Source of the DNA: Antrihabitans stalactiti
GTDB lineage: Bacteria > Actinomycetota > Actinomycetes > Mycobacteriales > Mycobacteriaceae
Assembly: GCF_012932915.1 (NCBI RefSeq)
Contig: NZ_VCQU01000004.1
Span: 558,001-622,000, forward strand
Reading direction: 5' to 3'
DNA: 64,000 nucleotides
The notes under the pieces: generated by a model
The model's database searches: none
The model's input: only the letters and a program-made list of their open reading frames with translations
Told to the model about the DNA's origin: nothing
Translations under genes and position numbers: made by a program
In this document: piece by piece, positions 1 to 64,000 of the stretch
Position numbering within the stretch: position 1 is the stretch's first letter
Layout of the letters: every line of letters begins with the position of its first letter

Positions 1-1
1 T

Positions 2-1123
2 TCCGTGCCATTGCTGATCGCGACGCGCTTCATCAAGGGCTTGGCCGCCGCATTCACCGCACCGACCGGGCTCTCGATCATCACGACCACCTTCGCCGAA
101 GGCAAGATGCGCAACAAGGCACTCGCGATCTACACCGTCTTCGGCGCGAGCGGCTTCTCGTCCGGCCTGGTGTTCGGCGGATTGATGACCGGAATCGGCT
201 GGCGCTGGACTTTCCTTCTGCCCGTTCCCGTCGCAATCCTGGCCCTCGTCGGCGCATTCATATTCATCCCGCGCGATAAGGCAACCGAACAAGGTGGATT
301 CGATATTCTCGGCGCCCTCGCGTCGACCTCGGCAATGTTGCTGTTGGTCTACACCGTTGTCTCCGCACCCGAAGCCGGCTGGGCCTCGGCCCGCACACTC
401 GGTTCGTTCGCACTCGTGGCGGCGTTGCTGACCGCCTTCGTCAGCATCGAGCGTCGCGTGCGTCATCCATTGATCCGGCTCGGCATCCTGCGCAAGGCGA
501 ACCTCCTGCGCGCGAATGCCGCGATCATCGCGATGGCAGGCTCGTTCGTCAGCTTCCAGTTCATCGTGACGATCTACGTGCAGAACACCCTGGGCTGGAC
601 GCCGATGCACCTCGGCCTCGCATTGCTGCCCACCGGTTTGCTCGTCGCATTCAGCGCACCGTGGGCCGATAAGGTCATCGACCGACTGGGCACACCGCGG
701 CTGATCATCGCGGGCCTGGTCAGCATGACCTTGGGTTACCTGCTGTTCCTGCGCATCGACAGCACCCCGACGTACGCGACCGACATCCTGCCGACGGTGT
801 TGTTGCTCGGACTCGGGTTCGCACTCGGGTTTTCAGCCATCAACGTGCAGGCAACCAGCGGCATCCAAGATCACGAACAAGGGTTGGCCGCGGGGCTCGT
901 CCAGACCTCGATGCAGGTCGGCGCGGCGCTCGTGCTCGCCGTGACGACCGCGGTCATCGCGTCCGATCCGGGCGGACACGCCGAGTCCGCGGCGCAGGTA
1001 CTCGACGATTACAAGCCCGGCCTGGTGTTCATCTCCTTCGTCGCCCTGGCCGGTGTCGCTGCCACGCTCACCCACTGGGTCGGAAGAAGGCCGGCCACTG
1101 TGCGCGACGAAGTGCTCGTGTAG
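2..1123 (+). CDS. MFS drug exporter, DHA2-like, 5'-truncated by window edge
   Basis: This is the C-terminal part of a major facilitator superfamily proton-driven efflux protein in the cytoplasmic membrane. About 373 residues are visible. The reading frame is open to the left edge, so the true start is outside the window and the GTG at position 5 is not a start. The first visible residues (LLIATRFIKGLAAAF) match the loop and helix that precede the 'GxGWRWTF' helix in 14-TM DHA2/EmrB-QacA proteins. At least eight further hydrophobic segments follow, and the C-terminus is short and basic. The substrate cannot be read from the sequence. The DUF72 gene starts 10 bp downstream, so the two may be co-transcribed. 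A role in exporting the NRPS product is possible but only inferred from proximity. Confidence 0.85.
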   Translation, partial: SVPLLIATRFIKGLAAAFTAPTGLSIITTTFAEGKMRNKALAIYTVFGASGFSSGLVFGGLMTGIGWRWTFLLPVPVAILALVGAFIFIPRDKATEQGGFDILGALASTSAMLLLVYTVVSAPEAGWASARTLGSFALVAALLTAFVSIERRVRHPLIRLGILRKANLLRANAAIIAMAGSFVSFQFIVTIYVQNTLGWTPMHLGLALLPTGLLVAFSAPWADKVIDRLGTPRLIIAGLVSMTLGYLLFLRIDSTPTYATDILPTVLLLGLGFALGFSAINVQATSGIQDHEQGLAAGLVQTSMQVGAALVLAVTTAVIASDPGGHAESAAQVLDDYKPGLVFISFVALAGVAATLTHWVGRRPATVRDEVLV

Positions 1124-1133
1124 ATCTGGAGGG

Positions 1134-1952
1134 ATGATCCGCGTCGGCACGTCAGGGTGGGTGTACCCACCCTGGCGTGCCAGTTTCTATCCCGAGGGCT
1201 TGGCGCACAAGCGCGAACTCGGCTATCTCGCCAGCCGACTGAACTCGGTCGAGATCAACGGCTCGTTCTATGCGCTCCAACGCCCAAGCAGCTATCTCAA
1301 TTGGGCACGGCAAACGCCCGACGACTTCGTATTTGCAGTGAAGGGATCCCGGTTCATCACGCACATGAAGCGACTCCGGGATGTGGACGAGCCGCTCGCA
1401 ACATTCTTCGCGTCCGGCGTGTTGGCCCTCGGGCCCAAGCTCGGTCCCATCCTGTGGCAGTTGCCGCCGAACTTCGCTTTCGACTCGACCACCATCAGGC
1501 AGTTCGTCGCAAAGCTGCCCCGAACTACTGCGGCAGCAGCACTTCTCGCCGCAGGGCACAGCGATCGAATCGCGGACCGCGCGTGGACAACAACCGACCA
1601 GGACCGCCCGCTTCGCCATGCATTCGAAGTGCGAAATCCGACTTTTGCGAATCCGGATTTTCCAGAACTTTTGCGCGATGAGGGAATTGCCCTGGTCACC
1701 GCAGATACGGCAGGCAAATTCCCGTACTTCGAAGAACTCACCGCGGACTTTGTGTACGCCCGCCTCCACGGCGACGTCGAGCTGTACACGAGCGGTTACA
1801 CCGACGCCGCCCTCGACACCTGGGCGGCGAAGTTCGCAGCATGGGGCGCAGATCGCGACATGTTCGTGTACTTCGACAACGACGTGAAGGTCCGCGCGCC
1901 GTACGATGCGATCGGCCTACTCGACCGACTCACCGACCGGGGCGCTTTATGA
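1134..1952 (+). CDS. DUF72 (YecE-like) TIM-barrel family protein
   Basis: A 272-residue protein of the DUF72/YecE family, whose biochemical role is not established. The N-terminus MIRVGTSGWVYPPW and the following FYPxGL, VEINGSFY and FVFAVKGSRFITHMKRL segments are the family hallmarks. The C-terminal VYFDNDVKVRAPYDA segment is also typical. The frame is open upstream into the MFS gene. I chose the ATG at 1134 because the homologous region starts exactly there and it is preceded by GGAGG (1128-1132, very close spacing). The length is near the family norm of 240-300 residues. It lies 10 bp after the MFS stop and converges on the glycosyltransferase, whose stop is 19 bp away. Confidence 0.85.
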   Translation: MIRVGTSGWVYPPWRASFYPEGLAHKRELGYLASRLNSVEINGSFYALQRPSSYLNWARQTPDDFVFAVKGSRFITHMKRLRDVDEPLATFFASGVLALGPKLGPILWQLPPNFAFDSTTIRQFVAKLPRTTAAAALLAAGHSDRIADRAWTTTDQDRPLRHAFEVRNPTFANPDFPELLRDEGIALVTADTAGKFPYFEELTADFVYARLHGDVELYTSGYTDAALDTWAAKFAAWGADRDMFVYFDNDVKVRAPYDAIGLLDRLTDRGAL

Positions 1953-1971
1953 CACGGGGGCCGGCGTTCGT

Positions 1972-2808
1972 TCAACCCAACACAGTTACTGGCGACACTC
2001 TCACACTCTGTGACCGCCAGGTAAAACGACGGCGTTCGAAATCCCAATTCTTGTAAAGCGGCCATTGAACGGTATGCATAACGAATACCGCAGCCGCACA
2101 GAAGCGGATTGGAAACGTTATCTTCCAACCTTGGTTTCGAATTGTTTCAAACGAGTGCCTGTTGTACGTCCACATGCCCGCAGGGCTCATCGCGCGCCGC
2201 CGCGCAGAGACCGTGACATTTAGATTCGTGAGTTGATCGATACGGAAGCCATTGTTTGTCATCGCAATAGCAAGGTCGACATCCTCATGGACATCCGGAC
2301 GCCTACTCGCGCGGGTCCGGATCTTGTGCCAGTACTCGCGTCGGATTGCCATGTTGGCTCCGTGCAAGTTGCACTGCTGCCCGCCGACCAAACCGAGCGC
2401 GACCAGCGCACTGACGGCCCACTTTCGGAAGATTCCGATCGGCGAATCGTGGTACGTGGACAATCCGGTCACTGCGGCCGTGTCAGGACTTTCCTTGAAG
2501 TACCGCTCGATGATGTCCGCCCAGCCGCGCGTCACCCACGTATCGGCGTCGATCCGGCCGACGATGTCGTTTGTCGCAGCATCGAAGCCGGCGTTCCGTG
2601 CGTTCGCAACGCCCCGTCGAGGCTCGTCGATAAGGCGGATATGCGGGTGTCGATCACAATAATCGGCCACGATATATCGCGTCGCGTCACAACTGCCGTT
2701 ATCGACAACGATAATTTCACCGACGCCGTCACCATGCTCCACAAGAGCATCCAGGCAATTGCCAATTATCGTTTCTTCGTTGAACACGGGAATTACGACT
2801 GAGATCAT
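1972..2808 (-). CDS. Family 2 glycosyltransferase (GT-A fold)
   Basis: A 278-residue GT2-type glycosyltransferase that should transfer a sugar from an NDP-sugar at the cytoplasmic face. N-terminal SVVIPVFNEE is the nucleotide-binding strand, RGVANARNAGF follows, and IDADTW (about residue 90) supplies the metal-binding DxD. GANMAIRREYW and HEDVDLA form the acceptor region with the conserved ED pair. A hydrophobic C-terminal stretch could contact membrane. Start choice: ATG at 2808 has GGGGAG six bases upstream. A GTG at 2811 is an in-frame alternative but sits too close to that RBS. Sampled stretches are about 45-58% GC against about 65-75% for typical stretches of the NRPS genes, suggesting a different origin. 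Glycosylation of the NRPS product is conceivable but not shown. Confidence 0.85.
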   Translation of the reverse strand: MISVVIPVFNEETIIGNCLDALVEHGDGVGEIIVVDNGSCDATRYIVADYCDRHPHIRLIDEPRRGVANARNAGFDAATNDIVGRIDADTWVTRGWADIIERYFKESPDTAAVTGLSTYHDSPIGIFRKWAVSALVALGLVGGQQCNLHGANMAIRREYWHKIRTRASRRPDVHEDVDLAIAMTNNGFRIDQLTNLNVTVSARRRAMSPAGMWTYNRHSFETIRNQGWKITFPIRFCAAAVFVMHTVQWPLYKNWDFERRRFTWRSQSVRVSPVTVLG

Positions 2809-2847
2809 CACGGGCTCCCCGACAGGGCTCGAAAATGGGTCGCGGTG

Positions 2848-2877
2848 ATGCTAGCAGCAATGTTGACGCCATTTCAA
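2848..2877 (-). promoter_or_regulatory. Candidate sigma70-like promoter for the glycosyltransferase
   Basis: On the minus strand, TTGAAA (2872-2877) and TAGCAT (2848-2853) are separated by 18 bp. They would give a leader of about 33 nt before the ATG at 2808. This is recognised by eye only. The whole 2809-3076 gap is AT-rich and shows no convincing ORF. Confidence 0.3.
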
Positions 2878-3076
2878 ACACCGACAATCGGCCATCCCAA
2901 TTAAATTCGTTCAACCGACAGTGATTCCTGAGAGGCGGAACTTATCGAGGCTGAAAGACGATTATGACCGAATTAAAAAATGAGTCGGTTCGTGATCTTG
3001 ATCGGAATAAGACCTCGGGTTTGTAGTTGTCTGCGCAACAAGTCAGGCGTCCAGTTTGGTATGGATCCACCAAGGC

Positions 3077-4591
3077 TCACGGACGCCAGCGCGCGTGCCG
3101 ACGCCTGAACAGCCACTTCGAGACGCGCAGATGGCGCGGCTTTCGCTCGAGGGTCATCAAGTGCAGCGGTGAGCGGAAGCGCTCGCGGGTGATCGACTTG
3201 GCGCGGGCGAACTCCCGCAATCCGTCGTCACCGTGGACGCGACCGAAGCCCGACTCCCCCACCCCGCCGTACGGCAGCGCGGCGACCCCGGCGAAACCGA
3301 GCGCCGAGTTGATCGTGATGACCCCCGCCCGTAGGCGACGGGCTGCCCACTGCGCGGTCCGGATGTCGCGCGTGAAAATAGACGCGCCCAGACCGTACGG
3401 AGTGGCGTTGGCACGCTGGATCGCTTCTTCGAGATCGGTGACCTTGTTGACGACCACCAACGGACCGAGCGTCTCTTCGGTGACCGCACTGCTGTTCTCG
3501 GGCACGTCGACCAGAATGATCGGCTCGATATACGGCTCCCGGAACGACTCGAGCCCGCCGACGATGGCCTTGCCGCCCCGAGCGAGTGCGTCACGCAGAT
3601 GCGCCCGCACCACTTCGACCTGCGCTTCGTCCGTCATCGGACCGTACGATGCCCCACGGTCGGCACCGGGTTTGAGCCGCTTCGCCTTCGCCACCAGAAG
3701 CTCGAGAAACCTGTCGTAGACCGATTCGGCGACGTAGATCCGTTCGATACCGGCGTAGGTCTGCCCACTGTTGCCCATGGCTCCGAACACCGCCGCTTCG
3801 GCGGCCCGGTCGAGCTTTGCGTCGACGTGGACGATCATCGCGTCCTTACCGCCGCCCTCGATGACGGCGGGCGTCAACGACTCCGCGCAGGCCGCGAGCA
3901 CTTTTTTCGCCGCTGCGGCCGATCCGGTGAAGGCAATCTTGTCGAGCCTGGAACGACAGAGCGCTGCCACAGTCGACTCGTCGCCGGTAACAACCTGCAG
4001 CACAGGCTGATTCGGCGCGAGCGTCTGCCAGCTTTCCGCCAACCACATGCCGACGCCGGGGGTCAGCTCACTCGGCTTGAACACCACTGCGTTGCCTGCC
4101 GCCATCGCAAATGCGATCGAACCCATCGGCGAGTAGACGGGGTAATTCCATGGGCCGATGACACCGATGACGCCGAGCGGTTCATAGCCGACCGAACTCG
4201 CGAGGTTCGCCCCCGCCAATCCCGACCGCACCTTGTGCCGGTCGAGCACCTTCGCTGCATTGCGAGCCGCCCAGTCGAGTTGCTCGACCGCCAGCATCAC
4301 CTCGAGCAGTGCGTCGTCCGCCGGCTTACCCGTCTCCTGCGAGACGACCTCAGCGAGCTCACCAGCGCGCCGCGCGATCAGCTTCTTCCAGTCCTTGAGC
4401 CAACGCTCGCGTCCAGAAAAATCCAAGCGCGACCACCACGTCTGCGCCGACCGCGCCTCCCGCAACGTGCGCGTCAGTTCGTCGTGCCCCATGATCGCGT
4501 AGTCCCCCGCGATCTCGCCTGTGCGAGGGTCGTACGACGTCAGCACACGCGGCCGCAAGTCCGTTTCTGGCTTCTGGACCGACTCCGTCAT
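3077..4591 (-). CDS. Aldehyde dehydrogenase family protein lacking the catalytic Cys
   Basis: A 504-residue protein with the full ALDH fold, which normally oxidises aldehydes with NAD(P)+ in the cytosol. GPWNYP (146-151) is the dinucleotide-binding motif, FTGS (221-224) is present, and EGGGKD carries the general-base Glu245. The segment that should read GQxC reads GQTY, so residue 279, the expected nucleophilic Cys, is Tyr (codon TAC, 3755-3757). The rest of that helix (NSGQ..AGIERIYV) and the C-terminal YGGVGESGFG motif are conserved, so this is not a frameshift. The C-terminus is strongly basic. ATG at 4591 has a good GGGAGGGAG RBS. It is divergent from the ABC operon. It may be inactive, a binding protein, or may use altered chemistry. 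Confidence 0.85.
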   Translation of the reverse strand: MTESVQKPETDLRPRVLTSYDPRTGEIAGDYAIMGHDELTRTLREARSAQTWWSRLDFSGRERWLKDWKKLIARRAGELAEVVSQETGKPADDALLEVMLAVEQLDWAARNAAKVLDRHKVRSGLAGANLASSVGYEPLGVIGVIGPWNYPVYSPMGSIAFAMAAGNAVVFKPSELTPGVGMWLAESWQTLAPNQPVLQVVTGDESTVAALCRSRLDKIAFTGSAAAAKKVLAACAESLTPAVIEGGGKDAMIVHVDAKLDRAAEAAVFGAMGNSGQTYAGIERIYVAESVYDRFLELLVAKAKRLKPGADRGASYGPMTDEAQVEVVRAHLRDALARGGKAIVGGLESFREPYIEPIILVDVPENSSAVTEETLGPLVVVNKVTDLEEAIQRANATPYGLGASIFTRDIRTAQWAARRLRAGVITINSALGFAGVAALPYGGVGESGFGRVHGDDGLREFARAKSITRERFRSPLHLMTLERKPRHLRVSKWLFRRRHARWRP

Positions 4592-4850
4592 GAGCTCCCT
4601 CCCTCAGTTCAGGCTTCCCACGCAGCCTACCGACAAAAGCAGTCACGATTGCTCCGCCGAGTCGAATGCGAAGGCACCATCCATAACCCGCGCCGCCGCG
4701 AACTGATCGTGTGGATACACATGTCGCGCTCGACGCGAAGCGCCGTCAACTACCTCGTCCGGTTTCGCAGCGAGGGTCGACCGGTAACATGCCCGAAGAC
4801 GCTCACGATCGTTACGTGAGCGCACAATCGAGTCCGAACGTGGAGAGTTG
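4592..4850. promoter_or_regulatory. Divergent intergenic region between ALDH-like gene and ABC operon
   Basis: This 259-bp segment must hold promoters for both directions. On the plus strand, TAACAT (4785-4790) is a plausible -10 element. No good -35 element is seen at 16-18 bp, which is common in actinomycetes. GGAGAG at 4842-4847 is the RBS for the ABC ATPase ATG at 4851, and an in-frame TTG at 4848 is an unlikely alternative. I see no coding sequence here. Confidence 0.4.
4800..4822. promoter_or_regulatory. Palindromic operator candidate upstream of ABC exporter operon
   Basis: A perfect inverted repeat with 8-bp arms, CGCTCACG and CGTGAGCG, spaced by 7 bp (ATCGTTA). It lies 28 bp before the ABC ATPase start and about 10 bp after the candidate -10 box. 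Size and placement suit a TetR- or MarR-type repressor site controlling efflux. No regulator gene is present in the window. Confidence 0.4.
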
Positions 4851-5816
4851 ATGCCCAACGAGCAGGACATGTCGGTGCTCGTCGAGGACGTACACAAGTC
4901 CTTCGGGGAAATAACCGCTTTGAGCGGAATCAGTTTCACCGCTGAACGCGGCAAGGTTCTCGGTGTGCTCGGTCCGAACGGCGCAGGCAAGACGACCATG
5001 GTCAAAATTCTGTCGACCCTGCTGCGACCGACCTCCGGGCGCGCGATCGTCGCAGGTCACGACGTTGTCAAGGACGCGCCCGCGGTACGCCGTTCGATCA
5101 TGATGACCGGCCAGTACGCAGCGCTGGACGAAAATCTTTCCGGCCGGGAAAACCTGGAGCTCTTCGGGCGGTTGATGGGTCTGTCCAAGCGCAGCGCGCG
5201 TGCCCGTGCCGACGAGCTTCTCGAGGCGTTCGACCTGGTCGAAGCTGGACGAAGGTCCGTTCGCTCGTATTCCGGCGGAATGCGGCGCAGGGTCGACCTC
5301 GCGTGCGGACTCGTCGTTCGACCCGAGGTCGTCTTTCTCGACGAACCGACAACCGGGCTCGACCCGCGCAGTCGTCAGGGCGTGTGGTCGCTGGTGACCG
5401 CGCTGAAGGAACAAGGCATCACGGTCCTGCTGACGACTCAGTACCTCGAAGAAGCCGATCACCTCAGCGATCACATCATCGTCATCGACAAGGGCACCGT
5501 GATCGCCGAAGGCACGGCGGACAACCTCAAGGCCATGACCGGTGGCGCGTACTGCGAGATCGTCCCGCTCGACCCCGGGCTGCTCGACACCGTGGTAGCC
5601 GCGCTCGGCGAACTGGTGCCGCCGAGTTCGCGGCACGACGATTCCGCTCGCGTCGACCGGTTGTCGATTCCTGCACCGGCGGGCGCCGCCACGTTGGCCG
5701 AAGCATTGCGACGCCTCGATGCTGCGGGAATCGAACTCGCCGACATCGCATTACGCCGCCCCTCCCTCGACGACGTGTTCCTCTCCATCACGGGGCACGC
5801 TGGTAGTTCCACATGA
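4851..5816 (+). CDS. DrrA-type ABC exporter ATP-binding protein
   Basis: A 321-residue cytoplasmic ATPase of the daunorubicin-resistance (DrrA/CcmA) ABC family that would power the two permeases encoded next. Walker A GPNGAGKTT is at 41-49, the Q-loop Gln at 88, signature YSGGM at 140-144, and Walker B VVFLDEPTTGLD at 160-171. TTQYLEEAD at 195-203 has Gln where many ABC proteins have the switch His, as usual in DrrA relatives. The C-terminal ~90 residues, ending RRPSLDDVFLSITG, form the family's regulatory tail. The ATG at 4851 is preceded by GGAGAG. The stop overlaps the next start by 4 bp (ATGA), indicating translational coupling. Export of the NRPS product is plausible from context. Confidence 0.92.
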   Translation: MPNEQDMSVLVEDVHKSFGEITALSGISFTAERGKVLGVLGPNGAGKTTMVKILSTLLRPTSGRAIVAGHDVVKDAPAVRRSIMMTGQYAALDENLSGRENLELFGRLMGLSKRSARARADELLEAFDLVEAGRRSVRSYSGGMRRRVDLACGLVVRPEVVFLDEPTTGLDPRSRQGVWSLVTALKEQGITVLLTTQYLEEADHLSDHIIVIDKGTVIAEGTADNLKAMTGGAYCEIVPLDPGLLDTVVAALGELVPPSSRHDDSARVDRLSIPAPAGAATLAEALRRLDAAGIELADIALRRPSLDDVFLSITGHAGSST

Positions 5817-6613
5817 CCGTTGCGCCGACGTGGACAAGCAGCGACGTTCTGCACCCGCATCCATCCGGATTTCAGCAATGGCTTGCGCTGACCAGTCGCA
5901 TTCTGCGGATCATGGCGAAGGGCGAGCTGATCGTCGCGCTCATCGTTCCCCTGGTCTTCGCGCTCAGCTTCTATCTGCCGCTGAAATACATCATGCAGGC
6001 GCGCGACGTCGTCGATAACTATGCCCAGTTCGTCATGCCGATCATCGTGCTGCAATCGATGGGCTTCACGGCGATGTCGGCAGCTCAGCGTGCCGCCTTC
6101 GAGGCACTGACCGGATTGAACACCCGGATGCAATCTATGCCGGTCGCGCTGCTGGCGCCGCTCGCGGCACGCATGGCCAGCGCGTTCGTCCGATCGCTCT
6201 TCGCGATGATCGCCGCTATCGGGTGGGGCTATCTGATCGGCTTCCGCTTTGCCGCTGTCGACCAAGCCATCTACTTCATGGCCTTCGTCATGGCGGTCGG
6301 CACCGTCCTGGCACTCGGTGCCGACGCGATCGGCACGTTGACCGAAAGTCCCGAAGCCGTCAGTCAGGCCATCACGTTGCCGTATCTGATCCTCGGCATG
6401 CTGTCGAGCGGCTTCACGCCGGTCTCGGAGTTCCCCGACTGGATCGAGCCGTTCGTGCGCAATCAGCCGATCTCGCACTTCTCCTACGTCCTTCGAGACC
6501 TCTCCGCCGGCGGCGTGTCTGTCGAGGTCCTGACGCCTGCGCTGGCCTGGTTGATCGGTCTCGCCGTCGTGCTGTGCCCACTGGGCGTGTGGGCAGGGAC
6601 GAGGCGCGGATGA
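5813..6613 (+). CDS. ABC-2 type permease, DrrB-like (first permease)
   Basis: A 266-residue integral membrane protein of the ABC-2 transporter family. It starts within the ATGA overlap with the ATPase gene and ends in another ATGA overlap with the second permease. About six hydrophobic segments are visible, beginning at LIVALIVPLVFALSF and ending at LIGLAVVLCPLGVWAG. The FTPVSEFPDWIEPFVRNQPISHF segment is characteristic of DrrB-family permeases, where 'P..W...N P' precedes the last helices. It should form a heterodimeric channel with the following gene product. Confidence 0.9.
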   Translation: MTVAPTWTSSDVLHPHPSGFQQWLALTSRILRIMAKGELIVALIVPLVFALSFYLPLKYIMQARDVVDNYAQFVMPIIVLQSMGFTAMSAAQRAAFEALTGLNTRMQSMPVALLAPLAARMASAFVRSLFAMIAAIGWGYLIGFRFAAVDQAIYFMAFVMAVGTVLALGADAIGTLTESPEAVSQAITLPYLILGMLSSGFTPVSEFPDWIEPFVRNQPISHFSYVLRDLSAGGVSVEVLTPALAWLIGLAVVLCPLGVWAGTRRG

Positions 6614-7512
6614 CACACCGTCTGGAAGACGCAGTGCGCCGCAATCTCGAAGAGGCCGCCCGCCGCGATTTGGTGAAACCGCCGGTTGCCCCGCCTTCGA
6701 TGCAGCTGCCGATCGTCGAGCATCGCGTCTCGGAATTCTCGTTACGAGCCCTGTTCGCGCACAGCTTCATTCACTGCAACCGCATCCTGTTGAAGTGGGT
6801 GCGCGATTATTCGACCACGATTCAGGCACTGCTGTATCCCGCGCTCACATTGGTCATGCTTCGCATCGTTTTCGGCGATTCGATCTCCAAGGCGACGGGA
6901 GTGTCGAGCATCTACGGCACGACAGCGATGATCACGATCATCGCTGCCATGACTGGATCCATGGTCAGTGCGCTTGGCCTGAAATCCGAGGCCGAGACCG
7001 GTCTGCTCGGCCGCTTCGCCACGCTTCCTGTGCATCGCGCGTCGGGACTGGTCGGTCGAATGCTCGCCGAAGCGTTCCGAATCGTCTTCACGACCATTCT
7101 CATTCTCATGGTCGGTGTGTTTCTCGGGTTCCGCTTCACCCAAGGTCCGGTGGCCGGATTCACGTTGATTCTGTTGCCGATGATCTTCGGTATGGCGTTC
7201 GTCATGTTCGTCACCGCCTTGGCAACCGTGCCAGGCCGTGCGCCGCTCGTCGAGATCGTGTCGATTCTCACGACCCTCTTGATGTTCTTCAACACCGGTT
7301 TCGTTCCGAAGGTCGCCTACCCCATCTGGCTGCAGAACACTGTTGCCAATCAACCGATGTCGTGCGCGATCGACGCAATGAAAGGCTTGGCACTCGGTGG
7401 CCCGGTCTCCGAACCGCTGCTGAAAACCGTCGCGTGGAGTATCGGCATCATCGTGGTTTTCGCATATCCCGCAGTTCGCGGCTACCGACGCGCAGCGGAA
7501 ACTGGCCGCTAG
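6610..7512 (+). CDS. ABC-2 type permease, DrrC-like (second permease)
   Basis: A 300-residue ABC-2 permease that completes a three-gene exporter. The same frame is open back to 6223, but the ATG at 6610 forms an ATGA overlap with the preceding stop, and homology to DrrB/C proteins starts after it. An N-terminal cytoplasmic stretch of about 55 charged residues precedes the first helix. Six hydrophobic segments follow, including LVMLRIVFG, MITIIAAMTGSMVSAL and the FNTGFVPKVAYPIWLQNTVANQPMS loop that parallels the corresponding loop of the first permease. The operon ends 18 bp later in a strong hairpin. Confidence 0.9.
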   Translation: MTHRLEDAVRRNLEEAARRDLVKPPVAPPSMQLPIVEHRVSEFSLRALFAHSFIHCNRILLKWVRDYSTTIQALLYPALTLVMLRIVFGDSISKATGVSSIYGTTAMITIIAAMTGSMVSALGLKSEAETGLLGRFATLPVHRASGLVGRMLAEAFRIVFTTILILMVGVFLGFRFTQGPVAGFTLILLPMIFGMAFVMFVTALATVPGRAPLVEIVSILTTLLMFFNTGFVPKVAYPIWLQNTVANQPMSCAIDAMKGLALGGPVSEPLLKTVAWSIGIIVVFAYPAVRGYRRAAETGR

Positions 7513-7530
7513 CACCAACCGAACGAAACA

Positions 7531-7568
7531 AAAGCGCCAGGACCGATTCGCATCGGTCCTGGCGCTTT
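7531..7568. terminator. Bidirectional intrinsic terminator
   Basis: A perfect 17-bp inverted repeat (7531-7547 and 7552-7568) with a 4-nt loop (TCGC). It begins AAAGCGCCAGG and ends CCTGGCGCTTT. A short T run lies at the end of the stem on the plus strand, and a T-rich stretch (TTTTGTTTCG) lies on the minus strand. It sits between the stop of the second permease (7512) and the stop of the mycolyltransferase-like gene (7583), so it can end both convergent transcripts. Confidence 0.9.
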
Positions 7569-7582
7569 CGACGTTCGGAGTG

Positions 7583-8665
7583 TCAGATACCCAGCGGTGC
7601 CGAGATGATCGGCCACGAGTCCTTGAGATCGTCCTGCCAGTAGCCCCATGAATGCGTGCCCACGGGTGGCAGATTGAAGTGAGCTGGAATGCCCAACTCG
7701 TTCAAGCGCGTCTGCAAGTTATGCGTGCAGAAGTTGGTGCCCGCCTCGATGATCCCGCCGATGACGACCTGGTTTGCCAACCCGTCCGGTCCCGGCAGCG
7801 CGTACGGACCGTTCAGCGTGTCGTACGGACCAGGCAAGCCATTGCCGTTCGAGATGTACAGCGCTAGACCGCGCAACTTCTCTGCGTGCACGTAAGGGTC
7901 GTTCGCCGCCCACATCGGGTCGTTCGACGCACCGTACATGTTGCGGGTGTCGCCACCACCCCACGTCTCGACAGCCAACTTCACGAACTGCTGGCCGACC
8001 GGGTCGCTGATCTGGGCGCACCCGCTGTAGGCAGCGGCGCTCTGGTAGAGGCCGGGAGCCGCTTCCGGCAGGGACAGCACGGTCGTTCCCGACGTGGACA
8101 ACCCGGCGATGGCGTTCTTGCCGTTCGTACCGAGACCCGCATCGATGAGCGGCGGCAGCTCCTGCGTCAGGAAGGTCTTCCACTTGTTGACCCCCAGCAC
8201 CGGGTCTGGTTGCTTCCAGTCGGCGTAGTAGCTCCACTTGCCACCGATGGGGGTCACGACGTTGATGTTCTTGTCGGCGAGGAAGGTCATGGCATCGGTC
8301 TTCGATTGCCACGACGCGAGGTCTTCGCCGCCGCCCGCACCGTTCAGCAGGTACAGCACCGGACGGGGTTCACTGGTGTCGGCGGGCCGCTGAATCAGAA
8401 CTGGGAAAGTTTTGTCCATCGCAGCCGAATGGACGAACACGTACAGCAGACCGTTGATGATCTCGGTCTTCTCGATATACGACCCGTCCGGAGAAGTGAC
8501 CGACGCGAGCAATTGGCCGGACGCGACGGGGTCCGTCGACGTCGGGCCGTCCGCGCTCGCTGGGCCAACTCCGCCGAACGAAAACAGCGCGGCAGCCAGT
8601 GCGGCAACGAGGACTACACGAGTCGATGATGTTCTCGAGCGCCGAGTCAATGGAACCACCTTCAC
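7583..8665 (-). CDS. Secreted mycolyltransferase-like esterase (antigen 85 family)
   Basis: A 360-residue exported alpha/beta hydrolase of the antigen 85/corynebacterial mycolyltransferase family, which transfers mycolic acids to cell-wall arabinogalactan or trehalose. The basic N-terminus TRRSRT, a hydrophobic core and GPASA (about 34-38) form a signal peptide. GLSTSG puts the nucleophile at Ser190, with no Gly two residues after Ser, as in antigen 85. GTHSWGYW gives His338, matching antigen 85 GTHSWEYW. SNDPMWAANDP is also a family segment. GTG at 8665 was chosen; TTG at 8650, with AAGGTGG upstream, is an equally good start. The frame reaches 8842, but that overlaps the NRPS end and adds nothing recognisable. 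It lies 130 bp after NRPS-3 on the same strand. Confidence 0.85.
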   Translation of the reverse strand: MKVVPLTRRSRTSSTRVVLVAALAAALFSFGGVGPASADGPTSTDPVASGQLLASVTSPDGSYIEKTEIINGLLYVFVHSAAMDKTFPVLIQRPADTSEPRPVLYLLNGAGGGEDLASWQSKTDAMTFLADKNINVVTPIGGKWSYYADWKQPDPVLGVNKWKTFLTQELPPLIDAGLGTNGKNAIAGLSTSGTTVLSLPEAAPGLYQSAAAYSGCAQISDPVGQQFVKLAVETWGGGDTRNMYGASNDPMWAANDPYVHAEKLRGLALYISNGNGLPGPYDTLNGPYALPGPDGLANQVVIGGIIEAGTNFCTHNLQTRLNELGIPAHFNLPPVGTHSWGYWQDDLKDSWPIISAPLGI

Positions 8666-8795
8666 CTGTCGGACTACACGATTCGAAACCCACCTACGGG
8701 GCGACCTGCGCCCGACCCCCGATGATCGAGAACCTATCACTAGACCAAATCCAATCGTTCGTCCAGTAACGGTCGAGTTACAACATGATCGAAAT

Positions 8796-11700
8796 CTATC
8801 GTCCGGCGTTACGTAGCCACCCATCCAGCAACGGCCCGACAACGCTCAACGACTCGGCGCCGAGCATCGCGCCGTGGTTTGTCGGGACCGTGTGGTTGAC
8901 GATCTCGCCGCCGACGAACGGCTGCCACGTCAACGCAGCATCCGCGCTTGTCGGGTGTTCTACTTCAGCGCTGAAGAACAAGAGATCTCCACCGAAGACA
9001 CCTGGTTGGTGGTCGTTGATCAGGTGTGGCGAACGGACGGCGAACGCGAACATTCGTTGCACCTGCTCTGCCGTGAGGCCGACCTCCGCCGCCCCCATGA
9101 CGTCCACCAAATGCTGGGCTTGTTCGAGCGAGAAGTCGGCAAAGTCCTGATCTGCTGCAATCTCTATGCCACCCGACCGGAGTTCGTCACGCATTTCCGA
9201 CCCGAACACTGCGAGATCGATCTGCCGGACGCTGTCCACAAGCGCCAACGTCGAAACGGTCTCGCCGGCAGCCTCCAACTCAACGGCCATCGCGTGTGCG
9301 AGCACGCCGCCGAACGACCACCCGAGCAGATGGTACGGACCGCTCGGCTGCACCCGCCGAGCCTCGCGGACGTACACGGCGGCAAGTTCGGCGATCGACT
9401 GCGGGGCGACGCTGGCATCCAGAATGGATGGCGACTGCAGCCCGTACAGCGGGTGCGCGGGATCGACGACCTGAGCCAGCGCGAAGTACTGCCAGGAGAG
9501 CCCACTCATCGGATGAACACAGAACAACGGCGCGTCCGACCCTGCGGTCCGGATGGGCAGAAGAACGTCCAGCCCGGCCGATCGGTCTCGACCGGCAACC
9601 GAAGGATCTTCGGCACTCAGCAGTTCGGCAAGTTCGCCGACCGTTCGGTGCGAGAAGAGATACTGCATTCGCATCCGCGGATTGACCGAATCCTGGATCT
9701 GTGCAACAACTTTCGTTGCGATGAGCGAGTTGCCGCCGAGTGCGAAGAAATCGTCGTCGAGACCGATCCGCTCGACGCCCAACACGCGCGCGAACACCTC
9801 GGCCACCGACAGCTCGATCGGCGTCCGTGGCTCCCGAAACTCCCGCTCACTCACGAACTCCGGCGCGGGCAATGCCCGACGATCCAGCTTCCCGTTCACG
9901 GTCAACGGCAAGGCGTCCAACACCACAACCGCGTCCGGCACCATGTACGACGTCAAGAATCCCGAAGCGAACTCCGTCACCGCCACCGGATCGACGCTCG
10001 CCCCAGCCTGCGGCACCACGTAGCCCACCAGGCGATCGCCGATCAGCTCATCGGTCCGCACCACGGCCACGGCCGAGGCCACGCCGGCAAACGACGCCAG
10101 TACCGACTCGATCTCACCCAACTCGATCCGGAACCCACGCAACTGCACCTGCGCATCCGAACGCCCCGCATACTCCAACTGCCCCTGGGCATTCCACCGC
10201 GCAACGTCTCCGGTGCGGTACAACCGTGAACCCGGCTGTCCGAACGGATTCGCGACGAACCGGCCTGCGCTCAGCGCTGCCCGGCCCACGTACCCGCGCG
10301 AGAGTTGCTCACCCGAGACATACACCTCGCCCGCAGCGCCCACCGGCACCGGCGCCAAGCGCGAGTCGAGGACGAACACACCCAGCCCCGGCAGGCCTCG
10401 ACCGATCACCGACGCTCCACCCGCAGCGACCAACTCCGCGGTCACCTCGACGAACGACACGTGCACCGTCGTCTCGGTGATGCCGTACATGTTCACCAAC
10501 TGCGGACCGTGCGGATACCGGGCCACCCACCCCGACAACCTACCCAGATCCAGCGCCTCGCCACCGAACACGATGTGGCGCAACGCCAACCGATCAGCGC
10601 CCGCCTCAGCCGCCACCCGCTCGGCCTCGGCGAACTGGTAGAACGCCGACGGGGTCTGGTTCAGGACCGTCACACCTTCACGGCGCACCAGTTCGACAAA
10701 ATCCTGCGGGGAGCGTGAGGTGAAGTAATCCACCACCACCAGTCGCCCGCCGAAGAGCAACGGACCCCACAACTCCCACACCGAGAAGTCGAACGCCGGC
10801 GAATGGAACATCGTCCACACATCGGAGGAATCGAACCCGAACTTCGGCGCCGCATTCGCCATCAACTCGACCACATTGCGATGGGTGACCGCCACACCCT
10901 TCGGCCGACCCGTCGACCCCGACGTATAGATCACATACGCCACATCCTGTGATCGCAACGGCGACAGTCGATCTGCATCCGATATCGGTGCAGTGGAGAA
11001 CTCCGACACCTCGACCTCGTCGATCAACACCCGTGCCGCCGTCACCGACTCCGGCACCGAACCCACCGACCCCGAATCGGTCAGCACACACACGGGTGCC
11101 GAATCGGTCAGCGTGTAGGCGATCCGCTCGGCCGGATAGGTCGGATCGACCGGCACATACCCGCCACCAGCTTTGAGGACCGCCAGGATCGCGACCACCA
11201 CATCCAGCGACCGGCCCAGCACCACACCGACCAACGACTCCGGACCCACGCCCACCGAGATCAGCTGCCGTGCAAGCGCATTCGCCCGCGTGTCGAGCTC
11301 GGCATACGTCAGCGACGCATCCTCGAAGCACACCGCCACCGCATCCGGCGTCGCAGCGACCTGCGCGTCGAACAACGACACCAAGGTCACGTTCGGGTCG
11401 ACCACCGCACCGGGGGCCAATGCCCACGACGACACGAGTAGCTCCCGCTCCCCCGCCGCGAGCAACTCGACATCGCCGACTGCCGCAGCGGAATTCGCGA
11501 GGAACGCCGCCAACGCCCGAATCAACCGACCCGCAATCGTGGTTACGGTTTCCTCGTCGAGCAACGACTGCAGGTACTCGAAGGTCACCGTCAATCGCGC
11601 ACCGGCGTTGATCACCATCGACAACGGGTAATGCGGCGCATCGTTGGAACTGACCCCCTCGATGCTCATTCCCTCGATGGCGCCGGCCTGGTCAGCCAGG

Positions 11701-14700
11701 CCCGCAGTGTCCACCGGGTACGACTCGAACACCGTCAACGTGTCGAACAGCGACCCCGCACCCACAGCCCGTTGAATATCGGCCAACCCGACGTGGTGAT
11801 GATCGAGTAGATCCGCCTGCTCCCCCTGCAACCGCACCAACAACGACTCGACCGACTCGTTCGGATCGAAACCCACCCGCACCGGCAGCGTGTTGATGAA
11901 CAACCCCACCATCGACTCCACGCCCGCCAACTGCGCAGGCCGACCCGACACCGTCGCCCCGAACACCACATCGCTACGACCGGTCAACCGGCCCAACACC
12001 ACACCCCAGCCCGCCTGCACGACCGTGTTCACTGTGACGCCCACCCGCGCCGCCAGCCCGGACAACCGCGCCATATCGGCCTCGTCGAGGAACACCTCCA
12101 CTTCACCGGTACGCGCAGAAATCACCTCCGACCCAGCACGCTGCGGCACCAGAATCGTTGGCTCGGCACCCTCTAGCGCATGCGCCCACGCCCGCATCGA
12201 CACCGCCGGATCTTGCTCACCCAGCCATGCCAAGTAGGACCGATAGGACCGCACGCGCCCCAGCACCGACGCGTCCCCACGCGTGGCGTAGAGCACCAAC
12301 AGATCCTTCATCAGCAGCGGCATCGACCAGCCGTCGAGCAGGATGTGATGATTCGCCATCACCAGCTTGTAGACGCCCTCGGTGACCTTCACCAACGTGA
12401 ACCGAATCAACGGGGGCACAGCCATATCGAAGCGCACAGCTGCATCGGCAGCCAACAACTCAGCCAACGCCTCATCGCGCGCGACCTCGTCGTCGATGTC
12501 GCTCAAATCGACCTCGCGCCACGGCACAGTCAGGTCCTCGAGAACGACCGATACCGGCTCGCCGGCGCTGTCGGCGACAAACGCGGTCCGCAGATTCGCA
12601 TACCGATCCAGCACACCCTGAGCCGCGCCGCGCAGGCGCGCGGCATCTACGACACCCGCCAAATCGAGCACCATCTGAATCGAGTACATATCGACCGACG
12701 CGTCGGCGAGCAACGCGTGGAACAACAACCCCGACTGCAGCGGCGCCAACGGCCAGACATCCACGACACCGGCGAACCGAGACTCGAAGGATTCCAAGTC
12801 CCTCTGCCGCACCTGCACCAGATTCACATCCGACGGGGTCAAACCACCCGCGCCCGGCGTCTGCGTGTGAGCGGCCAAGGCCGTCAACGCATCCATCCAG
12901 TGATCAGCCAATTCGGTGACGTCGGCGTTGTCGAGCAGCGTGGTCGGGAACCCGAACGTCGCCCGCAGCGAACCGCCGAGAACTACCGCGTTGATGTCGA
13001 TTGCAGCCATTGCAGGCATGTCCGCATCGGGTGATACGGACAGGTCACCGAGGTCGCCAGCCGGCATCCAGCCGAAGTCGGCCATGCCCTCCGGAACATC
13101 GCCCGCCGAAATCCGGCCGAGATAGTTGAAGCTGATCTCTCCGGTCCTGGCTGAAGCAAGGTCCGACGCGTGGTCGGCGGCCAAGTACTTGAGGACGCCA
13201 AAGCCAACGCCCCGGTTGGGTACTGCGAGTAACTGTTCCTTGACGGCCTTCACTGCGGCACCCGCCGCGGGTCCGCCTGCGAACGCGTCGTCGACGTCGA
13301 TCCCGCGCAGATCGATCCCGACCGGGAAGATGCTGGTGAACCAGCCCACTGTCCGCGCGAGGTCCGCACCGGGAACGAGATCTTCCTCGCGGCCATGGCC
13401 CTCGAGGCTGACGAGCGTGGCGGTCGCATCGATTCCGCGGCGCTGCCGCCAGCGCAGCAACGCCAGTGCCAGTCCCGCCAGCAAACCGTCGTTCGCGGCG
13501 CCGTGGTACAGCCTGGGAAGGTCGGTGAGCAGTGCATCGGTGACGGGCTCGGGGACGGTCACGGAGAACTTCTCCACCGTCGATGCGAGATCGACCGTGG
13601 CGTCGAGTGGCCGATCGCCGAGCAGCGGGTCAGCGACGTCCACGATCTTGCGCCAGGCTGGTAGTTCGGCGAGCAGCTCGTCGCTGTGGGCGCGGTCGGC
13701 GAGTCCGTGGGCCCACCGACGCATCGAGGTGCCCACCGCAGCGAGTACTGGCTCGGCGCCGGACAACAGCTGAGCCCACGCGGACACAAGATCGGGGATG
13801 ATGATTCGCCAGGACACACCGTCGATGACCAGGTGGTGCGCCACGATGATGAGTCGGCCCGATCGGGAGCCTGCGGAAGACTCGGCATCGACAATCGGGT
13901 CGAGCCAGACGAACTGCAGCACAACACCGTCCGCAGGCGCGAGCCGTCCCGCCGCAGCTTCGAGCTCTGAATGTGCGAGCGTCACCAGATCCTCGTCGGT
14001 GCTGCTCGCCTCGAACGGAACATGTGCGATCAGGTCGTCGACGGCGACCGAATCGGTATCGCGAGTCTGCAACTGCCACTCGCCATCTGGGTCGCGAAAC
14101 AGCTTGGCCCGCAACATGTCATGGCGATCTATGACGGCTTTCAGCGCTGCCGATAGACCCGCCCGGTCGATACCTCTCGGCAGTTCCAGCGCAATCGACT
14201 GGGTGTAGCGATCGAAGCCGCCGCCACGCTGCACCATGAACGACACGATCGGCGTCAACGGCATGTCGCCGACGCCGCCACCTGGAAGCTCTTCCAAGAC
14301 AATCGGACCCGCATCGTCGCCGAGGACGGCAACTTCTGCCAACCCTCGTACGGTCTTCTGTTCGAAGACATTGCGCGGCGTGAAGTAGACACCCCGCGCC
14401 TTTGCTCGCGACACGAGCTGAATCGAGACGATGCTGTCTCCGCCGAGGGCGAAGAACGAATCCTCGACACCGACTCGGTCCACACCGAGGACGTCCGCGA
14501 AGACTTCTGCGATCGTCGTCTCCATCGGTGTTTCCGGTGCGCGGAACGGTCTGTCGCTCACGAACTTCGGGGCAGGCAGCGCCTTCCGGTCGAGCTTTCC
14601 GTTGGCCGTCAACGGCAGGGCGTCGAGCACAACGAGCGCGTCGGGGACCATGTAATCGGTAAGGAAGCCCGACACATGCTCGAGGACCGCCGCGGTATCC

Positions 14701-17700
14701 ACCGCGGCACCGGATTCAGTTACGACATAGCCGATGAGACGTTCGGTCGAATTCTCACCGGTCCAGACTGCGGCCACGGCGTTGGCGACACCTGGACCGG
14801 TCTTCAGCACGGATTCGATCTCGCCCAGTTCGATGCGGAAGCCACGAAGTTGCACCTGGGAGTCGCTACGCCCGGCGTACTCGAGCTGACCGGCGGCGTT
14901 CCACCGCGCGACGTCGCCGGTTCGATACATCTTGGCACCCGGCGCGCCGAACGGGTCGGCAACGAAGCGCCCGGCGGACAATTCGGGCCGGCCGAGGTAG
15001 CCGCGCGCGAGTTGCCCACCCGTCACGTAGATCTCACCCGGCACGTTGACGGGAGTCGGGTGTAGCCGCGAATCGAGAACGTAGACACCGAGTCCCGGTA
15101 CGGCACGGCCGATCACGCTTGCCGAAGAACCGTCCGCCATCGACGACGTCAGCTCGAGGTACGAGACATGGACCGTCGTCTCCGTGATTCCGTACATGTT
15201 GACCAGCCGCGGCGACGCATCATCGTGCCGGTCGTACCAGCGTGCAAGCTGCTTCAGATCCAGGGCCTCGCCGCCGAAGATGATGTGCCGCAACTGCAGT
15301 GGGTCGGCAGCACGATCGGCACGATCTGCCTCGATAAGCTGGTAGAACGCCGTCGGCGTCTGGTTGAGAACCGTCACCCCTTCTCGGCGAAGAAGTTCGA
15401 GGAACTCCTCCGGGGTGCGTGACGTGAAGTAGTCCACCACCACGAGTTTCCCGCCGTGCAACAGCGGCCCCCACAATTCCCACACCGAGAAGTCGAAGGC
15501 ATAGGAGTGGAACAACGTCCACACATCGGTTTCGTCGAAGCCGAACCGCTCGCGCGTATTGGCAAACAGCCGAACCACATTCGCGTGCGGAACAAGCACA
15601 CCCTTCGGAGTGCCCGTCGAACCGGACGTGTAGATGACATAAGCGGTGTTCGCGGGGCGCAACGGTCTGCGCCGTTCGTCGTCCTCGAGCGCCGAACCGT
15701 CACCGGCCGTGAGATCGATCGCGTCGAGATCGATGATGGGCACATCGCCGACCGGCAGATCGGCGCCCGACGCGGCGGTCGTCACGGCACAGACAGGCTT
15801 CGAGTCCGACAGCATGAAAGCGAGTCGTTCGGCCGGATAGGTGACATCGATCGGCAGGTACGCCCCACCCGCCTCCAGCACCGCGAGCAACGCGACGACC
15901 AAGTCCAGGGAGCGCGGTAGAGCCACGGCAACGAGCGATTCGGCGCCGACGCCTTCGGCAATCAGCTTGCGTGCGAGACGATTTACGCGCTGCGACAGGT
16001 CGCTGTAGGTCAGGGACCGGCCATCGTGCACCACTGCCACTCGATCGGGGGTGCGTCGCGCCTGCACTCCGAACAGTCCGATCAGGGTCGCATCGGCCAC
16101 ATCGCTGCCGGGCTCGTTCCAGTCGTGCAACAGCCGGTCATGTTCCGCCGCATCCAGGACGGCAATATCGCCGACGACGATGTCGGGCGTACCGACGACA
16201 GCGCGCAGCACGCGGTCGAACTGCTCGACGAAGGTGGCGATCGTCGCCTCGTCGAACAGGTCGGTGGCATAAGTGACCACGCCAGACATACCCGCAGCCT
16301 CGCCGTGCTCGCCGATGTGCTCGGAAAGTGTCACTTGCAGATCGAATTTCGCGATGGCCAGGTCGAAATCCACTGCGGATACTTGCAACTCCGGGAATGT
16401 CAGATCGGTGCGCGCGAGGTTTTGGAACGTGAGCATCACCTGGAACAGGGGGTGCCGCGCTTGCGAGCGTTCGGGGTTGAGCACCTCGACAAGGCGCTCG
16501 AACGGAAGATCCGCATGTCCGAATGCGCCCAGATCTGTCTCCCGAGCGCGCTCGAGGAGATCGGTGAACGAGGAATTCGGATCGACCTCGGTGCGTAGCA
16601 CCAGCGTGTTCACGAACATTCCCACGACGTCGTCGAGCGCTTGCTCGCCACGACCCGCGACCGGCGTGCCGATGGCAATGTCGGTGGTGCCGCTCAGTCG
16701 AGCGAGCAGTACGGCGAGTAGAGCGTGCGCGACCATGAACGTCGTCGAATGGTGCTCTTTCGCAATGGTGTTCATTCCGGTGTGGAGGTCCGCGTCGATC
16801 GCGAAAGCGAAGTCGGCACCGCGGTTCGAGGCAATCGCCGGACGCGGCCGATCCACTGGAAGGTCCAACTGGTCCGGCAATCCGGACAGCCTCGTACGCC
16901 AGTAATCGATCTGTTGCGAGATGAGCGATGCGGGATCGTCCAGCGAGCCGAGTACCTCGCGCTGCCAGATCGCGAAATCTGCGTACTGCACCGGCAACGG
17001 CTCCCAGTTCGGAGCGTCACCATGGGTTCGCGCCAGGTAGGCCACCATGACATCGCGGGTCAATGGCCCCATCGAGAATCCGTCACCACTGATGTGGTGA
17101 ACGACGACCGCGAGCACATGGTCGCGCGCATCGAGAGCGAACAACTGAGCGCGGACGGGTACCTGGGTTGTGACGTCGAAGCCACGCGACACGAAATCCC
17201 CTACGGCGGAGAGGATGTCGTCAGCCGCGACAGCCACCGGCGTCAAATCTGGAACCGCGACCTCGGCCGAGACGATCTGCTGATAGGCGGTCCCGTCGTA
17301 TTCGGGATAGAGCGTTCGCAACGACTCGTGGCGCCACAGAACGTCGGTCACGGCGTCGCGCAGCGCCGTCACATCGAGCTCTCCGGACAGTCTGATGGCA
17401 ATCGGCAGGTTGTTCACCGCCGAATCCGAATCGAACCGGTTCAGGAACCACATCCGCTGCTGCGCCAACGACAGCGGAATCCGCTCGGGCCTGGTCTGGC
17501 GTCCCAATGGCAACCGACTATCGCCGGTGTGCGACTCGGCAGCAGCGGCAAGCGCTGCGACAGTAGAGGATTCGAACAACATCCGCACCGGCACGCGCGT
17601 ATCGAGCGTCGCACCGAGCCGCGCGACGACCTGTGTTGCGATCAGCGAGTTGCCACCGAGTGCGAAGAAGTCGTCGTCCAGTCCGACCCGTTCGATACCG

Positions 17701-20700
17701 AGCACATCGGCGAACACCCCGGCCACGATCTCCTGCACGGGCGTGGTCGGTGCACGAAACTCGCGGTCTTGCAACGTCGGTGACGGCAAGGCCTTTCGGT
17801 CGAGCTTGCCGCTGGTGTTCAGTGGGAACTCGTCGAGCACGACGATCGCCGACGGCACCATGTAGGGCGGCAACCCGTTTCCGACGGCGGAACGGAGGGA
17901 CTGGCCATCGAGGGCCGCGGCCGGGGCGCCGACGACGTAGCCGACCAGCTGATCGCCCTGGGGTGCAGTCATCACAAGTGCTGCAGCCTGAGTCACGCCA
18001 GGTTGGGCCAGGAGTGCCGTTTCGATCTCGCCCAGCTCGATTCGCTGCCCGCGGAACTTCACCTGGAAGTCGGTGCGTCCGATGTAATCCAACCCGCCCG
18101 CACCGTGCCAGCGCACAAGGTCGCCCGTGCGATACATCCGAGCACCAGGGCCGCCGAAGGGGTTGGCCACGAACCGATCCGACGTCAGATCCGGCCGGCT
18201 CACGTAGCCGCGTGCCAGCTGGCCACCGCCGAGATACAGCTCACCCGGCACGCCGTCTGGTACTGGATGCAGCCGGGAATCGAGCACGAAGATCTGAGTG
18301 TTCCACTCCGGCAACCCGATCGGAACGGCACCGACCGCGGAAGCGGCCGGCGAGTAGGTCACCGACACCGCGGCCTCGGTCGGTCCGTACAGGTTGTGCA
18401 CGGCTGCGCCGCTGACCTCAGCGAACGCGGCAACCGTCGCCGGCGGGAGCGCCTCGCCGATGACGAACACGTGGCGCAGCGATTCCAAGTGGCCGGCTTC
18501 GACGTGGGCGGCGAACACCGCGAGCATCGACGGCACGAAGTCGGTGACCGTGACCTGCCGAGCGGCGATCGTCTCAGCGAGGTACTGCGGATCGCGGTGG
18601 CCGTCCGGGGCGGCGACGAGCAGGGTCGCGCCGACCCGCAGCGGCATGAAGAATCCCCATAGCGACACGTCGAACGTCGTCGCTGTCTTTTGCAGGTACA
18701 CGTCGGTCGGAACAAGTCCGTACTCGGCCTGCATCCACTCCAGTTGGTTCACGATCGCGGCGTGCGAGACGGCGACGCCCTTCGGCATTCCGGTCGAGCC
18801 CGACGTGAAGATGACGTAGGCCGGACTCTCGGGACGTACGGTCCGCAGCCGCTCGGACGAGCGGACCGGAGCGCCGGAGTGCGTCGACAGGTCGAGCGAA
18901 TCGATCGACACCACTTCGACATTCGCGGTGGTAGCGAACTCGTCTCGCGACGTCGACAGCACACAGACCGGGTTGGCCGTCGCAAGAATGTGGGCAATTC
19001 GCTCGGCGGGGTGGTCCGGGTCCAACGGCACATACGCGCCACCGGCGCGCACCACGGCATACATGGCAACGACCAGATCCACGGACCGGCGAATCGCAAT
19101 GCCTACCAGCGACTCCGCGCCGACTCCGCGGGAAATCAGGTCCCGCGCAAGCTGGTTGACGCGAGCGTCGAACTCCGCATAGGTGAGCTGACCGTCGTCC
19201 GACGCAACGGCCACTGCGTCCGGTGAACGCAGTACCTGGCGGTCGAACCCGTCGAGCAACAGCACGCCCTCGACCGCGTGCGCGGTCGCATTGCGGTCCC
19301 TCAGCGCGACAAGCGCTTCGCGCGAGTCGAGAATGTCGATGTCGCCGACCACGACATCTGGGTCGACCGCAACCACATCCAGGATCCGGAGAAAGCGGTC
19401 GGCAAATTTCGCGACCGTCGACTCGTCGAACAGATCAGTGGCGTAGGTGAGCATCGCGGCCGTCGGTTCCTCACCAACGCCGGATCCGGTCGAAACCGTC
19501 AGTTGGAGATCGAATTTCGCGGCGGCACCGTCGAAATCGACGCCACCGACGGTCAGACCGGGCAGCTCCAGCGTCGGCCGTTCCATGTTCTGGAAGAACA
19601 GCGCCACCTGGAACAGCGGGTGATGCGCCGCCGACCGAACCGGGTTGAGTATCTCGAGGAGCCGCTCGAATGGCAGATCCGCGTTCGAGAACGCATCGAG
19701 GTCGGTCTTCCGCGCCTGAATCAGCAGGTCGGTGAAGAGTAGGTCGTCGCGAACATCGAGGCGCATCGCCAACGTATTGACGAACATGCCAACCATGTCG
19801 TCCAGCGCGGCTTCCCCCCGGCCTGCGATCGGAGTCCCGATCACGATGTCGGATGTCGCGGACATTCGCGCGAGTAGCACCGCCAAGGCCGCATGCACGA
19901 CCATGAACGGTGATGCATCGTTCTCGCGCGCCACCTCCCTTATCCGGCGATCGGTCGCGGCGGCGATCTCGAAATGAAACAGCGCTCCGACGTTCGACTC
20001 GACCGACGGGCGCTGCCGGTCCGCGGGTAGGTCCAGCCGATCCGGTAACCCAGCGAGTTTAGTTCGCCAATAGGCGGTTTGGTGGGCCGCGAGGGAGTTC
20101 GGATCCTCTTCGACGCCGAGCAACTCACGCTGCCACAGCGTGTAATCGGCGTACTGGATCGGTAGCGGCATCCACTTAGGCGGCGTCCCGGCCCGCCTCG
20201 CGGTGTAGGCAACGACGACGTCACGGACGAGCGGGGCCATCGAGACGCCATCGGCCGCGATGTGATGCACAACGAGCGCAAGGACGTGTTCAGCGGGCGC
20301 CAGCCGAAGCAGCGCCATCCGCAGCGGGACCTCGCGCGTCACGTCGAATCCGCGCATCACGAAGTCTCGCACCCAGTCGAGCAGCCGATCTTCGCTCAGC
20401 GAGGTCGGTGTCAAGTCGGGACTCACATCGGCCACCGGATGAATCTGCTGGTAGCCACGTCCGCCGACATCCGGGTAACTGGTTCGCAAAGCCTCGTGCC
20501 GGTCGAGAACGTCGGTCACCGCGGCCTGCAGAGCCGCGACGTCGAGGTCGCCCGAAAGCCGGATCGCGACGGGCACGTTGTTTGCGGCCGACGTCGGGTC
20601 GAACCGGTTCAGGAACCAAAGCCGCTGCTGCGCTAGCGAGAGCGGAATCCGCTCCGGCCGGGTTCTCGGGGTGATGGCCGGGCGCGCACCCTCGCCCTTT

Positions 20701-22538
20701 TTCGGTTCGATCGCCGCCGCCAGACCCGCAACCGTCGGGTGCTCGAAGACCATGCGCGCGGGAAGCCTGGCATCGAGCAACGCGTTCAGCCGGGCGGTGA
20801 CCTGAGTCGCGATCAACGAGTTGCCGCCGAGCTCCATGAAGTTGTCGTGCCGGCCGACCTGCTCGATAGGCAACACGCTCACGAAGACTTCGGCGACGAT
20901 CTCTTCGACCGATCCCTCTGGCGCCTCGTATTCGCGAGCCTCGAATATAGGTTCCGGCAAGGACTTACGATCCAACTTGCCCGCGCCCGTAAGCGGGATC
21001 GAATCGAGCTTCATGATTACCAGCGGCACCATGTGCGCGGGCAGCGTTCGCGAGACGAATGCGGTGAGCTCATCCGGCTCGAACGGTCGGTCCGGCTCAA
21101 CGAGCACATACGAAACGAGAATGGTTTCCCCGGTTGCTGATTCGCGACCCAGAGTGGCGGCAAACTCGATATCGGGGTGGGCTGCGAAAGCCGCATCGAT
21201 CTCACCGAGCTCGATGCGGTAGCCGCGTACCTTGACCTGCTGGTCACTGCGGCCGACGAACTCGATCATTCCGTTCGGCCGGGACCGGACCAAGTCGCCG
21301 GTGCGATAGAGACGCGATCCCGGCTCGCCGAGCGGGTCCGCGACGAACCGCGCCGCCGTCAGCGACGCCCGGTCGTGGTAACCCCGCGCCAATTGCGGCC
21401 CGTACACATAGAGTTCGCCACCTGTATCGACCGGGACGGGCTGCAACCGGCTGTCGAGGATTCGCTCCCCCGTACCCCGGATCGCAGCGCCGATAGTCAC
21501 AGGCTCCCCCGGTACCAGCGGTTCGCTGATATTGGTTACGACCGTCGTCTCGGTCGGTCCGTAGGCGTTGAACATCTTGCGCGGCCCGCGAACAAATCGG
21601 CCAACGAGTTCCGGCGACCAGGCTTCACCGCCGGTGACGACGACTCGCAGGTCGTCCAGCCCAACGGGATGCATCGAGGCGAGCGCCGCCGGCGTGACGA
21701 ACGCGTGTGTTACGCGTTCGCGGCGAAGCAGGTCCGCGAGCTCGTCGCCGCCGTAGATCGTCGTCGGTGCGATCACCATCGTTGCGCCCGCACCGATTGC
21801 GAGGAGCAGTTCGAGCACGGACGCGTCGAAGCTAGGCGACGCGAAATGCAGGGTGCGCGAGTCGCCGCCGACCTCGTACCGCTCCCGTTGCTCGTCGCAG
21901 AGGCTTCCGAGGCCGGCGTGGGTGACGACGACACCCTTGGGAGTCCCGGTCGACCCGGAGGTGTAGATGACGTAGGCGGGGTGATCCTGCTGCAACACAC
22001 GACTGCGATCGGCGAACGACACGGCGTCGTCGGAGAACCCGGCCAGTGCGGCGCTGACCTCCGGCGAGTCGAGGACCAGCCATTCGATATCCGTGGGTAG
22101 CTCCGCAGCGACTGCCGACACCGTCAGGCCGACCTTCGCCCCCGAATCGGTGACCATGTGGGCGACCCTGCCGGGCGGATACGCCGGGTCGACAGGCACG
22201 AACCCTGCGCCCGACTTCGCAACCGACCACACCGCCATGACCGACTCGATGGACCTCGGGATGCCCACCGCGACAATGTCCTCGGGGCCGATTCCGCGGT
22301 CGATCAGAAGTCGCGCGAGCCGCGAGGTCTGCCTGTCGAGCTCTTCGTAGGACACCTCTCGGCCCTCGAACACACACGCAATCGCGGCTGGATCGCGCTC
22401 GACGGCGGCCGCCAACAGCTGCGGCAGAGTCTTCCCCCGTCGTACGCGGCGCGCGGGACGCCGTCGGCGACCGTCCGATGGTGGCGGAGAATCAAGCCGC
22501 TCACTGTTCGAGTTCGCGGCTGTCTCGTCCATCATCAT
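8796..22538 (-). CDS. NRPS-3: terminal four-module synthetase with thioesterase
   Basis: A 4580-residue cytoplasmic synthetase that adds the last four residues and releases the peptide. Approximate domain order: basic tail 1-35, A 36-527, T 537-607, C 626-1073, A 1090-1586, T 1597-1667, C 1683-2136, A 2150-2656, T 2667-2737, E 2743-3223, C 3250-3697, A 3715-4226, T 4237-4307, TE 4324-4580. It begins with an A domain whose partner C domain is at the end of NRPS-2. All HHxxxDG motifs, carrier Ser motifs (LGGNSL or LGGDSI) and A-domain core motifs are intact. Start: three consecutive ATGs (22538, 22535, 22532). GAGGAG at 22549-22554 lies 10 nt before the first, so the first is the best choice. 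It starts 104 bp after NRPS-2. Confidence 0.95.
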   Translation of the reverse strand: MMMDETAANSNSERLDSPPPSDGRRRRPARRVRRGKTLPQLLAAAVERDPAAIACVFEGREVSYEELDRQTSRLARLLIDRGIGPEDIVAVGIPRSIESVMAVWSVAKSGAGFVPVDPAYPPGRVAHMVTDSGAKVGLTVSAVAAELPTDIEWLVLDSPEVSAALAGFSDDAVSFADRSRVLQQDHPAYVIYTSGSTGTPKGVVVTHAGLGSLCDEQRERYEVGGDSRTLHFASPSFDASVLELLLAIGAGATMVIAPTTIYGGDELADLLRRERVTHAFVTPAALASMHPVGLDDLRVVVTGGEAWSPELVGRFVRGPRKMFNAYGPTETTVVTNISEPLVPGEPVTIGAAIRGTGERILDSRLQPVPVDTGGELYVYGPQLARGYHDRASLTAARFVADPLGEPGSRLYRTGDLVRSRPNGMIEFVGRSDQQVKVRGYRIELGEIDAAFAAHPDIEFAATLGRESATGETILVSYVLVEPDRPFEPDELTAFVSRTLPAHMVPLVIMKLDSIPLTGAGKLDRKSLPEPIFEAREYEAPEGSVEEIVAEVFVSVLPIEQVGRHDNFMELGGNSLIATQVTARLNALLDARLPARMVFEHPTVAGLAAAIEPKKGEGARPAITPRTRPERIPLSLAQQRLWFLNRFDPTSAANNVPVAIRLSGDLDVAALQAAVTDVLDRHEALRTSYPDVGGRGYQQIHPVADVSPDLTPTSLSEDRLLDWVRDFVMRGFDVTREVPLRMALLRLAPAEHVLALVVHHIAADGVSMAPLVRDVVVAYTARRAGTPPKWMPLPIQYADYTLWQRELLGVEEDPNSLAAHQTAYWRTKLAGLPDRLDLPADRQRPSVESNVGALFHFEIAAATDRRIREVARENDASPFMVVHAALAVLLARMSATSDIVIGTPIAGRGEAALDDMVGMFVNTLAMRLDVRDDLLFTDLLIQARKTDLDAFSNADLPFERLLEILNPVRSAAHHPLFQVALFFQNMERPTLELPGLTVGGVDFDGAAAKFDLQLTVSTGSGVGEEPTAAMLTYATDLFDESTVAKFADRFLRILDVVAVDPDVVVGDIDILDSREALVALRDRNATAHAVEGVLLLDGFDRQVLRSPDAVAVASDDGQLTYAEFDARVNQLARDLISRGVGAESLVGIAIRRSVDLVVAMYAVVRAGGAYVPLDPDHPAERIAHILATANPVCVLSTSRDEFATTANVEVVSIDSLDLSTHSGAPVRSSERLRTVRPESPAYVIFTSGSTGMPKGVAVSHAAIVNQLEWMQAEYGLVPTDVYLQKTATTFDVSLWGFFMPLRVGATLLVAAPDGHRDPQYLAETIAARQVTVTDFVPSMLAVFAAHVEAGHLESLRHVFVIGEALPPATVAAFAEVSGAAVHNLYGPTEAAVSVTYSPAASAVGAVPIGLPEWNTQIFVLDSRLHPVPDGVPGELYLGGGQLARGYVSRPDLTSDRFVANPFGGPGARMYRTGDLVRWHGAGGLDYIGRTDFQVKFRGQRIELGEIETALLAQPGVTQAAALVMTAPQGDQLVGYVVGAPAAALDGQSLRSAVGNGLPPYMVPSAIVVLDEFPLNTSGKLDRKALPSPTLQDREFRAPTTPVQEIVAGVFADVLGIERVGLDDDFFALGGNSLIATQVVARLGATLDTRVPVRMLFESSTVAALAAAAESHTGDSRLPLGRQTRPERIPLSLAQQRMWFLNRFDSDSAVNNLPIAIRLSGELDVTALRDAVTDVLWRHESLRTLYPEYDGTAYQQIVSAEVAVPDLTPVAVAADDILSAVGDFVSRGFDVTTQVPVRAQLFALDARDHVLAVVVHHISGDGFSMGPLTRDVMVAYLARTHGDAPNWEPLPVQYADFAIWQREVLGSLDDPASLISQQIDYWRTRLSGLPDQLDLPVDRPRPAIASNRGADFAFAIDADLHTGMNTIAKEHHSTTFMVAHALLAVLLARLSGTTDIAIGTPVAGRGEQALDDVVGMFVNTLVLRTEVDPNSSFTDLLERARETDLGAFGHADLPFERLVEVLNPERSQARHPLFQVMLTFQNLARTDLTFPELQVSAVDFDLAIAKFDLQVTLSEHIGEHGEAAGMSGVVTYATDLFDEATIATFVEQFDRVLRAVVGTPDIVVGDIAVLDAAEHDRLLHDWNEPGSDVADATLIGLFGVQARRTPDRVAVVHDGRSLTYSDLSQRVNRLARKLIAEGVGAESLVAVALPRSLDLVVALLAVLEAGGAYLPIDVTYPAERLAFMLSDSKPVCAVTTAASGADLPVGDVPIIDLDAIDLTAGDGSALEDDERRRPLRPANTAYVIYTSGSTGTPKGVLVPHANVVRLFANTRERFGFDETDVWTLFHSYAFDFSVWELWGPLLHGGKLVVVDYFTSRTPEEFLELLRREGVTVLNQTPTAFYQLIEADRADRAADPLQLRHIIFGGEALDLKQLARWYDRHDDASPRLVNMYGITETTVHVSYLELTSSMADGSSASVIGRAVPGLGVYVLDSRLHPTPVNVPGEIYVTGGQLARGYLGRPELSAGRFVADPFGAPGAKMYRTGDVARWNAAGQLEYAGRSDSQVQLRGFRIELGEIESVLKTGPGVANAVAAVWTGENSTERLIGYVVTESGAAVDTAAVLEHVSGFLTDYMVPDALVVLDALPLTANGKLDRKALPAPKFVSDRPFRAPETPMETTIAEVFADVLGVDRVGVEDSFFALGGDSIVSIQLVSRAKARGVYFTPRNVFEQKTVRGLAEVAVLGDDAGPIVLEELPGGGVGDMPLTPIVSFMVQRGGGFDRYTQSIALELPRGIDRAGLSAALKAVIDRHDMLRAKLFRDPDGEWQLQTRDTDSVAVDDLIAHVPFEASSTDEDLVTLAHSELEAAAGRLAPADGVVLQFVWLDPIVDAESSAGSRSGRLIIVAHHLVIDGVSWRIIIPDLVSAWAQLLSGAEPVLAAVGTSMRRWAHGLADRAHSDELLAELPAWRKIVDVADPLLGDRPLDATVDLASTVEKFSVTVPEPVTDALLTDLPRLYHGAANDGLLAGLALALLRWRQRRGIDATATLVSLEGHGREEDLVPGADLARTVGWFTSIFPVGIDLRGIDVDDAFAGGPAAGAAVKAVKEQLLAVPNRGVGFGVLKYLAADHASDLASARTGEISFNYLGRISAGDVPEGMADFGWMPAGDLGDLSVSPDADMPAMAAIDINAVVLGGSLRATFGFPTTLLDNADVTELADHWMDALTALAAHTQTPGAGGLTPSDVNLVQVRQRDLESFESRFAGVVDVWPLAPLQSGLLFHALLADASVDMYSIQMVLDLAGVVDAARLRGAAQGVLDRYANLRTAFVADSAGEPVSVVLEDLTVPWREVDLSDIDDEVARDEALAELLAADAAVRFDMAVPPLIRFTLVKVTEGVYKLVMANHHILLDGWSMPLLMKDLLVLYATRGDASVLGRVRSYRSYLAWLGEQDPAVSMRAWAHALEGAEPTILVPQRAGSEVISARTGEVEVFLDEADMARLSGLAARVGVTVNTVVQAGWGVVLGRLTGRSDVVFGATVSGRPAQLAGVESMVGLFINTLPVRVGFDPNESVESLLVRLQGEQADLLDHHHVGLADIQRAVGAGSLFDTLTVFESYPVDTAGLADQAGAIEGMSIEGVSSNDAPHYPLSMVINAGARLTVTFEYLQSLLDEETVTTIAGRLIRALAAFLANSAAAVGDVELLAAGERELLVSSWALAPGAVVDPNVTLVSLFDAQVAATPDAVAVCFEDASLTYAELDTRANALARQLISVGVGPESLVGVVLGRSLDVVVAILAVLKAGGGYVPVDPTYPAERIAYTLTDSAPVCVLTDSGSVGSVPESVTAARVLIDEVEVSEFSTAPISDADRLSPLRSQDVAYVIYTSGSTGRPKGVAVTHRNVVELMANAAPKFGFDSSDVWTMFHSPAFDFSVWELWGPLLFGGRLVVVDYFTSRSPQDFVELVRREGVTVLNQTPSAFYQFAEAERVAAEAGADRLALRHIVFGGEALDLGRLSGWVARYPHGPQLVNMYGITETTVHVSFVEVTAELVAAGGASVIGRGLPGLGVFVLDSRLAPVPVGAAGEVYVSGEQLSRGYVGRAALSAGRFVANPFGQPGSRLYRTGDVARWNAQGQLEYAGRSDAQVQLRGFRIELGEIESVLASFAGVASAVAVVRTDELIGDRLVGYVVPQAGASVDPVAVTEFASGFLTSYMVPDAVVVLDALPLTVNGKLDRRALPAPEFVSEREFREPRTPIELSVAEVFARVLGVERIGLDDDFFALGGNSLIATKVVAQIQDSVNPRMRMQYLFSHRTVGELAELLSAEDPSVAGRDRSAGLDVLLPIRTAGSDAPLFCVHPMSGLSWQYFALAQVVDPAHPLYGLQSPSILDASVAPQSIAELAAVYVREARRVQPSGPYHLLGWSFGGVLAHAMAVELEAAGETVSTLALVDSVRQIDLAVFGSEMRDELRSGGIEIAADQDFADFSLEQAQHLVDVMGAAEVGLTAEQVQRMFAFAVRSPHLINDHQPGVFGGDLLFFSAEVEHPTSADAALTWQPFVGGEIVNHTVPTNHGAMLGAESLSVVGPLLDGWLRNAGR
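8799..9570 (-). other. Thioesterase domain of NRPS-3
   Basis: A type I thioesterase of about 257 residues at the extreme C-terminus. FCVHPMSG opens the alpha/beta-hydrolase fold. GWSFGG carries the nucleophile Ser4408, LALVDS holds a likely Asp, and TNHGAML holds the catalytic His. It should offload the finished peptide from module 15. Hydrolysis and macrocyclisation cannot be told apart from the sequence, though several Thr and Ser side chains are available for lactone formation. Confidence 0.9.
9620..12850 (-). other. NRPS module 15 (C-A-T), Thr
   Basis: Final extension module. The C domain is of D-C-L type: its start reads [22 protein letters not shown] is intact, and it follows the epimerase of module 14. 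The A-domain pocket residues read DFWNIGMVHK, the standard threonine code. The carrier motif is LGGNSL (near 9735). The A domain is almost identical to that of module 9. Confidence 0.9.
9870..11430 (-). repeat. Near-identical Thr A-domain copy 1 (module 15)
   Basis: This stretch matches 34530-36110 (module 9) at both protein and DNA level, with long runs of identical bases; for example 10738-10990 against 35398-35660 differs at only scattered sites. The similarity begins in the C-A linker ([14 protein letters not shown]) although the preceding C domains are of different types. This marks a recombination boundary. Confidence 0.8.
12870..17490 (-). other. NRPS module 14 (C-A-T-E), D-Thr
   Basis: The L-C-L condensation domain has HHISGDG. 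A-domain code DFWNIGMVHK indicates Thr. The carrier is of the epimerase-associated type (LGGDSIVS). The E domain has HHLVIDG and LEGHGREE, both intact. Expected residue: D-configured at C-alpha (D-allo-Thr if L-Thr is loaded). Confidence 0.88.
17540..20660 (-). other. NRPS module 13 (C-A-T), unassigned substrate
   Basis: L-C-L condensation domain with HHIAADG, an A domain with all core motifs, and carrier LGGNSL. Pocket code DVWDFILVSK, which I cannot assign. It is the same ten residues as module 7. Asp at the 278 position could pair with a basic side chain, and Ile at 301 is bulkier than the usual Gly, Ser or Ala. Confidence 0.85.
20720..22430 (-). other. NRPS module 12, A-T half on NRPS-3
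   Basis: A domain followed by carrier motif ELGGNSL at about 20820. The matching C domain is on NRPS-2 (23560-24905). Pocket code DALFVGAVVK has the DA.xxG hydrophobic/aromatic pattern, so Phe, Tyr or Trp is possible, with low certainty. The preceding residues 1-35 include an Arg-rich tail (RRRRPARRVRRGK). Confidence 0.8.
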
Positions 22539-22642
22539 CAGAGCTCGACTCCTCGCCCGTGGGCATCTGCCCGCGATATCACGTACATCCGAAACGCCCC
22601 GGCGCGACGATCGCGCCGGACCTGATTACGACGGTCAACGGC
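22539..22642 (-). promoter_or_regulatory. NRPS-2/NRPS-3 intergenic hairpin and RBS
   Basis: The 104-bp gap holds a perfect 9-bp inverted repeat, CCGGCGCGA (22599-22607) and TCGCGCCGG (22611-22619), with a 3-nt loop. The RBS GAGGAG lies at 22549-22554. The hairpin lacks a real U-tract, so it may act as an mRNA processing or partial attenuation site rather than a full terminator. Confidence 0.5.
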
Positions 22643-25600
22643 TCAATTCTCCAACACCCGTTCGATCTCCACTATCGACCGGCCCGCCCAACGTCCCGCG
22701 TCGGCAGCGGGCATGCGACCGCCGACGACGAGTACGGCCTCCAGATCCTCGGAATCCGATACATCGATCGAACCGAGGAGTTGCGGCGCCGCGAAGAGGT
22801 GGGTCACCCAGCCGTCGATGATCGCGTTGTCGATGTCGTCTTCCTTACCGACGACGACAGATGTGGCACCCGCGACTGCCGCGACCACTGATTCAAGCAT
22901 CGCACCCGCCGAGTTGGGGTCACCCACGAACGAGGTGCGCGACTCGAAGTCGACCGGCGATTCGGCGTGCACGCGGTTCACCGCGGCTGCCACCGCATCG
23001 AAGCTGGCAACTACGATCCCGCGCGAATCGCTGGCATCGACGAACATCGGGTCGTCGCCGCGCAGCGCTCGACTCCTGTCCACGTAGGTGATCGGGTGGC
23101 CGGGCAGTCCACCGACCTCTGCCGCGAACGTCGGATCGTCGAGGATCAGCCACTGCACACCCTCGATCCGCTGACCGTTGCCCGCCGCAATGCCGAGTTC
23201 GACGGGCACCGGCCAGCTCGCCGCCTCGGTGTCGGCGACCTGCGCAGAGTCGACCCCGAGGACCGCGGCACCGGTCTTGAGAACCGCCCACCTCGCGATC
23301 GCCGAGTCGATGGATCCGCCGAGCGCCACCGCGACGGCAGTCCCCGGTCCGGCACCACGGCCGATGAGGGCGCGCGCCAGTTGGGACGACCGCTGGTCGA
23401 GTTCCCGATAGGTGAGTTCATCCTCGCCCCTGGCCAGCGCCGGGGCCTCGGGATCGTCCTCGACCGCAGCACTGACGACTCCGGCGAGCGCGGTGCCACT
23501 GCTGACGACCGGACTTGCTTCGACCGAGTCACCTCGGCTGGCCGCGAGCAATTGCTCACGCTCTTGCGCATCGAGCAGGTCGATATCGCGAATCGCCACG
23601 TCCGGATCGGCGGCGACTGCCGCTAGCACCCGGTTGAGCCGTTGCCCGAACTTTTCGACCGTCGAGGCGTCGAACAGATCCACGGCGTAGGTGATCGCGA
23701 CCGACACGTCAGCGGGTGACCCGTCGTCGTTGTGCTCGGCGTGCACCTCGAGTTGCAGGTCGAACTTCGCCGGAGATTCGGCGCCGTCGAGTGTCGTGAT
23801 CGCCAATCCTGGCAGCTCGAACGACGACCGCTCCAGGTTCTGGAAGGCCAGCGCGACCTGGAACAACGGATGATGATCACTCTGCCGACGGCTGACCACC
23901 GCGTCCGCAACCTGTTCGAACGGGATGTCGGCATTGGTGAACGCCGAAAGGTCGGTCTCGCGAATTCGCGCGAGGAAATCGCCGAACCTTTCCGGCTGCT
24001 CGACCGGCGTCCGCAGGGCAACGGTGTTGACGAACATGCCGACGAGGTCGTCGAGGGCACGCTCACCGCGGCCGGCGAGCGGCGCGCCGATGACGATGTC
24101 ACTCGTCCCCGATGTCTTTGCGAGCAAGACGGCGAGACCGGCGTGCAACACCATGAACAGCGACGACTGTCGGGACGTCGCGACGTCGATCAGCCGACCG
24201 TGCACCTCGGCGGGCACCGTGACGCGGACGACCTCACCACGCATGGACTGCACCGCTGGGCGAGGCCGGTCCGTCGGCAGGATCGGTTGTTCCGGGGCAC
24301 CCGCCAGAGCCTCACGCCAATACTCAAGCTGACGCTGAGCAGGCGAATCCGCCTGGTCGACGGTGCCCACCACTTCGCGCTGCCAGAGCGTGTAGTCGAC
24401 GTATTGCACCGCGAGTGGCTGCCACGCAGGTGGCGCGCCGGCGACGCGCGAGACGTAGGCCGTGACCATGTCGCGGGCGAGCGGCGCCAACGATGCACCG
24501 TCCATGACGATGTGGTGGGCCACGAGGACGAATGCATAATCCTCGGTGCCCAGCCGGATCAAGCTGACCCGCACCGGCGCCTGCCGGGCGACATCGAATC
24601 CGGCCCCCATCACTTCGGACACCCGCGCAATCGGATCGGCGGGTTCGTCCGCCGCGAGATCCAAGGTCGCGACCACTTCGGCCGTTCCCAGCACCTCCTG
24701 GCGCGGGGTGTCGATGATCGTCGGGAATCGAGTCCGCAAGGACTCGTGCCGGTCGATGACATCGGCGACCGCGGCTTGCAGCGCCGCGACGTCGAGTGTC
24801 CCGGTCAGCCGCAGACCCAACGCGACGTTGTAGGCCGACGAGGCAGGGTCGAGCTGGTTGAGCACCCACATCCGTTGCTGCGCAAGGCTCAACGGAATCG
24901 GGTCCGGACGTTCCATGCGGGTGAGCGGAAGGCGCCCACCGGTTGCCGAACCCACGACCACCCGGCCTGCCAGTGCACCGACAGTGGGTGATTCGAAGAT
25001 GTCACGCACCCCGATGTCGGCGTTACATACCTCGTTCAGCCGCGCGACGAGGCGCATCGCGGACAGCGAGTTGCCACCGAGGGTGAAGAACGAATCGTCG
25101 ACACCGACCCGCTCGACCCCGAGCAATTCCGCGAACACCTCGGCAATCGTCGCCTCGGTCTCCGTTTCGGGCGCGCGAAATGCTTTGTCACTGAGGAGCT
25201 CCGGCGCAGGCAGTGCCCGGCGATCCAACTTGCCGTTCGCCGTCAGCGGCAAGGCATCCAGCACCACGACCGCTTCCGGAACCATGTAACCGGTCAAGAA
25301 CTCCGACACGAACTCCTTTACGGCTGCCGGATCCACGTCCGCCCCAGCCTCGGGGACCACGTACCCGACCAACCGATCACCGAGAAGGTCATCGGAGCGC
25401 ACCAGAGCAACGGCCTGCGCCACACCCGCCGCAGTTCCCATGGCCGCCTCGATCTCACCCAACTCGATGCGGAACCCGCGCAACTGCACCTGCGAGTCAC
25501 TACGACCCGCGTACTCCAACTGTCCGTCGGAGTTCCACCGCGCGATGTCTCCGGTGCGATACATCTGCTCGCCTGGACCACCGAACGGATTGGCCACAAA

Positions 25601-28600
25601 CCGGCCCGCACTCAAGCCTGGCTGCCCCACATAACCTCGCGACAGCTGTTCACCCTGCACGTAGATCTCGCCCGGCACACCCACTGGGACAGGACGTAAC
25701 CGCGCATCGAGCACCACAGCACTCAACCCCGGCAACGCGCGACCGATCACCGACGCCGCTCCCGTGCGAGCATCCTCCGGCGTGACCGTCACGAACGAAA
25801 CATGCACCGTCGTCTCGGTGATCCCGTACATGTTCACCAAGCGCGGCGTTCCATCAGGGTAAAGCTGGAACCAGCGCGACAACTGCCCGAGATCGAGTGC
25901 CTCGCCACCGAAAATGACGTGGCGCAAGGACAATTCGGCCTCCACCAACCGCTGTGCCTCGGCGAACTGATAGAACGCCGACGGCGTCTGGTTGAGCACC
26001 GTGACCTTCTCCGCCGCCACCAATGCCACGAAATCGGCGGGCGAACGCGAAGTGAGGTAGTCCACCACCACGACGGACCCACCCCGAGTCAGCGGACCCC
26101 ACAATTCCCACACCGAGAAATCGAAGGCGTACGAATGGAACATCGTCCAGACGTCGCTCTCGTCGAACTCGAACAGCGGCTGCGTATTCGCGAGCAACTC
26201 CACGACATTGCGATGAGCTACCGCCACGCCCTTCGGCCGCCCGGTCGACCCCGACGTGTAGATCACGTACGCCACGTTCGACGACCGCAGTGGCGCCACC
26301 CGATCCGCGTCGGTCACGACGGAGGCATCGAACCCGGATACATCGATCTCGTCGACCAACACCACCGGCACGGTCTCCGGAATCGTCACCTCCACAGCTG
26401 AACTCGACACCACACACACCGGCGCAGAATCCGTCAACGTGTACGCGATTCGGTCCGCAGGGTAGGTCGGATCCACCGGCACGTATCCGCCACCGGCCTT
26501 CATGACCGCCAGCAGCGTCACCACCAGTTCGGCATCCCTTTCGAGCACCACGCCGACCAACTTCTCCGGACCGACGCCCACCGAAATCAGGTACCGCGCA
26601 AGACGGTTCGACCGCGCAGCGACCTCGCCGTACGACAACCGCTCACCACCGAATACCACTGCCACGGCATCGGGGTTCGCTGCCGCGCGCGCGTCGAACA
26701 TCGACACCAACGTCAGGGCCGAATCGACCTCGACCCCAGCCGAATTCCACTCTCGCAGCACGCGCTCACGCTCGGCTGCACCCAGCAGATCGATATCGCC
26801 GACCACCACCGCAGGATCCGCCGCGACCGCTGCCAGTACCCGCACGAACCGGTCCGCGATCAACGCCACCTGGTCGCGCGCCACCACCGACGGCAGGAAC
26901 TCGAAGGTGAGGTGCAGTTGTGCTCCCGCACCGACGATCAGGGACAACGGGTAGTGCGGCGAATCGTTGGATGCGATGCCTTCGATCGACATCCCCTCGA
27001 TAGCACCGGCCTGTTCGGCCAACCCAGCAGCGTCCACCGGATAGGACTCGAACACAGTCAAGGTGTCGAACAACGCTCCCGCACCTACGGCACGCTGAAT
27101 GTCGGCCAGACCCACGTAATGGTGATCGAGTAAGTCCGCCTGCTCGCCCTGCAACCGCACCAACAACGACTCGACGGGTTCGTTCGCATCGAATCGCACT
27201 CGCACCGGCAGCGTGTTGATGAACAAGCCGACCATCGACTCCACGCCGGGCAACTGCGGCGGACGACCCGACACGGTCGCACCGAACACCACGTCATCGC
27301 GACCGGTCAACCGGCCCAACAACATTCCCCACGCCGACTGGACGATCGTATTCATCGTCACACCCAGCCGCGCACCCAACGACGCCAGCGCAGCCGTCGC
27401 GTCCTCTTCGAGGCCCACGGCGTAATCGTCTGTACGAGTCGTCACTGCCGCAGCAGGATCGCTCGGCACGAAGATGGTCGGCTCCGCGCCGGACAGCGCC
27501 CGCGACCACTCCAGCAACGACGCCGCCGGATCCTCTTGCGTCAACCAGGCCAGATACGACCGATACGACCGCGCGCGACCCAATACGGACGCATCCCCGC
27601 GCGTCGCGTACAGGACCAGCAAGTCCTTCATCAGCAACGGCATCGACCAGCCGTCGAGCAGAATGTGGTGATTCGACGCCACGAGCTTGTAGGTATCCGC
27701 GGAAGTCTTGACCAAGGTAAATCTGATCAGGGGCGGTTGGGCGAGATCGAAATGGGTGGCCTGATCGGTCATGAGCACGTCGGCGAGGGCGCGGTCGCGA
27801 TCCTCCGGGGCTAGCTCACTCAGATCGACCTCCCGCCACGGAACGTCCACCGACTCGACGACGACCTGCACCGGGGCACCGGCAGCGTCGGTGACGAAAG
27901 CGGTCCGAAGGTTCGGGTACCGGTCCAGCACACCCTGTGCCGCGGCACGCAACCGGCTCGCGTCCACAACGCCGGCAAGGTCGATGACGACCTGGACCGC
28001 ATACACATCGACCGACGCCTGCGCCAACAGCGCATGGAACAACAACCCGGATTGCAACGGCGCCAATGGCCATACATCGACCAGGCGACCGAACCGCCGC
28101 TCCCACTCGAGCAGATCCTGCTGCGATACCGACACCAGGGCAACGTCACTCGGGGTCAAACCACCCGCGTCAGGACGCTGCGCATAGGTCGCCAATCCGC
28201 CAAGCGACTCGACCCACAGCTCCGCCAGCGCCGTGGCATCAGCTTCCGAAAGTACCTCGGACGCATAAGCGAACGACCCGGACAGTGCCGCACCGTCGGG
28301 AGCGTCCGCGACGACGACGTTGATGTCGACGATCCGGTTCGCAGGCATATCGGGATCGAGTTCTGCGGCCACCTCGGTCAACTCGCCGCCGGGCAGCCAG
28401 CCCAGTTCTGCGAACGCATCCGGCACGCTTTCGCCACCGACCCGGCCGAGATAGTTGAAACTGATCTGGCCGTCAGGTTTACCGGCCAACTGCTCGCCCG
28501 TCTCGGCGTTGAGGTAGCGCAGCAACCCGAAGCCGATGCCCCTGTCCGGGACCTCCAGCAGAGCTTCCTTTGCGGCTCGCATCGCAGCACCAGCCGACGG

Positions 28601-31600
28601 GCCACCGTCGATGGCATCGACGACGTCGACGCCGTCCAGACCCAGTCGCACCGGGTATCCGGTGGTGAACCAGCCGACCGTTCGTGACAGGTCGGCTCCC
28701 GGCACCACAGCTTCTTCACGACCGTGACCTTCGAGGTGAATCAGCGGTGGCTCGACGGCGATTCCCCGCAATTGACGCCAACGCGAAAGCGCCAGCGCCA
28801 GACCGGCAAGCAGACCGTCGTTGATGCCACCCCGGAACAAGCCCGGCAACGTCGTCGACAACACCGCGGTCACATCGACAGGAACTCGGACCTCGACCCG
28901 CTTGACCGTCGCGACGACGTCGACAGTCGGATCGAACGGCCGCGAACCCAACAAGGGGTCCGGCCCGTCGAGGATCCGCTGCCACACCGGCAGTTCGGCC
29001 ACCCGCTCGGCCGATATCGCCTCGTCGGCCAACGCGTACGCCCAACGCCGCATCGACGTACCGACCGGCGCCAACTGCGGCCTCTGGCCCGCCGCGATCT
29101 GCGCCCACGCAGTGACGAAGTCTGGCAACAAGATTCGCCAGGACACCCCATCCACCACGAGGTGATGGGCCACGATCAACAGCTGACCCGCACGATCGGG
29201 CCCGCGGTCCAACCACACGAACGCGAACATGACGCCGCCCGTCGGACTCAACCGACCGAGCGCAGAATCCAGCGCCGCAGACGCGATCGCCGCGATCGAG
29301 GCGTCATCGACAGCGCTGATATCGACCCGATCCACCAACGCATCCACATCCACCGCACCCGGTGCCGCGGCGTCCAGTCCCCACAGACCTGCGTTGTCAC
29401 GGACTAGCCTCGATCGCCACACATCGTGGTGATCGACAACTGCGGCAATGGTTTTCACGATCCCGGAGCGCTCGATCCCGACGGGCAACACCACCGAGAT
29501 CGTTTGGCTGTTCCGGTCCGTGGTTCCCGGTCCTTCGACTACAGACCGCGCAAACGGCAGCAACGGCATCCAGCCAACGCCGCCACCCGGCAACTCTTCG
29601 AGCACGACAGCAACGGAATCCTCCGTCAGCTGCGCGACCTCGGCCAGTCCGGCAACTGTCCTCCGCTCGAAAACATCGCGCGGGGAGAACACCACACCTC
29701 GAGCCTTTGCCCGCGACACCAATTGGATCGAGATGATGCTGTCGCCACCGAGGGCGAAGAACGAATCGTCCACGCCGACTCGCTCAGCACCGAGGACGTC
29801 TGCAAACACCCCGGCGATCACGGTTTCGATCTCTGTCTGCGGGGCACGGAACGCTGTCGCGCTGGTGAATTCCGGATCTGGCAACGCCTTACGATCCACC
29901 TTGCCCGATGCGTTCAACGGCAACTCATCGAGAACCCGAATATGCACCGGCACCATGTATTCCGGCAACTCACGCGCCGCTGCCGCGGTCAGTTCCGCCA
30001 CGTCGATGGTGGCGTCGGCGGCTGGCACCACATACGCAGCCAACTGATCGGCGCGAACCAGCACGACGGCCTGCGACACCGAATTTTCTGCGACCAACAC
30101 GGCTTCGATCTCACCGAGCTCGATACGCAATCCGCGCAACTTCACCTGGAAGTCGGTGCGGCCGATGTAGATCAGCTGTCCATCCGCCCGCCACGACACC
30201 AGGTCGCCGGTGCGATAGAACCGTGCGCCGGCCGCGCCGAACGGATTCGCGACGAACCGGTCGGCAGTCAGGTCCGGCCGCGCGACATAGCCGCGTGCCA
30301 GTTGCTGGCCTGCGAGGTACAACTCCCCGGGCACACCGATCGGCACCGGACGTAACCCTGAATCGAGCACGTACACCTGCGCATTCCACACAGGGGTACC
30401 GATCGGCGCCGCGGAACCCGAATCCTCCAGGAGCGAAGAGGCAGTCGCGTGCACGGCGAACTCTGTTGGACCGTAGAGATTGTGAATTTCGGCGCCGGGC
30501 AGCAGCTTTCGCACACTTCGCACTGTTGCGGTCGGGAGTGCTTCACCCGCAGCTTGGATCACCCGCAACGATCCGCACCGCCCAGGAGTCAGACTGTCGA
30601 CGAAGACCGCGAGCATCGAGGGCACGAAGGACACCATCGTCACCGACTCGGCATCGATCACGTCGGCGATGTACTCGGGATCACGGTGGCCATCCGGCGC
30701 CGCGATGACCAAGCGGCCACCGGTGATCAACGTTCCGAAGAGTTCCCACACAGACACGTCGAAGGTGAACGGCGTCTTCTGCAAAACGGTGTCTGCGCCC
30801 GACATGTCGAATCGGTGCGTCAACCACAGGACTTGGTTCACGACAGCCGCGTGCGATACCGCGACTCCCTTCGGCCGACCCGTCGATCCTGACGTGAAGA
30901 TCGCGTACGCCGGATTCGCAGCACGCAGCGGCACGATCCGCTCAGCGTCCGTCACCGGCGAGTCGGAGAAGTCGGCGAGATCGAGCGACTCGACATTTTC
31001 TACCGGAATGCTCGCGTGGAAATCGACACTGTCGCGCTGTGTCGACAACACCAACACGGGCGATGCCGTCTGCAGTATGTGGTCGATCCGATCGGCAGGC
31101 TGATCGACATCGATGGGCACGTAGGCCCCACCTGACTTCACGACGGCATAGATCGCCACGAGCAGTTCGACTGATCGGCGAATACCCAGGCCTACCGACG
31201 CCTCCGGACCCACCCCACGCGAAATCAGATAGCGGGCAAGTTGATTCACGCGCGCGTCGAACTGCGCGTAGGTCAACGATTCACCGTCGAAGGTGACCGC
31301 AACGGATTCCGGCGACCGCAAGACCTGCTCGTCGAACAACGAAACGAGCGTCGTGTCGCCGTGAACGGAATGCTCTGTCGCGTTCCACTCCTCGAGCACC
31401 AACCGTCGTTCGTCGGCGTCGAGGACATCGAGATCGGCCACCGCTGTCGTCGGATCGGTGGTGATCGACTCGAGGATTCGCAGCATCCGCTCGACAATCG
31501 ATTTCACCTCCGCCTCGCCGAAAAGCGACTGCAGGTACTCGACGGAGATGCGCATCTGGGCAGCAGCGGTGATCAGCAGAGAGAGCGGGTAGTGCGGGGC

Positions 31601-34600
31601 GTCGTTGGAGGTGACGCCGTCGATCGTCAGGCCCTCGATGGCACCGGCCTGCTCGGCCAATCCGGCAGTGTCGACCGGGTAGGACTCGAACACGGTCAGC
31701 GTGTCGAACAACGATCCGGTGCCGGTGACTCGCTGAATATCAGCAAGCTGAATGTAATGGTGCTCGAGTAGGTCGGCCTGCTCACGCTGCACGCGGACGA
31801 GTAGGTCCTCGAGGGATTCCGACGGCTTGATTTGGATCCGGACCGGCACGGTGTTGATGAACAGACCGATCATCGACTCGACACCCGCGAGTTGCGGTGG
31901 TCGACCCGACACCGTCGCACCGAACACGACATCGGTGCGGCCGGTGAGTCTTCCGAGGAGAAGACCCCACGCGGTCTGCACGACAGTGTTCACAGTGATG
32001 CCCAGACGGGCACCGAGCGCCGTCAGTCCCGCTGCAATCTGCTCGTCGACGATGGCAACGACTTCGCCTGTTCGTTGCGTGGTCGCCAGGCCCGCTCCGG
32101 AGCGCGCAAGCAGCGTCGGCTCGTCGACTCCGTCGAGCGCGTTGGCCCAGACCTGCAGCGACGTGGCGGGGTCTTGCTCACCGAGCCAGGAAAGGTAGGA
32201 CCGATACGGCCGCGCCCGACCCAACAACGCCGGGTCGGCGTGCGTGGCATACAGGACCAGCAGGTCCTTCATCAGCAACGGCATCGACCACCCATCCAGC
32301 AGGATGTGATGATTGGCCATCACCAGCTTGAACACACCCTCACCGACGGTCACCAGCAGGAACCGCAGCAACGGCGGGCTGGCGAGGTCGAAGTTGGTGG
32401 CCTGATCGGCGGCCAACAACTGTGCCAACGCCGCTTCCCGCTCCCCTTCCGGCAACGTGGTCAGATCCACCTCACGCCACGGCACGTCGAGGTGATCGAG
32501 CACCACCTGCACCGGAGTGCCATCGGCGTCGGTGAGGAACGCGGTCCGCAAGTTCGGGTACCGATCCAGCACCGCCTGCGCCGCCGCGTGCAACCGCCCG
32601 GCGTCGAGCGCACCGGACAGATCGAGCACCACCTGGATCGAGTACATGTCCACCGAGGCCCCGGCGAGCATCGCGTGAAACATCAACCCCGACTGCAACG
32701 GCGCCAACGGCCAGACATCGACCACACCGTCGAAGCGGGACTCGAACTCCTCGATCTCGGCTTGTCCCAACGACACCAAACTCAGATCCGACGGCGTCAA
32801 CCCACCCGCACCGGGCGAGGACGCGTAGGCCGCGAGTGCGGTCAACGCCGCCACCCACAACTCCGCCAACCTTTGCACCGCGTCACCCGAGATCACCTGC
32901 GAGGCGTAGGCGAACGAAGCACCCAACGACTGCCCCCCACCGTCCTCGTCGGTGACGATGGCGTTGATATCGACAACCTTGTTCGCCGGCATATCCGCAT
33001 CACCGGGGGCACTGAGCTCACCCAACCCACCAGCGGGGGTCCAGCCCAACCCGGCGACCTCGTCGGGCACACCGTCCAGCGACACCTGGCCGAGGTAGTT
33101 GAAACTGAGTTGCCCATCCGGCAGTGCGGCCAGCACCGGCGCGGTGTCGGGGTTGAGATGCCGCAGCAACCCGTACCCGAGGCCCTTGTCCGGAATCGCC
33201 AGCAACGCTTCCTTCACTCGTTTGAGCGCGGCCCCCGCTGCCGGGCCACCCGCCAGCGCGTCAGCGATATCGATCCCGGTCAGGTCGAGTCGGACCGGGA
33301 ACGCGGTGGTGAACCACCCGACCGTGCGGGACAAGTCCGCCCCGGCGATCACCTCTTCCTCACGACCATGACCTTCCAGCTGAAGCAACGTCGCCGATTG
33401 GGTGACCCCGCGCTCGGCGCGCCACGCCGCGACCGCCATTGCCAAGGCAGTCAGTAGTCCGTCGTTGACGCCGCCGCGCAACAACCCGGGGATGGTTTTC
33501 AGCACCGCGGCGGTCACGTCGGCCGGGACCCGGACCTGCAACCGCTCGACGGTGGCGACGACGTCGCGGGCCGGGTCGAACGCTCGCGACCCCAGTACCG
33601 GGTCCGGACCGTGCAGGACCGATTGCCACCAGCCCAGTTCCGCGACCCGAGATGGTGTGGAGGCTTCGGTGACGAGGGCGTGGGCCCAGCGCCGCATCGA
33701 TGTGCCGACTGCCGGTAGAGCCGGGGTTTGCCCCGCCGAGAGTTGGGCCCAGGCGGTCACGAAGTCGGGCACCAGGATTCGCCACGACACCCCGTCGACG
33801 ATCAGGTGGTGGGCCACGATCAGCAACCGACCCGTCAGTGTCGGGCCGCGGTCGAACCAGACGAACCGCACCATCCGGCCCGTGACCGGGTCCAACCACC
33901 CCATCGCCGCGTCCAACGCCGCAGACCCCACTGCTTCGGTCGTCGATTCGTCGGCGGCAGGGTCGATGTCCATGACCGTGACCAGGGTGTCGGCATCCAC
34001 CGACCCCACCGGCAAAGTTGTTACACCCCAACCGGTTTCGGGGTCGTGCACCAACTGTGAGCGCCACATGTCGTGGCGATCGAGCACCGCCGCGATCGTG
34101 GACACCACGCCGGCACGGTCGATCCCGACCGGCAACTCCACCATCATCGTCTGCGAGTTGCGGGTGAACCCGCCCGGACCCTCGATCACCGACCGCTCGA
34201 TCGCGGTCAACGGCCGCCACCCGACACCGCCGCCTGGGAGTTCTTCCAGGACAACAGCAACCGAATCCGCCGCCAGCACGGCGACCTCGGCCAAACCGGC
34301 AACGGTCTTGCGTTCGAACACATCTCGCGGGGAGAACACCACACCCCGCGCCTTCGCCCGCGACACCAACTGAATCGAGACGATGCTGTCGCCACCCAAC
34401 GCGAAGAACGAATCATCCACACCGACCCGGTCCACCCCGAGCACCTGCGCGAACACCTCACCGATGATCTGCTCGACCTCGGTCTCAGCCGCCCGGAACA
34501 CCTTGTCGGACACAAACTCCGGCGCCGGCAACGCCTTACGATCCAACTTCCCGTTGCCCGTCAACGGCAACGCCTCGAGCACCATCACCGCATCCGGCAC

Positions 34601-37600
34601 CATGTAGGAGGTCAAGAACCCCGCCACGGTCTCCGAAATCTGTGCTGGTTCCAGCGTGGCGCCCGCCTCGGGAACGACATACCCCACCAGGCGATCACCG
34701 GTGCGCTCGTCGGTCCGCACGATGGCCACCGCATCCGCGACACCCGCGCACCGGATCAACGCCGACTCGATCTCGCCCAACTCGATCCGGAACCCACGCA
34801 ACTGCACCTGCGCATCCGAACGCCCCGCGTACTCGAGCACCCCAGCCGCGGTCCACCGCGCCACGTCGCCGGTCCGATACAGCCGAGAACCCTGGTCCCC
34901 GAACGGATTAGCCACGAACCGGCCCGCGCTCAGCGCAGCCCGACCGACATACCCTCGGGACAGCTGTGCCCCGGAAACATAGACCTCACCGGCCACCCCG
35001 ACCGGCACCGGCGACAAGCGCGCGTCCAGCACGAACACACCCAACCCGGGCAGGCCACGACCGATCACCGACCCACCGCCCGCAGCCACCATCTCCGCGG
35101 TCAGAGCTTGGAACGACACGTGCACCGTGGTCTCGGTGATGCCGTACATGTTCACCAACCGCGGACCGGCGTCACCGTGGCGGGCCACCCACCCCGACAA
35201 CCGGCCCAGATCCAGCGCTTCACCACCGAACACGATGTGGCGTAACACCAACGGCGCAAGTTCCGTGGCGTCGGCGGTCTCGGCTTCGGTGGCGACGCGG
35301 TCGGCCTCGGCGAACTGGTAGAACGCCGACGGGGTCTGGTTGAGCACCGTCACGCCTTCACGGCGCACCAGTTCCACAAAATCTTGTGGCGAGCGGGAGG
35401 TGAAGTAATCCACCACCACCAACCGCCCACCGAACAGCAACGGACCCCACAACTCCCAGACCGAGAAGTCGAACGCCGGCGAATGGAACATCGTCCACAC
35501 ATCCGTGGAATCGAACCCGAACTTCGGCGCCGCGTTCGCCATCAACTCGACCACATTGCGATGAGCGACCGCGACACCCTTCGGCCGACCCGTCGACCCC
35601 GACGTGTAGATCACATACGCCACGTCTTGTGATCGCAACGGGGACAGTCGATCTGCGTCCGTGACCGGTGCGGCGGAGAATTCCGACACCTCATCGATCA
35701 ACACTCGCAGGGCCGTCACCGACTCCGGCACCGCCGACGCCGATTCGGAATCGGTGAGCACACAGACCGGTGCGCTATCGGTCAGCGTGTAGGCGACGCG
35801 TTCGGCCGGGTAGGACGGATCCACCGGCACATACCCACCGCCAGCCTTGAGCACCGCCAGGATCGCGACCACCACATCCAGTGACCGGCCCAGCACCACA
35901 CCGACCAACGACTCCGGACCCACCCCCACCGAAATCAAATACCGCGCAAGCGCATTCGCACGACCGTCGAGCTCGGCATAGGTCAACGACACATCCTCGA
36001 ACGTCACCGCCACCGCATCCGGGGCGGCAGCGACCTGCGCGTCGAACAACGACACCAACGTCACGTTCGGATCCACCACCACGCCGGGGGCCAGCGCCCA
36101 CGACGACACCAACAACTCCCGCTCCCCCGCGAGGAGCAAGTCCACATCGCCGACCGCAGTCGCAGGATCGGCGGTGAATGCCTCGAGGACACTGACGAAC
36201 CGGTCCGCGAACGACACCATCGTCGACTCGTCGAACAGATCGGTGGCATAGGTGAACGACGCCGACAACCCGGCCGGTTCCGCACCGTCACTGGGGTTTT
36301 CGGCCAATGTCAGTTGCAGGTCGAACTTCGCGACCGCAGCATCGAACTCGACCGCAGAAACGGTCAGACCGGGAAGCGAGAACTCTGTCGCCGCCAGATT
36401 CTGGAACGTCAGCATGACCTGGAACAGCGGGTGCCGCGCTGTGGAGCGTTGCGGGGCAAGGACTTCCACCAACCGCTCGAACGGCACATCGGCATTGCCG
36501 AACGCGTGCAGATCCGTCTCCCGGACCCGGCCCACCAACTCGGCAAACGACTCACCCGGTAGCACCTCGCTGCGCAGCACCAAGGTGTTGACGAACATGC
36601 CAATCACATCGTCGAGGGCACGTTCACCACGACCCGCGATCGGCGTGCCGATCGCAATGTCGCTGGTCCCCGACAACCGCGCCAACAGTACCGCCAACGC
36701 GGTGTGGACGGTGATGAACAACGTCGCATGGTGCGTACGGGCGATGTCGAGCAATGCCCGGTGAATGTCGGCGGAAATCTCGAAATCGACGTTCGCGCCA
36801 TGGTTGGACGCCGACTGCGGCCGCGGCCGATCGGTGGGCAGATCCAACTGCTCGGGCAGGCCAGCGAGCGTGGCCGACCAGTAGGCTTCCTGCTGCGCAA
36901 TCAGCGACCCGGGGTCGTCCTCGCTGCCGAGTACCTCCCGCTGCCACAACGCATAATCCGCGTACTGCACTTCGAGCGGAGTCCACCCCGGCGCCTCACC
37001 GGCAACGCGGGCGGCGTAGGCCACCATCACATCGCGAGCGAGCGGACCCATCGACCACCCGTCGGACGCCACGTGATGGACGACGAACACCAGCACGAAC
37101 TCGGACGGGTCGATTTCGAACAGCGCGACCCGGACCGGGACCTCGGTCGTGACATCGAACCCGGCAGACACCAATTCGCCAACGCGAGCGATCACCTCGT
37201 CACCGGACACTGGGCTCGGTGTCAGGTCCACCGCCATATCGGTGACCGGAAGGATCACCTGGGACGGAACACCGTCGGTTTCAACGTAAATCGTGCGCAA
37301 CACCTCATGGCGAGCCAGGAGGTCACCAACCGCCGCCCGCAAAGCCACCAAATCCAGTTGCCCCGTGAGCCGGATCGCGATCGGGATGTTGTAGGCCGCC
37401 GACTCCGGATCGAACCGGTTGAGGAACCACATCCGCTTCTGCGCGATCGACAACGGCACCACCGATGGACGTGGCCCGGCCACCAACGGCGCCCGACCAT
37501 CCACACCCGCGTGTTGTTCCACCCGCACCGCCAACGCACCCACCGTCGGCGCCTCGAACAAGGTGCGCACCGCGATCCGGGTCTCCAACGCCGCACCCAA

Positions 37601-40600
37601 CCGCGCCGCCACCTGCGTCGCGATCAACGAATTCCCACCCAACGCGAAGAAATCGTCGTCGAGCCCGACCCGATCCACACCCAACACCTCGGCGAAGGTT
37701 TGGGCCACGATCTGCTCGATAGGAGTCTCCGGCGCCCGGAACTCCCCCGCCTCGAACACCGGCGCCGGCAACGCCTTACGATCCAGCTTCCCGTTCACCG
37801 TCAGCGGCAACGCCTCCAACACCACCACCGCCGCCGGAACCATGTAAGACGGCAACTCCCGCACCGCCGCCGCCCGCACCACAGCCGCATCCACACTGTC
37901 TGCCGTGTCACCCACCAGATAGGCCACCAACTGATCCCCGGTCCGGGAATCCCGACGCGACACCACCGCCACCTGCGCCACCCCCGGCTGAGCCGCCAGG
38001 ACCGACTCGATCTCACCCAACTCGATCCGGAAACCCCGCACCTTCACCTGGAAATCGGTGCGCCCCACATACTGCAAACTTCCCGAGGCGTCCCACGAGA
38101 CCAGGTCACCGGTGCGATACAACCGGGCACCCGGTGCCCCGAACGGGTTCGCCACGAACCGGTCCGCCGTCAGGTCGGGTCTTCCGTGATACCCGCGCGC
38201 CAACTGCGCCCCGGCCAGATACAACTCACCGGCCACCCCGACCGGCACCGGCCCCAACCGACCATCCAAAACATAGACCTGGGTGTTCCACTCCGGTGAC
38301 CCGATCGGCACCGACACCACATCCGCATCCGACACCGGGTGGGCGGTCACCGACACCGCCGCCTCCGTCGGGCCGTACAAGTTGTCCAGCCGCGCCTGGT
38401 TGTGGTTGCGGAACCGCTGCGCGGTCGCCGGGGGCAACGCCTCACCGATCGCCAACACCTGGCGTAGCGAGGACCCCAGCACCCCGCCCGACTCGATCAG
38501 CAACGCCTGCAACATCGACGGCACCACATGCAGCACCGTCACCGCGTGGGTTCCGATCAGTTCGTTCAAATACTGCGGGTCCTGATGACCGTCGGCCCGC
38601 GCGACCACCACCGCGCCACCGGAGACCAGCGCGGACCAGAACTCCCACACCGACAAGTCGAACGTCGCCGCGGTTTTCAGCAGCACCGCATCCCCAGCAC
38701 CCAACCCGTAGGCGGACTGCTTCCACTGCAGCTGATTCGCTACCGCGCCGTGGCTGACCGCGACACCCTTGGGCACACCGGTCGACCCGGACGTGAAGAT
38801 CACATACGCCGTCGTGTCCGGTCGCACCGGACCACGCCGCTCCGCATCGGTCACCGTCGACGCATCGACAGCACCGAGATCGAGGGTGTCGATCCGGACG
38901 ACAGTCCGGTCCCCGTCGACGTCGAATCCGTCACGCGCAGTGGTCACTACACAGACCGGTGCCGCGGTGTCGAGGATGTGGGCGACCCGGTCGGCCGGAT
39001 GATCGAGATCGATCGGCACATAAGCCCCACCAGCCTTGACGATCGCATACATCCCGACCAGCAGATCGGTGGACCGGCGAATCGCCAACCCCACCAACGA
39101 CTCCGGACCCACCCCCACCGAAATCAGATGCCGCGCCAGCCGGTTCACCCGAGCATCGAACTGCCCATACGTCAGCGACTCACCCTCGAACACCACCGCC
39201 AACGCATCCGGATCACGAGCAACCTGCGCATCGAACAACGACACCAAAGTGGCGTCCGGAACGGTCGGTCGATCCGTCGCATTCCACGTGGTCAATACCG
39301 TTGTGCGCTCATCGGAATCGAGCAACGGAATGTCGCCGACGACGACGGACGGGTCCGCGACGACGGCACTCAGGAGGCGGGCGAAGATGTCCACGAACCG
39401 CTGGACCGTGGACTCGTCGAACAGATCTGTTGCGTAGGTGAAGATTCCGGTGATCCCGGCTGGGCTGCCATCGTCGTTACGGCGATCGTTCGCGATCAGG
39501 TGTAGATCGAACTGCGAGATCTGCTGATCGATTTCGATACCGCTGATCTGCAGTCCGGGCAGTTCCATGGTGGTCTGAGCCAGATTCTGAAACGACAAAC
39601 CCACCTGGAACAGCGGATGCCGCGCTGTCGATCGCGCCGGATTCAGAACCTCCACGAGACGTTCGAACGGCACATCCGCATTCGCGAACACTTCGAGATC
39701 GTTCTCGCGCGCGCGGCCGAGCAACTCGTCGAATGTCGAGTCGCTGTCGACCTGTGTGCGGAAGACCAACGTGTTGACGAACATTCCGATGAGGTCGTCG
39801 AGCGCCCGCTCACCACGACCCGCGATCGGCGTTCCGATCGCGATGTCGTCGGTGCCGCTGAGACGAGCGAGCAGTACCGCCAAGGCGGTGTGCATCACCA
39901 TGAACAACGACGCGTTGCGGCTGCGAGCCAACGCCATCAACGCCTGGTGTGTGTCGTCATCGATCGAGAGCGGCACGGATCGGCCGACCAGCGACTGCGA
40001 CGCCGGTCGCGGCCGGTCACTCGGCAGATCGAGCTGGTCCGGCAAGTCGGCGAGCGCCGTTTTCCAATACGCCACCTGGCCCGAGGCCAGGGACTGCGGA
40101 TCATCTTCGCTACCAAGCAGTTCGCGCTGCCACAATGCGTAGTCCGCGTACTGCACTGCCAGCGGCTCCCAGCCCGGCGCCTCGCCCTGGGCACGCGCCG
40201 CGTACGCGATCATCACGTCTCGTGCCATCGGTCCGACAGACGAACCGTCGGCACCGATGTGATGGACAACCATCGCCAGCACATACTCGGCTGCACCGAT
40301 CTCGAACAGCGCAACCCGGAGCGGCACCTGGGTCGTCACGTCGAAACCAGCGGTGCCGAAATCGAACAGGCGGGCCTGAAGGTCCTTCTCCGGCAGTACA
40401 ACCGGCGTCAGATCGATCGGCACATCGGTGGCAGGCAGAATCACCTGGACCGGTCCGTCGACCGTTTCCGGGTACACAGTGCGTAGCACTTCGTGGCGGG
40501 CGATCAGGTCTGTGACGGCGGACTGCAGTGCGTCGACGTCGAGGTTGCCGACCAATCGGATCGCGACCGGAAGGTTGTAGGCCGAGGACTCCGGATCGAA

Positions 40601-43600
40601 CCGGTTCAAGAACCACATTCGCTGCTGCGCCAGCGACAACGGCACCCGATCCGGGCGTGGCTTCGCCACCAGTGCCGGCCGTCCACCCGCACCGGCATGC
40701 TCTTCGACCCGCACCGCCAGCGCCCCGACTGTCGGGGCCTCGAAAATCACTCGCACGGGGACTCGGGAGTCGAGCGCTGCACCGAGTCGCGAGGCGACCT
40801 GCGTCGCGATCAGCGAGTTGCCACCCAAGGCGAAGAAGTCGTCGTCGACACCGACGCGGGCGACGCCGAGCACGTCGGCGAACACCCCTGCCACGATCTC
40901 CTCGATCGGCGTGGTCGGTGCCCGGAACTCCCGCACCTCGAACACCGGCTCCGGCAACGCTTTACGGTCCAACTTGCCGCTGGTGTTGAGCGGGAACTCG
41001 TCGAGCACCAACACCGCCGACGGAATCATGTAGGACGGCAACCACCCACCGAGTGCGGCGGTCAACTCGGCTGCGGTCGGCGCAGACCCGGGCACCGGGA
41101 TGACGTAGCCGACCAGTTGGTCACCGGTGCCGGTCGCGCGGACCACTGCCGCGGCCTGACTGACGCCGCCTTGTGCGAGCAGGGCGGTTTCGATCTCGCC
41201 GAGTTCGATGCGCTGGCCGCGGAATTTCACCTGGAAGTCGGTGCGGCCGATGTAGTGCAACACTCCGTCGCCGCGCCAGGACACCAGGTCACCGGTGCGA
41301 TACATCCGCTCACCATTGGGGCTGAACGGGTTGGCGACGAACCGGTCCGCCGACAAATCGGGGCGTGCCACGTACCCGCGGGCCAACTGGGTTCCGGCCA
41401 GATACAGCTCACCCGCCACCCCGGCCGGGACCGGGCGCAGTCGGGTGTCGAGGACGTAGACCTGACTGTTCCACTCCGGACGACCGATAGGAACGGTCGT
41501 ACCACTACCGGTCGCGGGCCAATAGGTGATCGACACCGCAGCCTCGGTCGGTCCGTACAGGTTGTGCACCGCCGCCGGGCTCAGTCGTGCGAACGCTGCC
41601 ACCGTCTCCGGGGGCAGCGCTTCACCGATGACGAACACCTGCCGCAACGACCCGACCCGGTCGGCATCGACATAGGCGGCGAACACCGCCAGCATCGACG
41701 GCACGAAATCGGTCACCGTCACCGCGTGTTCGGCGATCGTCTCCGCAAGATAGCCCGGGTCGCGGTGCCCGTCCGGGGTCGCCAGAACCAGCGTTGCCCC
41801 CACCCGAAGCGGCAGGAAGTAACCCCACAGCGAGACGTCGAACGTCGTCGCCGTCTTCTGCAGATACACATCCTCGGTGGTAAGTCCGTACTCGGACTGC
41901 ATCCACTCGAGCTGGTTGACGATCGCCTCGTGAGTGACCGCAACACCTTTCGGCCGTCCGGTCGAACCCGAGGTGAAGATCACGTACGCGGTGTTGCGTG
42001 CGCGCAGCGGCGACAGGCGCTCGCTGTCGGCAATCGGCGACGCGTCCAGGTCGTTGAGATCCAGCGCGCCGATGTCGAGCACCGTCACCCCGCTCGGTGC
42101 GGCGAAACCGTCATCCTCGGTCGTCAGGACACACACCGGTGCCGCGGTATCGAGGACGTGGACCGTCCGCTCGGCGGGATGGCTCGGATCGATCGGCACG
42201 TAGGCGCCGCCGGCTTTGACGACGGCGTACATGCCCACCAGCAGCTCTGTCGAGCGGCGCATGGCAAGACCGACCAGCGACTCGGGACCGACACCGAGGG
42301 AAATCAGATGCCGGGCAAGACGATTGACTCGAGCATCGAACTCGGCGTAGGTCAGCCGCTCACCCTCGAACACCACGGCGGTGGCGTCGGGGGTCCGGGC
42401 GACCTGGGCGTCGAAAGCCGGGACCAACGTCAGTGCGGCGTCGAGGGCGTGATCGGTCGCATTCCAGGCGTCGAGCACGGTGGTGCGTTCGGTGTCGTCG
42501 AGCAGTTCGATATCCCCGACCGGGATCGACGGATCGGCGAGGACCGCGGCCAGGACTCGTGCGAACCGGTCGGCGAACTCCTCCACAGTGGAGGGGTCGA
42601 ACAGGTCGGTGGCGTAGCTGAATTCAGCGTGAATGCCCGCGGCGGCGCCGGTGTCGTCGTACTGCTCCACCAACGTCAACTGCAGATCGGTCTTCGCCAG
42701 TTGGGTGTCGAACTCCACCCCACTGATATGCAACCCGGGCAACTCGAGGGAGGCCTGCGCCACGTTCTGGAACGACAACCCGACCTGGAACAACGGGTTC
42801 CGTGCCGTCGACCGCGCGGGATTCAGTACCTCGACAAGCCGCTCGAACGGCACATCAGCGTGGGCGAACGCCTCGAAATCCGATTCCCGCGACGCCGCCA
42901 GCAGCTCGTCGAAGCTGGTGTGCCCGGCCACCTCGGTGCGCAGGATCAACGTGTTGACGAACATCCCGATCAGGTCGTCGAGGGCCCGCTCGCCACGCCG
43001 CGCGATCGGCGACCCGACCGCAATGTCCTCGGTGCCACTGAGCCTGGCGAGCAGCACCGCCAACGCGGTGTGCATGAGCATGAACATCGACGCATTCCGG
43101 CTGCGCGCCAACGCCGACAACGCCCGATGGGTCTCGGCGTCGATGCCGAACGACACCGACTTCCCGACAAACGACTGCACCGCCGGACGCGGTCGATCAC
43201 TCGGCAGATCCAACTGGTCCGGCAACCCTGCCAGCTTCGTTCTCCAGTACGACACCTGCTGGGCAGCAACCGAATCCGGATCGTCCTCGCTACCGAGTAG
43301 TTCCCGTTGCCAGATCGCGTAATCGGCATACTGCACCGGCAACGGCGCCCAACTCGGCGCCTCCCCATGCGCACGCGCCGCATAGGCCGTCATCAGATCC
43401 CGCGCCAACGGCGCCATCGACGACCCATCCGCCGCCACATGGTGCGCGACGAACACAATCACAAAATCGTTGTCACCCAGCGCGAACAACGTTGCCCGCA
43501 ACGGCACCTCGACGGTCACATCGAATCCCGTGGTGGCGAGATCGAGGACCCGCCCGAGCAACTCGCCCTCGGTGATCTGCACCGGCGTCAAATCCGGAAC

Positions 43601-46600
43601 CGCCTGCGACACCGGCAGAATCACCTGATGCGGACCCTGCGCAGTGTTCGGATAGACCGTGCGCAACACCTCGTGCCGGCCGATCAAATCCGACACCGCC
43701 GCACCCATCGCCACAACATCGAGGTCCCCGGTCAACCGCACCGCAAGCGGGATGTTGTCCACCGCCGAGGTGGTGTCGAACTGATTGAGGAACCACATCC
43801 GCTGCTGCGCCAACGACAACGGCAGCCGATCCGGACGCTCCTTGGCGACCAGCGGGGGACGCGCCGGGGCACCGGCCGCGCGTTCCGCACGTGCCGCCAG
43901 GCCTTCGACCGTGGAGGCTTCGAACAGCTCCCGGACCCCGAGCTGCACGTCCAGCGCCGACCCGATCCGCACCACCACCTGGGTGGCGATCAACGAGTTC
44001 CCACCCAGATCGAAGAAATCGTCATCCAAACCCACCCGGTCGATACCGAGGACCTCGGCGTAGACCGCCGCCACCACCTGCTCGGTCGGCGACACCGGAG
44101 CCCGGAACTCCCGCGCCTCGAACACCGGCGCCGGCAACGCCTTCCGATCCAACTTGCCGTTGGCGTTGAGCGGCAACTCCGGCAGCACAACCACCGCATC
44201 CGGCACCATGTAGGACGGCACCGCCCGCCCGACCGCCTCGAGCAGGGCGGGCACGTCGACCTCGACGCCAACGGGTGGGACGACGTAGCCGACGAGACGT
44301 TCACCGAGGCGGTCGTCGCTGCGGACCACCGCGACAGCCTGGGCGACCGACTCGTGCGCGAGCAGCGCGGTTTCGACCTCACCCAGCTCGATCCGCAACC
44401 CGCGCAGCTTCACCTGGAAATCGGTGCGCCCCACATAAACCAGTTCCCCGGCGGCGGTCCAGCGGACCAGGTCACCGGTGCGATACAACCGGGAGCTTTC
44501 AGCGAAGGGGTTGGCGACGAACCGGTCCGCGGTCAAACGTCCGCTGCCGACATATCCGCGGGCCAATTGGGTTCCGGCGACATACAGCTCGCCTGCCACA
44601 CCGACGGGAACCGGGCGCAGCCGGGCGTCGAGCACGTAGGCTTGGGTGTTGAAGACCGGGGCGCCGATCGGGACCGCCACCACATCGTCGGCCCGGCTTT
44701 GTCGGCGGGTGACCTGCACCGTGGTCTCGGTCGGCCCGTAGAGGTTGTGGACGGCGGCGCCGGTCGACTCGGCGAATCGGGTCGCCAACCCTGCCGGCAA
44801 CACTTCACCACCAGCGAAGACGCGACGTAGTCCGGGGATGCCGGTGTCGCCGATGCTGTCCTGCAACACCGCCAGCAACGACGGCACGAACTGGACGGTG
44901 GTGACGTTCTCGGCGGCGATCACGTCGAGCAGGTATGCCGGATCCCGGTGACCGTCGTGACGTGCCACGACGAGTCGGGCACCAGTGAGCAACGGCCACA
45001 ACACTTCCCACACCGACGCGTCGAACGTCGCCGGGGTCTTGAACAACACGGTGTCGGTGGAATCGAGCCGATACTCCGCCTGCATCCACAGCATCTGGTT
45101 CACGATCGCGCGGTGGCTGACCGCCACCCCCTTCGGCCGACCCGTCGACCCCGAGGTGAAGATCACGTACGCGGTGTTGTCCGGCCGCAACGGAGTCAGC
45201 CGCTCCATGGGCGTGATCGGTGCCGCATCGATGCCGGAGAGGTCGAGGTCGTCGATCCGATAGACAGAGCTGTCCCCTGCGCCGACGAATTCGTCACGCG
45301 CTGTGGTCAATACACAGACCGGTGCCGCTGTGGCGAGCACGTGCGCGGTGCGCTCCGCCGGGTGATCGGGGTCGAGCGGCACGTAGGCACCGCCCGCTTC
45401 CAGGACCGCATACATTGCGATGAGGAGATCGGTGGACCGGCGAATCGATACCCCGACCAACGACTCCGGACCGACGCCGACCGAGATCAGGTACCGGGCA
45501 AGCCGATTCACCCGCGCCGAGAACTCCGCATACGACAAGACCTGGCCTTCGAACACGACTGCAGTCGCATCGGGAGTGCGTGCGACCGCCGCGTCGAACA
45601 ACTCGGGCAGAGTTGCCGCGTCCGCCGGATGGTCGGTCGAATTCCATTCGTCGACAACGAGACTGCGTTCCACGCTGTCGAGCAACTCGACGTCACCGAC
45701 AACGACCGCGGGGTCGGCGACCACTGTCCGCAGCAGGCCGACAAATCGATCCGCCAACCCGGCCACAGTGGACCGGTCGAACAGGTCTGTCGCATAGGCA
45801 AGGTGGGCGTGCAGCCCGTCGTCGACCTCGACCAGGGTCAACGCCAGATCGAACTTCGCCGTATCCACCGCGACGTCGACCGCCGAGACAGTCAGGCCCG
45901 GCAACTCGAACGCCGTCTGACCCAGGTTCTGCAACGTCAGCATCACCTGAAAGAGCGGATGCCGCGCTTGCGAGCGGGCCGGGTTGAGCACCTCGACAAG
46001 GCGCTCGAACGGCACATCCGCGTGACCGAATGCCCCCAGATCCCGCTCCCGCACTCCTGCAAGGGTTTCCGCGAAAGTCGCCGATCCATCGACGCGCGTC
46101 CGCAACACCAACGTGTTGACGAACATCCCGATCAGATCGTCGAGCGCTGCCTCACCACGCCCGGCGACCGGAGTGCCGATCGCGATGTCGTCGGACCCCG
46201 ACAACCTCGACAGAAGCACCGACAACGCTGAGTGCACGACCATGAACAACGTCGCACCATGCGCCTGCGCCAAGCTATTGAGACCGGCCCGCAGATCGGG
46301 GTCGAGGTCGAACTCGTAGTCGGCACCACGATTGGACGCCACCGCCGGCCGCGGCCGATCCCGCGGCAGGTCCAGTTGATCGGGCAGATCGGCCAATGCT
46401 GTCGACCAGTACGCCTCCTGGCGGGCGATGATCGAGGTCGGGTCGTCTTCGCTGCCCAGGACTTGGCGTTGCCACAACGCGTAGTCGGCGTACTGCACCT
46501 CCAACGGCGCCCACCCCGGCGCATCCCCCTGCACCCGCGCGGCGTAGGCGACCATCACGTCCCGGGTGAGCGGGCCCATCGAGAAACCGTCGGCACTGAT

Positions 46601-49141
46601 GTGATGCACGACGAAGACAAGGACGTATTCGTCCACCGCACTGGAGATTTGGTAAAGCCGTGCCCGTACCGGAACCGCAACGGTGACATCGAAACCCGCC
46701 GACACGTCGGCGATGATCCGACCGATCACCTCGTCTTCGGTGACCGCGATCGGGGACACATCCACCCCGGCTTCCGCGGCGGGCAACACCTGCTGCCAGC
46801 CGACACCGTTGGCGGCGGGATAGACGGTGCGCAACACTTCGTGGCGCTCCACCACATCGCTCACCGCGGCCCGCAATGCGGCCACATCCAACGCACCCGA
46901 CAACCGGACCGCCACCGGGATGTTGTTCACCGCCGAGGTGGTGTCGAACCGGTTGAGGAACCACATCCGTTGCTGGGCAAGCGATAGCGGCACCCGATCC
47001 GGGCGCTCCAGGGCGACCAGCGCGCGCTGACCGGCCTCCGAGCCCACCGTCGCCAGGGTCGTATCGACCAGGGCGCCGAGTTGACTGACCGTCGGGGCTT
47101 CGAAGAAGTCCCGCACATCGATGCGGACCCCGAAGTCGGTGTTGATTCGAGCGATCGCCCGGGTTGCGATCAGCGAGTTGCCGCCGAGAGCGAAGAAGTC
47201 GTCGTCCACGCCGATCCGGTCGATACCCAACAAATCGGCGAACAGCTTCGCCAGGATTTCCTCGGTGGGTGTCTCGGGTGCCCGGTATTCCTGCGCAAGC
47301 ACCGTGAAATCCGGTGCCGGCAGGGCTTTGCGGTCCAGTTTGCCGCTGGGGTTGAGCGGTAGAGCAGGGAGCGGAATGAACAACGCGGGGATCATGTAGT
47401 CCGGCAACTGATGCCGCGCCACCGACACCAAAGCGTCGGAGTCGACCTCGGTCCCGGGTGTGGGGACGACATAGGCCACCAGTTGGTCACCGGCATGCGG
47501 GTCGGCGTGCACGGCGGCGACAACGTCGACGACCCCGTCCGCGCCGCGCAACACCCCCTCGATCTCGCCGAGTTCGATCCGCAGACCGCGGATCTTGACC
47601 TGAAAATCCGTGCGCCCCAGATACTCGATGATCCCGTCGCCGCGGCGGCGGACCAGATCCCCGGTCCGATACATCCGCTGCCCCGCGGTGAACGGGTTCG
47701 CCACGAACCGATCCGCCGTCAAATCCGGGCGCGCGATATAACCCCGCGCCAACTGCACCCCGGCCAGATACAACTCCCCCGCCACCCCGGTCGGCGACGG
47801 GCGCAACCCGTCATCGAGAACCAGCAACTCCGTGTTCGCCACCGGCAACCCGATCGGGATCGACGCCACATCCTTGTCGGTGACCTGGTAGTAGCTGACC
47901 TCCACCGCCGCCTCGGTCGGCCCGTACAAGTTGTGCAACTGAGCGGCACTGATCTCGCGCAACCGGGCCGCCACCTGCGCCGGCAACGCCTCCCCCGACG
48001 CGAACACGTACCGCAACGACGACACCCGCGCCGCAAGGGGTTCTCCGACATACACCGACAACATCGACGGCACGAAATGCACCGCCGTCACACCGTGTTC
48101 GATCATCGTCGCCGCCAAATACCCCGGATCCCGATGACCGTCCGGCTCCGCAATCACCAACGACGCCCCGACCTGCAACGGCCAGAACAACTCCCACACC
48201 GACACATCGAAAGTGAACGGCGTCTTCTGCAACACCACATCACTACTGGTGAGCTGGTACTGATCCTGGCGCCAGGTCAGATAGTTCAGCACCGACCGAT
48301 GCGACACCACCACACCCTTCGGGCGACCCGTCGACCCGGACGTGAAAATCACATACGCCGCAGACTCCGGCCGCAACGGAGCAATGCGGTCCGCATCGGT
48401 CACCGGATCCGGCGAGAACTCCGACACATCAAGCTGGTCGAGCCGTACCACCGGCACCGTCGAGGACGATGCGAATTCGTCACGGGCGGTGCTCAGCACC
48501 ACCACCGGGTGGCTGGTGTCGAGCACGTACTCGATCCGCTCGACCGGGTGATCCGGATCGATCGGGACATACGCCCCCCCGGCTTTGAGGATCGCGTACA
48601 TCCCGACCAGCAACTCCACCGACCGCCGGACCGCCAACCCGACCCGGGTTTCCGGACCCACCCCGAGACCGATCAAATGCCGGGCCAACCGGTTCGCCCG
48701 CGCATCGAACTCCGCATACGTCAGCGTCGTGTCACCGAACACCAACGCCACCGCATCCGGTGACGCCGCCACCGCACGCTCGAACGCCGCGACCAACGTC
48801 TCCACCACATCGACGGCCGCCGACGCACCGCCGCCGATATCGGTGACCGACACCGCATCCGACACGATCGCCTCGACCACCCCGTCGAGCCCACCCGCCA
48901 CCGACTCCACAAACCCCGGAACCACATCACCCAGCACCACCGGCACCAACGCCTCGGCCGGCAACGCCCCACCCATCGCCGCATCCATCGCCTGCAACTG
49001 CTCGGCCAAAGCGCGATACGTCACCGTCACACCGTCGAAAACCACCACCGCCCGCTCCGGCTCACACTCGGCGACAGCCGCGACCAAACGCGGAATGTCG
49101 GCGACCGTCAGCGTTGGTCGACCGGGGTTACGATCCGACAT
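22643..49141 (-). CDS. NRPS-2: giant synthetase with six complete modules and two split ones
   Basis: An 8832-residue protein, roughly 0.9 MDa, in one uninterrupted 26.5-kb frame. Approximate order: N-terminal stub 1-108; A 110-608, T; C 715-1158, A, T (to 1754); C 1771-2221, A, T; C 2831-3281, A, T; C 3893-4344, A, T, E (to 5441); C 5448-5915, A, T, E (to 6988); C 6993-7461, A, T (to 8061); C 8080-8528; dead A fragment 8541-8832. It therefore receives the chain from a C domain located on NRPS-1 and passes it on from its own terminal C domain to an A-T pair on NRPS-3. All seven C domains and both E domains keep HHxxxDG. ATG at 49141 has GAGAGGA (49149-49155) seven bases upstream. It starts 144 bp after the NRPS-1 stop. 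Confidence 0.95.
22646..23510 (-). other. Dead, truncated A domain at the C-terminus of NRPS-2
   Basis: About 290 residues that align with the N-terminal subdomain of an A domain. [18 protein letters not shown] corresponds to the A1/A2 region. [11 protein letters not shown] and [13 protein letters not shown] align with IEWLVLDSP and FADRSRVLQQDHP of the first A domain of NRPS-3. The ATP-binding core [10 protein letters not shown] is replaced by [11 protein letters not shown]. The domain ends before the YGPTE, TGD and GK(L)DR motifs. It cannot adenylate, yet it is kept in frame without a stop. Confidence 0.85.
23560..24905 (-). other. NRPS module 12, C-domain half on NRPS-2
   Basis: A complete L-C-L condensation domain ([20 protein letters not shown]) that accepts from module 11. 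Its own A and T domains are on the next protein. Its opening resembles that of the C domain at the end of NRPS-1 ([13 protein letters not shown]), the other junction C domain. Confidence 0.85.
24960..28165 (-). other. NRPS module 11 (C-A-T), Thr
   Basis: D-C-L condensation domain ([22 protein letters not shown]) downstream of the module 10 epimerase. Pocket code DFWNIGMVHK indicates Thr. Carrier TLGGNSLSA at about 25075. Confidence 0.88.
28180..32800 (-). other. NRPS module 10 (C-A-T-E), unassigned D-residue
   Basis: D-C-L condensation domain after the module 9 epimerase, with HHILLDG. Pocket code DVWSQALVHK, close to module 1 (DVWSLALVHK), which I cannot assign. The carrier is LGGDSIIS. The E domain has HHLVVDG and LEGHGREE, so the residue should be D-configured. 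Confidence 0.85.
32820..37465 (-). other. NRPS module 9 (C-A-T-E), D-Thr
   Basis: L-C-L condensation domain beginning [13 protein letters not shown] with HHVASDG. Pocket code DFWNIGMVHK indicates Thr. Carrier LGGDSIVS. E domain with HHLIVDG and LEGHGREE. The A domain is a near copy of that in module 15. Confidence 0.88.
34530..36110 (-). repeat. Near-identical Thr A-domain copy 2 (module 9)
   Basis: Partner of 9870-11430. Only the downstream domains differ: here T-E, there T-TE. This places the second recombination boundary around the A-T linker, where the sequences diverge ([14 protein letters not shown] against VSEREFREPRTPIE). Confidence 0.8.
37520..40650 (-). other. NRPS module 8 (C-A-T), unassigned substrate
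   Basis: L-C-L condensation domain with HHIGADG. Carrier LGGNSL near 37630. Pocket code DLWHLILVSK. It shares D.WH.x.L with serine codes (DVWHLSLIDK) but has Ile at 301 and VS at 330/331, so Ser is not safe. Confidence 0.85.
40700..43830 (-). other. NRPS module 7 (C-A-T), unassigned substrate
   Basis: L-C-L condensation domain with HHVAADG. Carrier LGGNSL near 40820. Pocket code DVWDFILVSK, the same as module 13. The two A domains are also alike outside the pocket ([25 protein letters not shown]). Confidence 0.85.
43880..47000 (-). other. NRPS module 6 (C-A-T), Gln/Glu-like code
   Basis: L-C-L condensation domain with HHISADG. Carrier DLGGNSL near 44000. Pocket code DAWQFGLVQK resembles glutamine/glutamate-type codes (compare DAWHFGGVDK for Glu). 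Assignment is tentative. Confidence 0.82.
47070..48815 (-). other. NRPS module 5, A-T half on NRPS-2, Ser
   Basis: First complete A domain of NRPS-2. Pocket code DVWHFSLVEK, one residue from the serine code seen in module 4. Carrier LGGNSL near 47180. Its condensation domain is on NRPS-1. Confidence 0.85.
48820..49141 (-). other. N-terminal A-like stub of NRPS-2
   Basis: About 105 residues preceding the first real A domain. They resemble the first ~85 residues of an A domain ([12 protein letters not shown] matches the LTYxEL region) and then break off. They align without gaps to the C-terminal stub of NRPS-1, with about 28 identities in the first 70 positions by eye. Shared elements include T.AD.PRL.A, VTYR.L.E, AM..MG.AL and VPG. 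Confidence 0.8.
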
Positions 49142-49285
49142 CTTTGGTTCCTCTCACGCGACAGCACATTCAAAGGCAGACGAATGCACTGGCTAACCTG
49201 CCAAGTTGCTGACAGCGGGCGTACGGACGGGGCAATCGAGGCGTTCGGACGCCGCGTTACATCGCTTGGCCATCTTGGTCACGCA
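49142..49285 (-). promoter_or_regulatory. NRPS-1/NRPS-2 intergenic spacer
   Basis: This 144-bp gap contains the NRPS-2 RBS (GAGAGGA, 49149-49155) and a weak 5-bp hairpin (49240-49253). I see no clear promoter or terminator, so read-through from NRPS-1 is likely. Confidence 0.4.

Positions 49286-64000
<14,715 letters not shown>

Follow-up and report, generated by a model that had tools for sequence, protein, structure and literature searches.

The window, a 64,000-nucleotide stretch of the Antrihabitans stalactiti genome, carries three NRPS genes on its reverse strand. NRPS-1 occupies positions 49286..64000 (−) and belongs to an 8,496-aa frame that starts beyond the window, at about 74773, contains 7 A-domain A3 motifs over its whole length and ends with a stop codon at 49288-49286 (−). 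NRPS-2 (22643..49141, −; 8,832 aa) also has 7 A3 motifs, and NRPS-3 (8796..22538, −; 4,580 aa) has 4, together with a C-terminal end that is TE-like, as named by eye from the sequence.

The last C domain of NRPS-1 (approximately 49640..50980, −), with an HHISGDG motif (HHxxxDG) near 50557, is the upstream half of a split module, and no A3 motif lies downstream of it in that protein. NRPS-1 closes with a 99-aa A-derived mini-domain, the C-stub (49289..49585, −). In the same reading frame, after an intergenic stretch of 144 bp (49142..49285, −) that contains additional stops, NRPS-2 opens with a 92-aa mini-domain of the same origin, the N-stub (48836..49111, −), and continues with its first complete A domain (approximately 47290..48799, −), the downstream half of the split module. 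This A domain has an A3 motif at 48317-48346 and GKLDRKALP at its end in translation, and is followed by a T domain. With C plus stub at one end and stub plus A-T at the other, one module is divided C // A-T over NRPS-1 and NRPS-2, as the original prediction had claimed. The stubs lie where a docking pair is expected, on the two subunit ends that face each other in the assembly line. That the break might be a frameshift or a sequencing artefact was ruled out, since 81 other genomes show the same arrangement.

Queried against the whole genome, the C-stub matched the N-stub with 37% identity over 84 aa (E 2.3e-12), a paralogue of the N-stub on contig C23 with 36% identity (E 1.3e-10) and, as the next best match, an NRPS on contig C25 (E 2.3e-6). 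The proposed mutual homology of the two termini is thereby confirmed, and the C-stub is closer to the N-stub than to any A domain of the genome. Likeness to A domains is confined to the first ~45–60 residues in both profile and structure comparisons. In Pfam, the AMP-binding family matched the C-stub of the window at E 0.094 and the N-stub had no match; across the family samples, 4 of 30 C-stubs and 1 of 31 N-stubs reached AMP-binding at E 0.1 or better. Profile searches of the PDB linked C-stubs to LgrA (E 2.5e-7) and N-stubs to the start of an A domain (E 5.9e-6). The NCBIfam model MxcG matched 21 of the 30 C-stubs (best E 3.8e-7), in member 1 over model positions 456-525, which we interpret as an A-domain start. 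Foldseek superposed the first 41–46 residues at 1.2–2.1 Å in the better short matches (5n9w_A, 6vhy_A and 8r2r_A), every E value being 0.38 or higher. Over these 41–46 residues the stubs resemble the N-terminal part of A domains such as those of LgrA, NpsA and tyrocidine synthetase, but the catalytic core motifs (A3 SGSTG and later) are absent from the stub sequences, and the predicted helical second half does not superpose on A domains. By these matches, the first part of the stubs shares descent with A domains. The suggestion that each stub is the start of an A domain is supported for its first ~45–60 residues, the part that is recognisably A-like.

The stubs also form two separate, anciently diverged families. 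Mean identity is 38% within a C-stub/N-stub pair, versus 49% and 52% between genera inside each family; the main N-stubs form one clade in the tree (98% support), and the longest internal branch (100%) separates all stubs from the A-domain starts of the window. The description of the pair as homotypic, as originally proposed, is thus not supported. No other C-A linker with a stub was found in the NRPS regions examined from the same genome: C-to-A motif distances there were 463–498 aa in 44 of 46 cases, and the remaining two (710 and 729) were first modules in which the sole match was an A-domain start.

To survey the family, we considered 88 places, the best-scoring matches listed down to E 5.6e-21, which come from 87 genomes. 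At 82 of these a C-stub is followed by a stop and then by an N-stub heading the next frame. The same order was found at all 42 named loci recovered by the C-stub pattern (a profile built from 30 C-stubs); these overlap the 88 places, many coming from the same assemblies. Of the six exceptions, one is a surplus N-stub from a genome already represented by its pair, another has the C-stub some 11 kb further upstream, and four have the N-stub at another locus (for G376, as a profile match only). Because all six are accounted for, both stubs are present in 87 of the 87 genomes. Seven genomes keep both although the stub genes are not adjacent: a cobM-like gene intervenes in G033, ~10 kb of other genes in G030, and in five genomes of one genus the stubs lie at different loci, which are separated by 1.36 and 1.8 Mb in the two genomes that are single contigs. 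This retention where the genes lie apart suggests that the stubs need each other, as opposed to docking with a neighbour. At a threshold of 1e-5, 225 of the 401 genomes of the family had no stub match, and none was found at E 1e-8 in the three other genomes of the window's genus that were examined. A contig search with a three-stub alignment returned 135 stretches that fitted the pattern, of which 0 were confirmed.

Fission through a duplicated A-domain start could have left two non-functional remnants, and the A-like beginnings of the stubs would fit such an origin, as would the fact that a further NRPS frame in this genome (C26) is interrupted by a stop inside an A domain, an example of a break at such a place. 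However, median dN/dS was 0.251 for the C-stub and 0.267 for the N-stub, similar to the flanking catalytic domains (0.280 for C, 0.234 for A), which indicates purifying selection on both stubs as on those domains. Debris would also hardly be conserved over many genera or be predicted to fold independently with new helices. The low dN/dS, the pairing at 82 of 88 places and the persistence of both stubs in separated loci largely refute fission debris, which we consider highly improbable. A concern attached to the original prediction, that stubs might be absent or unalignable in orthologous clusters, is likewise removed by this wide conservation and purifying selection.

AlphaFold predicts each stub to fold as a separate unit in the order helix-strand-strand-helix-helix-helix, with pLDDT per ten residues mostly at 83–97 for the window pair and 70–90 for a second pair. 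The fold alignment comprised 11 in-frame pairs of the 42, plus the window; unpaired rows were placed on the wrong stub in 31 of 62 cases in each of three trials, and therefore in-frame pairs only were used. With these 12-row alignments, linked C-stub/N-stub predictions for the two pairs gave pTM 0.40 and 0.45 and no confident mutual placement. This bears on the original prediction's condition that co-folding show no interaction, but is not decisive for it. In 67 of 80 pairs, K or R in the C-stub is matched by E in the N-stub at one and the same helix position; the pair of the window shows K/Q there instead of K/E. In a distance-matrix test, the partial correlation between C-stub and N-stub was 0.22, a value reached by 0 of 500 permutations. 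The control, N-stub against C domain, was higher (0.32), so the C-stub/N-stub correlation is unspecific, and we discarded coevolution as proof of contact.

Single stubs also occur between C and A within unsplit NRPSs. Two stub matches lie in one open frame of 11,265–11,944 aa in 18 of the 30 genomes searched (G025 was inspected in full), and a stub can therefore be retained without a free partner. The idea that the split in g21 is orthologous to one of the fused junctions was only partly borne out. These long frames, the AlphaFold result and the closer tracking of the C domain by N-stub distances would all be accommodated if the stub were a general C-A spacer or platform, giving the interface between C and A its shape or bringing in a third protein, the split copies not binding each other. 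We regard this as rather unlikely: a spacer would not need two stubs at a split junction, against the one seen in every fused linker inspected, and C-stubs and N-stubs are distinct families carrying opposite charges at one helix position in most pairs.

The NRPS-2/NRPS-3 junction holds a second A-derived element. The C-terminus of NRPS-2 is a degenerate N-terminal half A domain of ~283 aa (22646..23494, −) that lacks the SGSTG motif, matches Pfam AMP-binding at E 2.7e-16 over 79 residues and belongs to a conserved C-terminal family (at least 10 loci in the family-wide search); many of the further family-wide matches are probably ordinary A domains. It faces the N-terminus of NRPS-3, an Arg-rich stretch plus a complete A domain with no stub. 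In four g22 genomes, the NRPS downstream of the C-stub gene lacks an N-stub and has a degenerate A domain at its start; it may be another partner of the C-stub. Both arrangements, and the N-stub/C-domain correlation, would suit heterotypic docking, with the C-stub contacting the first A domain of the following protein (alone or together with the N-stub), or with the N-stub contacting the terminal C domain. The presence of both stubs in every genome behind the listed places, including those with separated genes, argues against it, and we think it improbable, more so than a spacer.

The explanation we prefer, at somewhat better than an even chance, is that the stubs are a matched docking pair that bind each other and so rejoin the C // A-T module. 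Each derives in its first part from an A-domain start (helix, two-strand hairpin, helix), extended by its own helices; one family would have been kept at the end of the upstream protein and its paralogue at the beginning of the downstream one. C-stub and N-stub would touch each other, and specifically; the contact would keep the terminal C domain of NRPS-1 beside the A-T of NRPS-2, making one module from two polypeptides, and delivery of the growing chain to the correct partner would depend on it. In favour of docking stand the pairing, the retention of both stubs where their genes are separated, the purifying selection, the separate predicted fold, the opposite charges and the tree; against it count the linked AlphaFold predictions, the unspecific correlation, K/Q in the window's pair, the stubs inside unsplit proteins, the g22 genomes and the genomes with no stub match. 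As a putative docking device, the stub pair probably lets the enzyme halves find each other.

A broader reading, which we put forward tentatively and at a little under even, is that the stubs are a new A-derived docking class acting within a module (C/A) and used combinatorially, with a second A-derived type serving the NRPS-2/NRPS-3 junction. Under the same tentative reading, NRPS-1 (7 A domains) would face both NRPS-2 plus NRPS-3 (7+4) and the unlinked C23 paralogue (11), one upstream half thus feeding two lines of 18 residues each, and the second type would set a degenerate half A domain opposite an Arg-rich N-terminus with a full A domain. If the stubs do dock, the ~90 cognate natural pairs, four of which have just 17–18 codons from stub to stub, would be ready parts with which NRPS modules could be cut between C and A, and the stubs would exemplify an enzyme domain turning into a connector. 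Docking would also predict partner giant synthetases in Rhodococcus and relatives despite the distance between their genes, partners that are invisible to neighbourhood-based gene-cluster mining.

Among known systems, the stubs invite comparison with beta-hairpin docking domains, which are likewise small domains at subunit ends, folded by prediction in the case of the stubs. In the sections of PMC6195595 used here, those of Kj12, TubC and EpoB have the order helix-strand-strand-helix-helix, bind the C-terminal peptide of the partner and, for the N-terminal domain of TubC, form a homodimer. The predicted order of the stubs matches this alpha-beta-beta-alpha-alpha arrangement plus one further helix, but a stub of ~90 aa, folded by prediction, stands on both sides of the junction in place of a peptide. 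None of the 30 C-stubs or 31 N-stubs scanned matched a docking family in Pfam, the 49 and 33 PDB matches of the profiles up to E 10 include no chain with a docking-domain name, and Foldseek gave no docking-domain chain among the 50 matches listed of 212 and of 184. Membership in the beta-hairpin family was rejected in the absence of a Pfam or PDB profile match, the likeness being limited to the order of elements. The titles and abstract openings of the open-licence PMC literature yielded neither A-derived docking stubs nor docking at a C//A split, and the sections of PMC9113145 and PMC6195595 used here do not describe derivation from an A domain for the COM, PAX or beta-hairpin classes. COM (helix-hand) domains mediate hand-over between NRPS subunits, as proposed for the stubs, but that part of PMC9113145 describes them for junctions between E and C, where the donor is helical and the acceptor is partly contained in the C domain, whereas the stub junction is C // A. 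PAX domains, as described in the same part of PMC9113145, are all-helical three-helix bundles at PCP/C junctions; they resemble the stubs in being a folded C-/N-terminal pair, with salt bridges for specificity, and differ from them in that the stubs have a predicted hairpin and originate, in their first part, from an A domain.

The three consecutive minus-strand synthetase genes of the window divide a module between proteins. NRPS-1 (stop at 49286, start outside the window) is a frame of 8,496 aa with seven A domains by A3 motifs; NRPS-2 (49141-22643; 8,832 aa) has seven by the same count and NRPS-3 (22538-8796; 4,580 aa) four. As the terminal C domain of NRPS-1 has no A domain behind it and NRPS-2 opens with a complete A domain lacking a C domain, one module is divided C // A-T, and the C/A split claimed in the original prediction is borne out by the final C domain of NRPS-1 and the first A-T of NRPS-2. 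The last C domain of NRPS-1 is followed by a 99-aa tail (C-stub, 49289-49585, minus strand), and a 92-aa head (N-stub, 48836-49111, minus strand) precedes the first A domain of NRPS-2. The 144-bp gap between the two genes is in the same frame and contains stops.

When we searched the whole source genome with the C-stub, it picked out the N-stub (E 2.3e-12, 37% identity, 84 aa) and the head of an NRPS on contig C23 (E 1.3e-10), with the remaining NRPS matches beginning only at E 2.3e-6, upholding the predicted homology of the two stubs. Profile searches with the stubs hit A domains of NRPSs with solved structures, at best E 2.5e-7 (C-stubs) and 5.9e-6 (N-stubs). Of 30 C-stubs, 21 also hit NCBIfam's MxcG model, the best at E 3.8e-7; for one member the hit covers model positions 456-525, taken here to be the A-domain start. 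The A-like portion comprises the first 45-60 residues. AlphaFold predicted each stub as one unit, helix-strand-strand-helix-helix-helix, with most ten-residue means at 83-97 for the window pair. Foldseek aligned the stub models closely with A domains across 41-46 residues (1.2-2.1 A) and poorly across ~68-70 (~5 A); E-values were never below 0.38, and the second model reached 0.69 at best. The original picture of an A-domain start that breaks off therefore fits roughly half of each stub, and the other half is the stub's own.

Stubs were found across the bacterial family of the source (Mycobacteriaceae). A profile of three stubs, with mostly 12 candidates scored per genome, hit 176 of 401 genomes and 17 of 31 genera at a threshold of E 1e-5, although the weaker hits may be A domains; the other three genomes of the window's genus had no match at E 1e-8. 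Searches of the order (397 genomes, 86 genera) and phylum (396 genomes, 237 genera), in which some genomes were drawn repeatedly, found matches in 15 and 3 genomes, all of the same family as the window. At 82 of 88 places, which are the listed best matches in 87 genomes (source included) to E 5.6e-21, the C-stub is followed by a stop within 0-25 residues and an N-stub heading the next frame, 51-231 nt past the matched C-stub; these best-scoring places favour true stubs and so describe how stubs appear, not how frequent they are. Scanning named genomes with 30 C-stubs gave the pair at 42 of 42 loci, all in Rhodococcus, Rhodococcoides or Prescottella, although these were found through the C-stub pattern and many are in the same assemblies as the 88 places.

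Constraint on the stubs resembles that on the adjoining domains. Within genera, at dS 0.1-1.0, median dN/dS was 0.251 for the C-stub (255 comparisons) and 0.267 for the N-stub (308), against 0.280 for the C domain (200 aa; 387) and 0.234 for the A domain (250 aa; 369). Mean identity was 38% between the C-stub and N-stub of one pair, and between genera 49% among C-stubs and 52% among N-stubs. In a tree of 98 sequences, sampled at up to three pairs per genus (for genus g9 only the L221 pair), the main N-stubs formed one clade (98% support) with the main C-stubs outside. Its longest internal branch (100%) separated all stubs from the A-domain starts of the window, and one terminal branch, that of a divergent N-stub in genome G363, was longer still. 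By the tree and identities, the C-stub and N-stub families appear to have split before the genera diverged.

Every one of the 87 genomes that supplied the 88 places has both stubs, as do two more, G120 and G033. Six of the 88 places are non-adjacent. One (L072) is an extra N-stub in genome G057, whose ordinary pair is among the 82; in G030 the C-stub gene lies ~11 kb upstream, with ~10 kb free of NRPS motifs between. The N-stub gene is at another locus in G352 and G388 (both single-contig; 1.36 Mb and 1.8 Mb from the C-stub gene) and on a different contig in G376 and G294 (by profile match only in G376). G120 is a fifth genome with its N-stub gene elsewhere, and pnp, recognised by eye, lies upstream of that gene in the four of these five whose upstream sequence was inspected (L201-L204). 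In G033 (L199) a gene resembling, by eye, precorrin-4 methyltransferase CobM separates the C-stub and N-stub NRPSs. Seven genomes thus retain both stubs without adjacency, which hints more strongly than any other observation that the stubs depend on one another. At four loci of genus g22 (L111, L114, L116, L122) the frame after the C-stub gene lacks an N-stub and opens with a degenerate A domain; in L111 this A-like start has lost its SGSTG motif. At L233 of the same genus the frame begins A-like with no A3 motif. Such a frame could be an alternative partner of the C-stub. In g9 (L221 and L223, genomes G363 and G309), an NRPS frame of 2,685 aa terminates in a divergent C-stub; the frame after it starts, by eye, with an N-stub that diverges further still, ahead of its A domain.

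Stubs inside unsplit proteins complicate the docking view. Two stub matches occurred in a single frame of 11,265-11,944 aa in 18 of 30 genomes searched individually, spaced by 6.7-6.9 kb in 17; the exception, G019, has a spacing of 3.5 kb and a weak second match (E 3.3e-7). Internal stubs of NRPSs of about 11,300 aa are at L178-L182, L185, L187-L189, L197, L206-L209, L211-L220, L222 and L224; those inspected by eye (500 aa either side, and full length in G025) stand between C and A. Genus g21 has a split version of a related NRPS, with a C-stub, a stop and an N-stub (L186 of G023, L210 of G080); at either locus the two stubs are closest to the first internal stub of the fused proteins. L186 shares 65% identity in its A part with the A part behind internal stub Ia of G025. 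Its C part, however, scores equally well against two fused junctions (493 and 496 bits), and for L210 the A part is nearer to the other internal junction (54% vs 29-34%). That the g21 split junction corresponds to the first fused one is thus only partly borne out by these matches. Fused linkers hold one stub and split linkers two, with a direct switch between the two types only a possibility. Among the NRPS regions retrieved from the source genome, no fused linker held a stub.

Contact between the stubs was modelled by folding the C-stub, native intergenic DNA and N-stub together, with stops read as glycine, for the window pair (270 residues) and a Rhodococcus phenolicus pair (199 residues, 18 codons separating the matched stubs). 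Both stubs folded, and their mutual placement was not confident (pTM 0.40 and 0.45, respectively, with 12-row alignments); these two structure predictions failed to show a modelled contact. A distance-matrix test of C-stub against N-stub given the flanking domains gave a partial r of 0.22 (81 of 82 pairs), reached by 0 of 500 permutations, also within genera. However, the N-stub/C-domain control was higher (0.32), so the coevolution signal is unspecific. One helix position combines K or R in the C-stub with E in the N-stub in 67 of 80 pairs fitting the search pattern; the remainder are G/E (9), Q/Q (2), K/A (1) and K/Q (1), the last being, by its sequences, the window's own. As related sequences are not independent, this charge pattern is only a lead.

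The junction of NRPS-2 and NRPS-3 (22428-23494) has a second A-derived element: a degenerate N-terminal half of an A domain (22646-23494, minus strand; ~283 aa without SGSTG), following the last C domain of NRPS-2, faces an Arg-rich start and full A domain in NRPS-3. The nine best non-self family matches of the NRPS-2 end likewise lie 6-29 aa ahead of a stop, and all ten loci, window included, terminate by eye in C plus a degenerate half A domain. In nine of the ten an Arg-rich stretch (weaker in L060) leads the next frame, ahead of an A domain that has its A3 motif; no such frame was found inside the tenth locus. Both junctions of the window's line thus cut through a module between its C and A domains, and the A-derived pieces at them are of two kinds.

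The source genome (G000) holds one C-stub and two N-stubs. The second N-stub, the same as in NRPS-2, belongs to the C23 synthetase (G000:C23:227911-267066, L012-L014; 13,051 aa), an NRPS-2 paralogue along almost its entire length (77% identity, 8,364 columns) that is unsplit through to a TE-like end. NRPS-1 with NRPS-2 and NRPS-3 (7+7+4) and NRPS-1 with C23 (7+11) both total 18 A3 motifs. In G057, NRPS-2 and an extra synthetase (G057:C47:103734-117953; L227, L235) each begin with an N-stub, contain four A3 motifs and, judged by eye, finish in the same degenerate half A domain, and the extra synthetase looks like an interchangeable middle subunit. We infer that one C-stub synthetase with two N-stub lines may represent interchangeable subunits, with C23 as a possible second user of NRPS-1. 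Alternatively, the C23 protein could start a chain on its own without NRPS-1; no NRPS was seen by eye in the 28 kb before it. Elsewhere in this genome (G000:C26:236614-252981; L018, L019) an NRPS frame is cut by one stop within an A domain (2,063 + 3,387 aa), which may be a pseudogene, an error or a recent split.

At a split module the stubs form an A-derived pair that is conserved and under selection, and docking is their best explanation, somewhat more probable than not. If it works, the pair would act like a docking pair, though one not assigned to any known docking family. Among the NRPS docking types named in a 2021 review (COM, PAX and beta-hairpin; PMC9113145), its section 11 assigns COM to E/C and PAX to PCP/C junctions, and no docking type that this section covers is described there as A-derived. 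Beta-hairpin docking domains, in the part of PMC6195595 consulted, bind peptide and have the order helix-strand-strand-helix-helix, which is common to the stubs as predicted, although Pfam scans and PDB profile searches gave no sequence match between the two.
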